Assembly: GCF_025642155.1 (NCBI RefSeq)
Contig: NZ_CP106798.1
Span: 1,798,001-1,862,000, forward strand
Reading direction: 5' to 3'
From: Streptomyces sp. HUAS 15-9
GTDB lineage: Bacteria; Actinomycetota; Actinomycetes; Streptomycetales; Streptomycetaceae
DNA length: 64,000 bases
Positions 1-64,000 of the stretch are shown here, piece by piece. The position numbers and the translations under genes are program-made. Position 1 is the stretch's first letter. Each line of letters starts with the position of its first letter. The notes beneath the pieces were generated by a model, which was not told where the DNA came from, made no database searches, and was given only the letters and a program-made list of their open reading frames with translations.

Positions 1-2
1 CG

Positions 3-431
3 GGGCTGCGGCTGCGCGGGATCATCGACCGGGTCGATGTGGCGCCGACCGGTGAGGTGCGGATCGTCGACTACAAGACGGGCAAGGCGCCCCGCCCGGA
101 GTACGCGGAGGGCGCGCTGTTCCAGATGAAGTTCTACGCCCTGGTCGTGTGGCGGTTGAAGAACGTGATTCCGCGGCGGCTGCAGCTCGTGTACCTCGGC
201 AGCGGTGATGTGCTGACGTACGACCCAGTCCTCGCCGACCTGGAGCGGGTGGAGCGGAAGCTGCTCGCTTTGTGGGAGGCGATCCGGCAGGCCACCGAGA
301 CGGGCGACTGGCGGCCGCGCCCGACCAAGTTGTGCGGCTGGTGCGACCATCAGGCGCACTGTCCGGAGTTCGGTGGTACTCCCCCGCCGTATCCGCTGCC
401 GGTCGCCGCGTCCGGGTCCGGGGAGGTGTGA
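3..431 (+). CDS. RecB-family PD-(D/E)XK exonuclease, C-terminal part
   Basis: The gene enters from the left edge; its start lies outside the window. The visible ~142 residues carry the RecB-nuclease core: IIDRVD, then IVDYKTGK, in which the Asp and the Lys of the DYK motif are metal and catalytic residues. Near the C-terminus, LCGWCDHQAHCPEF holds three closely spaced Cys, as in the Fe-S RecB/AddB-like nuclease domain of actinobacterial 'RecB family exonucleases' (PF12705 type). The family works in DNA repair or recombination. The gene stops at 429-431, 79 bp before the response regulator, on the same strand. Confidence 0.8.
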   Translation, partial: GLRLRGIIDRVDVAPTGEVRIVDYKTGKAPRPEYAEGALFQMKFYALVVWRLKNVIPRRLQLVYLGSGDVLTYDPVLADLERVERKLLALWEAIRQATETGDWRPRPTKLCGWCDHQAHCPEFGGTPPPYPLPVAASGSGEV

Positions 432-510
432 GCCCACGGGCCGTGCCCCGCAGGCGGGCCGGGCGGTCCGCGCAGGGCAGAATGGGGCCGGACTAGCGAA
501 GGAGACTCAC

Positions 511-1182
511 GTGGCCATCCGCGTCCTACTGGTCGACGACCAGCCGCTGCTGCGTACGGGCTTCCGGATGATCCTGGAGGCCGAGCAGGACATCGCGGTC
601 GTCGGCGAGGCCGGAGACGGCCTCCAGGCGCTCGACCAGGTGCGGGCTCTGCAGCCCGATGTGGTTCTGATGGACATCCGCATGCCGCGGATGGACGGTG
701 TGGAGGCGACCCGGCAGATCACCGGGCCGGGCCGGGACGGGCCGGCGAAGGTGCTCGTGCTGACCACCTTCGACCTGGACGAGTATGTGGTGGAGGCGCT
801 GCGGGCCGGGGCCAGCGGGTTCCTGCTGAAGGACGCGCCCGCCAATGAGCTGGTGCAGGCGATCCGGGTGGTGGCGGGCGGTGAGGCCATGCTCGCGCCG
901 AGCATCACGCGGCGGCTGCTCGACAAGTACGCCACGCATCTGCCGTCGGGTGACGAGCCGGTGCCGGACACGCTGCATACACTCACCGACCGTGAGGTCG
1001 AGGTGCTGAAGCTGGTGGCGCGCGGGTTGTCGAACGCCGAGATCGCCGCGGACCTGTTCGTCAGCGAGACGACGGTCAAGACGCATGTCGGGCATGTGCT
1101 GACCAAGCTGGGGCTGCGGGACCGGGTGCAGGCGGCGGTGTACGCGTACGAGAGCGGGCTGGTGCGGCCCGGCGCGCAGTAG
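511..1182 (+). CDS. NarL/FixJ-family response regulator (REC + LuxR HTH)
   Basis: A protein of 223 residues. The receiver domain (about 1-120) shows the acidic pair at Asp9-Asp10, the likely phospho-acceptor Asp55 in VVLMDIRMP, and the conserved Lys in FLLKDAP. The C-terminal LuxR helix-turn-helix (about 155-215) contains LTDREVEVLKLVARGLSN and SETTVKTHV. GTG 511 is chosen because GGAG lies at 501-504; an in-frame upstream extension would remove this ribosome site and overlap recB. It should be a DNA-binding transcription factor activated by a sensor kinase. No kinase is adjacent in the window, so it is orphan here or its kinase lies elsewhere. Confidence 0.9.
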   Translation: MAIRVLLVDDQPLLRTGFRMILEAEQDIAVVGEAGDGLQALDQVRALQPDVVLMDIRMPRMDGVEATRQITGPGRDGPAKVLVLTTFDLDEYVVEALRAGASGFLLKDAPANELVQAIRVVAGGEAMLAPSITRRLLDKYATHLPSGDEPVPDTLHTLTDREVEVLKLVARGLSNAEIAADLFVSETTVKTHVGHVLTKLGLRDRVQAAVYAYESGLVRPGAQ

Positions 1183-1225
1183 CGGTAGCTGCAGGAGAGC
1201 GGCGGGGCAGTCGTCGTAACGACGA

Positions 1226-1268
1226 GGGCGCTCCTTCCCCGGTGGATAGACCGTGGGAAGGGGCGCCC
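1226..1268. terminator. Hairpin terminator between convergent genes
   Basis: A 14-bp inverted repeat (1226-1239 with 1255-1268, one G-U pair) lies between the response regulator (+) and the SBP gene (-), and could terminate both transcripts. Confidence 0.7.
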
Positions 1269-1306
1269 TTCGTGTGTGTGCCGATCGTGTGTGTGCCGAG
1301 GGGTCG

Positions 1307-2887
1307 TCAGCTCTTGCTGAGTTCCCAGAAGCGGAACACGGTCGAGGCGTCGAGGCAGTACTCCAGCCCGTAGACGCCGTCGCGGGTGACGGCGTACTGC
1401 TTGGCCTGCCAGACGGGGAGCACCGGGAGCTCGTCGGCGACGATGTTCTGGAGGCGGCCGAAGTCCCCGTCGGTGGCCGCGCGGTCGCTCTGGGCGGCGG
1501 TGCTCGGGATGAGGGAGCCGGTGATGGTGGTGTTGCGGTAGTTGTTGCTCAGTACGTTGCCCTTGCCGAAGAAGGGGGCCGTGAAGTTGTCGGCGTCCGG
1601 GTAGTCGGGCACCCAGCCCTTCACGTACACGCCGTACTTGCCCTTGGCGATGTCCTTCTCGTACTGGTCGAAGGCGACGGACTTGACGTCGGCGTCGAAC
1701 AGGCCGCTGTCGTTGAGCTGCCCGGCGATGGCCTTCAGTTCCTGGTCGGTGGCGGGGCCGTAGCGGGACGGGGTGGACCAGAGGGTGAGCTTCACCTTGC
1801 CGTTGATGCCGGCGGCGTGCAGGGCGGCGGCGGCCTTGGCCCGGGAGGGGCGGGCGCCGTAGGTGTCGAAGAAGGCCGTGTTGTGGCCCACGATGCCGGC
1901 CGGGATGATCGAGTAGAGCGGGGTGGCGGTGCCCCGGTAGACGTTCTTGATCAGGGCGTCGCGGTCGATCAGATGGGCGATGGCCTTGCGCACGCCGAGC
2001 TTTCCGGCGACCGGGTCGTGCATGTTGAAGACCAGGTGCTGGACCTCGGCGCTGCTGCCCTCGATGACCTCGACACCCTTGGTGTCGTCCTGCTTCTCGA
2101 TGTCGGAGATGTCGCCCGCGGTCAGACCGCGGTAGGCGATGTCGACCTCGTCGTCGAGGAGCGCCTTCTTCAGGGCGCTCTGGTTGCCGTGGAAGAACTT
2201 GAGGGTGACGCCGGAGTTCTTGGTCTCGGCGGTGCCCTTGTAGTGGGGGTTGAGTGAGAAGACGGCCTCGTCGTCGCCGAAGGAGTCCAGCTTGTAGGGG
2301 CCGGAGCCGACGGCCTTGTAGTCCTTGCGGAGGCCGTTCGCGTCGTACTGCCGGTGGTCGACGATGGAGCCGGCGCCGGAGGCGATCTTGCTGGGGAAGG
2401 TGGCGTCGGGGACGTTGAGCCGGAAGACGACGGTCTTCTCGTCGGGGGTCTCGACGCTCTCCAGCATCGGGAACATGATCGCGGGACCGGCCGAGTCGTT
2501 GATCTTCAGCATGCGGTCGAAGGAGAACTTGACGTCCTTCGAGGTGAGCGGGTCACCGTTGCTGAATGTGAGGCCGTCCTGGAGTGTGCATCGGTAGACC
2601 TTGGCCTGGCTGTCGGTGAAGGTGCACTCCTTCGCCGCTTCCGGCTGGGGCTCCACCGCGCCCTTGGGGAAGCTCAGCAGGGACTGGAAGACGTTGTTGA
2701 ACAACAGCCAGGACCCGGGGTCATACCCGGAGGCGGGGTCCGTGGCGAGGACGTCGTCGGACATCCCCATCACCACGGAGGAGCCGGCGCCTCCGGAATC
2801 ACCGGTCTCCGAGCCGCAGCCGGTCAACAGGCCGGAGGCCAGCCCCGCCACGATGGGCAGGACCGGCCACTGGTTGCGCTTGTTCAC
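1307..2887 (-). CDS. ABC transporter substrate-binding lipoprotein, family 5 (copy A)
   Basis: About 526 residues. The N-terminus is a lipoprotein signal: basic start, hydrophobic stretch, then lipobox LLTGC, so it should be anchored outside the membrane. The rest matches family 5 (oligopeptide/nickel) solute-binding proteins, with signatures such as LTFSNGDPLTSKDVKFSFDR, VGSGPYKL and LPVLPVWQAKQY. The ATG at 2893 sits only 3 nt from AAGG, while GTG 2887 has 9-nt spacing and gives an N-terminus (MNKRN) like copy B, so GTG is preferred. It is a paralog of the next gene. No permease or ATPase gene lies nearby, so both look like orphan binding proteins. The ligand is unknown. Confidence 0.85.
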   Translation of the reverse strand: MNKRNQWPVLPIVAGLASGLLTGCGSETGDSGGAGSSVVMGMSDDVLATDPASGYDPGSWLLFNNVFQSLLSFPKGAVEPQPEAAKECTFTDSQAKVYRCTLQDGLTFSNGDPLTSKDVKFSFDRMLKINDSAGPAIMFPMLESVETPDEKTVVFRLNVPDATFPSKIASGAGSIVDHRQYDANGLRKDYKAVGSGPYKLDSFGDDEAVFSLNPHYKGTAETKNSGVTLKFFHGNQSALKKALLDDEVDIAYRGLTAGDISDIEKQDDTKGVEVIEGSSAEVQHLVFNMHDPVAGKLGVRKAIAHLIDRDALIKNVYRGTATPLYSIIPAGIVGHNTAFFDTYGARPSRAKAAAALHAAGINGKVKLTLWSTPSRYGPATDQELKAIAGQLNDSGLFDADVKSVAFDQYEKDIAKGKYGVYVKGWVPDYPDADNFTAPFFGKGNVLSNNYRNTTITGSLIPSTAAQSDRAATDGDFGRLQNIVADELPVLPVWQAKQYAVTRDGVYGLEYCLDASTVFRFWELSKS

Positions 2888-2958
2888 GTGCATGAGCCTT
2901 GTCGTCGGATCTCGTCCCCGGAGCCACCGTCCCGGACCCGGAGCAAAACCCGATTACC

Positions 2959-2996
2959 TTATCGCCCGTCGACGGTATGCGTCCGACGGGCGGTAA
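2959..2996 (-). terminator. Hairpin between the two SBP genes
   Basis: A 13-bp stem (2959-2971 with 2984-2996, one G-U pair) and 12-nt loop lie just past the stop of copy B and upstream of copy A. It could terminate or attenuate the upstream transcript. A separate promoter for copy A would have to lie in 2888-2960. Confidence 0.5.
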
Positions 2997-3007
2997 GTGA
3001 TGGATCG

Positions 3008-4612
3008 TCAGCTGTCCGATCCGCGGCTGAGCTCCCACAGCTGAAGCGTCGAGGACGAGTTGAGCGCGTAGGAGGCACCCGTGACGTCATTGCGCGCGGC
3101 GACGTACTGCTTGCCCTGCCACAGCGGCAGCACCGGGACGTCGTCGGCGACGATGTCCTGGATGTCCGTCAGGCTCTTGGAGGCGGTCAGCCGGTCGGCC
3201 TCGCGGCGGGACTCCGGGATCAGGGTGTTGCGGATCTTGTTGTTGGCGTACGGCGAACCGAGGAAGTTGTCCTTGTCGAGGAACGGCGCGAGGTAGTTGT
3301 CGGCGTCCGGGAAGTCGGGGAACCAGCCCATGCCCCAGACGTCGTACGCGCCCTTGCGCGAGGCGGACTGGAAGGTCGCCCAGGGGGTGCCCTGGATCCT
3401 GACGTTGAACAGGCCGCTGTCGTTGAGCTGCTTCTGCAGGACCTCGAACTCCTGCTTGGTGGCCGCACCGTAGTGGTCGGTGGTGTAGTGCAGGGTCAGC
3501 TTCACCGGGGTGGTGATGCCGGCCTGCGTCAGCAGCGCCTTCGCCTTGGTGACGCTGGGGTTGCCGTACTTGTTGAAGAACGAGTTGGAGTGGCCGGTCA
3601 GGGTGGCCGGGACCAGCGAGTACAGCGGCTCGGCCTGGCTGCCGTACACCTTGGAGACGAGCTCACCGCGGTCGACGACCTGGGCCATCGCCTCGCGGAC
3701 GGCCTTGTTCTTCACGGTGGGGGCGTTGGTGTTGAACGCCAGGTAGCGGATCTCCAGGCCCTGCATGTCGACCAGCTCGACGTTCTCGTCGGTGCCGGCG
3801 TCGAGCTTCTTGATCTGCGACGGCGTCATGGTGCGGATCATGACGTCGATGTCACCCTTCTCGATGGCGGCGCCCATGGCGTCGGCATCCGCGAAGGAGC
3901 GCATCACGACCTTGTCGTTGCTCACCTGCAGGCTCCCCTTGTAATTGGGGTTCTTGGCGAAGGTGGCGGTGACGATCTCGTCGTTCTTGACGTCGGTCTG
4001 CAGGGTGTACGGGCCCGAGCCGTCGACGTCGAACCCGTCGCGCAGCTTGCCCTTGTCGTAGTCCGCCGGGTTGACGATGCCCGCGACCGGGGTGGACAGC
4101 TTGTAGGGGAACGTGGCGTCGGCGGTCTTGAGGTGGAAGATCACCTCGCGGTCGCCCTGCGTCTCGATGGTGTCGATGTCGGACATCAGGGCGAACACAC
4201 CGCTGTCCGCCTTGATGCGCAGGGCGCGCTCGATGGAGTACTTGACGTCCTCGGCCGTGATGGCGTCGCCGTTGGCGAACTTCAGGCCGTCGCGGAGCTT
4301 GCAGGCGTAGCGTTCGTTGCCGCTGTCGGTGAAGCCGCAGCTCTCCGCGGCCTCGGGCACCGGGTCGCCCTCGCCCTTGGGCTGGATCATCAGGGTCTGC
4401 ACGGTCTGGCGCAGGATGTTCCAGCTGCCGACGTCGTAGGCGTAGGCGGGGTCGAGCGGCGCCGGAGCGTCCTTGGTGGCGGTGAACCGATCGGTGGTGC
4501 CGACGACGATCGCGTCGCCGCTCTTGCTCCCGCTGTCGGATCCGCCGCACGCGGCGAGAACCGGCGTGAGCAGGCCGGCCACGGCCGGCAGCACCAAATG
4601 CTTACGGTTCAT
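3008..4612 (-). CDS. ABC transporter substrate-binding lipoprotein, family 5 (copy B)
   Basis: A protein of 534 residues with a lipoprotein signal (MNRKH, then lipobox VLAAC) and a Gly/Ser-rich linker. The family 5 fold is shown by LKFANGDAITAEDVKYSIER, VDGSGPYTL and VPVLPLWQGKQYVA. It aligns with copy A over its full length, which points to an old tandem duplication. It should bind peptides or a similar solute outside the cell. ATG 4612 has a GGAG about 11 nt upstream. The 420 bp upstream hold no gene, so the promoter should be there. Confidence 0.87.
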   Translation of the reverse strand: MNRKHLVLPAVAGLLTPVLAACGGSDSGSKSGDAIVVGTTDRFTATKDAPAPLDPAYAYDVGSWNILRQTVQTLMIQPKGEGDPVPEAAESCGFTDSGNERYACKLRDGLKFANGDAITAEDVKYSIERALRIKADSGVFALMSDIDTIETQGDREVIFHLKTADATFPYKLSTPVAGIVNPADYDKGKLRDGFDVDGSGPYTLQTDVKNDEIVTATFAKNPNYKGSLQVSNDKVVMRSFADADAMGAAIEKGDIDVMIRTMTPSQIKKLDAGTDENVELVDMQGLEIRYLAFNTNAPTVKNKAVREAMAQVVDRGELVSKVYGSQAEPLYSLVPATLTGHSNSFFNKYGNPSVTKAKALLTQAGITTPVKLTLHYTTDHYGAATKQEFEVLQKQLNDSGLFNVRIQGTPWATFQSASRKGAYDVWGMGWFPDFPDADNYLAPFLDKDNFLGSPYANNKIRNTLIPESRREADRLTASKSLTDIQDIVADDVPVLPLWQGKQYVAARNDVTGASYALNSSSTLQLWELSRGSDS

Positions 4613-5032
4613 GCTCGAAGTTCTCCAGCTCTTCGGGTCCGTGTACCCGGCATGCAGGGGTGTCGCGGCGGATCACGGGGGTAACGGCGATGTTCTCGCG
4701 ATGAGATTAGACCGCGCTTGCACAACGCTTCACAGCCGCCGGAGTTGAGTCCCCATCACGCAGTGGAACCGGGTGCGGACACACCGAAAACCCGACAGAG
4801 GCATGATTAGTGCAGCGTTCCACCAATCGGGACACAAAGGCACGGTGATCCCCCCCGAACGGGGGTGTCCTGCACACCGCGACATCGATGTCGACCCCCA
4901 GGGACGTGGCGAACGTCACAGCCTCAACCAGGTTAGGTGCTGGGCGAATTCGGCCAAACGACTCGGTTCGAAATACGCCCGGTCGGGGCCGGGGGTTTCT
5001 TGCCCAAAGGACGCTGCACGCTGGGTGAACGC
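4613..5032. other. Non-coding stretch upstream of SBP copy B
   Basis: 420 bp between the SBP start and the HAD gene stop, both on the minus strand. Short open frames here lack a ribosome site and coding bias. It should hold the SBP promoter and the end of the HAD transcript. No convincing hairpin or operator was found. Confidence 0.5.
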
Positions 5033-5734
5033 CTAGCGCATTTGTGTCATCAGGCCGTGCAGAAATGCCAGGTCGACCTCTTCGAGAGAGGTCACCACGG
5101 TGCGGCGGGTGGCCGGGGCGATGGGGGCCACGGACGGCACCGCGACGACCTGGCAGCCGGCGGCCTCCGCCGCCGCGACGCCGGTCGCGGTGTCCTCGAC
5201 GACGGCGCATCTGGCCGGATCGACACCCAGTCCGGAGGCGGCGAGGAGATACGGGTCCGGGTACGGCTTGGTGCGCGACACCTCGTCGCCGGCGATGGAC
5301 AGGGCGAAGTGCTGGGGGCCGAGGGAGCCCAGCACGCGGTCGATGATGCGCCGGTGCGAGGCGGAGACCAGGGCCGTGGGGATCTCGTGCTCGTACAGCT
5401 CGGCGAGCAGCCTGGCGGCGCCCGGCATCAGGGGCAGGGCGGAGCCGATACGGTCCTCGAAGCCCTCGTTGAGCAGCACCGTGAGCTCGGCGAGGGTGAT
5501 GTCGGCGCCGGTGGCCTCGATCAGGAAGCCCGCGCTGCGGGTCATGGGGCCGCCGACCACGACATGGCGCCAGGAGTCGTCGAGGGCGTGGCCGAGACGC
5601 GCGAAGATCTCGACCTCCACGTCCCACCAGAAGCCCTCGGTGTCCACCAGGGTTCCGTCCATGTCGAGGAGCACGGCCTGCAGGGCTGAGCCTTCCGCCG
5701 TACGGGTTCCGAGCGCAGGGACCGTGCTGGTCAT
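5033..5734 (-). CDS. HAD-superfamily phosphatase, beta-phosphoglucomutase-like
   Basis: A protein of 233 residues. Motif I is LLDMDGTLVDTE (nucleophile and general acid Asp), motif II is the Thr/Ser in TALVSASH, motif III is the Lys in RTKPYPDP, and motif IV is VVEDTATGVAAA. This is the layout of HAD subfamily IA sugar-phosphate phosphatases and phosphomutases; the substrate cannot be read from sequence. ATG 5734 follows a perfect AAGGAGG. It is the next minus-strand gene downstream of metH, but a repeat array and a strong hairpin separate them, so it probably has its own promoter. Confidence 0.88.
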   Translation of the reverse strand: MTSTVPALGTRTAEGSALQAVLLDMDGTLVDTEGFWWDVEVEIFARLGHALDDSWRHVVVGGPMTRSAGFLIEATGADITLAELTVLLNEGFEDRIGSALPLMPGAARLLAELYEHEIPTALVSASHRRIIDRVLGSLGPQHFALSIAGDEVSRTKPYPDPYLLAASGLGVDPARCAVVEDTATGVAAAEAAGCQVVAVPSVAPIAPATRRTVVTSLEEVDLAFLHGLMTQMR

Positions 5735-5759
5735 CCGGGCGCACCTCCTTGGGGACGAT

Positions 5760-5790
5760 CAGGCCGGTTCCCCAGCGGGGAACCGGCCTG
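5760..5790 (-). terminator. Perfect 14-bp hairpin upstream of the HAD gene
   Basis: An exact inverted repeat (5760-5773 with 5777-5790) with a 3-nt loop. It lies 25 bp upstream of the HAD start and downstream of metH and the repeat array in the direction of transcription. It is most likely a terminator insulating the HAD gene from metH read-through. It could also be a 5' stabilising hairpin if the HAD transcript starts before it. Confidence 0.6.
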
Positions 5791-5956
5791 CGGTGGATCG
5801 ACCAGTGTACGACTCCCGCAGGTGAAACGCCTGGTTTATCGCTGGAGCACGGGGGAATCACCGGAAACACCCCCTGGGCGCCTGGGAGGCTTGAGGTATG
5901 CCCACGGGGTCCTTTTGGCGGGATACGCCAACCTGCCGAAGACGCGCCCCGGAAAG

Positions 5957-6475
5957 CCACCGCCCACGGGCACACGCCCGCCAGAGCCTCGCCCTCAACG
6001 CCCGGGGCACGCCCGCAGGCGCCCTCTCGACGGGACACACCGGCCCACCGGCAGAACCCGCCACCCACGGGCACACGCCCGCCAGAGCCTGGCCCTCAAC
6101 GCCCGGGGCACGCCCGCAGGCGCCCTCTCGACGGGACACACCGGCCCGCCGGCAGGCACGCCCGGGAAGGCCACCGCCCACGGGCAGCACACCCAGGAGG
6201 GCCACCGCCCACGGGCACACGCCCGCCAGGGCATCGCCCTCAACGCCCGCGGCACGCCCACGGGCGCCCTCTCCGCGGAACACACGGCCCATCGGCAGCA
6301 CCCCCGGCAGGCCCCCCACGGGCACACACGCCCAGCCAGGCACCGCCCAGGACACCTGAGGCCACACCCACGCGTGCCCCTCGGCGAGACACACCGGCCC
6401 GCCCGTAAGCACGCCCGGCAGAGCCACCGCCCGTGGGCACACGGCCGCCGGGGCACCGCCAGGCATCGCTCGCCG
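5957..6475. repeat. Array of about five imperfect ~100-115 bp tandem repeats
   Basis: The block CACCGCCCACGGGCACACGC recurs with anchors (CACACG) near 5971, 6072, 6216, 6323 and 6438, giving spacings of 101, 144, 107 and 115 bp. The 144-bp interval contains an extra 29-bp partial unit (about 6172-6200). Units 1 and 2 are almost identical over ~90 bp; later ones decay. The array fills most of the 894 bp between metH and the HAD gene. Several frames stay open on both strands simply because the region lacks A and T, and no frame has a ribosome site, so I treat it as non-coding. Confidence 0.8.
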
Positions 6476-6628
6476 CTGGCGCCTCGCCATGGACCGGCGG
6501 GCGTCCGCCGGTGGGTGCTCCGAGGCGTTGACAACCGTCCGCGCCTGCCCGGCGACGTGACGCCACGGCCGGAGCCCGCGTCCTCGTCGCGCGCGGCCCG
6601 GACGTCCTCCGGTGAACCCCCGGAGGGC

Positions 6629-10144
<3,516 letters not shown>

Positions 10145-10355
10145 GAAGGGGCTCCCTGGGATGCGACGGCTGTCGGCTTTGCGGCTTCCCGGGCGGGCCG
10201 GGCAGGACGCACGGCGCCAGAGTAACCGCCTGTGGGCTTGGATGGGCAGGGCGTCCACGAGGCGGACGGGTGTGGCGGCCGAGCCACGTCCAGGCCACAT
10301 GTGATGTAACAGGCGCCGACTGACCATTAGCGGGAGGTCGGCATGGACCGGTAGT

Positions 10356-10372
10356 GTTCGGCATTGTCGAAC
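10356..10372. promoter_or_regulatory. Candidate GylR (IclR-type) operator upstream of gylR
   Basis: GTTCGGCATTGTCGAAC has perfect 5-bp palindromic arms (GTTCG/CGAAC). Its last 15 bases recur exactly at 11418-11432 in front of glpF. It lies 56 bp before the gylR start. That GylR represses itself and the gyl operon is known from S. coelicolor; that this is its site is inferred from the shared sequence. Confidence 0.7.
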
Positions 10373-10427
10373 GACGGGAAAACGACACCGCGTGACGGCG
10401 GTCGACGGGGACGGAGGCAGTACGGCG

Positions 10428-11192
10428 ATGGCACGGAACATCCAGTCGCTCGAACGGGCGGCCGCGATGCTGCGGCTGCTCGCGGGCGGCGAGCGACGGC
10501 TCGGCCTGTCGGACATCGCCTCGTCCCTTGGCCTCGCCAAGGGCACCGCCCACGGCATCCTGCGCACCCTGCAACAGGAGGGTTTCGTCGAACAGGACGA
10601 CGCCTCCGGGCGGTATCAGCTGGGCGCCGAGCTGCTGCGGCTGGGCACGACCTATCTGGACATCCACGAGTTGCGGGCGCGCGCCCTGGTGTGGACGGAC
10701 GACCTGGCCCGCTCCAGCGGGGAGAGCGTCTATCTGGGCGTGCTGCACCAGCAGGGCGTGCTGATCGTCCACCACGTGTTCCGGCCCGACGACAGCAGGC
10801 AGGTCCTGGAGATAGGGGCCATGCAGCCGCTGCACTCCACGGCCCTGGGCAAGGTGCTGTCGGCGTGCGACCCGGTCGCGCACAGCGAGGCGCTGGAGGC
10901 CGACCGCAAGCCCTTCACCGATCGCACAGTGTGCGAGCTGGAGGACTTCGAGCACATCCTGGACATCACGCGCGCGCGTGGTTACGCGGCCGACGTGGAG
11001 GAGACCTGGGAGGGCGTGGCGTCGGTGGCCGCGCCCGTGCACGACCGCCGGCGCATGCCCGTGGGCGCGGTCGGCATCACCGGTGCCGTGGAACGGCTGT
11101 GCCGGGACGGGGAGCTGCGCCCCGAGCTGATCGCGGCGGTACGGGACTGTGCCCGCGCGGTGTCGCGGGATCTGGGCGCCGGGCGGTTCTGA
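10428..11192 (+). CDS. gylR: Glycerol operon repressor GylR, IclR family
   Basis: A protein of 254 residues, the length I recall for S. coelicolor GylR. An N-terminal winged helix (IQSLERAAAMLRLL, LGLSDIASSLGLAKGTAHGI) is followed by the IclR effector domain (about 80-250, with HSTALGKVLSA and RGYAADVEE). In Streptomyces GylR represses gylR and the glycerol catabolic operon until an inducer derived from glycerol, probably glycerol-3-phosphate, appears. ATG 10428 is 10 nt after GGAGG (10413-10417); a longer GTG start at 10392 would bury this ribosome site. It is divergent from metH and just ahead of glpF-glpK-glpD. Confidence 0.95.
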   Translation: MARNIQSLERAAAMLRLLAGGERRLGLSDIASSLGLAKGTAHGILRTLQQEGFVEQDDASGRYQLGAELLRLGTTYLDIHELRARALVWTDDLARSSGESVYLGVLHQQGVLIVHHVFRPDDSRQVLEIGAMQPLHSTALGKVLSACDPVAHSEALEADRKPFTDRTVCELEDFEHILDITRARGYAADVEETWEGVASVAAPVHDRRRMPVGAVGITGAVERLCRDGELRPELIAAVRDCARAVSRDLGAGRF

Positions 11193-11242
11193 GCGCCGCA
11201 CAACGAGAGAGCCGGAAGAGAAAGAGCCGGAAAACGACGGGA

Positions 11243-11266
11243 CCGGAACGCTGAGCGGCGTTCCGG
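11243..11266 (+). terminator. Terminator after gylR
   Basis: A perfect 9-bp stem (11243-11251 with 11258-11266), 6-nt loop, 50 bp past the gylR stop. It separates gylR from the glpF promoter region. Confidence 0.65.
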
Positions 11267-11415
11267 CCTTCGCCATACCCTGAAATGGACATAACGGACG
11301 AACGCCATCGTTCGGCGCTCGAAGATCGATAACTCGCCGCGATCAATAACGATCAGGTTTTCGATAACAGAACTCTTGACGCGCCTGTAACGCCGGAGCA
11401 AGACTCCCGTCCATC

Positions 11416-11432
11416 GGTCGGCATTGTCGAAC
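11416..11432. promoter_or_regulatory. Candidate GylR operator in the glpF promoter region
   Basis: It shares TCGGCATTGTCGAAC with the site before gylR and lies 130 bp before the glpF start. The 369-bp gap 11193-11561 also holds TTCGGCGCTCGAA at 11311-11323, a possible second half-conserved site, and a -10-like TAGAGT near 11451. The spacing fits a repressed promoter with a long leader. Footprinting with purified GylR would decide. Confidence 0.65.
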
Positions 11433-11561
11433 ACCTACCGGCAATACGCGCTAGAGTGTGACAACGCCAAGGACCGGTTTCGCTCTCACCCCCGAGGGCG
11501 CCAGAACCCCCGGAGGGACCCGGGGTTCGGCTTCCCTGGACGAAGGACAAAGGAGTCGCGG

Positions 11562-12356
11562 GTGTCCAGCTCCGACATCTTCATCGGCGAGACCATCGGT
11601 ACCGCCATACTCATCCTGCTCGGCGGCGGCGTGTGTGCCGCTGTGACCCTGAAGGCCTCCAAGGCCCGTAACGCCGGTTGGCTCGCCATCACCTTCGGGT
11701 GGGGTTTCGCCGTCCTGACGGCGGTCTACACCTCGGCACCGCTCTCCGGTGCCCACCTCAACCCGGCCGTGACCCTCGCGCTCGCGATCAAGGACCACGA
11801 CTACAGCAACCTGCCCACCTACTGGGGCGGTCAGGTGCTGGGCGCCATGATCGGCGCGACCCTGGTCTGGGTGGCCTACTACGGTCAGTTCCGCGCGCAC
11901 CTCACCGACAAGGAGATCGTCGGTGGTCCGGGTGCGCAGGCCACGACGGCCAAGGCCGTCGAAGCCCAGGAGAAGGGCGCGGGCCCGGTCCTGGGTGTCT
12001 TCTCCACCGGTCCCGAGATCCGGCACGCGGTGCAGAACCTCGCGACGGAGATCATCGGAACGATCGTCCTCGTCCTCGCGGTCCTCACGCAGGGCCTCAA
12101 CGACAAGGGCAACGGCCTGGGCACCCTGGGCGCCCTGATCACCGCCTTCGTGGTCGTCGGTATCGGTCTGTCCCTCGGCGGCCCGACCGGCTACGCGATC
12201 AACCCGGCCCGTGACCTCGGTCCGCGTATCGTGCACGCCCTTCTGCCCCTGCCCAACAAGGGCGGCTCCGACTGGGGCTACGCCTGGATCCCGGTGGTCG
12301 GTCCCCTGATCGGCGCCGCGATCGCTGCGGGCATCTACAACGTCGCATTTGCTTAA
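11562..12356 (+). CDS. glpF: Glycerol facilitator (aquaglyceroporin)
   Basis: A protein of 264 residues of the MIP family, which lets glycerol diffuse across the cytoplasmic membrane. Both half-repeat pore motifs are present: GAHLNPAVT (about residue 65) and AINPARD (about 215). Six hydrophobic segments are visible. GTG 11562 is supported by AAAGGAG at 11550-11555; the longer in-frame start lies in the operator region. It is the first gene of glpF-glpK-glpD (gyl operon). An Ala/Lys/Glu-rich loop between the halves is long but typical of Streptomyces. Confidence 0.95.
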
Positions 12357-12445
12357 AGAGCACCGAGCTTCGTCTTCGAGCACCGAGCCTCACAGCACGC
12401 GTCGTACGTACAGCCCTCATAACCACGGAATCCCAGGAGCACACA

Positions 12446-13984
12446 GTGACCGACGCCCACACGGCCGGCCCCTTCATCGCGGCCATCGACCAGGGCACGA
12501 CCTCCAGCCGCTGCATCGTCTTCGACCGGGACGGCCGCATCGTCTCCGTCGACCAGAAGGAGCACGAGCAGATCTTCCCGAAGCCGGGCTGGGTCGAGCA
12601 CAACGCCAATGAGATCTGGACCAACGTCCAGGAAGTCGTCGCCGGAGCCATCCAGAAGGCCGGCATCACCCGTGACGACATCAAGGCCATCGGCATCACC
12701 AACCAGCGCGAGACCACCGTGCTGTGGGACAAGAACACCGGTGAGCCCGTCCACAACGCCCTCGTCTGGCAGGACACCCGCACCGACGGGCTCTGCCGGG
12801 AGCTGGGCCGCAACGTCGGCCAGGACCGCTTCCGCCGCGAGACCGGCCTCCCGCTGGCCTCGTACTTCTCCGGGCCCAAGGCCCGCTGGCTGCTCGACAA
12901 CGTCGAGGGTCTGAAGGAGCGCGCCGAGGCGGGGGACATCCTCTTCGGCACCATGGACACCTGGGTCATCTGGAACCTGACCGGCGGTGTCAACGGCGGC
13001 CACCACGTCACCGACGTGACCAACGCCTCCCGCACCATGCTGATGAACCTGCACACCATGCAGTGGGACGAGAAGATCGCCGAGTCGATCGGCGTGCCGC
13101 TGCAGATCCTGCCCGAGATCCGCTCCTCCGCGGAGGTCTACGGCGAGGTCACCGGCGGCAAGCTGGGCGACCTGATCGGTGGCATCCCGGTCGCCTCGGC
13201 GCTCGGCGACCAGCAGGCGGCCCTGTTCGGCCAGACCTGCTTCTCCGAGGGCGAGACCAAGTCCACCTACGGCACCGGCACCTTCATGGTGATGAACACC
13301 GGTGACAAGATCATCAACTCCTACGCGGGCCTGCTGACCACGGTCGGCTACAAGATCGGCGACCAGCCGACCGTGTACGCGCTGGAGGGCTCGATCGCCG
13401 TCACCGGCTCGCTGGTGCAGTGGATGCGCGACCAGATGGGCCTGATCTCCACCGCTGCCGAGATCGAGACGCTCGCGCTCTCGGTCGAGGACAACGGCGG
13501 CGCCTACTTCGTACCGGCCTTCTCCGGCCTGTTCGCCCCGCACTGGCGCTCCGACGCCCGCGGTGTGATCGCCGGCCTGACCCGGTACGTCACCAAGGCG
13601 CACCTCGCCCGCGCGGTCCTGGAGGCCACCGCCTGGCAGACCCGCGAGATCGCCGACGCCATGGTCAAGGACTCCGGCGACGAGCTGGTGGCCCTCAAGG
13701 TCGACGGCGGTATGACGTCCAACAACCTGCTGATGCAGACCCTCTCCGACGTCCTGGACGCACCCGTGGTGCGCCCGATGGTCGCCGAGACGACCTGCCT
13801 CGGCGCCGCCTACGCCGCCGGCCTCGCCGTCGGCTTCTGGTCCAGCACCGACGAGCTGCGCGCCAACTGGCGCCGGGCCGCCGAATGGACCCCCAACATG
13901 GACGCGGAGACCCGCGACCGTGAGTACAAGAACTGGCTCAAGGCCGTCGAGCGGACCATGGGCTGGATCGAGGACGAGGACTGA
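12446..13984 (+). CDS. glpK: Glycerol kinase
   Basis: A protein of 512 residues, the normal length. It phosphorylates glycerol to glycerol-3-phosphate with ATP. FGGY-kinase hallmarks: [14 protein letters not shown] at the N-terminal phosphate-binding loop, [11 protein letters not shown], the adenosine motif [14 protein letters not shown], and the catalytic Asp in [14 protein letters not shown] 12446 follows AGGAG. It lies 89 bp after glpF and 47 bp before glpD, all in one direction, so the three genes are probably co-transcribed. Confidence 0.97.
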
Positions 13985-14031
13985 GCGGCCCGGACCGCCC
14001 AGCCAACTCTGACTAGGAGTAAGAACCCGAC

Positions 14032-15648
14032 ATGACCAGTCAGTCCACCCTGCAGTCCGTGCCTGCCCTCGGGACGCACCCGGCCTCCGGCTCCCACCCG
14101 AGCCGCGCCGAAACCAGGGAGCAACTCTCCAAGGCGTCGTACGACCTTCTCGTGATCGGCGGCGGCATCCTGGGCATCTCCACCGCCTGGCACGCCGCGC
14201 AGTCCGGACTCAGGGTGGCTCTGGTCGACGCCGGCGACTTCGCCGGCGCCACCTCCTCCGCCTCCTCCAAGCTCCTCCACGGCGGTCTGCGCTACCTGCA
14301 GACCGGCGCGGTGAAGCTGGTGGCGGAGAACCACTTCGAGCGCCGTGCGGTCTCCCGCCAGGTGGCCCCCCACCTGGCGAACCCGCTCACCTTCTACCTC
14401 CCCGTGTACAAGGGCGGGCCGCACGGCGCCGCGAAGCTCGGAGCGGGCGTCTTCGCCTACTCCGCGCTCTCCGCCTTCGGTGACGGTGTCGGTCACCTGC
14501 TCAGCCCCGCGAAGGCCGCGCAGGACGTACCGGAGCTGCGCACCGAGAACCTCAAGGCCGTCGCCGTCTACGGCGACGACCAGATGAACGACTCGCGCAT
14601 GGCGCTGATGACGGTCCGCGCGACCGTCGAGGCGGGCGGGGTCGTCCTGAACCACGCCGAGGTCACCGGCCTGCGCTTCACCCAGGGCCGGGTCACCGGC
14701 GCCGACCTCAGGGACCGGGTCTCCGGCGAGGAGTTCGGCGTCAACGCCCGCCTGGTACTGAACGCGACCGGCCCCTGGGTCGACCACCTGCGCCGTATGG
14801 AGGACCCGAATGCCGCGCCGTCCATCCGCCTCTCGAAGGGCGCGCATCTGGTCCTGAAGCGGACCTCGCCGTGGAAGGCCGCGCTCGCGACCCCCATCGA
14901 CAAGTACCGCATCACCTTCGCGCTCCCCTGGGAGGACATGCTCCTGCTCGGCACGACCGACGAGGAGTTCGAGGGCGACCCGGCGGACGTCGCGGTCAAC
15001 GAGAAGGACATAGCCCAGATACTCGACGAGGCCGCCTTCTCCGTCCGCGACCAGCAGCTCGACCGGTCCCTCATGACCTACGCCTTCGCGGGCCTGCGCG
15101 TGCTGCCGGGCGGCCCCGGCGACACCGCCAAGGCCAAGCGCGAGACCGTGGTGACCGAGGGCAAGGGCGGCATGCTGTCCGTCGCGGGCGGCAAGTGGAC
15201 CACCTTCCGGCACATCGGCCGCACGGTGATGCAGAAGCTCGAAGCGCTGCCGGGTCACCCGCTGGGCGAGGACTTCGAGCCGATCTCCTCGCTGCCGAAG
15301 AAGCTGCCGCTGCCCGGTGTCGCCAACCCGCGTGCCGTCGCCCACCGCCTCCTGGTGGACAACCCGGCGCCCGGCCCGCGCATGGCCGCCGACACCGCCA
15401 AGCACCTGGCCACGCACTACGGTTCGCTGGCCTTCGACATCGCCCGCCTGGCCAACGAGAATCCGGAGCTGGGCGAGCGCGTCCACCCGGACGCGCCGGA
15501 GATCTGGGCGCAGGTCGTCTACGCCCGTGACAACGAGTGGGCCGAGACGCCGGACGACGTGCTGCGCCGCCGTACGACGCTGACGATCCGCGGCCTGGCC
15601 ACGGACGAGGTCCGCGCCAAGGTCCAGGACCTGCTCGACAAGAAGTAG
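14032..15648 (+). CDS. glpD: Glycerol-3-phosphate dehydrogenase, FAD-dependent
   Basis: A protein of 538 residues. It oxidises glycerol-3-phosphate to dihydroxyacetone phosphate at the membrane and passes electrons to quinone. The FAD-binding Rossmann motif is LLVIGGGILGISTAWHAA (about 40-57), followed by the family signature SSKLLHGGLRYL; a C-terminal GlpD helical domain ends the protein. AGGAG lies 11 nt before ATG 14032. It completes the pathway begun by GlpF and GlpK. Confidence 0.96.
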   Translation: MTSQSTLQSVPALGTHPASGSHPSRAETREQLSKASYDLLVIGGGILGISTAWHAAQSGLRVALVDAGDFAGATSSASSKLLHGGLRYLQTGAVKLVAENHFERRAVSRQVAPHLANPLTFYLPVYKGGPHGAAKLGAGVFAYSALSAFGDGVGHLLSPAKAAQDVPELRTENLKAVAVYGDDQMNDSRMALMTVRATVEAGGVVLNHAEVTGLRFTQGRVTGADLRDRVSGEEFGVNARLVLNATGPWVDHLRRMEDPNAAPSIRLSKGAHLVLKRTSPWKAALATPIDKYRITFALPWEDMLLLGTTDEEFEGDPADVAVNEKDIAQILDEAAFSVRDQQLDRSLMTYAFAGLRVLPGGPGDTAKAKRETVVTEGKGGMLSVAGGKWTTFRHIGRTVMQKLEALPGHPLGEDFEPISSLPKKLPLPGVANPRAVAHRLLVDNPAPGPRMAADTAKHLATHYGSLAFDIARLANENPELGERVHPDAPEIWAQVVYARDNEWAETPDDVLRRRTTLTIRGLATDEVRAKVQDLLDKK

Positions 15649-15725
15649 GCGCTCGGTGCCGGCCAACTCCCCCTGACCGGGTCGGCACCGTCGGACCGGC
15701 CCTCTCCGCACCGGGGCCGGGACAC

Positions 15726-15763
15726 GAGAGGGGCGGCTCCACGCCGATGGAGCCGCCCCTCTC
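15726..15763 (+). terminator. Strong terminator of the glycerol operon
   Basis: A perfect 16-bp stem (15726-15741 with 15748-15763), 6-nt loop, followed by TCTTT. It lies 77 bp after the glpD stop. Confidence 0.85.
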
Positions 15764-15808
15764 TCTTTGGCCGAGGGGGAGCCGTGCGGCGGCCCCATAA
15801 TGTGGCTG

Positions 15809-15823
15809 AGACATCGGATGTCT
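15809..15823. promoter_or_regulatory. Palindromic operator ahead of the FadR-like regulator
   Basis: AGACATCGGATGTCT is a perfect 15-bp palindrome. Including flanks (CTG/GAG) it extends to 21 bp with one mismatch. It lies 20 bp before the ATG, just after a -10-like CATAAT near 15795, so it should cover the transcription start. GntR-family regulators usually bind such a site to repress themselves. Confidence 0.65.
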
Positions 15824-15843
15824 GAGCGACTGGGAGGCCCGCC

Positions 15844-16515
15844 ATGGCAGTCACCGATGAGGCGATCGAGAAGATCAAGGACATGATCGTCTCCGGTGCG
15901 CTGCGCCCCGGCGACCGGCTGCCCAAGGAGAGTGAACTCGCCGCCGGGCTCGGGCTGTCGCGCAACTCCCTGCGGGAGGCCGTACGTGCCCTGTCGCTGA
16001 TCCGGATCCTGGACGTGCGGCAGGGCGACGGCACGTATGTCACCAGCCTGGACCCGCAGTTGCTGCTGGAGGCGATGAGCTTCGTCGTCGACTTCCACCG
16101 CGACGACACGGTGCTGGAGTTCCTCGCCGTGCGCCGCATCCTGGAGCCGGCCGCGACCGCGATGGCGGCCTCCCGAATCAGTGAGCGGCAACTGGACGCG
16201 CTCTCCGCCCAGTTGGACGCCCTCGGAGCGGCGCCCTCGGTGGAGGAGCTGGTCGCCTGCGACCTGGAGTTCCACCGGGGGATCGTGCAGAGCGCCGGCA
16301 ACTCGGTGCTGTGCTCGCTGCTCGACGGTCTGTCCGGGCCCACCACCCGGGCCCGGGTCTGGCGCGGGCTGACCCAGGAGGACGCGGTCGGGCGCACGCT
16401 GCGTGAGCACCGGGCGATCCTGGCCGCGCTGTGCGACCGGGACGCGGAGGCGGCGCGTTCCTGGGCGACCGTGCACATCGCGAGCGTCGAGCAGTGGCTG
16501 CGCAGCTCTCTGTGA
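15844..16515 (+). CDS. GntR-family regulator, FadR subfamily
   Basis: A protein of 223 residues. The N-terminal winged helix (about 1-65) contains IKDMIVSGALRPGDRLPKE, ELAAGLGLSRNSLREAVRAL and VRQGDGTYV. The all-helical FCD effector domain (about 85-215) has metal-ligand candidates in CDLEFHRGIV and LREHRAIL. FCD regulators often sense carboxylic acids. GGGAGG precedes ATG 15844. It probably regulates itself through the adjacent palindrome; other targets cannot be seen, and its link to the glycerol operon or parJ is only positional. Confidence 0.9.
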   Translation: MAVTDEAIEKIKDMIVSGALRPGDRLPKESELAAGLGLSRNSLREAVRALSLIRILDVRQGDGTYVTSLDPQLLLEAMSFVVDFHRDDTVLEFLAVRRILEPAATAMAASRISERQLDALSAQLDALGAAPSVEELVACDLEFHRGIVQSAGNSVLCSLLDGLSGPTTRARVWRGLTQEDAVGRTLREHRAILAALCDRDAEAARSWATVHIASVEQWLRSSL

Positions 16516-16704
16516 ACGTCCTGTGCGGAACGGGCGTGAATCCCCTGTGGAAAACCGGTGGGGCCACCGTTCGCCGCGGGGTGTTCGAGGGTGGCGAACG
16601 GGGCAGTGATCCGTTCACTCCCCCGTGCAAGGGGGCTGCGGGCGCCCCCGCCGGACGCCGTAAGGTTGGGACGTACGCGAGGGCACGTCGGAAGGAGGCG
16701 CTGG

Positions 16705-17688
16705 GTGATCGAGCTGGAGGGAGTTCCCGAGCTGATCGACCCAGTCATGGTGGCCGCGTTCGAGGGCTGGAACGATGCCGGCGACGCCGCCTCCACCGCG
16801 GTCGCGCATCTGGAGCGCGAGTGGAAGGGCGAGGTGTTCGCCGCGCTGGACGCCGAGGACTACTACGACTTCCAGGTGAACCGTCCCACGGTGTGGATGG
16901 ATGCGGGCGTCCGCAAGATCACCTGGCCGACGACAAGGTTGTCGGTGGTCCGGGTCGGCGGCGAGAAGCCGCGCGACCTGGTGCTGGTCCGCGGCATCGA
17001 ACCGTCCATGCGCTGGCGCTCGTTCTGCAACGAACTGCTCGGCTTCGCGCACGAGCTGGGTGTGGAGCTGGTGGTCGTCCTGGGCGCCCTGCTCGGTGAC
17101 ACCCCGCACACCCGTCCGGTCCCGGTCAGCGGGGTCACGTCCGACCCGGATCTGGCCCAGCGCATGGACCTGGAGGAGACCAAGTACGAGGGCCCCACGG
17201 GCATCGTCGGCGTCCTCCAGGAGGCGTGCACGCACGCGGGTGTCCCGGCGGTGTCGCTGTGGGCGGCCGTCCCGCACTATGTGTCGCAGCCGCCCAACCC
17301 GAAGGCGACGATGGCCCTGCTCAACCGGCTGGAGGACCTGCTCGACCTGCGTATTCCGCTGGGCGAGCTGCCCGAGGACGCGCGGGCCTGGCAGGTGGGC
17401 GTGGACCAGCTGGCCGCCGAGGACAGCGAGGTCGCCGAGTACGTCCAGACGCTGGAGGAGGCCCGCGACACCGCCGAGCTGCCGGAGGCGTCGGGCGAGG
17501 CGATCGCCCGCGAATTCGAGCGCTATCTGCGGCGCAGGGACGTCAGCCCGCCGGGCGGCCACGCCACGGCGGACGGCACCGACAGCACGTCGTACCTGCG
17601 GGACAACCCGGGAGGCCGCACCCGTCCCCCGAAGCCCCCGAAGCCCGACACCTCCGGGAACGAGGACGAGGACACCTCGGAGGACTGA
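16705..17688 (+). CDS. parJ: PAC2-family protein, ParJ-like
   Basis: A protein of 327 residues with a PAC2 (proteasome assembly chaperone 2-like) domain: MVAAFEGWNDAGDAAST, LVLVRGIEPSMRW, the GALLGDTPHTRPVPVSG loop and GVPAVSLWAAVPHY. The last ~50 residues are acidic and Pro-rich, likely disordered. In S. coelicolor the PAC2 protein ParJ (SCO1662, as I recall) binds ParA and affects chromosome segregation in sporulation; assignment here rests on family and synteny next to mshC. GTG 16705 is 6 nt after GAAGGAGG (16691-16698). Longer in-frame starts have no ribosome site. Confidence 0.85.
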   Translation: MIELEGVPELIDPVMVAAFEGWNDAGDAASTAVAHLEREWKGEVFAALDAEDYYDFQVNRPTVWMDAGVRKITWPTTRLSVVRVGGEKPRDLVLVRGIEPSMRWRSFCNELLGFAHELGVELVVVLGALLGDTPHTRPVPVSGVTSDPDLAQRMDLEETKYEGPTGIVGVLQEACTHAGVPAVSLWAAVPHYVSQPPNPKATMALLNRLEDLLDLRIPLGELPEDARAWQVGVDQLAAEDSEVAEYVQTLEEARDTAELPEASGEAIAREFERYLRRRDVSPPGGHATADGTDSTSYLRDNPGGRTRPPKPPKPDTSGNEDEDTSED

Positions 17689-17759
17689 GCAGGGGCGGTA
17701 CGGCACGCCATGCGCCGGCGCCGCGAACCGCGGGTCGGGCCTGTGGGCGGCGTGGAGCG

Positions 17760-17950
17760 AGCGTCCGGCGAGAACCAGGCGTCACCGTTGACGAGCCGCG
17801 CCGCGTCCCCCAGGTCGACGATCTTGACGATCCCGGTCCGCGGGTTACCCGGTACAGGCCACCAAGCCCGGCGGCCGAGACCGCCAGCGGTGGCGAGCCG
17901 GCCGGGGTGCGGGCGATGCCGTTGGTGTCGATGGCACCGGCGGTCCTCCG
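17760..17950 (-). pseudogene. Remnant of an SMP-30/gluconolactonase-like beta-propeller gene
   Basis: Read leftward, one frame gives AGAIDTNGIARTPAGSPPLA then GLGGLYRV; after a one-base shift the text continues as TGIVKIVDLGDAARLVNGDA. Together these resemble one blade of SMP-30-type secreted propellers (pattern NGIA..DG..LL..LYRV.P.TG....DLGGA.L.NGDG). The shift comes from one missing base near 17846: the related copy at 18163-18200 has GGGTTCACCCGG where this one has GGGTTACCCGG. No start, ribosome site or intact frame exists, so this is decay. Confidence 0.5.
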
Positions 17951-18069
17951 GCCCCGGTCACCGCCGAGCAGCCGGCGTACGACGCCCTCGGCACCGGGCA
18001 GCGCACCGCCCCGGCCCAGCGACATGTCTCGCCACCGCGTGCGTCCGCCACGCGGGCACCGAAGCCCTG
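17835..18069. repeat. First copy of a duplicated relic segment
   Basis: Two blocks here recur downstream. Block 1 is 17835-17870, repeated at 18163-18200. Block 2 is 17978-18069, repeated at 18200-18292. In this copy ~107 bp separate the blocks; in the second they abut, so the duplicate is internally deleted. The surrounding 17689-18583 (895 bp) holds no gene I can defend. Confidence 0.65.
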
Positions 18070-18162
18070 TCCGACGGTGAACAGCCGTCCGCGGCCGCCG
18101 GGTTGCCGCCGACGACGGGCATGCCGGGCGCGGTGGAGACGGCCCTGCCCTCGCCCGTGCGA

Positions 18163-18292
18163 GGTCCGCGGGTTCACCCGGTACAGGCCGCCGAGCCCGT
18201 ACGACGTCCTCCTCACCGGGCAGCGCACCGCCCCGGCCCAGCGACATGTCTCACTGCCACGCGCGTGCGTGCACGCGGGCACCGAAGCCCTG
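18163..18292. repeat. Second, internally deleted copy of the relic segment
   Basis: It matches 17835-17870 and 17978-18069 at roughly 85-90% identity and lacks the 107 bp between them. On the minus strand it preserves GLYRVNPRT in frame, the version from which the first copy lost one base. Confidence 0.65.
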
Positions 18293-18583
18293 CGCCGGAC
18301 GTCGGAGAGGCGGATGGTGCCGGGCCAGGCGGCCGCGTCGGCGCGTGATCCGACCGCTGCGTCACACGGGCTCCAGGTGCCACCGCATCCACAGAGGTTC
18401 GACGACGCCTCTGCGGCATCCGGCCCGATGGCGGCGTCAAATCTGTTTCCGGACGGATTGCACCGGTTACCCAATTCAACTTCTTTCCAAACCGAGTTGC
18501 CGAAACCCGTCTGGACGACTCGGCTCGGGAGTGCTTGGTTGTCTCTCCGTGGCGGCTCGCACGGACCGAAGGGAGCGGTACCG

Positions 18584-20296
18584 ATGACCGATCAGACAGT
18601 GCCGGCGCAGGGCCCGGGGACCTCCGGGCCGGGGCCCGACGGAGCGGGGTTCACCTATCGGGGAGCCGAGCAGGAACTGATCGTCGTCGCGCGTCCCGAG
18701 GCCAGGCTGCGTGCCGGGGCCGACGGGATCCGCTCGGCGGCGGGGGCCGACCTGTCGGCCCTGGCCATGTTCCTCGGCGACGAACAGCTGGCCCTGGAGC
18801 CGCTGTTCGGCAGTGAGGAGCGGGTACGGCAGTCCGGCGGTGAGGGCGTGCCCGACCTCACGCTGTTCTACCGGGTGCGCGGCGGCCAGAGCCGAGCGCA
18901 GGAGTTGCGGGCCCGGATGGCCGCGCTGCCGGGTGTCGACACGGCGTACGTCAAGCCGGGCGCCGTACCGGCCACCGTCTCGGACGACGACCGTCGGCTG
19001 AAGGAAGGCGCCCCGGTCACCCCTGACTTCAGCGGCCGTCAGGGGTATCTGCGGCCTGCGCCGGAGGGGGTCGACGCGCACTGGGCCTGGCAGCGGCCCG
19101 GTGGCGCCGGCCAGGGCGTGACGGTGATCGATGTCGAGGGAGCATGGCAGCTGGGGCACGAGGACCTGGCCGCCAAGCTGGCCGGAGTGGTCGTCGGCAC
19201 CCCGCTGACCGACCCGGCCTGGCGCAACCACGGCACCGCCGTGCTCGGGGTGCTCGGCGGCGACCGCACCGAATACGGCGTCACCGGGATCGTGCCGGAC
19301 GCGGTGACCGCGGCCGCGTCGTTCCAGGGCGACGGCACGGCCGCGGCGATCCACGCGGCCGCCGACCGGCTCGGCCCCGGTGACCTCCTGCTGGTCGAAC
19401 TGCACCGCCCGGGACCGCGGTTCGAGTACGCCGACCGCGACGACCAGCGCGGCTACATCCCGCTGGAGTGGTGGCCGGACGACTACGCGGCCGTACAGTA
19501 CGCCACCTCCCGGGGCGTCGTGGTCGTGGCGGCCGCCGGGAACGGCGGTGAGTCCCTCGACGACGCGGTGTACGAGCGGCGTCCCGACGGCTTCCCGTCC
19601 TGGTGGCGCAACCCCTTCAACTCGGCCAACCCGTCCTCCGGCGCCGTTCTGGTCGGCGCGGGTGCCCCGCCTCCCGGCACCCACGGTCGCGACCACGGGC
19701 CGGACCGCTCGCGGCTGGCCTTCTCCAACTACGGCGCCCGGGTGGACGCCCAGGGCTGGGGGCACGAGGTCACGACCACCGGTGGCTTCTGGGACCGGCC
19801 CGGCGACCTCCAGGGCGGGCCCGAGGAGATCGCCTGGTACACGGACACGTTCTCCGGGACCTCCTCGGCCACCCCGGTGGTGGCGGGCGCGCTGGCCGCG
19901 CTGCAGGGCATGCTCAGGGCGGCCGCCCAGCCCCCGATGTCCCCGGAGCGCGCCCGCGAGGTGCTGCGGGCCACCGGTTCCCCGCAGCAGGACGCGCCGG
20001 GCCGCCCCGCCTCCCAGCGGATCGGTGCCCGGCCCGACATCCGTACGGCGGTCACGCATCTGCTGCCGCAGGCGGTCGGCTCCGGCCTGGCGGAGCGGTA
20101 CTGGGACGAGCTGCTGCCGTACCCCCGTGAACTCCCGCCCAGGCTCCGGCTGTTCGTGGCCGGCTCCTGGCGGAACCTGAATCGTCCGTCCCCCGAGATC
20201 CGCCAGGCGGTGCACACCGCCTTCGCGGGGGGACGGCCCGATGTCCGCGTGTGGTTCGCGGACGACGAGATCGTCGGCCTGGTCGTGACGGGCTGA
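18584..20296 (+). CDS. S8 (subtilisin-type) serine peptidase, no signal peptide
   Basis: A protein of 570 residues. The catalytic triad is recognisable: Asp in VTVIDVEGAW (about 185), His in NHGTAVLGVLGG (about 213), oxyanion Asn in VVAAAGNGG, and Ser in FSGTSSATPVVAG (about 427). The first ~150 residues resemble a small beta-alpha pro-region (LTLFYRVRG, LPGVDTAYVKP). No signal peptide or membrane segment is seen, so it should be cytosolic, unlike most Streptomyces subtilases. The last ~50 residues look related to the C-terminus of the next gene. ATG 18584 follows GAAGGGAG; the longer frame upstream lies in the relic region. Confidence 0.88.
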   Translation: MTDQTVPAQGPGTSGPGPDGAGFTYRGAEQELIVVARPEARLRAGADGIRSAAGADLSALAMFLGDEQLALEPLFGSEERVRQSGGEGVPDLTLFYRVRGGQSRAQELRARMAALPGVDTAYVKPGAVPATVSDDDRRLKEGAPVTPDFSGRQGYLRPAPEGVDAHWAWQRPGGAGQGVTVIDVEGAWQLGHEDLAAKLAGVVVGTPLTDPAWRNHGTAVLGVLGGDRTEYGVTGIVPDAVTAAASFQGDGTAAAIHAAADRLGPGDLLLVELHRPGPRFEYADRDDQRGYIPLEWWPDDYAAVQYATSRGVVVVAAAGNGGESLDDAVYERRPDGFPSWWRNPFNSANPSSGAVLVGAGAPPPGTHGRDHGPDRSRLAFSNYGARVDAQGWGHEVTTTGGFWDRPGDLQGGPEEIAWYTDTFSGTSSATPVVAGALAALQGMLRAAAQPPMSPERAREVLRATGSPQQDAPGRPASQRIGARPDIRTAVTHLLPQAVGSGLAERYWDELLPYPRELPPRLRLFVAGSWRNLNRPSPEIRQAVHTAFAGGRPDVRVWFADDEIVGLVVTG

Positions 20297-20357
20297 CGTC
20301 CATCACCGAGCAAGAGTCCATCACGAGCACATGTCCATCAAGGGAAGGTGACACCTC

Positions 20358-20837
20358 ATGAGCACCACCCCGCAGATGAGCCCCATGGGACAGCAGTTCC
20401 CGACCACCTCGCCCCAGCAGCAGCCGTACGGCATGGGCACGTACGGGCTGGGCAGTTCGCTGGAGCAGCTCCAGCAGCTCGGGCAGCAGCAGCCGTACCA
20501 GCAGCTGATGCAGCAGCTCGGGCAGCCGCAGGTGCCCGGCGAGCAGCAGATGCAGCAGCAACTCCAGCAGGTGACGCAGGCCGCGATCCAGCAGGTCTCG
20601 GCGCAGGTGCTGCAGGCCGGCATCGCCAACGGCTTCATCGACATCGTGCAGCCGCTGCCCGGTCAGCCGCAGCAGATCTTCCTCCGCTTCCAGGACGGCT
20701 TCCGGGTCCTCAACAATCCGACCCAGCAGGCACACCGGGAGATCCAGGAGGCGTTCGCCCGCGGTCACCAGGTGATCGGCGTCTGGGACAGCACCTCACC
20801 GGCGATCCTGCGCAGTGTGCGGGTGCAGAAGCTCTGA
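20358..20837 (+). CDS. Gln-rich small protein, partner of the S8 peptidase
   Basis: A protein of 159 residues, not recognised. Residues about 5-85 are extremely rich in Gln with Pro, Gly and Tyr (LEQLQQLGQQQPYQQLMQQL), with amphipathic coiled-coil-like heptads around 60-90. The C-terminal 50 residues (QIFLRFQDGFRVLNNPTQQA to the end) form a compact segment that resembles the peptidase C-terminus (LRLFVAGSWRNLNRPSPEIR): both have LR, F, G, LN, P, AFA.G and VW at matching places. It starts 61 bp after the peptidase stop with GGAAGGTG before ATG, so one operon is likely. It may be substrate, inhibitor or targeting subunit of the peptidase; that is inference. Confidence 0.75.
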   Translation: MSTTPQMSPMGQQFPTTSPQQQPYGMGTYGLGSSLEQLQQLGQQQPYQQLMQQLGQPQVPGEQQMQQQLQQVTQAAIQQVSAQVLQAGIANGFIDIVQPLPGQPQQIFLRFQDGFRVLNNPTQQAHREIQEAFARGHQVIGVWDSTSPAILRSVRVQKL

Positions 20838-20871
20838 TCCGTGCGCGGCCGGCGCTGACCCACGCATAGAC

Positions 20872-20907
20872 GAAGGGGCGCTTCCTCGGTGGAGGAAGCG
20901 CCCCTTC
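20872..20907. terminator. Bidirectional terminator
   Basis: A perfect 16-bp stem (20872-20887 with 20892-20907) and 4-nt loop between the convergent Gln-rich gene (+) and mshC (-, stop at 20915). Confidence 0.85.
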
Positions 20908-20914
20908 CGGCTGG

Positions 20915-22144
20915 TCAGAGCACCACGCCCAGCAGGGCGTCCACGGCACGCGACACGACGCCGGGGGCACCGGGGTCCGTGCCGCCGCGCTCTTCCTGGA
21001 GCGCCACCCACCGGTCCACGGCGGCCAGCGCGGCCGGGGCGTCCAGGTCGTTCGCGAGGGCCTCGCGGATCTCCTCGACGAGGGCGTCGGCGGGCGGGCC
21101 GTCGGGCCGGGCGACGGCGGCGCGCCAGCGGCCGTGCCGGGCCACCGCGTCGGCCAGGACCTGGTCGGTCCACTCCCAGTCGGCCCGGTAGTGGTGGGCG
21201 AGGAGGGCGAGCCGGATGGCGGCGGGGGCGACGCCGTCGCGGCGCAGCCGCGAGACGAAGACGAGGTTGCCCTTGGACTTGGACATCTTCTCGCCGTGCA
21301 GGGCGACCATGCCGGCGTGGACGTACGCCTTGGCCATGGGGAACTCGCCGGTCAGCACCTGGGCGTGCGAGGCACCCATCTCGTGGTGCGGGAAGGCCAG
21401 GTCGGAGCCGCCGCCCTGGACGTCGAAGCCCATGCCGAGGTGGTCCAGGGCGATGGCGACGCACTCGATGTGCCAGCCGGGGCGGCCCGGGCCGAGCGTG
21501 CCGCCGTCCCAGCTGGGCTCGCCCTCGCGGACGGCCATCCACAGGATCGGGTCGAGCGGGTTCTTCTTGCCCGGACGGTCCGGGTCGCCACCGCGCTCGG
21601 CGGACAGCAGCCGCATGGCCGCGGCGTCGAGGTTCGAGACCTCGCCGAAGTGCGGGTCGGACTCGACGGAGAAGTAGATGTCGCCCTCGAGATCGTAGGC
21701 GGCGCCGAGGTCGCGCAGCCGCTCCACGAGCGGCACGATGCCGGGTATCGCCTCGACGGCGCCTATGTAGTGCCGCGGCGGGAGCATCCGCAGAGCGGCC
21801 ATGTCCTCGCGGAACAGGGCCGTCTCCTTCTCGGCGAGGGCGACCCAGTCGAGGCCGTCCCGCTCCGCGCGCTCCAGCAGCGGATCGTCGACGTCCGTCA
21901 CGTTCTGGACGTAGTGAACCTGCCGCTTGGTGTCGAGCCACACGCGCTGAACCAGGTCGAACGCGTTGTAGGTCGCCGCGTGACCCATGTGGGTCGCGTC
22001 GTACGGGGTGATGCCGCAGACGTAGATACGGGCGACAGGACCGGGGTCGAGGGTGACGAGGCCGCCGGTCGCGGTGTCGTGGATCCTCAGGTCGCGGCCC
22101 TGACCAGACAGGGCGGGGACCTCGGAAGCGGGCCAGGCATGCAT
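20915..22144 (-). CDS. mshC: Mycothiol ligase: L-Cys:GlcN-Ins ligase
   Basis: A protein of 409 residues related to cysteinyl-tRNA synthetase. It uses ATP to join cysteine to GlcN-inositol in mycothiol synthesis, the main actinobacterial thiol buffer. Class I motifs: the HIGH-like [13 protein letters not shown] (about 45-57) and KMSKS in [12 protein letters not shown]; zinc ligands include the Cys of YVCGITP and the His pair of [10 protein letters not shown]. The N-terminus [12 protein letters not shown] fits other Streptomyces MshC proteins. ATG 22150, two codons earlier, is also possible. There is no good ribosome site, but TAGGCT lies 7 nt before ATG 22144, so the message may be leaderless. 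Confidence 0.95.
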
Positions 22145-22230
22145 GTACATGAGCCTAACCGGCCAGAAGTTCGGTATACGAACCGGACCGGCCGGACGGC
22201 CGGAAAGGCGATCTTGCAATCCACCGCCTG

Positions 22231-22935
22231 GTGTGCCGTACCGGTCGCCCGGTGCGCCTCCCGGTGCTATCGGTGCCATCCCGGTACTGCCAGTGCACCT
22301 TCCCGGTCCGGCCGGTGCGCCTTCCCGGCCACCCGGTACACCTTCCTGGCCCGGCCGGTGTGCGCTCCCGGTACTGCCGCTGCGCCCTCCCGGTCCGGCC
22401 GGTGCGCCTTCCCGGTCCGGCCGGTGCCCCATCCCAGTCGCCCGGTACGCCTTCCCGGCCCGGCCGGTGCGCCATCGCAGTCGCCGGATGCGCCCTCCCA
22501 GTCCGGCCCCTGCGCCCTCCCGGTCGTCCGATACGCCATCCCAGTCGCCCTATGCGCCTTCCCGGTCCGGCCGGGCCGCCCGTCCCGGCCGGACGGCACA
22601 CCTTCCCGGCCCGGCCGGTGCGCCATCGCAGTCGCCGGATGCGCCCTCCCAGTCCGGCCGCTGCGCCCTCCCGGTCGTCCGATACGCCATCCCAGTCGCC
22701 CTATGCGCCTTCCCGGTCCGGCCGGGCCGCCCGTCCCGGCCGGACGGCACACCTTCCTGGCCCAGCCGGTGTGCCTTCCCGGTCCGGCTGGTGAACCTTC
22801 CCGGTCGTCCGGTACGTCATCCCGGTCCGCCCGATGCGCCCTCCCGGTCCGGCCGGTGCGCCACCCCTGTGCTACCGGTCTGCCGTCCCAGTACTACCGG
22901 TGCGGCCTGCCGGTGCTGCCGGCGCGCCGCCCCGG
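22231..22935. repeat. Minisatellite: ~33 copies of a 21-22 bp unit
   Basis: The unit is close to TTCCCGGTCCGGCCGGTGCGCC, with variants such as ATCCCAGTCGCCCGGTACGCC. Two consecutive 151-bp blocks, 22450-22600 and 22601-22751, differ at a single base, which shows recent expansion by unequal crossing-over or slippage. It occupies nearly all of the 793 bp between the mshC start and the stop of the kinase-like gene. Frames are open on both strands because the unit lacks stop codons; nothing marks it as coding. Confidence 0.9.
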
Positions 22936-22937
22936 TG

Positions 22938-23756
22938 CTACACAGGCGGCCAGGGGATTGCCGGCCACTCCCCGCTCGGCTCGGGGTGTGTTCCGGACGT
23001 GAGCAGCGCCCCGACACGGGCGCGTGTGGCCGCCAGCTCCGTGGCGGTGATCAGCCCGGACAGCCGCGCAGCGAGCGGGCCGCCGTCGGCCAGGGCGTCC
23101 TCGATGTCCTTCAGGACGCCGACCGCCTCGGGGGTGAGCGGCTCCCCCGCCCAGCCCCACAGCAGGGTCCGCAGCTTGTTCTCGGCGTTGAAGGTGACCC
23201 CGTGGTCGATGCCGTACAGCTGTCCGTCGGCGGTGGGCAGCAGATGGCCGCCCTTGCGGTCGGCGTTGTTGATCACCGCGTCAAGGACGGAGAGCCGGCG
23301 CAGCCGCTCGTCGTCGGCGTGCACCAGCAGCGCGGTCCGGCCCTCCCCCACCTCGGCGAAGCCGATCGCCTTCCAGCCCGGCCCCGGCTCCTCGCGGTCC
23401 ACCAGGGCGAGCAGTTCGGCCTCGGGGGCCGCCTCGATCCACAGCTGGCACATGCCCTCGCCGTACGGCCCGTCGCGCAGCACGGTGGCCGGCACGAGCC
23501 CCCAGCCGGTGGCCTCGGAGACCTCGTAGGCGGCCACCTCGCGCTCGGCCAGGGTGCCGTCGGGGAAGTCCCACAGCGGGCGTTCCCCGGCGATCGGCTT
23601 GTACACGCAGGAAGCTTCCTGCCCGTCGATCGCGACCGTGCAGAACAGCGCCGCGTTGGACGCCTCGCGGATACGGCCGCGCACCTTCAGCTCACCTTGG
23701 GTGAGCAGTTCGGCGGCGGTCACGCTCCGCGGCGGTATCCGTTCTGGCGCGGACAT
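22938..23756 (-). CDS. SCO1664-type PI3/4-kinase-like protein
   Basis: A protein of 272 residues matching the actinobacterial 'SCO1664 family' (distant PI3/PI4-kinase fold). Visible motifs: SCVYKPIAGERPLWDFP (candidate nucleotide-binding Lys), REVAAYEVSEATG, and a catalytic-loop-like region VINNADRKGGHLL followed by GIDHGVTF, which could hold the Asp-Asn and metal Asp. The substrate is unknown. ATG 23756 follows AAGGA. The start lies 37 bp inside the end of the DUF3090 gene, so translation is coupled. The conserved group mshC, this gene, DUF3090 and phosphatase suggests a role around mycothiol or inositol metabolism (inference). Confidence 0.82.
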   Translation of the reverse strand: MSAPERIPPRSVTAAELLTQGELKVRGRIREASNAALFCTVAIDGQEASCVYKPIAGERPLWDFPDGTLAEREVAAYEVSEATGWGLVPATVLRDGPYGEGMCQLWIEAAPEAELLALVDREEPGPGWKAIGFAEVGEGRTALLVHADDERLRRLSVLDAVINNADRKGGHLLPTADGQLYGIDHGVTFNAENKLRTLLWGWAGEPLTPEAVGVLKDIEDALADGGPLAARLSGLITATELAATRARVGALLTSGTHPEPSGEWPAIPWPPV

Positions 23757-24310
23757 ACGTGTCCTTCCGGATCGAGCGGGAGGCTGCACAGCGGGCACGG
23801 CGGCCGCCCGGCGTTGACGACGTCGAGGGCGCGTTTGGCGAAGGCCCTGGCCTGCGCGCCGGTGAGCCGGACCCGCAGCATCGGGGGTCCGTTCTCCTCG
23901 TCCTGGAGCAGCCGCTCCTCGGCCTCCGCGAGGTCCTCGTCGGTGTCGGCGTCCAGTTCGACGAGCGCCTGGGCCTCGACGATCATGCGCTGTTCCTCGC
24001 CGTCCCAGGCCAGGGCCATGGTGCCGACGCGGAACTCCTCCTCGATGGGGGCGTCCAGCGGAGCCGCGTCGGCGACCTCGGTGGGCGCCACGGCGGGGAC
24101 GGCTGCGTTGCCGCCACTACGGCGTACGACCTCGTCGAGCAGCTCGTCCATGCGCTCGGCGAGCGCGGCGACCTGGGTCTTCTCCAGGACCACGCTGGTC
24201 ACCCGGGGGCCGGCGGTGGCCTGGAGGAAGAACGTACGGCGCCCGGGCAGTCCGACCGTGCCGGCCACGAAGCGGTCCGGCGGGTCGTAGAGGAATACCT
24301 GACGGGACAC
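23720..24310 (-). CDS. DUF3090 family protein
   Basis: A protein of 196 residues of unknown function, confined to actinobacteria as far as I know. It opens with SRQVFLYDPPDRFVAGTVG and ends with a Cys cluster, CPLCSLPLDPEGHVCPR, that looks like a small zinc-binding knuckle. The middle is rich in Asp/Glu. GTG 24310 has GGAG and AGGA 8-12 nt upstream; a longer start would add Arg/Ser-rich residues from a small direct repeat (GAATCGAGAGTGCG at 24326 and 24341). It overlaps the next gene by 37 bp. Confidence 0.85.
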   Translation of the reverse strand: MSRQVFLYDPPDRFVAGTVGLPGRRTFFLQATAGPRVTSVVLEKTQVAALAERMDELLDEVVRRSGGNAAVPAVAPTEVADAAPLDAPIEEEFRVGTMALAWDGEEQRMIVEAQALVELDADTDEDLAEAEERLLQDEENGPPMLRVRLTGAQARAFAKRALDVVNAGRPPCPLCSLPLDPEGHVCPRQNGYRRGA

Positions 24311-24427
24311 GTCCTGTCTCCATTGGAATCGAGAGTGCGTGAATCGAGAGTGCGGCAATCGGGGTTGCGTGGAGGTTCGTGCGCGCACGCGGATGAGTGG
24401 ATCGCTTCACCCTACTGCGGCCGACGA

Positions 24428-25114
24428 TCACGGTGCGCCCGCACCACCCCCGACCGGTGCGTCTTCTCCAGGGGGTTCCTCGCGCGGGGCAAGGGAGGCG
24501 AAATCCCCGGTGTCTCCGAGACGAACGAGAAAGGGCCTGAGGCGGGTGTAGCGGATCGCGGTGATGGAACACGGTTCGACGGAGATCCGCTGGAAGAGGT
24601 CGAGATGAAGGCCGAGGGCGTCCGCCACGAGGGACTTGATGATGTCGCCGTGCGAACACATGACGTACACGGCGTCGGCGCCGTGCTCGCGCTCCACGCG
24701 CGCGTTCCACTCACGTACGGCCTCGGCGGCGCGGGTCTGCATCGCCCGCATGGACTCCCCGCCGGGGAACGCGGCCGCCGACGGGTGGGCCTGCACCACC
24801 TGCATCAGCGGCTCGTCCTTGAGCTCGGCGAGCTTGCGGCCGGACCACTCGCCGTAGTGGCACTCCCCGATCCGCTCGTCGGTGTGCGCGCGCAGTCCCG
24901 GCCGGGTGTCGAGGAGGGGCTGGATCGTCTCCTGGCAGCGCTGCAGCGGGCTGGTGACGACCTCGGCGACCGGCAGTTCGGCCAGCCGCCCGGGCAGCGC
25001 CGCGGCCTGGGCGGCCCCGCGCTCGTCGAGGGCGACACCCGGTGTCCAGCCGGCGAGCACGCCCGCGGTGTTGGCGGTGGATCGTCCGTGCCTTACGAGG
25101 ATCAGGGTGGGCAT
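24428..25114 (-). CDS. Histidine phosphatase / phosphoglycerate-mutase-like protein
   Basis: A protein of 228 residues. The phospho-acceptor motif LVRHGRSTANTAG is at residues 6-18, SPLQRCQET at about 56, the acid Glu in IGECHYGEW and the second His in VMCSHGDII. These are the essentials of the branch 1 histidine phosphatase fold; it matches the MSMEG_4193-type actinobacterial group. The substrate is not known. It is upstream of DUF3090 in the same direction, 117 bp away, and divergent from corA (62 bp between starts). Confidence 0.9.
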   Translation of the reverse strand: MPTLILVRHGRSTANTAGVLAGWTPGVALDERGAAQAAALPGRLAELPVAEVVTSPLQRCQETIQPLLDTRPGLRAHTDERIGECHYGEWSGRKLAELKDEPLMQVVQAHPSAAAFPGGESMRAMQTRAAEAVREWNARVEREHGADAVYVMCSHGDIIKSLVADALGLHLDLFQRISVEPCSITAIRYTRLRPFLVRLGDTGDFASLAPREEPPGEDAPVGGGAGAP

Positions 25115-25176
25115 GCGGCCCAGGGTAGGCGCACACCGGAGTGCGCAGACGGGCGGATGAAGGGAGAATACGCTCC

Positions 25177-26175
25177 GTGATCGTCGACTGCGCCATCTAC
25201 CGCGACGGAAACCGTATGGAGGGTCCCGACGACTTCTCCGACGCCCTCGCCGAGGCGCGTGCCCGGGGTGACAGCTTCCTCTGGATCGGTCTGTACGAGC
25301 CGACGGAGAACGAGTTCGACCTGGTCACCGAGGAGTTCGGGCTCCATCCGCTGGCCGTGGAGGACGCCCTGAAGGCGCACCAGCGGCCCAAGCTGGAGGT
25401 GTACGACGACTCGCTGTTCGTGGTGCTGAAGCCGGTGACGTACGAGCCGAAGAGCGACCGGGTGACCTCCGGCGAGCTGATGCTCTTCCTCGGCGACTCG
25501 TTCGTGGTGACGGTGCGCCACGGCGAGGGCTCGCCGCTCGGGACGATCCGGCGCCACCTGGAGGAGCAGCACGAGATGCTGCGGCACGGTACGACCGGGG
25601 TGCTCTACTCGATCGCCGACGCGATCGTGGACCACTATCTGGAGGTGGCCACCGAACTGGGCACCGATCTGGAGGAGTTGGAGGCCGAGGTGTTCTCGCC
25701 GTCGTTCGGCGGCTCGCGGCACACGGCGTCGCGGATCTATGCCTTCAAGCGGCAGGTCCTGGAGTTCCGCCGGGCGACGGTGCCGCTGGCGGTGGCCATG
25801 GGCAGGCTCGCGGGGGTGGGCGCCTCCGGCGCGGCGGTGCCGTTCGTGCACGAGAAGGCGCGCCCGTTCTTCCGGGACGTCAACGACCACCTCACCCGGG
25901 TGAACGAGTCGGTGGAGGGGCTGGACCGGCTGGTGTCGGACGTCCTGTCGGCGTATCTGGCGCAGATGAGCGTCCGGCAGAACGACGACATGCGGAAGAT
26001 CTCGGCGTGGGCGGCGATGGCCGCGGTCCCCACGATGATCGCGGGGATCTACGGCATGAACTTCGACCACATGCCCGAGCTGCACTGGCTGTGGTCGTAT
26101 CCGACGGTGATCGTGGCGGTGATCGCGCTGGAGGTCGCGCTTTACCGCCTGTTCAAGCGGCGCGGCTGGCTGTGA
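25177..26175 (+). CDS. corA: CorA-family magnesium/cobalt transporter
   Basis: A protein of 332 residues. The long cytoplasmic N-terminal domain is followed by two C-terminal membrane segments (about 275-300 and 308-328) with the pore signature YGMNFDHMPEL between them, the hallmark GMN of CorA. It should form a pentameric Mg2+ channel. GTG 25177 follows AAGGGAG (25160-25166); the upstream in-frame ATG at 25141 would contain that ribosome site. It ends 7 bp before the convergent ferritin-like gene. Confidence 0.94.
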   Translation: MIVDCAIYRDGNRMEGPDDFSDALAEARARGDSFLWIGLYEPTENEFDLVTEEFGLHPLAVEDALKAHQRPKLEVYDDSLFVVLKPVTYEPKSDRVTSGELMLFLGDSFVVTVRHGEGSPLGTIRRHLEEQHEMLRHGTTGVLYSIADAIVDHYLEVATELGTDLEELEAEVFSPSFGGSRHTASRIYAFKRQVLEFRRATVPLAVAMGRLAGVGASGAAVPFVHEKARPFFRDVNDHLTRVNESVEGLDRLVSDVLSAYLAQMSVRQNDDMRKISAWAAMAAVPTMIAGIYGMNFDHMPELHWLWSYPTVIVAVIALEVALYRLFKRRGWL

Positions 26176-26182
26176 CGCGGCC

Positions 26183-26971
26183 TCAGGCGAACTCCGCGGC
26201 GGTGGTCGCGGGCCCGCCGAGGGCGTTGCGCCGCTCGGGCATCCGCAGGGAGACCATGCGCCGCCAGCCCGCGAGCCGCTCCCACGCGTACACGGCGTGG
26301 ATGCCGGCCGTGAGCACCAGGGACCTGGATCTCGGCCAGCGCAGGATGCGCCCCATGTGGGCCATGACCGCGAGGCTGACGTCCCGGTAGATCCGGATCT
26401 CGGCCAGCGCGCACTCACGCAGGGTCCGCTGGATGGCGCGGCCGTGGCCGGCGCGGGCGAAGCGGAGCAGTTCCTCGTGGCAGTAGGCGAGGTGGTTGTC
26501 CTCGTCCTGGGAGATAACCCGCACCGCGCGGCCGATGTCCGGGTGGTCGGCGAAGTGCCTGCGCAGCAGGTCCATCTGCTCGGAGGCCCGCTGCTCGGTG
26601 ACCCGGCTGTGGGCGAGGTAGGTGACGATGTCCTGCACGGTCAGTGGCTTGTCGGCGGTGAGCTTCTCGTGGGCGAGGCCGATGCCGTGCCGTTCGAGGA
26701 GCATGGTGTAGTCGGTGTCGGGCGGGACGGGGACGGGCCGCAGTCCGCGCTTCTTCAGCAGGGCGTTGAAGATCCGCCCGTGCTTGTCCTCGTCCGCACC
26801 GTGGCGGGCGATCTTGGGGGCGAGTTCGCGTTCGGTCTGCGGCACCAGCGCGGCGATCCGGGCGTTCTCCCAGCCGCCCTGGGATTCCCCGCTGGCCGCG
26901 ATGGAGCAGAAGAGCCGGAAGGACTCGTCGTTGTCGAGGATCTCCTGGAACAGACTCTTGGCCGAAAGCAT
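26183..26971 (-). CDS. Ferritin-like domain protein
   Basis: A protein of 262 residues, mostly helical. Two carboxylate/His pairs typical of di-iron four-helix bundles are seen: HGADEDKHGRIF (about 60) and SQDEDNHLAYCHEEL (about 155). It may be an iron-oxo enzyme or storage protein; similar Streptomyces proteins are annotated only as ferritin-like. ATG 26971 has GGAGAGG 8 nt upstream; the GTG at 26980 would sit on top of that ribosome site, so the shorter form is chosen. The 299 bp upstream hold no gene. Confidence 0.8.
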   Translation of the reverse strand: MLSAKSLFQEILDNDESFRLFCSIAASGESQGGWENARIAALVPQTERELAPKIARHGADEDKHGRIFNALLKKRGLRPVPVPPDTDYTMLLERHGIGLAHEKLTADKPLTVQDIVTYLAHSRVTEQRASEQMDLLRRHFADHPDIGRAVRVISQDEDNHLAYCHEELLRFARAGHGRAIQRTLRECALAEIRIYRDVSLAVMAHMGRILRWPRSRSLVLTAGIHAVYAWERLAGWRRMVSLRMPERRNALGGPATTAAEFA

Positions 26972-27270
26972 CGTGGACACCTCTCCGCAGGACGCGCGGA
27001 TTCCGCTGATTTCCGCAGGTTCCGCAAAGAACGAGTCAATTGCGGCACCGGAGGCATTGCAACAGCTGCGTCGGACAAGTGCGCCGAAAGAAGGAGCACC
27101 GGTGTCGTACCGGGGGCGTAACCGCGGGGGCCCGGGCGCGTTGTTCCCCGTGACGGCCGTGGCGGGGAAGACCCCCGAGCCCCCACCACGGCCGCTGAAA
27201 ATCCCCTTCGGGCGTTACGCTCCCTTTACGTCTACTTTACCCCTGCATGGCATTTCCGAGCCGGTCGCCG

Positions 27271-28326
27271 TCACACCAGTCCGGCGCGCTCTGCGGCCTC
27301 GCTGCCGGCGCGGAGGGAGGCGATCCGCTCGTCGAGCGTGAAGCCCGCGGGGGCGAGGGTGAGGGTGGTGACCCCGGCCTCGGCGTAGGCCTTCATACGG
27401 TCGGCGATGCGGTCCACGGAGCCGAGCAGCGTGGTCTGGTCGATCAGCTCGTGCGGTACGGCGGCCGCGGCGCCCTGCTTGTCACCGGAGAGGTACCTGT
27501 CCTGGACCTCGGCGGCTTCCTTCTCGTAGCCCATGCGCTGGGCGAGCTGGTTGTAGAAGTTCTGCTTGCGGCTGCCCATGCCGCCGACGTACAGCGCGGT
27601 GTAGGGGCGGAAGGTGTCGGCGAGCCGGGTCACGTCCTTGTCGTCGCCGACGGCGAGCGGAAGCGTGGGGCAGACGTCGAACCCGTCGAGGGTCAGGCCC
27701 GCCTTCTCCCGGCCCGCGCGCAGGTACTTCATGGCCGTGTCCTCGAGGTGCTCGGCCGAGGGGAAGATCAGCAGCGCGCCGTCGGCGATCTCACCGGTCT
27801 GCTCGAGGTTCCTGGGGCCGATGGCGGCGATGTAGAGCGGGATGTGCTCGCGCTGCGGATGGACGGTCAGCTTGATCGGCTTGCCGGGGCCGCCGGGCAG
27901 CGGCAGCGTCCAGTGCTCGCCCTCGTACGACAGGCGCTCGCGCGTCATGGCCTTGCGTACGATCTCGACGTACTCCCGCGTCCGCGCCAGCGGCTTGTCG
28001 AACTTGACGCCGTACCAGCCCTCGGAGACCTGCGGTCCCGAGACACCGAGGCCGAGCCGGAAGCGTCCCCCGGACAGCGAGTCGAGCGTCGCGGCGGTCA
28101 TCGCGGTCATCGCGGGCTGGCGGGCGGGGATCTGCATGATGGCGGAGCCCACGTCGATGCGCTCGGTGCGCGCGGCGACGAAGGAGAGCACCGTGGGCGC
28201 GTCGGAGCCATAGGCCTCGGCGGCCCAGCACACGGCGTACCCGAGCCGGTCCGCCTCCTGGGCCACGGCGAGGTTGTCCGCGTCCATCCCGGCGCCCCAG
28301 TAGCCGAGGTTGATCCCGAGCTGCAT
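27271..28326 (-). CDS. LLM-class F420-dependent oxidoreductase
   Basis: A protein of 351 residues with the luciferase-like (bacterial luciferase/F420 reductase) barrel. Signatures: the N-terminal strand MQLGINLGYWG, CWAAEAYGSDAP, TLDSLSGGRFRLGLGVSGPQV and YIAAIGPRNLEQTGEIADG. Actinobacterial relatives use coenzyme F420 to oxidise or reduce alcohols and other small molecules; the substrate is not predictable. ATG 28326 follows AAGGGGA. A perfect palindrome lies 12 bp upstream, which suggests control by a dimeric repressor. Confidence 0.9.
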   Translation of the reverse strand: MQLGINLGYWGAGMDADNLAVAQEADRLGYAVCWAAEAYGSDAPTVLSFVAARTERIDVGSAIMQIPARQPAMTAMTAATLDSLSGGRFRLGLGVSGPQVSEGWYGVKFDKPLARTREYVEIVRKAMTRERLSYEGEHWTLPLPGGPGKPIKLTVHPQREHIPLYIAAIGPRNLEQTGEIADGALLIFPSAEHLEDTAMKYLRAGREKAGLTLDGFDVCPTLPLAVGDDKDVTRLADTFRPYTALYVGGMGSRKQNFYNQLAQRMGYEKEAAEVQDRYLSGDKQGAAAAVPHELIDQTTLLGSVDRIADRMKAYAEAGVTTLTLAPAGFTLDERIASLRAGSEAAERAGLV

Positions 28327-28338
28327 GACCGCATCCCC

Positions 28339-28352
28339 TTACTGATCAGTAA
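28339..28352. promoter_or_regulatory. Palindromic operator before the LLM oxidoreductase
   Basis: TTACTGATCAGTAA is a perfect 14-bp palindrome, 12 bp upstream of the LLM start codon. The form (TTACTn4AGTAA-like) is common for TetR-family repressors. No regulator gene is adjacent, so its binder is probably encoded elsewhere. Confidence 0.55.
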
Positions 28353-28435
28353 TGTCCCTGTGCCGGAGACACTAGCGCGGCGGGCCCTCCATCGGCAGAG
28401 GGTGCCGCCTTCGGTGGGCGCGGCGGTCGTCCCGG

Positions 28436-28506
28436 CCCCGGTCCGCGCGGGAATCCTGCCCCGGTCCGCGCGGGGAAACCCGCCCCGTTCCGCGCGGGGA
28501 AATCGG
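28436..28506. repeat. Three tandem copies of a 23-24 bp unit
   Basis: Units at 28436-28458, 28459-28482 and 28483-28506, close to CCCCGGTCCGCGCGGGGAAA. They lie in the 231-bp space between the LLM gene and the aldo/keto reductase, just upstream of the latter's promoter. Confidence 0.75.
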
Positions 28507-28557
28507 TTGTCCACAGGTAACCCAATCCATCACCTCTGGCCAGTAATCTCGGCGTTC

Positions 28558-29541
28558 ATGGAGCAGAGGCATCTCGGCCGGACCGGCCTGCGCGTGTCCC
28601 GGATCGGGCTCGGCACCCTCACCTGGGGCCGGGACACCGACGAGCACGACGCCGCTGACATGCTGAAGGCGTTCTGGGAGGCGGGCGGGACCCTCGTCGA
28701 CACCGCGGACGTGTACGGCGACGGAGAGGCCGAGTATCTGCTCGGGCAGCTCATGGAAGGGCTCGTGCCGCGCCGGGACCTGGTCATCTCGACGAAGGCG
28801 GGGAGCGTACCGGACCCGGACCGCCGCTTCGACGGATCGCGCGGTCATCTGCTCGCCGCGCTGGACGCCTCCCTCGCCCGTCTCGGCACGGACCACGTCG
28901 ACATCTGGCACGTGCACGCGTTCGACCCGGACACCCCGATGGAGGAGACCCTCCAGGCTCTCGACCTCGCGGTGAGCAGCGGCCGGGCCCGCTATGCCGG
29001 AGTGTCCAACTTCTGCGGCTGGCAGCTCGCCAAGGCGGCGACCTGGCAGCTCGCGGCGCCGGGCACGCGCACCCGGCTGGCCAGCACGCAGATGGAGTAC
29101 TCGCTGCTCCAGCGCGGCGTGGAGCGCGAGGTGCTGCCCGCCGCCCTCGACCTGGGCGTCGGCCTGCTGCCCTCCTCGCCGCTCGGCCGTGGTGTGCTGA
29201 CCGGCAAGTACCGCCACGCCACTCCGCCGGACTCGCGCGGTGCCTCGGAGCATCTGGCGCCCTTCGTGGCGCCGTATCTCGACGACACCGCGACCCGCAT
29301 CGTGGACGCGGTGACGACGGCGGCGGACGGGCTGGCGGTGACGCCGCTCCAGGTGGCCCTCGCGTGGGTGCGCGACCGGCCCGGCGTGGCCGCCCCGATC
29401 GTCGGCGTGCGCAACGCACAGCAGCTCACGGCGGCATTGTCAGTGGAGGCCCTTAGTCTTCCTGACGAGATCTGCCGGGCGCTGGACGATGTGTCGGCGC
29501 CCCTGCACCGCTATCCCGATCACGACTGGAGCACGCTGTGA
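28558..29541 (+). CDS. Aldo/keto reductase
   Basis: A protein of 327 residues. The (beta/alpha)8 AKR fold is shown by LGTLTWG, the catalytic Asp-Tyr in VDTADVYGDGEAEYLLG, the Lys in LVISTKAG, and the His in VDIWHVHAFD; NADPH-binding residues follow near the C-terminus (APIVGVRNAQQL). It should reduce aldehydes or ketones with NADPH. No Shine-Dalgarno sequence precedes ATG 28558, but TAATCT lies 8 nt upstream, which fits a leaderless message. Its stop overlaps the GTG of the next gene by 4 bp, so the two are translationally coupled. Confidence 0.92.
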   Translation: MEQRHLGRTGLRVSRIGLGTLTWGRDTDEHDAADMLKAFWEAGGTLVDTADVYGDGEAEYLLGQLMEGLVPRRDLVISTKAGSVPDPDRRFDGSRGHLLAALDASLARLGTDHVDIWHVHAFDPDTPMEETLQALDLAVSSGRARYAGVSNFCGWQLAKAATWQLAAPGTRTRLASTQMEYSLLQRGVEREVLPAALDLGVGLLPSSPLGRGVLTGKYRHATPPDSRGASEHLAPFVAPYLDDTATRIVDAVTTAADGLAVTPLQVALAWVRDRPGVAAPIVGVRNAQQLTAALSVEALSLPDEICRALDDVSAPLHRYPDHDWSTL

Positions 29542-31748
29542 GCACGGAGCCGGAGACACCGGACGAAGCCGAACCGGGGCCCCCGGACGTCCCGGACGCC
29601 GTGGAGAGCGAAACCGCCGCCGGCCCACCGGCCTCGGATGCCGCAGAGGAGGCCCGGCCGGAGCAGTCGGAGGCCGCCGCCGCGCCCGAACGGTCCGAGG
29701 CGGAAGCCGAGCTGGCGGCTCAGCAGGTCGAACGGGAGCGGATCGAGCGCCGCAAGGCCGAGAAGAAGGGGCCGGTCGCCGCCGGCACCAAGCTCAGCGG
29801 CAAGGCGGCCGATCTGCTCGCGGCCGTACGGGCGGTGGAGAGCGGCGAGAAGCCGGCGTCCGCGGTCTTCGCCGAACCGGCTCCCGCCCCGCGCAGACCG
29901 GCATCACCGGAACCCGCGCGCCGACCGCAGCCCGCCGCACCGGCCGCCGACCGGGCCCCCGCATTCACCGCGCCCGCCCCCGCGCCGGAAGCCGTCGACG
30001 CCGTACGCCGTGTGCTGGCCGACGGCGGTGCGCCCGACACGCTCGCGTCTCAGGCCGCGGCGGCCCTCGGCGAAGGTGCGGACGCACAGCTGCGGGACGA
30101 CCCTTGGCAGCTCCTGAAGGTCGCCGGTGTGCGGCCGGAGCAGACCGACGGGTTCGCGCGGGCGCTGCTCGGCGCGGAGTGCGGCCCGGACGACGAGCGG
30201 CGCGGCCGGGCGGTGACCGGCTGGCTCCTGGAGCAGGCGGCCCTGGCCGGGCACACCGCCCTGGAACTGCCCGTGCTCACCGCCGCGCTGGCCCAGCGGG
30301 GCGTGCCGGATCCCGACGCCGCCGTGCAAAGTGCCCTCGCGGAGGGCGAGGCCCTGGTCTTCCAGGACGCCCTGGACGAGCCGGGAGCCCCGGTCCGGCC
30401 GGAACCCCGGGAGGACGAAGGGGAGGACGGCGAGGAGCGGCCCGTCCGTGTCCTGGTCGGCCTGGAGCGGTACGCGCTCGCCGAGGAGAGCCTCGCCGAC
30501 GGCCTGGCCCGCCTGCTCAACTCCGTGCCCAAGGAGAACGGTCCGGGCGAGGCCTGGGAGCGGGCCGCCGCCGGTGCCGGGGGCTCCGTGAGCGAGCTGA
30601 TCCGGGCGGTCGCGGCGCACGGGCTGGTGCTGCACACGGGCGGACACGCGTCCCTCGTCGACCCGGCGCGCCTGCTGCACGAGGCGTCCGGTATCGGGCT
30701 GCGCGCCTGGGCGGCAGCGCACACCGACGGCGGACGGGACGACTTCACGGCCCTGGCGGCCGGGTTCGGCGCGCAGGGCGGACCGTCCGGCGGCGGGACG
30801 GCCACCGTGGCGGGGCTGCTGTCCGGCGCCGAGGGTCCCGGGCGGGACGCGGACGGTGCGCTCGACCTCGACCTGCTGATCGTGCTCGACGCGCCCCAGC
30901 TGGACGTGGAGACGGCGGCCCTGCTCGTCGAGTCGCTGCCCGACGGTGCCCGGCTGGTGCTGGCCGGGGATCCCGCCGTGCTCTGGTCGGCCGGGCCCGG
31001 GCGGGTGTTCGCGGACCTGCTGGCGGCGCGGGCATGCCCACAGGTCGCCTCGCGCGTGCCCGATCCCGGCCCCCTCGGCGAGCTGGTCTCCGGCATCGGC
31101 ATCGGCGAGCTCCACCAGGTTGAGGCGCCCGGCAAGGAGATCGTCATCGTGCCGGTGCGGGACGCGGGCGAGGCGGTGCACCGGACCGTGCAGCTGGTCG
31201 CGGATTCCGTGCCGCGGGCCATCGGCGTACCGGCCGAGCACACGGTGGTGATCACCCCGGGGCACGGCGGGGCCGCGGGCACCCGTGCGCTCAACACGGC
31301 GCTCAAGGAGCGGCTCAACCCGGGGCCGGGCCGCTTCGGCGGCTTCGACCCGGGTGACCGGATCGCCTACTCCCCCGCGCCGGGGCGCACGTTGCCGGGT
31401 TCGGTGGTGAAGGCCGACGCCGAGGGGCTGCACCTGTCGTGCTCGGGCGCCCCCGTGGTCGTACCGAGGGAGCGGGTGGAGCAGTCCGTGCGCCATGGGT
31501 GGGCGCTGACCGCGCACCAGGCCGTGGGCGGCCGCTGGCCCGCGGTGGTCGTGGTGCTGCCCGGTGACGCCGCGCAGGCCCTGAGCCGGCCCTGGGTGTA
31601 CACGGCGTTCAGCCGGGCGGCCCGCCATCTGTCCGTGGTCCACGGTGTGGAGCAGGCGCTGCCGAGAGCGGTCGCCGAGACCCCGGCCAAGCCGCGCACG
31701 ACGCGGCTGCCGGCCCTGCTGAAGGCCCAGGTTCCGGCGTCCGGTTGA
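29538..31748 (+). CDS. RecD2-like helicase-related protein lacking Walker A
   Basis: A protein of 736 residues. The first ~160 are Ala/Pro/Glu-rich and disordered. Then comes a helix-hairpin-helix region (DPWQLLKVAGVRPEQTDGFA), as in RecD2. The helicase core is recognisable but altered: where RecD2 has TGGPGTGKTT there is HTGGHASLVDP (about 364-374), with no Lys; motif II is VLDAPQL in place of a DE box; motif III survives as LVLAGDPAVL. The C-terminus keeps ALTAHQAVGGRWPAVVVVLP and WVYTAFSRA, typical of UvrD_C_2. It is therefore probably an ATPase-inactive DNA-binding or scaffold protein. The frame is intact and of normal composition, so it is not a pseudogene. Confidence 0.8.
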   Translation: MSTEPETPDEAEPGPPDVPDAVESETAAGPPASDAAEEARPEQSEAAAAPERSEAEAELAAQQVERERIERRKAEKKGPVAAGTKLSGKAADLLAAVRAVESGEKPASAVFAEPAPAPRRPASPEPARRPQPAAPAADRAPAFTAPAPAPEAVDAVRRVLADGGAPDTLASQAAAALGEGADAQLRDDPWQLLKVAGVRPEQTDGFARALLGAECGPDDERRGRAVTGWLLEQAALAGHTALELPVLTAALAQRGVPDPDAAVQSALAEGEALVFQDALDEPGAPVRPEPREDEGEDGEERPVRVLVGLERYALAEESLADGLARLLNSVPKENGPGEAWERAAAGAGGSVSELIRAVAAHGLVLHTGGHASLVDPARLLHEASGIGLRAWAAAHTDGGRDDFTALAAGFGAQGGPSGGGTATVAGLLSGAEGPGRDADGALDLDLLIVLDAPQLDVETAALLVESLPDGARLVLAGDPAVLWSAGPGRVFADLLAARACPQVASRVPDPGPLGELVSGIGIGELHQVEAPGKEIVIVPVRDAGEAVHRTVQLVADSVPRAIGVPAEHTVVITPGHGGAAGTRALNTALKERLNPGPGRFGGFDPGDRIAYSPAPGRTLPGSVVKADAEGLHLSCSGAPVVVPRERVEQSVRHGWALTAHQAVGGRWPAVVVVLPGDAAQALSRPWVYTAFSRAARHLSVVHGVEQALPRAVAETPAKPRTTRLPALLKAQVPASG

Positions 31749-31865
31749 GCACTCCGGCGGTGCCGGACCGGCCTCGGCGTCGGCGCCGGTCCGGCAACGC
31801 CCCGCGCATCAGCGATCTGCAACCGGTGATGCACAGTCGGTGACGCGGGATCGGTGATCGACGGA

Positions 31866-32573
31866 TCAGCGATCCGCGTCCAACGGCTCCAAGTCCTCGT
31901 CGCCGTCCAGGTCGAGCTCGTCCTCGAGATCGTCGTCCCCGGCCATGTCGTCGATCTCGTCGTCGATCTCCTCGTCGAAGACCGCGCTGACGTCGAAGCG
32001 GCAGACCACCCGCTGCGGGTCGACCTGCTCGAAGGGCGCCTCCAGCCACTCACCGGGGTCGGCCGGTTCGTCCGCGGCGGTCACCCACAGCGTGGCGTCG
32101 CCCTCCTCCAGCCCGAACTCCTTGTGCCGGGAGGCGATCTCGTCCGGTTCGAACTCCCCGAACAGGACCCCCAGCGCCCCGTGCACCGTGCCGGAGGCCT
32201 CCGTGTCCGCGCCGTCCGCGTACTCCACCGCCTCGACCCGCTCGGCCTGCGCGAGCAGTCGCTGCGGTTCCGCGACGGAGTAGTCGCGGCGGATCAGCAC
32301 ACTGATCGCGCTCGGTTCCTCGGGACCCGCGTACGGCGGCAGCGTGTCTTCCGTGCCGGGGATCTCGAAGGGCGTGACCTCGTCATAGCGGTCGTAGAGC
32401 AGTTCGTCGTACGCCTCCGCGGCCGCGGCCAGCTCGTTGAACGCCTCGTAGACAGCGGGGTCGTCCTCCCCCGACCTGCGTTCGACCGCGGCCAGGTGAC
32501 GGTCGAGCGCGGTCTTGACCGCCTCGGCGGCGGCGCGTACCTCGGCAGCGGTGGGCTGCGCAGCATCAGACAT
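31866..32573 (-). CDS. Conserved hypothetical protein with acidic C-terminus
   Basis: A protein of 235 residues, not recognised. It begins MSDAAQPTAAEVRAAAEAVK, is rich in Ala and Glu, and ends in ~35 residues that are almost all Asp/Glu. No motif, signal or membrane segment is seen. ATG 32573 is preferred because TAGCGT lies 7 nt before it (leaderless pattern) and longer starts lack a ribosome site. It is divergent from the DUF5703-like gene, with 47 bp between starts. Confidence 0.75.
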   Translation of the reverse strand: MSDAAQPTAAEVRAAAEAVKTALDRHLAAVERRSGEDDPAVYEAFNELAAAAEAYDELLYDRYDEVTPFEIPGTEDTLPPYAGPEEPSAISVLIRRDYSVAEPQRLLAQAERVEAVEYADGADTEASGTVHGALGVLFGEFEPDEIASRHKEFGLEEGDATLWVTAADEPADPGEWLEAPFEQVDPQRVVCRFDVSAVFDEEIDDEIDDMAGDDDLEDELDLDGDEDLEPLDADR

Positions 32574-32620
32574 AGTGCAGACGCTATCCGTACCGGGCCC
32601 CAGCCCGCACAATAGATGCG

Positions 32621-32809
32621 ATGCCGGAATACGAATTTGTCGACGTGTACGTACCGCGCGGGGTCTCCCGCAAGGAGGCGACGCGTCTGCTGACGGACCA
32701 TGCCGAGTACGGACACTGGGAGTTGGACCGACTGAGCCTGATGCGCGACGGCAGCCGCAGGGTGCGGTTGCGCCGACGGATCATCCGCCAGGTGCGCGCC
32801 ACGTGGTGA
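32621..32809 (+). CDS. Small DUF5703-type protein
   Basis: A protein of 62 residues, MPEYEFVDVYVPRGVSRKEA at the start and strongly basic at the end (RRVRLRRRIIRQVRATW). It matches the small DUF5703 family of Streptomyces, whose function is unknown. There is no Shine-Dalgarno; CACAAT (32608-32613) lies 7 nt before the ATG, fitting a leaderless message. It is followed by a very strong terminator. Confidence 0.82.
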   Translation: MPEYEFVDVYVPRGVSRKEATRLLTDHAEYGHWELDRLSLMRDGSRRVRLRRRIIRQVRATW

Positions 32810-32822
32810 GCCAGGGCACCTG

Positions 32823-32862
32823 AACGGAGCGGGCCCCGCTTCGGCGGGGCCCGCTCCGTTTT
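32823..32862. terminator. Very strong terminator with TTCG loop
   Basis: A perfect 17-bp stem (32823-32839 with 32844-32860), UUCG tetraloop, then a run of T. It lies between the convergent DUF5703-like gene and chpC and can serve both. Confidence 0.92.
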
Positions 32863-32894
32863 CCCGGGTTCCGGTCCTGTCCCGTGCTGGTGCG

Positions 32895-33725
32895 CTATGC
32901 CGAGGCGCGGGCCTTGCGGTACATCACGGCTCCGGCGAGCAGAGCCCCCGCGCCCACCGGCAGCACGATGCCGATCGGCAGGTCACTGCCGGTGTGGGCG
33001 AGCTGCGCGGCACCGGACGGCAGGTGGGCGACGACGGAACTCGCCCCCCGCGGGCCGGTGTGCGAGGAGCCGCCGGGGGTGCCGTGGCCCTTGGTGGGCG
33101 GTGTGCCCAGGTGGCCCGGCGTACCGGGGTGACCGGGCGTACCGGGCTGGCCCGGGTGACCGGGCGTTCCCGGCTGACCGGGGTGTCCAGGGTTGCCGGG
33201 CTGGCCAGGGTTGCCGGGCTGACCGGGCGGCGGCGTACCGTGGCCGCCCCCTGGAGGCGTTCCGTGCCCCCCGCCGGGCGGCTGGCTGGGGTGTCCGCCC
33301 CCGGAGCCGCCATTGGCGCAGTCGTTGCCCACGGCCGCGTTGCCGGCCCCCACGACATTGACGCTGTTGCCGCACACATTGACCGGCACGTCGATCGGCG
33401 CCTGCACGGTGTTGCCCGAGCCGACGCCGGGCGAGCCCGAGGTGTGTCCGCCCGCGTGCGAGCCGCCGTGATCACCGGAGCCGCCCTGGTCGGCGCACTT
33501 GTTGCCCACGGACGGGTTGAGGAGTCCGACGACGTTCACGGTGTTGCCGCAGATGTTCACCGGCACGTGCACCGGCGCCTGCACGGTGTTGCCGGACAGC
33601 ACGCCCGGCGAGTTCGAAGCGGAGCCGCTCGCGCCCGAGTCGGCGTGGGCGTAGCCGCCCGCCGCGGCGAGAACTCCGGTGGCCGCAGCCACGGTCATCA
33701 GGCCCTTACGGGTGCCCAGTCGCAT
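32895..33725 (-). CDS. chpC: Long chaplin with two chaplin domains and sortase signal
   Basis: A protein of 276 residues. Signal peptide at 1-28 (cleavage near AHA-DS), then two chaplin domains (about 38-78 and 96-138), each with HVPVN.CGN or DVPVN.CGN, NVVG and GN.CA; a collagen-like linker of repeated GHPGQPG/GTPG (about 150-215); and a C-terminal cell-wall sorting signal LAHTG plus membrane segment and YRKARASA. Long chaplins are sortase-anchored amyloid surface proteins of aerial hyphae. The order chpC-chpH matches S. coelicolor SCO1674-SCO1675. ATG 33725 follows a GGGGGG stretch. Confidence 0.95.
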   Translation of the reverse strand: MRLGTRKGLMTVAAATGVLAAAGGYAHADSGASGSASNSPGVLSGNTVQAPVHVPVNICGNTVNVVGLLNPSVGNKCADQGGSGDHGGSHAGGHTSGSPGVGSGNTVQAPIDVPVNVCGNSVNVVGAGNAAVGNDCANGGSGGGHPSQPPGGGHGTPPGGGHGTPPPGQPGNPGQPGNPGHPGQPGTPGHPGQPGTPGHPGTPGHLGTPPTKGHGTPGGSSHTGPRGASSVVAHLPSGAAQLAHTGSDLPIGIVLPVGAGALLAGAVMYRKARASA

Positions 33726-33743
33726 GGGTGATTCCCCCCTGCC

Positions 33744-33776
33744 TTCGTTCCTGCTACGAATTTCGTTCCTACTACG
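33744..33776 (-). promoter_or_regulatory. 15-bp direct repeat in the chpC leader
   Basis: On the minus strand CGTAGYAGGAACGAA occurs twice, at 33762-33776 and 33744-33758, offset by 18 bp, 18-50 bp before the chpC start. The spacing (nearly two helical turns) fits a direct-repeat activator site or a promoter-element duplication. The binding factor is unknown; chaplin genes depend on BldN in S. coelicolor. Confidence 0.45.
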
Positions 33777-33901
33777 GATTTCCTGCGCTGAATTGGCACG
33801 GCGAATTCCCCGATGAATTCAGCGCGAAAAGGCCGTTCGGCCCCGGAGCGCATGGCGCGCGCTCCGGGGCCGACGGAAGGACGCCCCTCGGGGAGTCGTC
33901 G

Positions 33902-34135
33902 TCAGTGGTTGACGCAGGTGTTGCCGAAGGTGGGGTTGAGCAGCCCGATCACCGAGATCGTGTTGCCGCAGACGTTCACCGGGACGTGCACCGGTGCCTG
34001 GATGACGTTGCCGGAAACGACACCCGGGGAGTGCACGGCCGCACCCTGGGCGCCGGAGTCGGCGACGGCGAGGCCCGCACCCGCGAGCACCAGACCACCA
34101 GTGGCAGCCGCGGCGGCGACGACCTTCTTGAGCAT
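33902..34135 (-). CDS. chpH: Short chaplin
   Basis: A protein of 77 residues: signal peptide (about 1-25, ending GLAVA-DS) and a single chaplin domain with the two Cys (VNVCGNTIS, GNTCVNH) that form a disulphide. Short chaplins self-assemble into the hydrophobic amyloid layer that lets aerial hyphae leave the water. ATG 34135 follows AAGGAGG at ideal distance. It lies upstream of chpC on the same strand, 176 bp away, probably with its own promoter. Confidence 0.96.
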   Translation of the reverse strand: MLKKVVAAAAATGGLVLAGAGLAVADSGAQGAAVHSPGVVSGNVIQAPVHVPVNVCGNTISVIGLLNPTFGNTCVNH

Positions 34136-34300
34136 TGTTCCTCCTTGTTGGCAAAGCGATCCCAAGTAGCTGATCGCATCACCAGTAACGAGGAGGGAGT
34201 AATGGAGCTACGAGCCTATGGTCACATTCACCCTTCTCAGTCACCTCCGCACAGGTGGCCGATTATCGGGGTGTCGGGAGTTTCGATTCGGCGGGCCTTT

Positions 34301-35626
34301 TCAGGACGCGTCGATGAACCGGTCGAGCACTCGCACACCGAACTGGAGCCCGTCCACCGGCACCCGCTCGTCGACGCCGTGGAACATGCCCGCGAAGTCC
34401 AGCTCCGGCGGCAGCTTCAGCGGCGCGAAGCCGAAGCCGCGGATGCCGAGGTCGTCGAAGGACTTGGCGTCCGTACCGCCCGAGAGCATGTACGGGATCG
34501 CCTTGGCCGCCGGGTCCTCGGCGAGCAGCGCGGACTGCATGGCCTCGACGAGCGCCCCTTCGAACGTGGTCTCCAGGGCCTTGTCGGAGTGCACGTCCTC
34601 GCGCTTGACCTTCGGGCCGAGGACCCGGTCGAGGTCGGCGAGGAACTCCTCCTCGAACCCGGGCAGGAACCTGCCGTCGATGTTGGCGGTGGCCTCGCCC
34701 GGGATGACGTTGACCTTGTAGCCGGCGTTCAGCTGCGTGGGGTTGGCCGTGTTGCTCAGGGTCGCGCCGATGAGCTTGGCGATGCCGCCCAGCCTGGCGA
34801 GGGTGGACTCCATGTCCTCCGGGTCGAGCTCGGTGCCGAGCGCGTCGCCGAGCTCGTCGAGGAAGGCACGGGTGGTCTTGGTGACCCGCACCGGGAACTT
34901 GTGCCGCCCCACGCGCGCGACCGCCTCGGACAGCTCGGTGATCGCGTTGTCCCGGTGGATCATCGACCCGTGCCCGGCCGTGCCGGCCACGGTCAGCTTC
35001 ATCCAGTGCATGCCCTTCTCGGCCGTCTGGATCAGATAGAGGCGCCGCTGCTCGTTCACGGTGAACGAGAACCCGCCGACCTCGCTGATGGCCTCGGTGG
35101 CACCGTCGAAGAGGTCGGGATGGTTGTCGACCAGCCACCGGGCGCCGTACGTGCCGCCCGCCTCCTCGTCCGCGAGGAACGCGAGCACGATGTCCCGGGG
35201 CGGCCGGCGCCCACTGCGCAGCCGGTCGCGCACGACGGCCAGCGTCATGGCGTCCATGTCCTTCATGTCGACGGCACCGCGTCCCCACACGCATCCGTCC
35301 GCGACCTCGCCGGAGAACGGGTGGTGGGTCCAGTCGTCGGCGTTGGCCGGTACGACGTCGAGGTGGCCGTGGATCAGCAGCGCGGGCCGCGACGGGTCCT
35401 CGCCCTCGATACGGGCCACGGTCGAGGCACGCCCCGGGTGCGACTCGAAGATCCTCGGTTCGAGACCCACCTCGGCGAGCTTCTCGGCCACGTACTCGGC
35501 GGCCTTGCGTTCGCCGGGGCCGGAGTGGTCTCCGTAGTTGCTGGTGTCGATCTGGATCAGCTCGCGGCAGAGGTCCACGACCTCGTCCTCGCCGGTGACG
35601 CCTCTGGCCGTGTCCGTCTCGCTCAC
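34301..35626 (-). CDS. M20 family metallopeptidase
   Basis: A protein of 441 residues of the ArgE/DapE/ACY1/CPG2 family. Zinc ligands and catalytic residues: HGHLDVVPAN (His, Asp), WGRGAVDMKD (bridging Asp), LADEEAGG (catalytic and metal Glu), and the dimerisation-domain TAGHGSM. It should hydrolyse an amino-acyl or peptidyl amide. GTG 35626 follows GGAGGA; the longer frame upstream lacks a site. As I recall it is the chpH neighbour in S. coelicolor (SCO1676). Confidence 0.92.
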   Translation of the reverse strand: MSETDTARGVTGEDEVVDLCRELIQIDTSNYGDHSGPGERKAAEYVAEKLAEVGLEPRIFESHPGRASTVARIEGEDPSRPALLIHGHLDVVPANADDWTHHPFSGEVADGCVWGRGAVDMKDMDAMTLAVVRDRLRSGRRPPRDIVLAFLADEEAGGTYGARWLVDNHPDLFDGATEAISEVGGFSFTVNEQRRLYLIQTAEKGMHWMKLTVAGTAGHGSMIHRDNAITELSEAVARVGRHKFPVRVTKTTRAFLDELGDALGTELDPEDMESTLARLGGIAKLIGATLSNTANPTQLNAGYKVNVIPGEATANIDGRFLPGFEEEFLADLDRVLGPKVKREDVHSDKALETTFEGALVEAMQSALLAEDPAAKAIPYMLSGGTDAKSFDDLGIRGFGFAPLKLPPELDFAGMFHGVDERVPVDGLQFGVRVLDRFIDAS

Positions 35627-35827
35627 GCCGATTCCTCCCACTGTCACTGCTGGTCGGTCCCCCTCATCCTCCCTCTCCCCCCGCGCCCGCCCCAAGACCG
35701 GACCCGGTCCGTCACAGGCCGTTCACGCGGACACGGGCCCGGGGACCGGGCGTGATCGGCCACCCCCGAAAGCCTGGTAATGTTTCCTTCGTCGCCGCGA
35801 GGGAAACCCCCGCACGACAGACACCTT

Positions 35828-35915
35828 GTCCGGGTGGCGGAATGGCAGACGCGCTAGCTTGAGGTGCTAGTGCCCTTTATCGGGCGTGGGGGTTCAAGTC
35901 CCCCCTCGGACACCA
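35828..35915 (+). tRNA. tRNA-Leu (GAG)
   Basis: A class II tRNA of 85 nt plus encoded CCA. Acceptor stem 35828-35834 pairs with 35905-35911 (one G-U). Anticodon stem 35854-35858/35866-35870 encloses loop TTGAGGT, anticodon GAG at 35861-35863. A long variable arm (TGCCC..GGGCG) and a T-arm with GGTTCAAGTCC follow. A -10-like TAATGT lies at 35778-35783. Confidence 0.97.
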
Positions 35916-35917
35916 GC

Positions 35918-35944
35918 GAGGGCCTCTGCTCAGCAGGGGCCCTC
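35918..35944 (+). terminator. Terminator after tRNA-Leu
   Basis: A 12-bp stem (35918-35929 with 35933-35944, one G-U pair) and 3-nt loop start 3 nt after the tRNA CCA. Confidence 0.75.
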
Positions 35945-36288
35945 AGGCTTTCCCTCCGGTCCCTTCCCCCGACGGTTTCTGACTGCCCGCCATCCGTCCG
36001 GGGCGCACCGCGCTCGGTCAACTGGGCGGTTCGCGGCGCCAGTTCCGCACGCGGCCTGCACGGATGTGGGCCATCTCTCGTCCCTCGCACGGATCTCCAG
36101 GTCACAGGCGCGCGCCCGCGCCCACGGCCTCCCCCGGACGGCTGCACCAAGTGGCCGGACGAAGGGGTGGAGCATAGCGTCGTACTAATATTTCCGGCTT
36201 GTTACCGAGCTGGAGCCGGACAACCCCAGGCAGACCTGCGGGCCCGCCAGCGCCCCGGAGGCTTCCGGGAACTAGACGCGAGGACCGG
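35945..36288. other. Gene-free leader before the Pls/PosA-like gene
   Basis: 344 bp with no supportable gene. Around 36178-36200 it is unusually AT-rich for this genome (GTCGTACTAATATTTCC), a likely promoter region for the synthetase, about 95 bp before its start. Confidence 0.5.
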
Positions 36289-39200
36289 ATGGCAGCCATA
36301 CAAGAGGGCAGCGCCCTCGGCCTGCTCGACGAGGAAATCCGCGAGCAGTTCGGCGACACGGCACGCTTCTCCGCGGGAGCGGCCGCCTCGCCGCGCACGC
36401 TCGTCGACGTGTTCGACGCATCCGTACGGTCGTACCCGGACGAGCCGGCCCTGGACGACGGGACGACGCAGCTCACCTACCGGGCGCTGGCCGTCGAGGT
36501 GGAGCGACTGCGGCTGCGGCTCGCGGAGGCGGGCGTCGGGCTCGGGGACCGGGTGGGCGTGCGGGTGCCGTCCGGGACCAATGAGCTGTACGTCGCCGTC
36601 CTGGCCGTGCTCGCGGCCGGTGCCGCCTACGTTCCCGTCGACGCCGAGGACCCCGACGAGCGGGCCGAGCTGGTGTTCGGAGAGGCGCGGGTGCGGGCCG
36701 TGATCGGGGCCGGGCACCGGATCACCGTGGGCGGGTCGTCGGAGGTCCCGGCCGCCCGCCCCGGCATCGAGCACGACGCGTGGATCATTTTCACCTCCGG
36801 GTCCACCGGCAAGCCCAAGGGCGTCGCCGTCACGCACCGCAGTGCCACCGCTTTCGTGGACGCCGAGGCGGCCCTGTTCCTCGTCGAGGAGCCCATCGGG
36901 CCCGGGGACCGGGTCATGGCGGGGCTGTCGGTCGCCTTCGACGCGTCCTGCGAGGAGATGTGGCTGGCCTGGCGGTACGGCGCCTGTCTGGTGCCCGTGC
37001 CCCGCTCGCAGGTCAGGAGTGGCGCCGACCTCGGTCCCTGGCTGGTCGAGCAGGAGATCACCGTCGTGTCCACGGTGCCGACGCTGGCCGCGCTGTGGGA
37101 GCCGGAGACCCTCAACGACGTGCGCCTGCTGATCTTCGGCGGTGAGGCCTGCCCGCCCGAGCTGGTGCAGCGGCTGGTCACGGAGGGGCGCGAGGTGTGG
37201 AACACCTACGGGCCCACCGAGGCGACCGTCGTGGCGTGCGCGGCGCTGATGACCGGCGAGGAGCCGGTGCGGATCGGGCTGCCGCTGGGCGGCTGGGAGC
37301 TGGCCGTCGTCGACGAGGCCGGGGAGCCCGTGCCCATGGGCGGCAGTGGGCAGCTGGTCATCGGCGGGGTGGGGCTCGCGCGGTACCTCGACGCCGAGAA
37401 GGACGCGGAGAAGTACGCGCCGCTCGAGTCGCTGGGCTGGGAGCGCGCGTACCGCAGCGGTGACCTGGTCAAGGCCGATCCCGAGGGGCTGATCTTCCTG
37501 GGGCGGGCCGACGAGCAGATCAAGCTCGGCGGGCGCCGGATCGAGCTCGGTGAGGTGGACGCCGCGCTGCAGGCGCTCCCGGGTGTCGCGGGTGCCGCGG
37601 CCGCCGTGCGCACCGCCCGCGGCGGCAACCAGCTCCTCGTCGGCTATGTCGTCATCCAGGACGGCTGGGACCACGCGGCCGCCGTCGAGAAGCTCCGGGC
37701 CGAGCTGCCCGCCGCCCTGGTCCCGCTGCTGGCCCCGGTCGACGAACTGCCGACCCGGACGTCCGGGAAGGTCGACCGGGCGGCCCTGCCGTGGCCCCTG
37801 GATGGCCTGGAGACCGGCGGGAAGACCGAGCAGCTGTACGGCACCGAGGCCTGGCTCGCCGAGCAGTGGACGGAGGTCCTCGGCATCCCGGTGACCAGCG
37901 CCTCGGACGACTTCTTCGCGATCGGCGGCGGCAGCCTGGCCGCCGCCCAGCTCACCACCCGGCTGCGCACCCGCTACCCGAGCGCCGCCGTCCTCGACGT
38001 CTACCAGCAGCCCACCCTGCGCAAGCTGGCCCGGCGCCTGGAGGCGTCCGCGCACGACGACGGCGCGCGGCGGACGGTCGCGCCGGTCCCGGTGCGCGCC
38101 CAGATCATCCAGCTCCTCCTGCTCGTCCCCCTGTACACCCTGCTCGGGCTGCGCTGGACGGTGGCCCTGGCCGCGCTCGGGAACCTGCTGCCCGGCTACT
38201 CCTGGCTGCCGACCGCACCCTGGTGGCTGATCGCGGCGGGCGCCGTGCTGCTCTTCAGCCCGCCGGGACGGATCGCGCTCGCCGCGGGCGGGGCGCGGCT
38301 GCTGCTGCGGGGTGTGCGGCCCGGCCGGTATCCGCGCGGCGGGAGCGCGCATCTGCGGCTGTGGACGGCCGAGCGGCTGGCCGAGTTCACCGGGGCGACC
38401 ACGCTGACCGGGTCGTGGCTGGAGCGGTACGCGCGGGCGCTGGGTGCCAAGGTCGGCCAGGACGTGGATCTGCACTCGCTGCCCCCGGTCACCGGCATGC
38501 TCAAGCTGGGGCGGGGTGCCGCCGTGGAGTCCGAGGTGGACCTGTCCGGGTACTGGCTGGACGGGGACCGGCTGGAGGTCGGGCCGGTGAAGGTGGGTGC
38601 GCACGCCGTCGTCGGGACGCGCAGCATGCTCTTTCCGGGCGCGCGGGTCGGCAAGCGGGCCGAGGTGGCGCCCGGTTCGGCCGTCACCGGGCAGATTCCC
38701 ACCGGTCAGCGGTGGGCCGGCGCGCCCGCGGTCAAGCTCGGCAAGGCCAAGCGCAGCTGGCCCAAGGAACGGCCGCAGCGGGGCACCTACTGGCGGGTGA
38801 TGTACGGCGTCACGGGCGTCGCGCTGAGCGCCCTGCCGGTGTCGGCGGCGGTGGCCGCGGTGCTGGTCGCCGGTGTGTTCGTGACGCCCGGGGCCGGACT
38901 CGGCGAGGCCCTGCGGGGGGCCGCGCTCGCGCTCGTCCCGGCCACGCTGGCCTTCGGGCTGGCGTACGCGCTGAAGATCCTGATCGCCGTACGGCTGCTC
39001 AGTGTGGGTCTGCGCGAGGGAACGCATCCGACGCACAGCCGGATCGGCTGGCAGGCGTGGACGGTCACGCAGCTGATGGACCGGTCCCGGGAGACGCTGT
39101 TCCCGCTGTACGCGGGTCTGGTGACGCCGGTGTGGCTGCGGCTGCTGGGGATGCGGATCGGGCGGGGCGCCGAGGTGTCCACCGTGCTGGCCCTGCCGAG

Positions 39201-40155
39201 CCTGACCACCGTCGGCGACGGGGCCTTCCTGGCGGACGACACGCTGACGGCGCCGTACGAGCTCGGCGGTGGCTGGGTGCGGATCGGGCGTGCGGAGATC
39301 GGGCGGCGGGCGTTCCTCGGGAACTCGGGGATGACCGCGCCGGGGCGGAGCGTGCCGGACGGCGGTCTGGTCGGTGTGCTGTCGGCGACTCCGAAGAAGG
39401 CCAAGAAGGGCACTTCGTACCTGGGGCTGCCGCCGGTGAAGCTGCCGCGCAGCGCGAGCGACGGCGACCAGAGCCGTACGTACGAGCCGCCGGCCCGGCT
39501 GCTGTGGGCGCGCGGGCTGGTGGAGCTCTGCCGGATCGTGCCGGTGTTCTGCTCGGCGGCGCTGGCCGTGCTGACGGTGGCGGCGCTGTGCGCGCTCGGG
39601 GCATGGGCCCCGCTGCTGTCGGGTCTCGTACTGCTCGCGGCCGGAGCGACGGCGGCGGTCGTGTCGATCGTGGCGAAGTGGCTGCTGGTGGGGCGGCACC
39701 GCAGCGGGGAGCATCCGCTGTGGAGCTCCTTCGTGTGGCGCAACGAGCTGGCGGACACGTTCGTCGAGGTCGTGGCCGTGCCGTGGCTGGCCGGATCCGT
39801 GCCGGGCACGCCGCTGATGACGGCATGGCTGCGGGGGCTCGGCGCCCGGGTCGGCAGGGGCGTGTGGGTGGAGAGCTACTGGCTGCCGGAGACGGACCTG
39901 GTGACCCTGGAGGACGCCGCCACCGTCAATCGTGGCTGCGTGCTCCAGACACACCTCTTCCACGACCGGATCTTGCGGACGGATACTGTTGTTCTCCGTG
40001 AGGGCGCCACGCTGGGCCCTGGCGGGATCGTGCTGCCCGGCAGCACGGTCGGGGCCCGTACGACGCTGGGTCCCGCGTCGCTCGTCATGGCCGCGGAGTC
40101 CGTCCCGGACGACACCCGCTGGCTCGGCAATCCGATCGAGGCATGGCGGCCCTGA
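36289..40155 (+). CDS. Pls/PosA-family single-module NRPS with membrane C-terminal domain
   Basis: A protein of 1288 residues. An adenylation domain (about 30-510) has core motifs WIIFTSGSTGKPKGV, FDASCEEMW, NTYGPTEATV, YRSGDLV, GRADEQIKLGGRR and the Lys in TRTSGKVDR. A carrier domain follows (FFAIGGGSLAAAQ, Ser near 549). The C-terminal ~700 residues have about six membrane segments interleaved with left-handed beta-helix-like repeats. This A-T-membrane layout is that of epsilon-poly-lysine synthetase (Pls) and poly-ornithine synthetase (PosA), which make cationic isopeptides without condensation or thioesterase domains. The substrate is not proven. ATG 36289 follows GAGGA. It overlaps the M1 peptidase gene by 13 bp. 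Confidence 0.9.
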   Translation: MAAIQEGSALGLLDEEIREQFGDTARFSAGAAASPRTLVDVFDASVRSYPDEPALDDGTTQLTYRALAVEVERLRLRLAEAGVGLGDRVGVRVPSGTNELYVAVLAVLAAGAAYVPVDAEDPDERAELVFGEARVRAVIGAGHRITVGGSSEVPAARPGIEHDAWIIFTSGSTGKPKGVAVTHRSATAFVDAEAALFLVEEPIGPGDRVMAGLSVAFDASCEEMWLAWRYGACLVPVPRSQVRSGADLGPWLVEQEITVVSTVPTLAALWEPETLNDVRLLIFGGEACPPELVQRLVTEGREVWNTYGPTEATVVACAALMTGEEPVRIGLPLGGWELAVVDEAGEPVPMGGSGQLVIGGVGLARYLDAEKDAEKYAPLESLGWERAYRSGDLVKADPEGLIFLGRADEQIKLGGRRIELGEVDAALQALPGVAGAAAAVRTARGGNQLLVGYVVIQDGWDHAAAVEKLRAELPAALVPLLAPVDELPTRTSGKVDRAALPWPLDGLETGGKTEQLYGTEAWLAEQWTEVLGIPVTSASDDFFAIGGGSLAAAQLTTRLRTRYPSAAVLDVYQQPTLRKLARRLEASAHDDGARRTVAPVPVRAQIIQLLLLVPLYTLLGLRWTVALAALGNLLPGYSWLPTAPWWLIAAGAVLLFSPPGRIALAAGGARLLLRGVRPGRYPRGGSAHLRLWTAERLAEFTGATTLTGSWLERYARALGAKVGQDVDLHSLPPVTGMLKLGRGAAVESEVDLSGYWLDGDRLEVGPVKVGAHAVVGTRSMLFPGARVGKRAEVAPGSAVTGQIPTGQRWAGAPAVKLGKAKRSWPKERPQRGTYWRVMYGVTGVALSALPVSAAVAAVLVAGVFVTPGAGLGEALRGAALALVPATLAFGLAYALKILIAVRLLSVGLREGTHPTHSRIGWQAWTVTQLMDRSRETLFPLYAGLVTPVWLRLLGMRIGRGAEVSTVLALPSLTTVGDGAFLADDTLTAPYELGGGWVRIGRAEIGRRAFLGNSGMTAPGRSVPDGGLVGVLSATPKKAKKGTSYLGLPPVKLPRSASDGDQSRTYEPPARLLWARGLVELCRIVPVFCSAALAVLTVAALCALGAWAPLLSGLVLLAAGATAAVVSIVAKWLLVGRHRSGEHPLWSSFVWRNELADTFVEVVAVPWLAGSVPGTPLMTAWLRGLGARVGRGVWVESYWLPETDLVTLEDAATVNRGCVLQTHLFHDRILRTDTVVLREGATLGPGGIVLPGSTVGARTTLGPASLVMAAESVPDDTRWLGNPIEAWRP

Positions 40156-41588
40156 ACGCGGGCCACTCGGCGCCGGTGGGCGGTGCACCGGCGAAGTCGA
40201 GTGGTGGCACAGTGCAGGGAGCGAACGCGGCAGTGGCAGTTCAGCAGTCAGTGGGCCGGGACCCGTACTTCCCGGACAACGGTGACCCCCGCTACCGGGT
40301 GCACCGCTACGAACTCACGCTGGACTACCGTCCCGGCCCCAACCGGCTGGCCGGCACGGCCCGGATCAACGCCATCGCGGGGCGCTCGACGCTCGCCGAA
40401 TTCCAGCTGAACCTGGCCGACTTCAAGATCGGCCGGGTGCGGGTGGACGGCCGGCAGCCGCACTACACGCACCGCGGCGGCCGGCTGCGGATCCGTCCGG
40501 TGAAGCCACTGCGGGCCGGGGCCGCCTTCACCGTCGAGGTGCACTGGTCGGGCAACCCCAGGCCGGTGCCCAGCCCCTGGGGCGGGATCGGCTGGGAGGA
40601 GCTGGACGACGGGGCGCTGGTGGCGAGCCAGCCGATCGGGGCGCCGTCCTGGTACCCGTGCAACGACCGGCCCGCCGACAAGGCGTCCTACCTCATCTCG
40701 GTGACCACGCCGTCGGCGTACTCGGTGGTCGCGGGCGGGCGTCTGCTGACCCGTACGACGAAGGCCTCGACGACCACCTGGGTGTACGAGCAGTCGGCGC
40801 CCACGTCGAGCTATCTGGTCGGGCTGGCGATCGGCAAGTACCAGACGGTGCTGCTGGGCGACCCGGGGCCGGGCGGGGTGCCGCAGCACGGGCACATCCC
40901 GGCACAGCTGCTCCCGGAGTTCTCCCGGGACTTCGCGCGGCAGCCCGCGATGATGGAGCTGTTCCAGGAGCTGTTCGGGCCGTACCCGTTCGACGAGTAC
41001 GCGGTCGCGGTGACCGAGGAGGAGCTCGATGTGCCGGTCGAGGCACAGGGGTTGTCGTTGTTCGGCGCCAACCACGTGGACGGAGCGCGGGGTTCGGAGC
41101 GGCTGGTCGCGCACGAGCTGGCGCACCAGTGGTTCGGCAACTGTCTGTCCATCGCCGACTGGCGGCACATCTGGCTGAACGAGGGCTTCGCCAAGTACGC
41201 GGAATGGCTGTGGTCGGAGCGTTCGGGCGGCCGCAGTACACAGCAACTCGCCGCGACCGCCCACCGGTTGCTGTCCACGCTGCCGCAGGACCTTCGGCTG
41301 GCCGACCCGGGCCGCAAGTCGATGTTCGACGACCGGCTCTACGAGCGCGGCGGCCTGGCGATCCACGCGGTGCGCTGCGCGCTGGGCGACGACGCGTTCT
41401 TCCTGATGCTGCGCAGCTGGGTACGGCTGCACCGCAACGGGGTGGTGTCCACACCGATGTTCAGCGCACACGTGGCCCGCTTCGCGGACGACCCCCTGGA
41501 CGGCCTGTTCGAGGCGTGGCTGCACCGGGGGGCGCTGCCACCGCTGCCGACCTTGACCGCACAGCGGGGGACGGCGGACTCGGCCTGA
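40143..41588 (+). CDS. M1 family aminopeptidase
   Basis: A protein of 481 residues with the M1 zinc site HELAHQWFGN and, 19 residues on, NEGFAKYAEW (third ligand Glu); the exopeptidase motif here reads PVEAQGLSLF in place of GAMEN. It lacks the long C-terminal domains, so it is a short M1 enzyme. The true start could be ATG 40143, overlapping the synthetase, or a later GTG near 40230 before GRDPYFPDNGDPRYRVHRYEL. Coupling to the Pls/PosA-like gene suggests it trims, degrades or gives immunity to that product, as peptidases do in poly-lysine producers; this is inference. Confidence 0.88.
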   Translation: MAALNAGHSAPVGGAPAKSSGGTVQGANAAVAVQQSVGRDPYFPDNGDPRYRVHRYELTLDYRPGPNRLAGTARINAIAGRSTLAEFQLNLADFKIGRVRVDGRQPHYTHRGGRLRIRPVKPLRAGAAFTVEVHWSGNPRPVPSPWGGIGWEELDDGALVASQPIGAPSWYPCNDRPADKASYLISVTTPSAYSVVAGGRLLTRTTKASTTTWVYEQSAPTSSYLVGLAIGKYQTVLLGDPGPGGVPQHGHIPAQLLPEFSRDFARQPAMMELFQELFGPYPFDEYAVAVTEEELDVPVEAQGLSLFGANHVDGARGSERLVAHELAHQWFGNCLSIADWRHIWLNEGFAKYAEWLWSERSGGRSTQQLAATAHRLLSTLPQDLRLADPGRKSMFDDRLYERGGLAIHAVRCALGDDAFFLMLRSWVRLHRNGVVSTPMFSAHVARFADDPLDGLFEAWLHRGALPPLPTLTAQRGTADSA

Positions 41589-41800
41589 GCTGGGGTGCGC
41601 TCCAACAGGGGTGCTGTCCCAGGGGGTTGAGCAGTCATGGTGTCCCAGTGGGCCCGGGGGGCCGAGCGGCGTCCACGCAGGAAGACATGTCCCCGGCGGG
41701 GGCCGGTACCCACCGTGGCCCGTGCACGGCTGGGGAGCCGTCCAAAGGGCCCCGAGGTCCGCGCGGACCTGCCGCTCTCCGTCGCGGCACAATAGGGGCC

Positions 41801-42205
41801 GTGTCCCGACGTACCGCCCGCCCCACGAAGCCCGTGTCCACCTGTCCCTGTGGTCTGTCCGAACCGTACGAGAAGTGTTGCGGCCGGTATCACTCCGGTG
41901 GGGCGGTCGCGCCGACCGCCGAGGCGCTCATGCGGTCGCGGTACAGCGCCTTCGTGAAGGGGGACCGTGCGTATCTGCTGCGGACTTGGCATCCGCGTAC
42001 CCGGCCGGCGCGGTTGGATCTCGACCCGGACATGACGTGGACCGGGCTTGAGGTGCTGGGTGCGACGGAGGGGTCGGCCTTTCACAGCAGTGGGACCGTG
42101 ACCTTCCGGGCGTCCTACCGGGGCGGCTCGCTGCACGAGCGGAGCCGGTTCGAGCGGGCCGACGGGGTGTGGGTGTATGTCGACGGGGAGTTCCTCGGCG
42201 AGTAG
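41801..42205 (+). CDS. YchJ-like UPF0225 protein with SEC-C motif
   Basis: A protein of 134 residues. The N-terminal zinc-binding SEC-C-type motif is CPCGLSEPYEKCCG, then an NTF2-like YchJ domain (TAEALMRSRYSAFVKGD, YLLRTWHPRTRP). I recall the S. coelicolor ortholog as UPF0225 protein SCO1677. Function unknown. GTG 41801 lacks a ribosome site but has CACAAT 7 nt upstream, fitting a leaderless message. Its stop is 2 bp from the convergent gntR stop. Confidence 0.88.
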   Translation: MSRRTARPTKPVSTCPCGLSEPYEKCCGRYHSGGAVAPTAEALMRSRYSAFVKGDRAYLLRTWHPRTRPARLDLDPDMTWTGLEVLGATEGSAFHSSGTVTFRASYRGGSLHERSRFERADGVWVYVDGEFLGE

Positions 42206-42207
42206 GC

Positions 42208-42909
42208 CTACGGCGCCAGGATGTCCAGTTCCTGGAGGGCGCCCGTGGTGATCTCCCGGGTCAGTTGCTCGGCGCGGGCCGCGTCGCCCGCGCGTACCGC
42301 CTCCGCGACCTGGACGTGCAGGGTGACGGCGGCCGGGTCGGGGTCCTCGAACATGATCTCGTGGTGGGTACGGCCCGTGAGGACCTCGGCGACGACATCC
42401 CCGAGGCGGGCGAACATCTCGTTGCCGGAGGCGGCGAGGATGACGCGGTGGAAGGCGATGTCGTGGACGAGGTAGCCCGCGAGCCGGTGGCCGCGTGAGT
42501 TGGCCACCATGCCGAGCGCGCACTCGGTGAGCTGGGCGCACTGCTCCGCCGTCGCGTTCTTCGCCGCGAGGCCCGCCGCGACCGGTTCGACCGCCGAGCG
42601 CAGCACCGTCAGCGAGCGCAGTTGGTGCGGGCGGTCGGCGCCCTCCAGACGCCAGCGGATCACCTGCGGGTCGTAGACGTTCCACTCGGCCTTGGGGCGG
42701 ACCGTCACGCCCACCCGGCGGCGGGACTCGACCAGGTGCATGGACTCCAGGACACGCACCGCCTCGCGCATCACCGACCGTGACACCTCGAACTGCTGCG
42801 CCATCTCGTCCGTGCGCAGAACGCTGCCCGGCGGGTACTCGCCCGCCGTGATGGCGGGGCCGAGGGAGTCCAGTACATGGCCGTGCAGACCCCGGCCCGG
42901 TGTGCTCAT
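42208..42909 (-). CDS. gntR: Gluconate operon repressor, GntR family (FadR/FCD type)
   Basis: A protein of 233 residues: winged helix (ITAGEYPPGSVLRTDEMAQQ, FEVSRSVMREAVRVLE, RRRVGVTV) and FCD ligand domain with metal-type His residues (HDIAFHRVIL, LHVQVAEA). It is divergent from gntK-gntP. In Streptomyces this regulator represses the gluconate genes and is released by gluconate or 6-phosphogluconate. ATG 42909 begins MSTPGRGLHG. The 178-bp divergent region contains an 11-bp palindrome. Confidence 0.9.
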   Translation of the reverse strand: MSTPGRGLHGHVLDSLGPAITAGEYPPGSVLRTDEMAQQFEVSRSVMREAVRVLESMHLVESRRRVGVTVRPKAEWNVYDPQVIRWRLEGADRPHQLRSLTVLRSAVEPVAAGLAAKNATAEQCAQLTECALGMVANSRGHRLAGYLVHDIAFHRVILAASGNEMFARLGDVVAEVLTGRTHHEIMFEDPDPAAVTLHVQVAEAVRAGDAARAEQLTREITTGALQELDILAP

Positions 42910-42943
42910 GCACTCAGCGTACAGAGTGGATCACTGAGATAAA

Positions 42944-42954
42944 AAGTCAGACTT
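42944..42954. promoter_or_regulatory. Palindrome in the gntR-gntK intergenic region
   Basis: AAGTCAGACTT is a perfect 11-bp palindrome inside the AT-rich segment 42935-42975. It is a plausible GntR operator serving both divergent promoters. Confidence 0.5.
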
Positions 42955-43036
42955 ATACATCACACACTCTTGAATTCGTCGTACCTAATGCGCTTCAGTG
43001 TGGCCGACGCCGGATGTCGGACGCCGGCGTCGCTTG

Positions 43037-43078
43037 TCGAGGAAGACAGCTCGAGGAAGACAGCTCGAGGAAGACAGC
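43037..43078 (+). repeat. Three exact 14-bp tandem repeats in the gntK leader
   Basis: TCGAGGAAGACAGC occurs at 43037-43050, 43051-43064 and 43065-43078 with no mismatch. Each unit carries a Shine-Dalgarno-like GAGGAAG. The last ends 9 nt before the gntK ATG (43088), overlapping its ribosome site region. Confidence 0.9.
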
Positions 43079-43087
43079 GAGGCAGTG

Positions 43088-43606
43088 ATGCGTACCCCGC
43101 ACGTCGTCGTGGTGATGGGCGTCGCCGGCACGGGCAAGACCACGATCGGTCCCCTGCTCGCCGCCCGGCTCGGCGTCCCGTACGCCGAGGGCGACAACTT
43201 CCACCCGCAGGCCAACATCGACAAGATGTCGGCCGGGATCCCGCTCGGCGACGAGGACAGGTGGCCGTGGCTCGACGCCATCGGCGCCTGGGCGGACGGG
43301 CGGCGCGGGCTCGGCGGGGTGGTCAGCAGCTCGGCGCTGAAGCGGTCGTACCGCGACCGGCTCAGGGCGACGGCACCCGGCATCGTGTTCGTGCATCTCA
43401 CGGGCGACCGGAAGCTCATCGAGGGCCGCATGTCCCACCGGCAGGGCCATTTCATGCCGGCCACGCTGCTGGACTCCCAGTTCGCCACGCTCCAGCCGCT
43501 CCAGCCGGACGAGGCGGGCGTCGCCGTGGATGTCTCCGGGTCCCCGGAGGAGATCACCGAGCGGGCCGCCAAGGCGCTGGACGCACTTCCCGACGAACCG
43601 CGGTAA
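43088..43606 (+). CDS. gntK: Gluconokinase
   Basis: A protein of 172 residues, normal for the thermoresistant gluconokinase family. It phosphorylates D-gluconate to 6-phosphogluconate. The P-loop VMGVAGTGKTTIG is at about 8-20; EGDNFHPQANIDKM and SHRQGHFMP are family motifs for substrate binding. ATG 43088 is preceded by GAGG; the frame open upstream runs through the 14-bp repeats. It is followed by gntP 92 bp later, likely one operon under GntR. Confidence 0.95.
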   Translation: MRTPHVVVVMGVAGTGKTTIGPLLAARLGVPYAEGDNFHPQANIDKMSAGIPLGDEDRWPWLDAIGAWADGRRGLGGVVSSSALKRSYRDRLRATAPGIVFVHLTGDRKLIEGRMSHRQGHFMPATLLDSQFATLQPLQPDEAGVAVDVSGSPEEITERAAKALDALPDEPR

Positions 43607-43698
43607 CACTCCCGCGGCAACACCTCCGCCGCCCCGCGGCAGCACCCCCCACCGCAGCAACACCCTTCCCCAGTCCCCCGTATCCGCAAGGGAACCCC

Positions 43699-45096
43699 GT
43701 GACCAGACTCAGCGTCGAGATGCTGGCAGCGGACACCGTCGAGCCGATCACCTCGGCCGGCCATGCCCAGCTGGGCATCGCCGTGCTGGCCGGTATCGCC
43801 GTCATCGTCCTGCTCATCACCAAGTTCAAGCTCCATGCCTTCCTGGCGCTGACCATCGGGTCGCTCGCGCTGGGCGCGTTCGCCGGGGCGCCGCTCGACA
43901 AGGCGATCGTCAGTTTCACCACCGGGCTCGGCACCACGGTCGCCGGCGTCGGTGTGCTCATCGCGCTGGGCGCGATCCTCGGCAAACTGCTCGCCGACTC
44001 GGGCGGCGCGGACCAGATCGTCGACACGATCCTCGCCAGGGCGGGCGGCCGGGCGATGCCGTGGGCGATGGTGCTGATCGCCTCAGTGGTCGGTCTGCCG
44101 CTGTTCTTCGAGGTCGGCATCGTGCTGCTGATCCCGGTGGTCCTGATGGTCGCCAAGCGCGGCAACTACTCCCTTATGCGCATCGGCGTCCCGGCGCTCG
44201 CGGGCCTGTCCGTGATGCACGGTCTGGTGCCGCCGCACCCCGGGCCGCTGGTCGCGATCGACGCGGTCAAGGCCAACCTGGGTGTCACGCTCGCGCTCGG
44301 CGTCCTGGTCGCGATACCCACGGTGATCATCGCCGGTCCGCTGTTCTCCAAGGTCGCTGCCCGCTGGGTGGACGTGCCGGCTCCGGAGCGCATGATCCCG
44401 CAGCGCCCCTCCGAGGAACTGGAGAAGCGCCCCGGCTTCGGCGTCACCCTCGGCACGATCTTGCTGCCGGTCGTCCTGATGCTGGCCAAGGCACTGGTGG
44501 ACATCGTCGTCGACGATCCGGCGCACCTGGTGCAGCGCGTCTTCGACGTCATCGGCTCTCCGCTGATCGCCCTGCTCACGGCGGTGATCGTCGGCATGTT
44601 CACGTTGGGCAGGCCGGCCGGCTTCAGCAAGGACCGGATCTCGCGGACGGTCGAGAAGGGTCTCGCTCCCATCGCGGGCATCCTGCTCATCGTCGGCGCG
44701 GGCGGCGGCTTCAAGCAGACGCTGATCGACAGCGGTGTCGGTCAGATGATCCTGGACATCTCCAGGGACTGGTCGATACCGGCCCTGCTGCTGGCCTGGC
44801 TGATCGCGGTGGCGATCCGGCTGGCGACGGGTTCGGCCACGGTGGCGACCGTCTCGGCGGCGGGCCTGGTGGCCCCGCTGGCCGCCGACATGTCGACGAC
44901 CCACGCGGCCCTGCTGGTCCTGGCCATCGGCGCCGGATCGCTCTTCCTCAGCCATGTCAACGACGCCGGATTCTGGCTGGTGAAGGAGTACTTCGGCCTC
45001 AGCGTCGGCCAGAACCTGAAGACCTGGTCGGTCATGGAGTGCATCATCTCGGTGGTCGCGGGCGGCCTGGTCCTCCTGCTGTCCCTGGTGATCTAG
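43699..45096 (+). CDS. gntP: Gluconate:H+ symporter
   Basis: A protein of 465 residues of the GntP permease family, with about 12 hydrophobic segments. Recognisable family stretches: LIALGAILGKLLADSGGAD, GLPLFFEVGIVLL, GLVPPHPGPLVAI and SHVNDAGFWLVKEY. It imports gluconate for GntK. GTG 43699 follows AAGGGAA. The 92-bp gap to gntK is rich in CACC and has no terminator. Confidence 0.94.
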   Translation: MTRLSVEMLAADTVEPITSAGHAQLGIAVLAGIAVIVLLITKFKLHAFLALTIGSLALGAFAGAPLDKAIVSFTTGLGTTVAGVGVLIALGAILGKLLADSGGADQIVDTILARAGGRAMPWAMVLIASVVGLPLFFEVGIVLLIPVVLMVAKRGNYSLMRIGVPALAGLSVMHGLVPPHPGPLVAIDAVKANLGVTLALGVLVAIPTVIIAGPLFSKVAARWVDVPAPERMIPQRPSEELEKRPGFGVTLGTILLPVVLMLAKALVDIVVDDPAHLVQRVFDVIGSPLIALLTAVIVGMFTLGRPAGFSKDRISRTVEKGLAPIAGILLIVGAGGGFKQTLIDSGVGQMILDISRDWSIPALLLAWLIAVAIRLATGSATVATVSAAGLVAPLAADMSTTHAALLVLAIGAGSLFLSHVNDAGFWLVKEYFGLSVGQNLKTWSVMECIISVVAGGLVLLLSLVI

Positions 45097-45114
45097 CGGC
45101 GGTACGCAATGCCA

Positions 45115-45146
45115 CGGGCGGCGGTCGGGTCATCGACCGCCGCCCG
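45115..45146 (+). terminator. Terminator after gntP
   Basis: A 13-bp perfect stem (45115-45127 with 45134-45146), 6-nt loop, 18 bp after the gntP stop, between convergent gntP and the cytochrome gene. Confidence 0.8.
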
Positions 45147-45232
45147 CGGCGCTGGGCCGGAGGCCGGGCGGGGTGGGGCGGGTGATCGTGGCCTGTCTCA
45201 TGGACAGCACTGCGGTACGGCAACGACCGCCT

Positions 45233-45859
45233 TCAGGGTCGCCACAGCGGATGCTCCCGTTTCGCCCACTCCCGGCTCACCTTGCCGGTGCGCAGACCTC
45301 GGCGGGCCTCCGGATCGGTCAGGGCCATGCCGATGTGGCCCGCGAGGACGACGCCGATGGTGAGGGCCAGCCAGTCGTGGACGAAGGTCGCCGAGGTGCG
45401 CCAGATCAGCGGGGTGAGATGGGTGAACCACATCATCACGCCCGTGGCGAGCATCACCACCGTGGCGCCGGCGATCCACGCGGCGTAGACCTTCTGCCCG
45501 GCGTTGAACTTGCCTGCCGGGCGGGAGGAGGGCCGTTTGTCGCGGACCAGGGCCGCCCGCAGCCAGAGCCGGTCGTGCGGGCCGAACCGGTTGAGGAAGC
45601 CCAGGTCGGTGCGGAAGGCACGGGAGGCCAGGCCGAGCAGGACCGGTACGGGCAGGGCCAGGCCCGCGCACTCGTGGATGCGGACGACCAGTTCGCGGCG
45701 GCCGACCAGGATGGCGAGCTGCGGGATGTAGAGGCAGGCCGCGGTCAGTACGACGATGCCCATCAGGGCGGCCGTGGTGCGGTGGATCCAGCGCTCGGCC
45801 GGAGTGAAGCGGCGGACGCGGGAGTCCGGCGGGGCCGGGGTCTCAGCTCGTAGGCTCAT
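45233..45859 (-). CDS. Membrane cytochrome b561-type subunit
   Basis: A protein of 208 residues with four membrane segments and His residues placed for b-type heme: RWIHRTTAALMG, VVRIHECAGLALP, MMWFTHLTPLI and FVHDWLALTIGVVLAGHIG. It should pass electrons between quinol and the exported molybdoenzyme encoded just upstream, whose gene overlaps it by 17 bp. ATG 45859 is chosen because longer frames run into the upstream gene. Confidence 0.85.
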   Translation of the reverse strand: MSLRAETPAPPDSRVRRFTPAERWIHRTTAALMGIVVLTAACLYIPQLAILVGRRELVVRIHECAGLALPVPVLLGLASRAFRTDLGFLNRFGPHDRLWLRAALVRDKRPSSRPAGKFNAGQKVYAAWIAGATVVMLATGVMMWFTHLTPLIWRTSATFVHDWLALTIGVVLAGHIGMALTDPEARRGLRTGKVSREWAKREHPLWRP

Positions 45860-46601
45860 CGGTCCGTCCGTTCGAGCGGCCCACCCAGGCGTCGACGTCG
45901 TAGCCGAGTCTCTCCCAGTAGCCCGTCTGGACATGGTCCGTGACGGTGATGCCGGAAAGCCACTTGGCGGACTTGTAGAAGTACATGGGGGCCACGTAGA
46001 GGCGGACGGGTCCGCCGTGGTCGTGGCCGATGTCCTTGTCCTGCATGCGCAGGGCGACCAGGACATCGGCGCGGCGGGCCTGCTCCAGGGTGAGGCTCTC
46101 GCTGTAGACGCCGTCGAAGCAGGTGAAGCGGATCGCCCTGGCGCTGCCGCGCACGCCCGCCGCGTCCAGCAGGTCCGAGAGCCGTACACCCTCGAAGGGG
46201 GTGCCCGGGACCCGCCAGCCGGTGACGCACTGGACGTCCTTGACCAGCCGGGTCTGGGGCAGGGCGCGCAGGTCGGCGAGGGTGTAGGCGCGGGGACGGT
46301 CCACGAGTCCGTCGACCGTGAGCCGGTAGTTCCCGGGGTCCTTGTGCGGCACGGACGCGGCGACGGAGTAGTAGCGGAACCCGCCGCCGTTCGGCAGCAG
46401 GCCCGTCAGACCCGTCGGGTCCTTGCCGGACACGGTGCCGAGAAATGCCTCCATGCCGCGCTGCAGGGTGGGGGCGGTGACGACGCCGAGTGCGCCCAGG
46501 CCGATGGTGCCGAGCAGCACACGGCGGCCTATCGGCCGGCCCTCTTCGGACGCCCGCCGCTCCGGTCGCCGCGGCCGCTCCTCGGGTTGTTCGGTGTTCA
46601 C
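45843..46601 (-). CDS. Tat-exported molybdopterin oxidoreductase (sulfite oxidase/MsrP fold)
   Basis: A protein of 252 residues. A twin-arginine signal (IGRRVLLGTIGLGALG) leads to a molybdopterin-binding domain with DLRALPQTRLVKDVQCVTGW, where the Cys should ligate Mo, then GVRLSDLL and FYKSAKWLSGI. Together with the overlapping cytochrome b it forms a YedYZ/MsrPQ-like two-gene unit that reduces or oxidises an extracytoplasmic substrate; which one is unknown. The GTG start at 46601 has no clear ribosome site. Confidence 0.88.
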   Translation of the reverse strand: MNTEQPEERPRRPERRASEEGRPIGRRVLLGTIGLGALGVVTAPTLQRGMEAFLGTVSGKDPTGLTGLLPNGGGFRYYSVAASVPHKDPGNYRLTVDGLVDRPRAYTLADLRALPQTRLVKDVQCVTGWRVPGTPFEGVRLSDLLDAAGVRGSARAIRFTCFDGVYSESLTLEQARRADVLVALRMQDKDIGHDHGGPVRLYVAPMYFYKSAKWLSGITVTDHVQTGYWERLGYDVDAWVGRSNGRTDEPTS

Positions 46602-46717
46602 GTATTCATTCGAGCACTGCGGACCCCGGCGGGACCAGGGAACGCGGGCACAGGTCAGACTTCCGTAATCACTTCTTACGAATCACTTCTTACGCGGGTC
46701 TCTGACGCACGCGCGTC

Positions 46718-47761
46718 TCAGAAATCCAGGTGTATGTCCCGGAAGGCGCCCTGCCGGGGGATGGCGTCCTGGACCGGGCCGAGCACACGCGCCCGCGCCG
46801 CGCGGAACGCGGCGCACGGGTCCCGGTCCGGATACGACCAGGGCGCGGGCGTGGCGTTCTGGCCGATGCGCCGGAACAGCGCGGCGGCCTCGGCGCACCG
46901 GCCCGCGCAGGACGTGGCGTGGGCGAGGAAATTCAGGTCGACATGGCGGCGCGGGTGGTCGTCGTGCTCCCACTCCAGCCACCACTGGAAGGCGGCCCGC
47001 AGCGCGCGCCGGGCCCGTGGCCCCGACCAGTGCGCCGAGGCGGCCGGGTCGGCGGGCGCCCGTCCGGCCGCGGCCAGCGCCCGGTAGCGCTCGGTGTGCG
47101 CGACGACCGGCAGGACGGCGAGCGGGCAGTCGGCGGGGGCCCGCTCGGCCGCGCGGTCGGCGAACTCGTACACCTCGTGCCGTGGGTCCGGGCCGTCCTC
47201 CGTTTTCCGCTCGGCGAGGCGGGCGGCCATCAGATGATGGGCGTGGTGGTGGTCGGGGTGGCGGCGGCACACCTCGGCGAAGATCCGGTCCGCCTCCTTC
47301 CCGGCGCCCTCCAGCCGGAGCAGGCCGAGCCATGGGGTCGGGTCGGCGGGTGCGAGCGCGGCCGCGGCACGGCAGGCCTCGCGGGCCGCGGCGGGGTCCT
47401 CCTTGCGGCACCGGGCGCGCCGCACCAGGCTCAGGGCGAGCAGTACGGAGGCGTCGGCGGAGCCGGGCTCGGCGAGCAGCCAGTCGCGGGCCCAGGCGGC
47501 GGCGTAGGGCTCCCGGGCGAGGACGGTGATCCGGTGTCCGCGGCGGTCCCAGTCGTCGCCCGTGTGCAGCAGCAACGAGCGGGCCGCCTGCCGACGGCCC
47601 TGGGCCAGGGCGGTGCGCGCGGCGAGCAGTTCGGCGTCGCCGAGGGCGCCGTCGAAGGCCTGGGCCGCGTGTTCGCGGCCGGGACCGAGCAGAGGCGGGT
47701 GTGGGAGTGGGGGCACCGCAGGACTTCCTGGTTCTCGGACTGCCATCGACCGATCACGCAC
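46718..47761 (-). CDS. Hypothetical TPR-like helical protein
   Basis: A protein of up to 347 residues, not assigned to a family. It is Ala/Arg-rich and helical, with repeated patterns like AREACRAAAALAPADPTPWLGLLRL and DRIFAEVCRRHPDHHHAHHL that resemble tetratricopeptide units. No signal or membrane segment. The GTG 47761 has AGGG 6 nt before; ATG 47746 is the alternative. It has strong GC3 bias, so coding is likely. Confidence 0.7.
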   Translation of the reverse strand: MRDRSMAVREPGSPAVPPLPHPPLLGPGREHAAQAFDGALGDAELLAARTALAQGRRQAARSLLLHTGDDWDRRGHRITVLAREPYAAAWARDWLLAEPGSADASVLLALSLVRRARCRKEDPAAAREACRAAAALAPADPTPWLGLLRLEGAGKEADRIFAEVCRRHPDHHHAHHLMAARLAERKTEDGPDPRHEVYEFADRAAERAPADCPLAVLPVVAHTERYRALAAAGRAPADPAASAHWSGPRARRALRAAFQWWLEWEHDDHPRRHVDLNFLAHATSCAGRCAEAAALFRRIGQNATPAPWSYPDRDPCAAFRAARARVLGPVQDAIPRQGAFRDIHLDF

Positions 47762-48096
47762 AGCAAACCCTCAGCCAACACTTTGCGTCAAGCCGAACCG
47801 GGCTATTACTGCCTTCAACTACCTTTGCTGAAGCGGGACTTGAGGCGGTCACGGCCGCCTGTGAACGCTGCGCCTCAGGTCACCCGTGTGGCGTACGCCA
47901 TAGCGTCGCCCCTCCGGGCATCGGACCATGGCCGTACGGTCCCGCCGCCGCAGGTGATCCCGCCTTGATCGACTGGGCATCGTGACCGATTCAACCGCCC
48001 GGTTCCGGGCACTCCCAGGGGCAACGGCGTCCCGGGAGCGCTACAGTCGGCCACTGACGCACACCGTGGCCCGGCCGGATGATCGAGGTACGCAGC
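47762..48096. other. Divergent intergenic region
   Basis: 335 bp between the TPR-like gene (-) and the DMT transporter (+). The part 47755-47830 is AT-richer than its surroundings and probably holds promoters for both. No gene or repeat was seen. Confidence 0.5.
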
Positions 48097-48990
48097 GTGT
48101 CGGTTCTGGTTCTGATTCTCGCCGTGAGCGCGGCCTGTTGCCTGGGCTTCGGGTTCGTGCTCCAGCAGAACGCCGCCCAGCAGGCACCGCTCAGCGACTT
48201 CCTCTCTCCCCGTCTGCTGCTCGACCTGATGAAGGTGCCGCGCTGGCTGGGCGGCATCGGGCTGATGGTGGCCGGCATGATCCTGGGCGCGGTCGCCCTC
48301 GGCAAGGGTGAGATCTCACTGGTGGAGCCGCTGCTGGCGACCAACCTCCTGTTCGCCTTCGCCCTGTCCCGGCACCAGACCAAGCACAAGCTGAGCCACC
48401 AGGGCGCGACGGGCCTCGCGCTGCTCGCCGGCGGCGTGACGATGTTCATCGTCGCGGGGCAGCCGCGCAGCGGCACCGCCGAGGACAGCCCGTTCCGCCA
48501 CTGGCTGATCATCGGCATCACGCTGGGCTCGGCACTCGTCCTGACCACCTACGCCAAGCGGTCCCGGCTGACCTGGGCCCCGGTGCTGCTGGCCCTCGCG
48601 GCCGGCCTGCTGTACGGCGTGCAGGACGCGCTGACCCGGGTGAGCGGGCAGCGCTTCTCCGCGGGCGGCCTCGCCGACGTGCTCACCGGCTGGCAGCCGT
48701 ACGGCGTGCTCGTGCTCGGTGTCACCGGGCTGATCCTGGTGCAGAGCGCGTTCGAGACGGCACCGCTGCGCATGTCGCTGCCCGCCCTGACCGCCGCCCA
48801 GCCGCTTGCCGGGATCCTGTGCGGAGTGGGCTTCCTCGGCGACCGGCTGCGCACCGACACCGGGGCGCTGGCCTGGGAGGCGGCGGGCCTCGCGGCCGTG
48901 GTCGTGGGCATCGTCCTGCTCGGACTGCACCCGGCGATGCCGCGCGGCACGGCGGAGGAGAGCACGGCCCGGGATCTGCAGCCGCACTGA
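48097..48990 (+). CDS. DMT-superfamily (EamA-like) transporter
   Basis: A protein of 297 residues with about nine to ten membrane segments and the EamA-like internal repeat (GEISLVEPLLATNLLFAFAL and, later, LPALTAAQPLAGILCGVGFL). It should be a drug/metabolite or small-molecule exporter; the substrate is unknown. GTG 48097 has GAGG 8 nt upstream, while ATG 48079 has no site, so the shorter form is chosen. Confidence 0.85.
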   Translation: MSVLVLILAVSAACCLGFGFVLQQNAAQQAPLSDFLSPRLLLDLMKVPRWLGGIGLMVAGMILGAVALGKGEISLVEPLLATNLLFAFALSRHQTKHKLSHQGATGLALLAGGVTMFIVAGQPRSGTAEDSPFRHWLIIGITLGSALVLTTYAKRSRLTWAPVLLALAAGLLYGVQDALTRVSGQRFSAGGLADVLTGWQPYGVLVLGVTGLILVQSAFETAPLRMSLPALTAAQPLAGILCGVGFLGDRLRTDTGALAWEAAGLAAVVVGIVLLGLHPAMPRGTAEESTARDLQPH

Positions 48991-49046
48991 CCCCCGCCGC
49001 CCGGCCCGGCCGGGTCTCGGGTCGCGGGCCCTGATTGGATGGGCCC

Positions 49047-49592
49047 ATGAGCTTGGACGGGCCCATGAGCGCCGCTGACGAGATCCTCGACATCGTCGAC
49101 GAGAACGACCAGGTCATCGGGCAGTACTCGCGCGGTGAGGCGTACGCCCGCAATCTGCGCCACCGGTGCGTCTTCATCCAGGCCCGCGACCGTGAGGGCC
49201 GGATCTTCGTGCACCGCCGCACGCCGACCAAGCTGGTCTTCCCCTCGCTGTACGACATGTTCGTCGGCGGAGTCGTCGGCGCGGGCGAGTCCTACGACGA
49301 CGCGGCCCTGCGCGAGGCCGAGGAGGAACTGGGGGTGTCCGGCCTCCCCCGCCCGGCTTTCCTCTTCAAGTTCCTGTACGCCGACGAGACGGGCCGGACC
49401 TGGTGGTCCGCGGTGTACGAGGTGCGCTGCGACCTCCCGGTACGGCCGCAGGTGGAGGAGGTCGCCTGGCACGACTTCCTCACCGAGGAAGAGGTGGAAC
49501 GGCGCCTCGGGGAGTGGGAGTGGGTGCCGGACGGGGTGGCGGCCCATGAGCGGCTCAAGGCGTACCGGACGGCCGGGGACACGGCTCGATAG
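49047..49592 (+). CDS. Nudix hydrolase
   Basis: A protein of 181 residues with a full Nudix box, GGVVGAGESYDDAALREAEE then ELG (about 76-98). It should hydrolyse a nucleoside diphosphate linked to another group. The start is uncertain: GACGGGCCCATGAGC and GATGGGCCCATGAGC lie 18 bp apart, each offering an ATG (49047 and 49065) in the same frame. Neither has a clear ribosome site. The stop is 10 bp before the next GTG. Confidence 0.88.
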   Translation: MSLDGPMSAADEILDIVDENDQVIGQYSRGEAYARNLRHRCVFIQARDREGRIFVHRRTPTKLVFPSLYDMFVGGVVGAGESYDDAALREAEEELGVSGLPRPAFLFKFLYADETGRTWWSAVYEVRCDLPVRPQVEEVAWHDFLTEEEVERRLGEWEWVPDGVAAHERLKAYRTAGDTAR

Positions 49593-49602
49593 GGTCCTGG
49601 CC

Positions 49603-49995
49603 GTGATCGAATTCGTGCGGAACGTCCGCCTGTGGTTCGCGCCGGACCTGGTCCGGGAAGAGGGCAGCACCCCGGACTACCGGTTCTCCCTGGCCAACGA
49701 GCGCACCTTCCTGGCCTGGCTGCGGACCGCGCTCGCGCTGATCGGCGGCGGGTTCGCCGTGGACCAGTTCCTGCCGGACCTGCGCTGGGGCTGGCGCGTC
49801 GGGCTGGCGCTCGCGCTGCTGGGGGCCGGGGTGCTGTGCTCGCTGCGCGCGGTCAACCACTGGGTGCGCTGCGAGCGTGCCATGCGCAGGGGCGAGGATC
49901 TGCCGGTGTCGCGCTTCCCGGCGCTGCTGAGCCTGGTCATCGCGGTGGTGGCGGTGGCGATGGTCGTCGTCGTGCTCGTCGGGTGGGAGGGGTGA
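49603..49995 (+). CDS. YidH/DUF202 small membrane protein (1)
   Basis: A protein of 130 residues with the YidH hallmark SLANERTFLAWLRTALALIGGG and three membrane segments. Function unknown. GTG 49603 follows AGGGTCC. It overlaps the next DUF202 gene by 4 bp (GTGA), a common paired arrangement. Confidence 0.88.
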   Translation: MIEFVRNVRLWFAPDLVREEGSTPDYRFSLANERTFLAWLRTALALIGGGFAVDQFLPDLRWGWRVGLALALLGAGVLCSLRAVNHWVRCERAMRRGEDLPVSRFPALLSLVIAVVAVAMVVVVLVGWEG

Positions 49996-50303
49996 GTACC
50001 GAGCGGGACCCGGGGCTGCAGCCGGAGCGGACCAGGCTCGCCTGGCGCCGTACGACGCTGTCGTACGCCGTCGCCGCCGTGCTCGCCCTCAGGAACGCCG
50101 TGCACGGCGGGGTGACGGCCACCGCGCTCGTCGTGTGCGCCCTGTGCGGCGCCCTCTGGCTGGGATTCGTGTGGGCCGCCCATCGCCGTATCCGCGCCCT
50201 CGCGGCTTCCGGTCGTCCCGCGGCCCTGACGCCTCGGGAGGCCACGGTGGCGGTGCTCTGCATCGTGGCGACGGCGGCGTGCGCGGCGGTGCTCGTCTTC
50301 TAG
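49992..50303 (+). CDS. DUF202 small membrane protein (2)
   Basis: A protein of 103 residues. The DUF202 signature reads LQPERTRLAWRRTTLSYAVA, then two more membrane segments. Function unknown; overlapping translation with the previous gene suggests a heteromeric membrane unit. GGGAGGG precedes the GTG. Confidence 0.88.
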   Translation: MSTERDPGLQPERTRLAWRRTTLSYAVAAVLALRNAVHGGVTATALVVCALCGALWLGFVWAAHRRIRALAASGRPAALTPREATVAVLCIVATAACAAVLVF

Positions 50304-50335
50304 CCGGCTTCCCTCACGCCTCTACGCCCCCTCCC

Positions 50336-51289
50336 TCACGGCTCCGCGTCCGTCTCCTCCTCCCAGTCCACCGTCACCACGATCTTGCCGCGGGTCCGGC
50401 CCTCCTGGTTCATGCGGTGGGCGTCCGCCGCCCGCTCCAGCGGGAGCGTCTCGGACACATGCACGCTCACCGCCCCCTGTTCGACCAGCTCGGACAGTTT
50501 GCGCAGGTCCGCCGCGTCGGGGCGCACGAAGTGGTAGCGGCCGCCGTAGCTCAGCACCTCGGGGTCGGCGATCGACACCAGTCGGCCCTCGGGCGCGAGC
50601 AGGTTGGCCGAGATCCGCAGCGTGTCGCCGCCGATGGTGTCGAACGCCGCGTCCACTCCCTCGGGCGCCAACCCCCGCACCCGCTCGGCCAGACCACCGC
50701 CGTACACGACCGGTTCGCCGCCCAGGCCGCGCACGAAGTCATGGTTGTGCTCGCTCGCCGTACCGATGACCCGGGCGCCGAGGTGGGCCGCGATCTGGAC
50801 GGCGATCGAGCCGACCCCGCCCGCGGCCGCATGCACCAGGACGGTCTCGCCCCGCTTGACCTCCAGGACCTTGACGAGCGACTGGTAGGCGGTGAGCCCG
50901 GCCAGCGGCAGTCCGGCGGCCTCCTCGAAGGAGACGTTGCGCGGCTTGCGGGCGAGGGTGCGCACCGGTGCGGCGACGTACTCGGCGAAGGTGCCGCGGG
51001 AGAGGAAGTCCTCCCGGACGTAGCCGACGACCTCGTCGCCGACGGTGAACTCCGTGACGGCGACGCCGGGCTGTACGACGACCCCGGAGACGTCCCACCC
51101 GGGGATCACCGGGAAGACGGTGTCCAGGACGCCGTCCAGGTGGCCCTCGCGGCACTTCCAGTCGACGGGGTTGACGGCCGCCGCGCGCACCTTCACCAGC
51201 ACCGAGTCGGGGCCGACCTTGGGGTCGCGCACCTCGCCGTACTCCAGCACCTCGGGTCCGCCGTAGCGGCTGTAACTGATGCCCTTCAT
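50336..51289 (-). CDS. NADPH:quinone oxidoreductase-like alcohol dehydrogenase
   Basis: A protein of 317 residues of the zinc-free MDR group. N-terminal catalytic part (VRAAAVNPVDWKCREG, VIPGWDVSGVV), then the NADPH Rossmann motif LVHAAAGGVGSIAVQIAAHLGA (about 140-160). No structural zinc Cys cluster is present, as in quinone oxidoreductases. ATG 51289 follows AGAGGG. It is convergent with the DUF202 pair. Confidence 0.9.
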   Translation of the reverse strand: MKGISYSRYGGPEVLEYGEVRDPKVGPDSVLVKVRAAAVNPVDWKCREGHLDGVLDTVFPVIPGWDVSGVVVQPGVAVTEFTVGDEVVGYVREDFLSRGTFAEYVAAPVRTLARKPRNVSFEEAAGLPLAGLTAYQSLVKVLEVKRGETVLVHAAAGGVGSIAVQIAAHLGARVIGTASEHNHDFVRGLGGEPVVYGGGLAERVRGLAPEGVDAAFDTIGGDTLRISANLLAPEGRLVSIADPEVLSYGGRYHFVRPDAADLRKLSELVEQGAVSVHVSETLPLERAADAHRMNQEGRTRGKIVVTVDWEEETDAEP

Positions 51290-51425
51290 GGCACCGACCC
51301 TCTGGGGTAGTCGGGCGCCACGCAACCGGGATGCCCCGATATGTGCCGTTCGCGTGGCAGCCTGTCCGACGTCATCACCTCATACCACCGACGCCATCAC
51401 CCCGTACCACCGAAGGTGAGCATCC

Positions 51426-51725
51426 ATGACCACCCTTCACCAGGAACACACCGCCCACGGCACCCACGTCCACGGCGCGGGCTGCGGACACACCGCCGTT
51501 CCGCACGGCGACCACGTCGACTACGCGCACGACGGGCATCTGCACCGCGAGCACGACGCGCACTGGGACGAGTGCGAGCCCACCGAGCACATCACGCACG
51601 AAGATCACGACCACCAGCACGGCGCGGGCTGCGGACACGGGCGCGTGCGCCACGGCGACCACGTCGACTATCTGCACGACGGCCACCGGCACGCCGAGCA
51701 CGACGGCCACTGGGACGACCACTGA
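51426..51725 (+). CDS. Histidine-rich, internally duplicated small protein
   Basis: A protein of 99 residues, over a quarter His. It consists of two similar units (about 13-48 and 62-97): HGAGCGH..V.HGDHVDY.HDGH.H.EHD.HWD. Each has one Cys flanked by His and acidic residues, so it should bind Zn2+, Ni2+ or Cu+. There is no signal peptide, which suggests a cytosolic metal buffer or chaperone. The start ATG 51426 follows GAAGGTGAG. No Zur-type box was found upstream. The duplication is visible in the DNA as well (CACGGCGCGGGCTGCGGACA twice). Confidence 0.8.
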   Translation: MTTLHQEHTAHGTHVHGAGCGHTAVPHGDHVDYAHDGHLHREHDAHWDECEPTEHITHEDHDHQHGAGCGHGRVRHGDHVDYLHDGHRHAEHDGHWDDH

Positions 51726-51823
51726 CAGGCCGGAATCAGACGGTCGGCGGCTCCCACGCGCCCTGCGCCGGGAGCCGTCCGCCTATCGTGGCACCGATCA
51801 CTTTTGGCTTCCCCACTGGACGG

Positions 51824-51839
51824 CATACCGACCGGTCGG
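51824..51839. promoter_or_regulatory. TetR-type operator before the APH-ACAD operon
   Basis: CATACCGACCGGTCGG contains the perfect 12-bp palindrome CCGACCGGTCGG and lies 44 bp before the kinase start. It matches 13 of 16 positions with the site at 57550-57565 before the SDR-FadD-TetR operon. Confidence 0.7.
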
Positions 51840-51882
51840 CATCATGAGTCGCGTCTTGTAAATCCGTTCGTAGGAGCGACGT

Positions 51883-52905
51883 ATGAGCCCCGACCATCCG
51901 CCCGGACTCGACCTGGACCGGCTGCGCGGCCTGCTCGACCGTGAACGGCCCGGTCTGGTGGACGGCCCCCTGACCGGCCGGCTGATCGAGGGCGGACGGT
52001 CGAACCTCACCTACGCGCTGTCCGACGGCACGTCGAAGTGGGTCGTACGGCGTCCCCCGCTCGGCCATGTCCTGGCCACCGCGCACGACATGAAGCGCGA
52101 GCACCGGGTGATCAGCGCGCTGCACCCGACGAATGTGCCCGTGCCGCGTCCGGTGCTGCTGTGCGAGGACGAGGAGGTGCTCGGGGCGCCCTTCTACGTC
52201 ATGGAGTTCGTCGAGGGCACGCCGTACCGCACCGCCGACCAGCTCGCGCCGCTGGGTCCCGAGCGCACCCGCAACGCGGTGCTCTCCCTGGTCGACACCC
52301 TGGTCGAGCTGCACGCGGTGGACCCCGCCGAGGTGGGCCTGGCGGACTTCGGCCGTCCCGAGGGCTTCCTGGACCGCCAGCTGCGCCGCTGGGGCAAGCA
52401 GCTGGACGCCTCCCGCAACCGCGACCTGGCCGGCATCGACGAGCTGCACGCGGCGCTCGGCCGGCAGCTGCCGCACTCCCCCGCGCCCGCCGTGGTGCAC
52501 GGCGACTACCGGCTCGACAACGTGCTCATCGGGTCCGACGACAAGATCAAGGCAATCCTCGACTGGGAGATGTCGACCCTCGGTGACCCGCTCACCGACC
52601 TGGGCCTGCTGGTGATGTACAGCATGCCGCTGAGCATGCCCGACTCGCCCGTCTCCACCACCGCCGAGGCCGCCGGGCACCCCGCTCCGGCCGAGCTGAT
52701 CGAGCGCTACGCCACGCGCTCCGGGCGGGACGTCTCCGCCGTCTCCTGGTACACGGCCTTCGCCTGGTTCAAGCTCGCAGTGATCCTGGAGGGCATCCAC
52801 TACCGCTACACGCTGGGCCAGACGGTCGGGCGCGGCTTCGACCGCATCGGCGACCTCGTGCCCGTCTTCATCCACCACGGACTGACCACTCTTCAGGAAG
52901 GCTGA
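51883..52905 (+). CDS. APH-family kinase, ACAD10/11 N-terminal-like (LvaA-like)
   Basis: A protein of 340 residues of the aminoglycoside-phosphotransferase fold: RRPPLGHVLATAHDMKREH (ATP-binding Arg/Lys region), the catalytic loop VVHGDYRLDNVLI (about 205-217) and ILDWEMSTLGDPLTDLG with the metal Asp. It is 5 bp before an ACAD gene; in human ACAD10/11 the two are fused, and in the Pseudomonas levulinate pathway LvaA-type kinases phosphorylate 4-hydroxyacyl-CoA. I infer the same role here. AGGAG precedes ATG 51883. Aminoglycoside resistance is unlikely. Confidence 0.85.
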   Translation: MSPDHPPGLDLDRLRGLLDRERPGLVDGPLTGRLIEGGRSNLTYALSDGTSKWVVRRPPLGHVLATAHDMKREHRVISALHPTNVPVPRPVLLCEDEEVLGAPFYVMEFVEGTPYRTADQLAPLGPERTRNAVLSLVDTLVELHAVDPAEVGLADFGRPEGFLDRQLRRWGKQLDASRNRDLAGIDELHAALGRQLPHSPAPAVVHGDYRLDNVLIGSDDKIKAILDWEMSTLGDPLTDLGLLVMYSMPLSMPDSPVSTTAEAAGHPAPAELIERYATRSGRDVSAVSWYTAFAWFKLAVILEGIHYRYTLGQTVGRGFDRIGDLVPVFIHHGLTTLQEG

Positions 52906-52910
52906 CCGGC

Positions 52911-54122
52911 ATGGACTTCGCGTTCGACGCACGCACCGAGGAGCTGCGCGGCAAGCTGCTCGCCTTCATGGACGAGTACGTCTACCCGGCGGAGGCGGTG
53001 GCGGAGGAGCAGCGCGCGCGGCTGGCCTCGCCCTGGGACACGCCCGCCGTGGTGGAGGAGCTGAAGGCGGAGGCGCGCAGGCAGGGCCTGTGGAACCTCT
53101 TCCTGCCGGACGAGCACGGCGCCGGGCTCACCAACCTCCAGTACGCCCCGCTGGCCGAGATCACCGGCCGCTCGCCGCACCTGGCGCCCACCGCCACCAA
53201 CTGCGCCGCGCCCGACACCGGCAACATGGAGGTGCTCGCGCAGTTCGGCGACGAGCAGCAGAAGAAGCAGTGGCTGGAGCCGCTGCTGGCGGGTGAGATC
53301 CGCTCGGCGTTCGCGATGACCGAGCCGGAGGTGGCCTCCTCGGACGCCACCAACATCACCACGCTCATCGAGCGGGACGGCGACGAGTACGTCATCACCG
53401 GGCGCAAGTGGTACATCTCCGGGGCGATGAACCCGGACTGCAAGATCCTCATCGTGATGGGCAAGACCGACCCCGACGGGCCGGACATCCGCCGTCAGCA
53501 GTCCATGATCCTGGTCCCGACCGACACGCCGGGTGTCACCATCGAGCGGGCGATGCAGGTCTTCGGCTACGAGGACCACTCGCACGGCGGCCACGCCGAG
53601 GTCTTCTTCGATCACGCGCGCGTGCCGGTGTCCAACCTGATCGGCGAGGAGGGCAGCGGCTTCGCGATCGCCCAGGCGCGCCTGGGTCCGGGCCGTATCC
53701 ACCACTGCATGCGGCTGATCGGCATGGCCGAGCGGGCGATCGAGCTGATGTGCCGCCGGGCCGTGTCCCGCACCGCCTTCGGCAAGGCGCTGGCCCAGCA
53801 GGGCGTGGTCCACAACTGGATCGCGGACGCCCGGGTCGCGGTCGAACAGCTGCGGCTGCTCGTCCTGAAGACGGCCTGGCTGATGGACACGGTCGGCAAC
53901 AGGGGCGCCCACACGGAGATCCAGGCCATCAAGATCGCCACGCCGCGTGCGGTCGTCGACATCATCGACCGCGCGATCCAGCTGCACGGCGCGGGCGGCG
54001 TCAGCCAGGACTTCCCGCTGGCCGAGCTGTACGCGGCGGCCCGCACCCTGATGATCGCCGACGGCCCGGACGAGGTCCACCAGCGCTCACTGGCCAGGCG
54101 CGAGCTGAAGAAGTACCTGTAG
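52911..54122 (+). CDS. Acyl-CoA dehydrogenase, ACAD10/11 type
   Basis: A protein of 403 residues. FAD-binding and fold signatures: AFAMTEPEVASSDATNITT, ITGRKWYISGAMNPDCKI, and a C-terminal helix bundle ending in GAGGVSQDFPLAELYAAART and LMIADGPDEVHQ, a pattern characteristic of the ACAD10/11 branch and not of short/medium-chain enzymes. With the kinase gene 5 bp upstream it should convert a phosphorylated hydroxyacyl-CoA or a branched/long acyl-CoA to an enoyl-CoA. GGAAGG precedes ATG 52911. Confidence 0.92.
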   Translation: MDFAFDARTEELRGKLLAFMDEYVYPAEAVAEEQRARLASPWDTPAVVEELKAEARRQGLWNLFLPDEHGAGLTNLQYAPLAEITGRSPHLAPTATNCAAPDTGNMEVLAQFGDEQQKKQWLEPLLAGEIRSAFAMTEPEVASSDATNITTLIERDGDEYVITGRKWYISGAMNPDCKILIVMGKTDPDGPDIRRQQSMILVPTDTPGVTIERAMQVFGYEDHSHGGHAEVFFDHARVPVSNLIGEEGSGFAIAQARLGPGRIHHCMRLIGMAERAIELMCRRAVSRTAFGKALAQQGVVHNWIADARVAVEQLRLLVLKTAWLMDTVGNRGAHTEIQAIKIATPRAVVDIIDRAIQLHGAGGVSQDFPLAELYAAARTLMIADGPDEVHQRSLARRELKKYL

Positions 54123-54132
54123 GACACGGTGC

Positions 54133-54163
54133 GAGGGGCGCCCGCCACGCGCGGACGCCCCTT
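54133..54163. terminator. Terminator after the ACAD gene
   Basis: A 13-bp stem (54133-54145 with 54151-54163) with one mismatch, one terminal G-U pair and a 5-nt loop, starting 10 bp past the ACAD stop. Confidence 0.6.
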
Positions 54164-54237
54164 GCTGTCGGCCCTTCGGCGAGGGTCGTCCGCCTCTGGC
54201 CGAGGCAGGATGTGCGCGTGCTTTTCCCTCGCCTCGC

Positions 54238-54438
54238 GTGGAGCGACCCACGGCCTGCCGGACACACGAGCTGCCGTACCCGCACCAGGCATGCGGCGGG
54301 GGCCCGCGTCTCGTCGCGCTGGACAGCGGCCACGGGCTGGAGAACATGTGGCCCCAGCCCCTCATGCTGATGCTCCCCGAGGGCTTCACTCCCCCGCTGA
54401 CGGACGCCCAGCTCGCCTGGGCCCGTGCGGAGGAGTGA
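54238..54438 (+). CDS. Possible small protein of 66 residues
   Basis: Open frame GTG 54238 to TGA 54438. About 60 of 66 codons end in G or C, which favours coding. It ends MLPEGFTPPLTDAQLAWARAEE, a reasonable protein-like tail. There is no clear ribosome site and no family I recognise; a shorter start at an internal ATG (about 54346) is possible. It lies between the ACAD terminator and the convergent tetR gene, and could equally be chance. Confidence 0.35.
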   Translation: MERPTACRTHELPYPHQACGGGPRLVALDSGHGLENMWPQPLMLMLPEGFTPPLTDAQLAWARAEE

Positions 54439-54456
54439 ACGGCCTGGGTGAACGGC

Positions 54457-55074
54457 TTACGGCCGCAGCGCGCGCAGCAGGAGGTCCGCCAGGTGGTCGG
54501 CGACCTCCTGGGGGCTCAGGGGGCCGCCCGGGCGGTACCAGGTCGACAGGTGGTGGACCGAGCCGAAGTGGTAGTCGACGACGAGGTCGGCCGGGGTCGC
54601 CGTGGAGAAGACGCCCTCCTTCTGGCCCTCCTCGATGAGCGCACGGAAGCGTTCGTGGTAGCGCCGGCGCTCGGCGCGCACCTGCTTGTTCTTCTCGGGG
54701 CTCAGATGGTGCATCGAGCGGAAGAAGATCATCGCGTCGTCGAGGTTCTCGATCGTCGTGACGACCACGTCCGCCGCGGCGGCCCGCAGCCGCTTCTCCA
54801 CCGGCTCGTCCGCGCCCGCGAAGGCGTCGAGCCGCTCCTGCTGGACGCGCAGCACGCGCGCGTACACCTCGTGCAGCAGGTCGTCCTTGGACCCGAAGTA
54901 GTGGTACAGCGCCCCCTTGGTGACGCCCGCCGCCTCGACGATCTCCTGCACCGAGGTGCGGTCGTATCCCTGCTCGGCGAAGAGCCGGGTGGCGGCGGCA
55001 AGGAGCCGCTGCGGAACAGGAGCCCCGTCCCCGTCCGTCGTCCTGGGCACTGCCGCCACCTGCCTTTCCTTCAT
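54457..55074 (-). CDS. TetR-family regulator of the adjacent acyl-CoA genes
   Basis: A protein of 205 residues. The N-terminal helix-turn-helix (about 22-68) reads LLAAATRLFAEQGYDRTSVQ, EIVEAAGVTKGALYHYFGSK; the C-terminal ligand domain is helical. The start is 3 nt past the fadD stop, so it is the last gene of an SDR-fadD-tetR operon. The similar operators before SDR and before the APH-ACAD operon are its most likely targets, with an acyl-CoA as inducer (inference from the family, e.g. FadR/AcdR-like TetR proteins). Confidence 0.88.
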   Translation of the reverse strand: MKERQVAAVPRTTDGDGAPVPQRLLAAATRLFAEQGYDRTSVQEIVEAAGVTKGALYHYFGSKDDLLHEVYARVLRVQQERLDAFAGADEPVEKRLRAAAADVVVTTIENLDDAMIFFRSMHHLSPEKNKQVRAERRRYHERFRALIEEGQKEGVFSTATPADLVVDYHFGSVHHLSTWYRPGGPLSPQEVADHLADLLLRALRP

Positions 55075-55077
55075 GCC

Positions 55078-56745
55078 TCACCGGCTCTCGTGCGCTCGGG
55101 AACGAAGTTCCCGACGGAGGATCTTCCCACTCGCGGTCTTGGGCAAGTCGGGCAGTATCTCCACCTGGCGCGGGTATTTGTAGGCCGCCAGTCTCTCCTT
55201 GCAGTAGACGGCAAGTGCGTCGGGGTCGGTTTCGGCACCCGGACGAAGGCTGATGTAGGCCTTGACAGTCTCCCCACGGTATCCGTCCGGCACCCCGACG
55301 ACGGCCGCCTCGCGCACCGCCGGGTGCGTGTAGAGCACGTCCTCGACCTCGCGCGGCCACACCTTGAAGCCGGACGCGTTGATCATGTCCTTCTTGCGGT
55401 CGACGACGTACACCCAGCCCTGTTCGTCCATGAACCCGATGTCGCCGGTGCGCAGCTCGCCGTCCGGGAAGGTCTCGGCGGTCTCCTCGGGGCGCCGCCA
55501 GTAGCCGGGCACGACCTGGGGGCCGCGTACGACGATCTCGCCCTGTTCGCCGAAGGGGACCTCGGCGCCCTGGTCGTCGAGGATGCGGACGACCGAGTCC
55601 GGGCCGGGCACGCCCACGGCCAGGGTCCCGGAGACCGGGTCCACGGGCGCCTCCAGGCCCGGCGGCACGGAGGCGCAGGGCCCGCTGCACTCGGTGAGCC
55701 CGTAGCCGGTGCGGATGTAGGGGCCGAAGCCGGCGCGGAACTTCTCGACCAGGGCGGGCGGCACCGGGGCGCCGCCCGAGGAGAGGTTCACGAAGGAGGC
55801 GAAGTGCTCCGGGGTGCTGTCCGGGTGGGCGGCGAGCGCCATGTAGGCGGTGGACGGGCCGACCGTGTAGTGCGGGCGGTGCTCGGCGAACATCTCCAGG
55901 ACCAGGCCGGGCTCGAAGCGGTAGGCGAGCACCAGAGTGCCCGCGCTGTTGAGGCAGGCGCCGAACTGGCAGACCATCCCGGTGATGTGGAACAGGGGCG
56001 CGAGGGCGTAGTAGACCGGCGCCTCGGGCAGGGCCAGGCCGGTGCGCTGCCGCTCGGCGCTGAACATGATGTTGCCGTGCGTGTTGGTGGCGCCCTTGGG
56101 GGTACCGCTGGTGCCCGAGGTGTAGCTGATCAGGGCGATGTCGGCGGGGCCGGGGTCGCCTCCCTCGGGTGCCGTGCCGCCCTGCCGGGCGACGGTGACG
56201 AGGTCGTCGGCGTCGGCGGCCGCGGGCAGCCGCTCGAAGGTCAGCACGCGCGCGTCGTCGCGGGTCTGGAAGTCCAGCTCGCAGGCGGTGAGCACGATCC
56301 GCACCGGCGACGCGGCGGCCGTCTCGCGCAGATACGACTCCCAGGCCCGGTCGGTGCAGATCAGCGCGGCCACCTCGCCGTCCCGCAGGACGTGGGCGAC
56401 CTCCGCCGACTTGTACATCGGGTTGACCGGGACGACGGTGGCTCCGGCCTTCCAGGCGCCCAGGACGGCGAGCACGAAGTGCGGGGTGTTCTGCAGCAGG
56501 ACGGCGACCCGGTCGCCGCGCTCCAGGCCGCGGGCGGCGAGATGGCCGGCAACCGAGTCGCTCAGCTCGTCGACCTCGCGGTAGCTGAGACGGCCGTCGA
56601 AGTAGGCCAGGAAGGCACGGTCCGGGGCCTCGGCGACCGCGCGGCGCAGCGCGTGCACGAGGGAGTCGGCCGGGGCGACGGGGGCGCGCTGGACCTCGTT
56701 GAGAAGGCTCAGCCAGGGCTTGGCCGCATAGCGGGATCCGGTCAC
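55078..56745 (-). CDS. fadD: Acyl-CoA synthetase (FadD-like, AMP-forming)
   Basis: A protein of 555 residues of the ANL family. P-loop-like motif ALISYTSGTSGTPKGAT (about 200), the adenylate motif GYGLTECSGPCA, hinge-region LRTGDIGFMDEQGWVYVVDR and the catalytic Lys in KTASGKILRREL near the C-terminus. It activates a carboxylic acid as acyl-CoA. GTG 56745 follows GGGAGG and overlaps the SDR stop by 4 bp. The acid used is unknown; context suggests a hydroxy or fatty acid. Confidence 0.92.
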   Translation of the reverse strand: MTGSRYAAKPWLSLLNEVQRAPVAPADSLVHALRRAVAEAPDRAFLAYFDGRLSYREVDELSDSVAGHLAARGLERGDRVAVLLQNTPHFVLAVLGAWKAGATVVPVNPMYKSAEVAHVLRDGEVAALICTDRAWESYLRETAAASPVRIVLTACELDFQTRDDARVLTFERLPAAADADDLVTVARQGGTAPEGGDPGPADIALISYTSGTSGTPKGATNTHGNIMFSAERQRTGLALPEAPVYYALAPLFHITGMVCQFGACLNSAGTLVLAYRFEPGLVLEMFAEHRPHYTVGPSTAYMALAAHPDSTPEHFASFVNLSSGGAPVPPALVEKFRAGFGPYIRTGYGLTECSGPCASVPPGLEAPVDPVSGTLAVGVPGPDSVVRILDDQGAEVPFGEQGEIVVRGPQVVPGYWRRPEETAETFPDGELRTGDIGFMDEQGWVYVVDRKKDMINASGFKVWPREVEDVLYTHPAVREAAVVGVPDGYRGETVKAYISLRPGAETDPDALAVYCKERLAAYKYPRQVEILPDLPKTASGKILRRELRSRAHESR

Positions 56746-57506
56746 CTGGTCGCCTCCCACTTCTGCTGGATGTGGTTCATGTTCGTCAGCCAGTGGTCGG
56801 GGTCGGTGGCCCGCGCCTGGTAGTACCCGGCGACCTCCGGGTGCGGCAGGATCAGGAAACGGTCGTCCTCGATGCCCTTGAAGAGGGCGTCCGCGACGGC
56901 CTCCGGCTCGATCGCGGTCGGCTGGAGGACCAGGTCGCCCGCACTGCCGGAGGCGGTGAGCATATCGGTGCGGACGCCCTGCGGGCAGATCGCGTGGACC
57001 TTGAGGCCGCGGTGGCGGTACGTCAGCGACAGCCACTCGGCGAAGGAGTAGGCGCCGTGCTTGGTGACGCTGTAGGGGGCGGCGCCGATCATGGTGAGCA
57101 GGCCGGCGGCGGAGACGGTGGAGACGAAGCGGCCGCTGCCGCGCTCCAGCCAGGCCGGGAGCAGCTCGTGGGCGGCACGTACATGGGCCATGACGTTGAC
57201 GTCCCAGGCCTGTGCCCAGACCGTCTCCCCGGCCGCCTCGGAGCCGCCGGAGGCGAGGCCCGCGTTGGCGCAGTAGATGTCGACCGTGCCGCCGAGTGCC
57301 TCACGGGCCGCTCCGATGATCGCGGAGGCGTCGCCGGGGACCGCGATCGCGCCAATCTCGTCGGCGACGGCCCCGGCCTTGGCCGCGTCCAGGTCGTTGA
57401 CGACGACCCGGGCGCCCTCGGCGGCGAACCGGCGGGCCAGCGCGGCCCCGATGCCTCCGCCCGCTCCGGTGACGACCACTCCCGCGTCCTGCACGGCTTC
57501 CACCAT
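56742..57506 (-). CDS. Short-chain dehydrogenase/reductase
   Basis: A protein of 254 residues. Cofactor motif VVVTGAGGGIGAALARRF (about 10-27), NAG in CANAGLASG, catalytic Ser in VSTVSAAG and YxxxK in PYSVTKHGAYS, with the usual Tyr-X3-Lys as YSVTK. It should oxidise or reduce a hydroxy/keto group with NAD(P). It is the first gene of the SDR-fadD-tetR operon, with a TetR-type operator 44 bp upstream of its start. Confidence 0.93.
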   Translation of the reverse strand: MVEAVQDAGVVVTGAGGGIGAALARRFAAEGARVVVNDLDAAKAGAVADEIGAIAVPGDASAIIGAAREALGGTVDIYCANAGLASGGSEAAGETVWAQAWDVNVMAHVRAAHELLPAWLERGSGRFVSTVSAAGLLTMIGAAPYSVTKHGAYSFAEWLSLTYRHRGLKVHAICPQGVRTDMLTASGSAGDLVLQPTAIEPEAVADALFKGIEDDRFLILPHPEVAGYYQARATDPDHWLTNMNHIQQKWEATR

Positions 57507-57549
57507 CGGTCTCCTTCGAAGCGACGCGACTCGGCTCTGACGCGCCAGA

Positions 57550-57565
57550 CTAACCAGTCGGTATG
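57550..57565. promoter_or_regulatory. TetR-type operator before the SDR-fadD-tetR operon
   Basis: On the minus strand the site reads CATACCGACTGGTTAG, 44 bp before the SDR start, overlapping a -10-like TAGTCT. It matches 13 of 16 bases with the operator at 51824-51839. Confidence 0.65.
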
Positions 57566-57642
57566 TGTAAGGGGAAGGGTGACTGGAACACCTTCAGGGA
57601 CCGCTGACGGCCCGTACCCGCCCCCACTTACGGAGGTCAACC

Positions 57643-58878
57643 ATGCGCCTGTCAAGACGAGGTCTCCTGGCATCGGCGACGGCGGTGGCCGTACCGCCCG
57701 CGCCGACGCCGGCCGGGGCCGAGCGCCACGGGCGGCTGCGCACCGGCTTCGAACGCCTCGCCGCCGACGGATACGCCCTGTTGGAGGGAGAGCGCGTCGG
57801 TATCGTCACCAACCCGACCGGTGTCACCAAGGACGTACGCCACATCGTGGATGTGATGCATGCCGACCCGGGCGTGCGGCTGACCGCCGTCTTCGGCCCC
57901 GAGCACGGTTTTCGCGGTACCGCGCAGGCGGGCGGCTCGGAGGGGCGCTACGACGACCCGGCGACCGGGCTGCCGGTCTACGACACCTACCTCAAGAGCG
58001 GCAGGCCGCTGGCGGACGTCTTCACCGCCTCCGGCGTCGACACGGTCGTCTTCGACATCCAGGACGTCGGGGCGCGCTTCTACACCTACATCTGGACCCT
58101 GTACGACTGCATGGAGGCGGCGCAGCTCGCGGGCAAGCGGTTCGTGGTGCTCGACCGGCCGAACCCGGTGACCGGACGGTCCGCCCAAGGACCGGTGCTG
58201 CACAAGGAGTTGGCGAGCTTCGTCGGGCGGGAGCCGATCTCACAGGCGCACGGGATGACGGTCGCCGAGCTGGCGCGGCTGTTCAACGGGGAGTTCCTGA
58301 GCGCGCCGGTCGCGCTGGAGACCGTACTGATGACGGGCTGGAAGCGGTCGGACTTCCACGATGCCTCCGGGCTGCCCTGGGTGCCGCCGAGCCCCAACAT
58401 GCCGACGCCCGACACCGCCCTCGTCTACTCGGGGACGTGTCTTTTCGAGGGGACCAACCTCTCCGAGGGGCGGGGCTCGACGCGGCCCTTCGAACTGCTG
58501 GGAGCGGAGGGCATCGACGGGCGCTGGGCGGCCGCGGCGAACGAACTCGGGCTGCCGGGCGTGCGGTTCAGGGAGGCGTACTTCGCGCCCACCTTCTCCA
58601 AGTTCCAGGGCAAGACGATCGGGGGCGTGCAGATCCATGTGCACGACCGGGACGCGTACGAGCCGGTGCGTACCGGGATCGCGCTCCTGGTGAGTGCCAA
58701 GAAGGTCTGGAACGGCTTCGGTTGGCGGTCCGACAACTGGATCGACAAGCTCACGGGGTCCACCCGGGTGCGCACCGCGATCGACGCGGGTGCGGGCACG
58801 GACGAGGTGGTCGCCGGCTGGCAGGACGAACTGGCGGCGTTCCGGCGGATTCGAAAAGAATATCTGCTCTACAGGTGA
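57643..58878 (+). CDS. DUF1343 protein, NamZ-type exo-beta-N-acetylmuramidase
   Basis: A protein of 411 residues with a Tat-like signal (LSRRGLLASATAVA). The DUF1343 (GH171) signatures are GIVTNPTGVTKD, FGPEHGFRG (with the catalytic-type Glu-His), VFDIQDVGARFYTYIWTL and LDRPNPVTG. NamZ of Bacillus cleaves MurNAc from the non-reducing ends of peptidoglycan fragments, so this protein probably recycles or degrades cell-wall sugars outside the cell. GGAGG precedes ATG 57643. Confidence 0.9.
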   Translation: MRLSRRGLLASATAVAVPPAPTPAGAERHGRLRTGFERLAADGYALLEGERVGIVTNPTGVTKDVRHIVDVMHADPGVRLTAVFGPEHGFRGTAQAGGSEGRYDDPATGLPVYDTYLKSGRPLADVFTASGVDTVVFDIQDVGARFYTYIWTLYDCMEAAQLAGKRFVVLDRPNPVTGRSAQGPVLHKELASFVGREPISQAHGMTVAELARLFNGEFLSAPVALETVLMTGWKRSDFHDASGLPWVPPSPNMPTPDTALVYSGTCLFEGTNLSEGRGSTRPFELLGAEGIDGRWAAAANELGLPGVRFREAYFAPTFSKFQGKTIGGVQIHVHDRDAYEPVRTGIALLVSAKKVWNGFGWRSDNWIDKLTGSTRVRTAIDAGAGTDEVVAGWQDELAAFRRIRKEYLLYR

Positions 58879-58959
58879 GCCGCGACGTATGGCCAATCTT
58901 GCCCCCCGGCGGGACGATGCGCGCACATCGCACCACTTCGGGGGACGAGGGAGCCTGGC

Positions 58960-60285
58960 ATGGCGGATCCTGGGATGAGCGTGACTCCCTACTGGGAGCT
59001 GACCTTCGACGCGGACGGAGACGTGGACGGCCGGGAACGGGACCGGCTGCTGGCCGAGGTCCCGGGCCGGGCCGTCCGTGACCTGATCGTCTTCGCGCAC
59101 GGCTGGAACAACGACCGGTCGGGCGCGACGGCTCTGTACCGGCAGTTCTTCGCGCCCGTCCCGAAGCTGGCATCGAAGGCGAAACTCGGCTACGTAGGTG
59201 TGATCTGGCCGTCGATGCGGTTCTGTGACGAGCCGATCCCCAACTTCCCCAAGTCCGTGGTGGCCACGGAGGCCGAGGCGGCGCCGCGCCCAGCGCTGGA
59301 CAAGGACACCAGGCACGCGCTCCTGGAGACGTTTCCCGGCCGGGCGACGGTGGTCGACCAGATCGCCCGGATGCTGGACCAGCAGCCCGGCGACCAGTCC
59401 GAACTGGAGGAGTTCGGACGGCTGGTACGGCTGCTGGTCGAGGTGGTGCCGGGCGGGCCGCAGCCGCTGTTCGCGGCGGACACCCTCGCGGAGGGCGTGC
59501 CGCAGAGCGAGCCCGTGCTGTTCACCGGGGACACGGCGACGCTCTGCGATGACTTCACCGAGGCGCTGGCGCATCTCCGCTCCGGCGGGGCCACGGCGGA
59601 GTTCTCGCTGCCCAACCCCTGGAACGGGGCGCGGGAGCTGCTCCGCCAGGCGACCTACTACGCGATGAAGCGGCGGGCCGGCACCGTCGGGGAACGTGGA
59701 CTCGGGCGGGTGATCGGCCAGTTGACCGCCGCGGCCCCCAATGTGCGGGTGCATCTGGTGGGGCACAGCTTCGGCGGACGGCTCGTGTCGTTCGCGCTGC
59801 GCGGGCTGCCCGAGGGTGTGCACACGGTGAAGTCCGTGACGTTGCTCCAAGGGGCCTTCTCGCACTACGCGTTCGCGGCCCGGCTGCCGCACGACCCGCG
59901 CGCGGGCGGGGTGCTGCAGGGCCAGCAGAACCGGATCGACGGTCCCCTGGTGTGCTGCTACTCCCACTTCGACTCGGCGCTGGGCACCATCTACCCGCTG
60001 GCATCACGGATGGCGGACGACGACGAATCCTTCGCGGGCTTCGACCTCGGCCGGTCCCTGGGCCCCAAGTGGGGGGCGATGGGCCACGACGGAGTACAGG
60101 CGGTCCCGGGCACCCACGCCCTGGACCTCACCACGGCCCTGCGCGCACCGCTGCCCTCATCGGGCTGCGTGAACATCGACGCGGCAGCGGTCGTCAAGCG
60201 CGGCGGCCCACCGGCCGGCGCACACAGCGACATCGTGCACACGGAACTGGCGAGGGTGGTACTGGCGGCGGGCCGCATCACCTGA
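58960..60285 (+). CDS. Alpha/beta-hydrolase, lipase-like
   Basis: A protein of 441 residues. The oxyanion-region motif LIVFAHGWNNDRSGA is near residue 42 and the nucleophile elbow is VHLVGHSFGGRLVS (Ser near 270). The catalytic Asp and His are not assigned; HALDLTTAL and the final SDIVHTELARV are candidates. No signal peptide or membrane segment, so probably cytosolic. GAGGGAG precedes ATG 58960. It follows the NamZ gene in the same direction. The substrate is unknown. Confidence 0.82.
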   Translation: MADPGMSVTPYWELTFDADGDVDGRERDRLLAEVPGRAVRDLIVFAHGWNNDRSGATALYRQFFAPVPKLASKAKLGYVGVIWPSMRFCDEPIPNFPKSVVATEAEAAPRPALDKDTRHALLETFPGRATVVDQIARMLDQQPGDQSELEEFGRLVRLLVEVVPGGPQPLFAADTLAEGVPQSEPVLFTGDTATLCDDFTEALAHLRSGGATAEFSLPNPWNGARELLRQATYYAMKRRAGTVGERGLGRVIGQLTAAAPNVRVHLVGHSFGGRLVSFALRGLPEGVHTVKSVTLLQGAFSHYAFAARLPHDPRAGGVLQGQQNRIDGPLVCCYSHFDSALGTIYPLASRMADDDESFAGFDLGRSLGPKWGAMGHDGVQAVPGTHALDLTTALRAPLPSSGCVNIDAAAVVKRGGPPAGAHSDIVHTELARVVLAAGRIT

Positions 60286-60382
60286 CCTGGCGCCGGACGG
60301 GCATCACCGGTCGTTCCTGGCCGTGCCTGGTCGGAGACCGGTGCGCGGCGGGCCGTGTCGCCTGGCCCGCCGCCGTGCGGTG

Positions 60383-63169
60383 TTACCGATGTGAGGTGTA
60401 CTCCACGACCTGCTGGAAGGTCGGGCGGTTCTGCCAGCTGATCTTGCCGTGTTTGATGCCGCCCAGGGTGCGCTGGACGATCGAGTCGGCGCACCACTGG
60501 TCGCCCGCCGAGCACTGGTCGTCGCCGGGGTAGACCTGGGCCGCGGTCAGGCCGGCCGCCGTCTTGAGCGTGTTGATCAGGGTGTCCCGGCAGGAGCTCA
60601 AGTCCCCCGCGCCGCAGTACTTCTGCGCGAGCCCGCCCTGCACGGACTCACCGAGCACCGCCCGGATGTCCTTGTCGACATAGCTCCACCAGCCGTACTG
60701 GAAGGAGCTGCCGGCGTGCGAGCCGGTCGGGCCGTGTCCGGCCGACGGGGCCTCGTCGATCGGCAGGTTGCTGGAGAAGGCGGTGTACAGGTCGCTGCCC
60801 AGGCCGGGTTCGAACTCGGCCTTCACCAGCAGTGGCCACCACGCGTCCAGGATCCGGATCGCGTCCGCGTTGGCGTAGGTCTTCGAACCGGCCGAGGTCT
60901 CCGTGCGCTTGGCGCCCGCCGAAACCCACGCCTGCAGCTTGCTCACCGCCGCAGCGGCCGTGGAGTCGGTCACCGGCGAGCTGTTGACGACCTTCAGCAG
61001 CTTCGGCAGCACGTCCTCGGCCCGCAGGTCCGCCAGCGCCGCGTCCGCCATCGCCTTCACCAAGGACGTCCGCGTCACCCCGCCGGCCGCGACCAGCTTC
61101 TTCACCCGGTCCTCCAGCAGGTTGCCGCGGTGCACCGACCCGTTGCCCCAGGGCGCGGTCGTGTAGTCCTTGGCCTGCTTGTTGTTCCAGGAGACGTAGT
61201 AGTCCTGGTCGACAGAGTTGGGGTGCGCGGAGGCCGGGGTGTAGTCGGCCGTGTTGGTGGCCGGGTTCCAGTTCTTCCACTCGTAGGCCGCCTGCCCCCA
61301 CACCGGGAACTCGGCGTCGACACCGCTCGCCCGCACCGGGTTGTCACCGCTGTTGTAGTACGCGGTGTGCTGGGAGTCGGCGTAGAACCAGTTGAAGGTG
61401 TAGTTGATGTGCTGGGCCGCGCTCTGGAAGTCCTTCGGGCCCTTGACGTAGTCGGGGTCGTTCAGCATCTGGAAGCCGATGATCGAGTCGGCCTCGTGCA
61501 GATAGGAGGAGCGCAGGGTGGTGTAGGCGACCTTTTTGCCGCCGGCTGTGGCGCGGTACTCGACCGGGCCGTATTTCGTCCGCCACACCCGCATCGTGTA
61601 CGACCCCGCCGCGGTCCCGTCGGCGGTCGTCGGCTTCCACGCGTTCTTCTGCTCGACCTTGTCCATGGCCGTGCAGGTGCCGTGGTACAGGTAGTGGTAG
61701 TCGTCCTGGCACAGCTCGACGGCGTAGCTGTCGATGATGTCCTGGCCGGAGGTCGTCGCGCTCCAGGAGTAGTCCTGGCCCCGGCCGAGTTCGACGTACA
61801 TGCTCAGCCCCGCGAAGGAGGCGCCGCGGGCGCTGATGCCCGGGCCCTGGATCTCCTGCAGCATGAGCAGCTGCGGGGCGAAGTAGCCGGTCTGCGGTCC
61901 GAAGACGGCGACCGGGTGGCCGCTCGCGGTGTACTTGCCGCTCACCACGAGGGCGTTGGACATACCGCGCTTGGCGGAGCTCAGGGTCGTGGCCGCCGCC
62001 GTGGCCGAGGCGCTGGTCGCGCTCGTCGTGCCCGCGCTGCCCGTACGGTCGTAGACCAGCGGTTCCTGGGTCACCGAACCCGCGTCGGGCAGGGCCTCGC
62101 CCTGGGGGCTGTCCGGCTTGGTCGCATACGGGAAGCTCTCGCCGTTGTGGACGGTCAGGACGGCCTCGGGGTCATTGCGCTCGCGGAAGGACTCCCAGAC
62201 CTTGGTGCCCTCCGCCACGCCGTACTTGGACTGCGCGGCGATGAGAGAGATCGCGTTGTTGACCTCACCGCCCCCGCCGGAGCCGAAGAGCGAGCCGATG
62301 ACCGAGCCCAGCGCCACCAGGTCGGTGATCTTGAAGTGGTCTATGGTGCCGGCGTTGGTGATCGAGTCCTTGTGCCCGGTCAGGACGTATTCGCCGGGAA
62401 AGTAACGACCGCTGTCGGAGGCGTCGATGTAGGCGTTGATGCCTGCGAGATAGGCGTTGGCGTCTGCGAGGGCCTGCTGACCGCGGGCGCCGTTGCCCGC
62501 GACAGCGTTGTCGATCTGGGCCTGCAGGTCGGCTTCGGTGTAGGGGGCGTTGCGGTAGAACTCCTGCTCAAGTCCCTGGTTGGCGGGCGCGCCGCCGGCG
62601 AACGTGGTCAGCTGGCCGCGCCCGACGTGCCGGAAGACGTCCATCAGCCACAGCCGGTCCTCGGCGGCGGCATACCCGGCGCCGAACTCCGTGCCGTATC
62701 TGGTGGTGCCGGTGATGTGCGGCACACCGGTCTTCTTGTCGCGGACGATCGTCACGTCGCCGCGGCCCGCCGGCTTCTCGGTGGAGGCGACCTGGTCGGA
62801 AGCGACCCCGAACGACGCGTCGTCGAAGAACGTGTTGATCTTCGCGTCGGTGATCCCGGAGTAGCCCGTGGCCAGGTCGGCATAGGGGCCGAGCTGGTCC
62901 TCGGCATGGTCGGGCTGGGTGCCGAAGATCTGGTTGAGGAGGATCTGGGCGAGGGTCGCGTTGCCGTTCTCGCCGGGCGGCAGGATGTCCGAGCACTGGC
63001 CGCCGCAGTAGTCATTGAAGGCCGTGGCCGCGGTGGCGGTCGCCTGGGTCAGCGGGGAGAGCAGACCCGCGATGAGCACGCATACGGATGCCGTTTTCAG
63101 GAACCCGGTGAGCTTGTGGGGAGTTCTCAGTCTGGTGAACAACGCGTTGCGTGGGGTGCGCCGTGCCAT
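60383..63169 (-). CDS. Secreted penicillin-acylase-family Ntn amidohydrolase
   Basis: A protein of 928 residues. It has a signal peptide (about 1-48, ending TATAATA). The alpha part contains VTIVRDKKTGVPHITG and AAEDRLWLMDVFRHVGRGQL, typical of the penicillin acylase/AHL-acylase family. The autocleavage site appears to be KRGMSNALVVSG: Ser after Met should be the N-terminal nucleophile of the beta chain. It likely cleaves acyl amides outside the cell, such as beta-lactam side chains, acyl-homoserine lactones or lipopeptides. AGGAG precedes ATG 63169. Confidence 0.93.
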   Translation of the reverse strand: MARRTPRNALFTRLRTPHKLTGFLKTASVCVLIAGLLSPLTQATATAATAFNDYCGGQCSDILPPGENGNATLAQILLNQIFGTQPDHAEDQLGPYADLATGYSGITDAKINTFFDDASFGVASDQVASTEKPAGRGDVTIVRDKKTGVPHITGTTRYGTEFGAGYAAAEDRLWLMDVFRHVGRGQLTTFAGGAPANQGLEQEFYRNAPYTEADLQAQIDNAVAGNGARGQQALADANAYLAGINAYIDASDSGRYFPGEYVLTGHKDSITNAGTIDHFKITDLVALGSVIGSLFGSGGGGEVNNAISLIAAQSKYGVAEGTKVWESFRERNDPEAVLTVHNGESFPYATKPDSPQGEALPDAGSVTQEPLVYDRTGSAGTTSATSASATAAATTLSSAKRGMSNALVVSGKYTASGHPVAVFGPQTGYFAPQLLMLQEIQGPGISARGASFAGLSMYVELGRGQDYSWSATTSGQDIIDSYAVELCQDDYHYLYHGTCTAMDKVEQKNAWKPTTADGTAAGSYTMRVWRTKYGPVEYRATAGGKKVAYTTLRSSYLHEADSIIGFQMLNDPDYVKGPKDFQSAAQHINYTFNWFYADSQHTAYYNSGDNPVRASGVDAEFPVWGQAAYEWKNWNPATNTADYTPASAHPNSVDQDYYVSWNNKQAKDYTTAPWGNGSVHRGNLLEDRVKKLVAAGGVTRTSLVKAMADAALADLRAEDVLPKLLKVVNSSPVTDSTAAAAVSKLQAWVSAGAKRTETSAGSKTYANADAIRILDAWWPLLVKAEFEPGLGSDLYTAFSSNLPIDEAPSAGHGPTGSHAGSSFQYGWWSYVDKDIRAVLGESVQGGLAQKYCGAGDLSSCRDTLINTLKTAAGLTAAQVYPGDDQCSAGDQWCADSIVQRTLGGIKHGKISWQNRPTFQQVVEYTSHR

Positions 63170-63317
63170 GGCAGCTCCTGGGGAACGGGTGTTGGCGGGA
63201 CGTTACCGCCGGTATCCCCGAGATTGAAGATGAACATGCGTCACTTTTGGGAGTCACCCGAGGCGTTGGCCCCGGCGGGTCAACCCGGGCCACCTTATGG
63301 ACGGCATCGGAAATCGA

Positions 63318-63413
63318 ATGGAGCCGAATCGTGTGTCGATACGTCTATTCGGCGACGTCGAGCGAAGTCCCTACGACGACGCCGAAGTGACCGACGAACA
63401 GGTGCAGGTGTGA
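63318..63413 (+). CDS. Possible 31-residue small ORF
   Basis: ATG 63318 to TGA 63413 encodes MEPNRVSIRLFGDVERSPYD and 11 more acidic residues. It ends immediately before the GGAGG (63415) of the next gene, so it could be a translated leader or a coupling ORF. There is no clear ribosome site and base composition is mixed (several A/T-ending codons at the start). Low confidence. Confidence 0.3.
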   Translation: MEPNRVSIRLFGDVERSPYDDAEVTDEQVQV

Positions 63414-63428
63414 CGGAGGTGCAGGGCG

Positions 63429-64000
63429 ATGGCCGGTTTCCGGAGTCTGGCGAGACAGGTGCGAGATCCGCGGTGCGACCTGGCGCTGCGGCGCTACTCA
63501 CTGCGCAAGTGCCTGGAGCGGTTCGCTCCTTACGGACACAGGGCGACCTGGGACCATCTGTGCTCGCGGGCCGGGTTCGGTCCCGAGGACCGGTCCCCCG
63601 ATCCGGCGCGTCTCGTGGGCGCGCTGGATGAACTGGAGGAGGCGCGGGCGGTCTGGCTCGCCTATGAGGTCGAGTTCGCCGAGCGCCGCAAGAAGGAGAA
63701 GCACGGCGGGTTGCGCCGACCGGGCAGCGTGGACGACTGGCACCGGCTGACCTGGGGCGGCTTCGGTGTCGCCTGGTGCGACGACCCGCGTGTCCACCCC
63801 CATGAACCACTGGCAGAGGTGCTGCGACGGCTGATCGCCGCCCTGGAACGCGAACCGGGCTCGTCCTGCCCGGTGTGCGACGGGGAGCGCCTCATCTGGA
63901 AGTACGACCTGGACCACGAACCCTCGGCGGGTCCGGTCTGCGCGGACTGCGGGATTCTGGTACCCCGGCCCGTACTCACCCCCGAGGCGCTGGCCTACGC
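63429..64000 (+). CDS. Zinc-ribbon hypothetical protein, 5' part
   Basis: ATG 63429, with GGAGG at 63415-63419, opens a frame that runs off the right edge (about 190 codons seen). It begins MAGFRSLARQVRDPRCDLAL, has a charged helical middle, and contains a zinc-ribbon-like pair: CPVC near residue 149 and CADC near residue 174. Function is not recognised. No signal peptide is seen. Confidence 0.7.
   Translation, partial: MAGFRSLARQVRDPRCDLALRRYSLRKCLERFAPYGHRATWDHLCSRAGFGPEDRSPDPARLVGALDELEEARAVWLAYEVEFAERRKKEKHGGLRRPGSVDDWHRLTWGGFGVAWCDDPRVHPHEPLAEVLRRLIAALEREPGSSCPVCDGERLIWKYDLDHEPSAGPVCADCGILVPRPVLTPEALAY

Follow-up and report, generated by a model that had tools for sequence, protein, structure and literature searches.

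A probable unfused bacterial counterpart of ACAD11 in two TetR-linked operons of Streptomyces

Why should an APH-fold kinase gene stand directly in front of an acyl-CoA dehydrogenase (ACAD) gene in Streptomyces sp. HUAS 15-9, and on what would the two enzymes act? In the 64-kb stretch of DNA that we analysed (hereafter the window), the kinase gene (51883..52905, + strand; 340 aa) has its stop codon at 52905 and the dehydrogenase gene (52911..54122, + strand; 403 aa) has its own ATG after a gap of 5 bp, by ORF coordinates; these are two ORFs, not one chain. The sequence GGAAGG overlaps the end of the kinase gene and could be a ribosome-binding site for the dehydrogenase. An earlier note on this DNA had described the two adjacent genes, an HGDYRLDN motif in the kinase, two ACAD10/11-type motifs in the tail of the dehydrogenase, and SDR and FadD genes close by, and all of this was borne out. 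The kinase contains the motif and scores 196.9 bits with PF01636 (APH), and GVSQDFPLA and MIADGPDEVH are both found in the translation of the dehydrogenase. Just downstream, convergent with the pair, lies an operon of an SDR oxidoreductase (56742..57506, − strand; 254 aa), a FadD-like, AMP-binding acyl-CoA ligase (55078..56748, − strand; 556 aa, with a start codon of our choosing) and a TetR regulator with TetR_N and TetR_C_24 domains (54457..55074, − strand), which is PfmR-like and the probable repressor of both operons. Profile searches assigned the SDR and FadD to general families only, below curated cut-offs.

The dehydrogenase exceeds the Pfam cut-offs for PF00441, PF02770 and PF02771. 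Against solved structures it scores 472.8 and 470.5 bits with ACAD11 (8v3u and 8v3v), 457.4 bits with another ACAD11 entry (2wbi) and 446.8 bits with 4hr3; the best solved ACAD outside the ACAD10/11 group reaches 145.1 bits. In an IQ-TREE phylogeny of 44 chosen rows, which did not include LvaC and gave a long-branch warning for the outgroup rows, the ACAD10/11-like rows formed one side of a branch with support of 100/99. ACAD11 was nested among the bacterial members of that side, and the window ACAD fell within an actinobacterial branch of five (100/100). A FastTree phylogeny of 103 rows likewise split kinase-linked and ACAD11-like sequences from lower-scoring ACADs (local support 0.948). By scores and trees, we assign the window dehydrogenase to the ACAD10/11 clade and not to the canonical ACADs. 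This is the type that the earlier note had proposed, naming a position outside the ACAD10/11 branch as grounds for abandoning its reading; the position found lies inside.

The active site follows ACAD11 as well. Residues R257, H265, R268 and D384 map by alignment to R626, H634, R637 and D753 of the ACAD11 dehydrogenase domain, where D753 is described as the catalytic Asp and the other three as binding the 4-phosphate (PMC12440821). By this mapping D384, which sits in a DGPDEVH context, would be the catalytic Asp of the window enzyme and R257, H265 and R268 its phosphate site. The motif RLGPGR[IV]HHCMR occurs in 119 and DGPDEVH in 116 of the 120 sequences that reach 400 bits, while the 23 sequences below 170 bits have other motifs, mostly EGT or GAGT; an Asp at the catalytic position is also found in two of these 23, as DGT. 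A plain fatty-acyl dehydrogenase was considered and rejected on the ACAD motifs.

The APH fold of the kinase, and the annotation of the Streptomyces cathayae copies as a phosphotransferase family protein and an acyl-CoA dehydrogenase family protein, would fit an ordinary β-oxidation dehydrogenase that happens to lie beside an unrelated antibiotic kinase of APH type. We regard this as extremely improbable: the NCBIfam APH(3′) model scores 37.8 against a cut-off of 205, by which aminoglycoside resistance was rejected as a function, and the clade, the motifs, the adjacency of the two genes in 58/58 carrying genomes of the genus and the operator that they share with the neighbouring operon all oppose it. 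Both window proteins align with the corresponding ACAD11 domains over most of their length. In an alignment of 19 kinases, D208 (the predicted catalytic residue), N213 and R165 of the window kinase, which also has D227, correspond to D220, N225 and R176 of ACAD11; D220 and N225 are reported as catalytic, and R86 and R176 are assigned as contacting CoA (PMC12440821). R86 adjoins the α-C Glu; an RE pair is conserved in the alignment (R72-E73 in the window kinase) and may be its counterpart, although our count places the ACAD11 Arg at 84, not at 86.

The best solved match of the kinase is 9o56 (237 bits), labelled only as an aminoglycoside phosphotransferase and with no stated substrate, ahead of the ACAD11 kinase domain (177 bits) and 3dxp (174 bits). 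Since 9o56 outscores ACAD11, the kinase substrate could differ, and the pair might apply the same phosphorylate-then-eliminate chemistry to an acyl-CoA with its hydroxyl elsewhere, or to an acid that is polycyclic or branched. The breadth of the kinase family favours this reading: at three Pseudomonas loci (L238, L239 and L240) the kinase stands beside an SDR with no ACAD labelled, L238 also having a histidine phosphatase. In Pseudomonas the kinase is nearly universal, with a match in 117/119 genomes (E <= 1e-30), mostly in open frames of 358–365 aa. With scores below the curated cut-offs, FadD and the SDR give no hint of chain length. We nonetheless judge another substrate unlikely, because the phosphate site and the catalytic Asp equal those of ACAD11 at every position compared. 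From these residues, we infer that the substrate of the pair is most likely a 4-hydroxyacyl-CoA.

Is the pairing itself more than an accident of this genome? Among 61 genomes of the genus, the kinase was found in 58 (E <= 1e-30) and the ACAD in 58 (E <= 1e-90), the three genomes without the one being those without the other (G035, G037 and G051). In all 58, both matches lie on one strand with the kinase first. The spacing is 5–87 bases in 57 of them and 270 in G012, where the ACAD match is partial; the kinase match is partial or in two pieces in G041 and G043, and in G017 it spans two contigs. We conclude that the pairing within the genus is more than chance. Across 198 genomes of the phylum, 76 have both genes, 6 the ACAD only, 7 the kinase only and 109 neither (raw counts that ignore relatedness). 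Outside the genus, a kinase lies less than 400 bp from the ACAD on the same strand in 17 of 80 named loci and anywhere in the locus in 37 of 80, with contig ends truncating some of the loci, and adjacency is there the exception. Where the genes are adjacent their order varies, with the kinase first, the ACAD first or an overlap of 3–4 bases (L053 and L171). A named S. cathayae plasmid also encodes the pair (90.0% identity for the kinase and 91.6% for the ACAD). The surrounding genes recur too: in 20/20 genus loci (L140–L159) the pair has a TetR and a window-type SDR no more than about 6 kb away, and FadD is labelled in 16 of the 20 (missing from L146, L149, L155 and L157).

A palindrome, CATACCGACYGGTYNGY, is common to the promoter of the pair and that of the convergent SDR-FadD-TetR operon. 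Putative operator 1 (CATACCGACCGGTCGGC, 51826..51840, + strand; search pattern TACCGACYNGTYNGY) lies 42 nt 5′ of the kinase ATG, and putative operator 2 (CATACCGACTGGTTAGT, 57549..57563, − strand) 42 nt 5′ of the SDR start. The palindrome has two matches in the window and none in 100 shuffles. It stands at both promoters in all 20 of these genus loci, and S. cathayae also has both sites; L160, of the same genus, has the pair and the kinase site only, with no neighbouring TetR, SDR or FadD labelled. The site was not found at the loci of Winogradskya humida (L124) and an Aeromicrobium (L122), although the former has SDR, kinase and ACAD in one run. Genome-wide, the pattern gave 11 matches and a reversed control pattern 4. 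Four of the 11 are at sensible promoters, namely the two in the window, one at a second locus described below and one at an α/β-hydrolase gene (C1:408986); a match at C1:398442 directly follows a gene with a methyltransferase domain, another at C1:321142 falls within a PF06100 (MCRA) gene, and the remaining five were judged only by a mechanical ORF list. An operator match by sequence alone is not specific, and there are chance matches among the 11. Because the DNA switch is shared by both operons, it suggests that the pair and the nearby fatty-acid operon form one regulated pathway.

Among solved structures, the local TetR is closest to 3vpr (92.6 bits). The printed 3vpr segment occurs exactly in a TetR from a Thermus thermophilus HB8_001 plasmid, a protein that is 34% identical to the local TetR, has ACCGACCGGTCGGT just upstream of its gene and heads an operon with a phosphotransferase and an ACAD. 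We take 3vpr to be TTHB023/PfmR, because the order of genes in this plasmid operon equals that listed for TTHB023 (PMC7022988). TTHB023 is reported to bind a palindromic consensus at the nanomolar level, and its operon to encode TTHB015, a putative ACAD, and TTHB014, a phosphotransferase (PMC7022988); the window sites match the 16-place published consensus at 15 and 14 places. The window has both features of a PfmR-type regulon, a TetR_C_24 regulator and a ACCGACCGGTCGGT-type palindrome at the promoters, and binding of the one to the other is predicted. The two regulons share this regulator type, the palindrome and an ACAD and phosphotransferase in the operon, but the Thermus genes form one long operon whose role is given as fatty-acid metabolism, and the Thermus kinase and ACAD are only 27% and 41% identical to those of the window. 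The Thermus plasmid ACAD has DGPSEVH and falls within the ACAD10/11-like group in the IQ-TREE phylogeny. In Burkholderia, ACCGACCGGTCGGT has also been described, as an inverted repeat on which the PaaR-dependent regulation of phenylacetate genes relies (PMC2770484); this 14-mer therefore marks a kind of TetR, not a pathway, and is not specific to 4-hydroxy acids. A γ-butyrolactone receptor was considered for the local TetR and rejected: the ScbR model gives 71 bits where its cut-off is 150, and solved γ-butyrolactone and A-factor receptor entries match only about residues 21–77, the HTH end.

Could the locus be a levulinate operon proper, in which FadD would make levulinyl-CoA and the SDR 4-hydroxyvaleryl-CoA for the kinase and ACAD? 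The lva system has an SDR and an acyl-CoA ligase, LvaD and LvaE, a small gene for LvaB that separates the kinase gene from the ACAD gene, and a regulator that is not known to be a TetR; its gene order is given as lvaEDABC. In type, the kinase, ACAD, SDR and ligase of the window equal LvaA, C, D and E, and LvaA and LvaC of Pseudomonas putida are described as a kinase and an ACAD that are separate proteins, use 4-hydroxyacyl-CoA and are related to ACAD10/11 (PMC11342911, PMC12440821). In contrast, the window has no gene in the place of LvaB, for which the 5-bp gap leaves no room, its regulator is a TetR, its FadD is generic, and its SDR and ligase belong to a second, convergent operon that shares an operator with the pair. 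Levulinate as the substrate is thus not specifically supported, and we hold this version to be very improbable. The lva operon was sought among the fetched Pseudomonas loci and not found; several kinase-ACAD clusters did occur there, and in those fetched the two genes lie 48–114 bp apart, too close for an intervening gene. DUF6285, which adjoins the Thermus kinase, was sought as an LvaB-like partner in the genome of this strain and none was found. That LvaB belongs to DUF6285 is only our guess.

Vertebrate ACAD11 (8v3u, 8v3v and 2wbi), through which 4-hydroxy fatty acids can be used as fuel, has the same catalytic Asp residues and phosphate-binding residues as the window enzymes. It is described, however, as a single peroxisomal chain in which kinase and ACAD are fused (PMC12440821), whereas the window has two genes in TetR-linked operons with an SDR and a ligase. 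At these catalytic points the structures 8v3u and 8v3v do not agree, one of them having HGA and the other ANGP. ACAD10 is a HAD-kinase-ACAD protein, and there is no HAD gene beside the window pair.

All three parts of ACAD10 do occur elsewhere in this genome. At a second locus, 5.55 Mb from the first, a second ACAD (C1:7412123, 61% identical) and a second kinase (C1:7414198, 40% identical) lie in a cluster with a thiolase, a HAD, FadD, a nitronate monooxygenase-like gene, a TetR, SDRs, an enoyl-CoA hydratase, a thioesterase and FadB; the window SDR and a second-locus SDR are 46.5% identical. HAD, kinase and ACAD are separate genes here, and because these are the three parts of ACAD10, we read the second locus from its gene content as an unfused ACAD10-like system. 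In the IQ-TREE phylogeny its ACAD joins that of Rhodococcus opacus PD630, not the window ACAD, a placement that marks it as an old paralog. The operator lies between an α/β-hydrolase and the thiolase gene. Of 11 loci of the second system (this one and ten others), six have the operator, exactly those with the hydrolase labelled; it was not found in the other five, some of which are different clusters.

Collectively, we consider it likely that the pair is an unfused bacterial counterpart of ACAD11, a 4-hydroxyacyl-CoA kinase with a 4-phosphoacyl-CoA dehydrogenase/lyase, in TetR-repressed operons. Each step would follow from conserved residues and context. FadD would convert a 4-hydroxy (or 4-oxo) acid to its CoA ester, and the SDR would interconvert the oxo and hydroxy forms, in a direction that we can only presume. 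The kinase would transfer the γ-phosphate of ATP to the 4-hydroxyl of the acyl-CoA, and the ACAD, with D384 and FAD, would eliminate phosphate to give a 2-enoyl-CoA for β-oxidation. The TetR would repress both convergent operons through the one palindrome, and one of the pathway's acyl-CoAs would probably release it. ACAD10 is reported to act by phosphorylation followed by phosphate elimination, separate bacterial kinase and ACAD orthologs are reported each to stand in for the corresponding domain of ACAD10 in vitro, and ACAD10 and ACAD11 are described as needing no added electron acceptor (PMC11342911). The bacterial 4-hydroxy-acid pathway that the earlier note had proposed is supported at the level of sequence: the residues reported to allow ACAD11 to take 4-phosphoacyl-CoA are kept, and the SDR-FadD operon shares the operator.

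As enzymes, the two belong to an established kind, that of LvaA/LvaC and ACAD10/11. A literature search, covering titles and the starts of abstracts and few subscription papers, found nothing on ACAD11 in Streptomyces or, among the papers listed, on a kinase-ACAD/TetR regulon. We tentatively put forward, with doubt slightly outweighing confidence, a genus-wide 4-hydroxyacyl-CoA regulon of Streptomyces, controlled by PfmR-type TetRs through one palindrome, ACAD11-like at the window locus and, in some strains, ACAD10-like with a HAD and a full β-oxidation set; the Thermus PfmR operon would likewise be a 4-hydroxy acid pathway. Ring-opened γ-butyrolactone signals, which are 4-hydroxy acids, are perhaps among the substrates, but we would be surprised if they were. 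If the wider reading is true, the genus would offer natural unfused versions of both ACAD10 and ACAD11, among them one with a free HAD partner, and so a system for the puzzling regulatory role of the HAD domain in ACAD10. The pathway would bring its own ready-made regulator and operator, which could serve as a sensor of 4-hydroxyacyl-CoA. The breakdown of 4-hydroxy acids would then be a core trait of Streptomyces, not a speciality of levulinate-eating Pseudomonas.

The genome that holds the window also encodes, at 1893-16670 of locus L012 (G000:C1:7403000-7422500 in chromosome coordinates), a second, unfused cluster of the ACAD10-like type, in which HAD, kinase and ACAD are each encoded singly and accompanied by a full beta-oxidation set. 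The operator present at the window promoters recurs at position 1578 of the same locus. The second cluster retains the HAD, thiolase and ACAD in three genomes of the genus (L258, L259 and L260), and no second-type kinase was found among the labelled genes of these loci as taken; in L254 and L255 this kinase is split into two pieces. In such genomes, the kinase of the first locus may serve both systems.

Elsewhere on the chromosome, the operator lies at G000:C1:408986 (position 15987 of L252), immediately 5' of a gene for a second alpha/beta hydrolase of the epoxide-hydrolase-like kind, homologous to the one adjoining the second cluster. An operator-like match at G000:C1:321142 (about position 7142 of L253) may be due to chance, because it is situated within a PF06100 (MCRA) gene; this family includes fatty-acid hydratases producing hydroxy fatty acids.

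Divergent from the window kinase is a zinc-binding dehydrogenase/quinone-oxidoreductase-like gene (50336-51325, minus strand). Among the 20 loci from the genus, 14 have such a gene labelled next to the kinase and ACAD. The start of the window copy carries no operator, the window having just two operator matches, both elsewhere. Directly 5' of operator 1, at the promoter of the pair, a 99-aa His-rich ORF (51426-51725, plus strand) consists of two repeats, the second closed by HGDHVDYLHDGHRHAEHDGHWDDH, and looks metal-binding. At operator 2, upstream of the SDR operon, the putative TetR site could also affect a NamZ exo-beta-N-acetylmuramidase gene (57643-58878, plus strand), since this gene starts ~80 bp past the operator on the opposite strand. 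Further along, a 928-aa protein (60383-63169, minus strand) gives a weak PvdQ acylase match (32.7 bits versus a cut-off of 950).

On a linear plasmid of S. cathayae (L055), the kinase, ACAD, TetR and SDR genes and both operators are flanked by two IS3-family transposase genes, so this module may be mobile. A Thermus thermophilus HB8_001 plasmid carries an operon (L264, 6426-15128) that matches the published PfmR/TTHB023 operon. Because it encodes a kinase-linked ACAD10/11-like dehydrogenase, a phosphotransferase, a DUF6285 protein and a histidine phosphatase, the PfmR/TTHB023-type operon of Thermus may represent a 4-hydroxy acid pathway instead of general fatty-acid metabolism.
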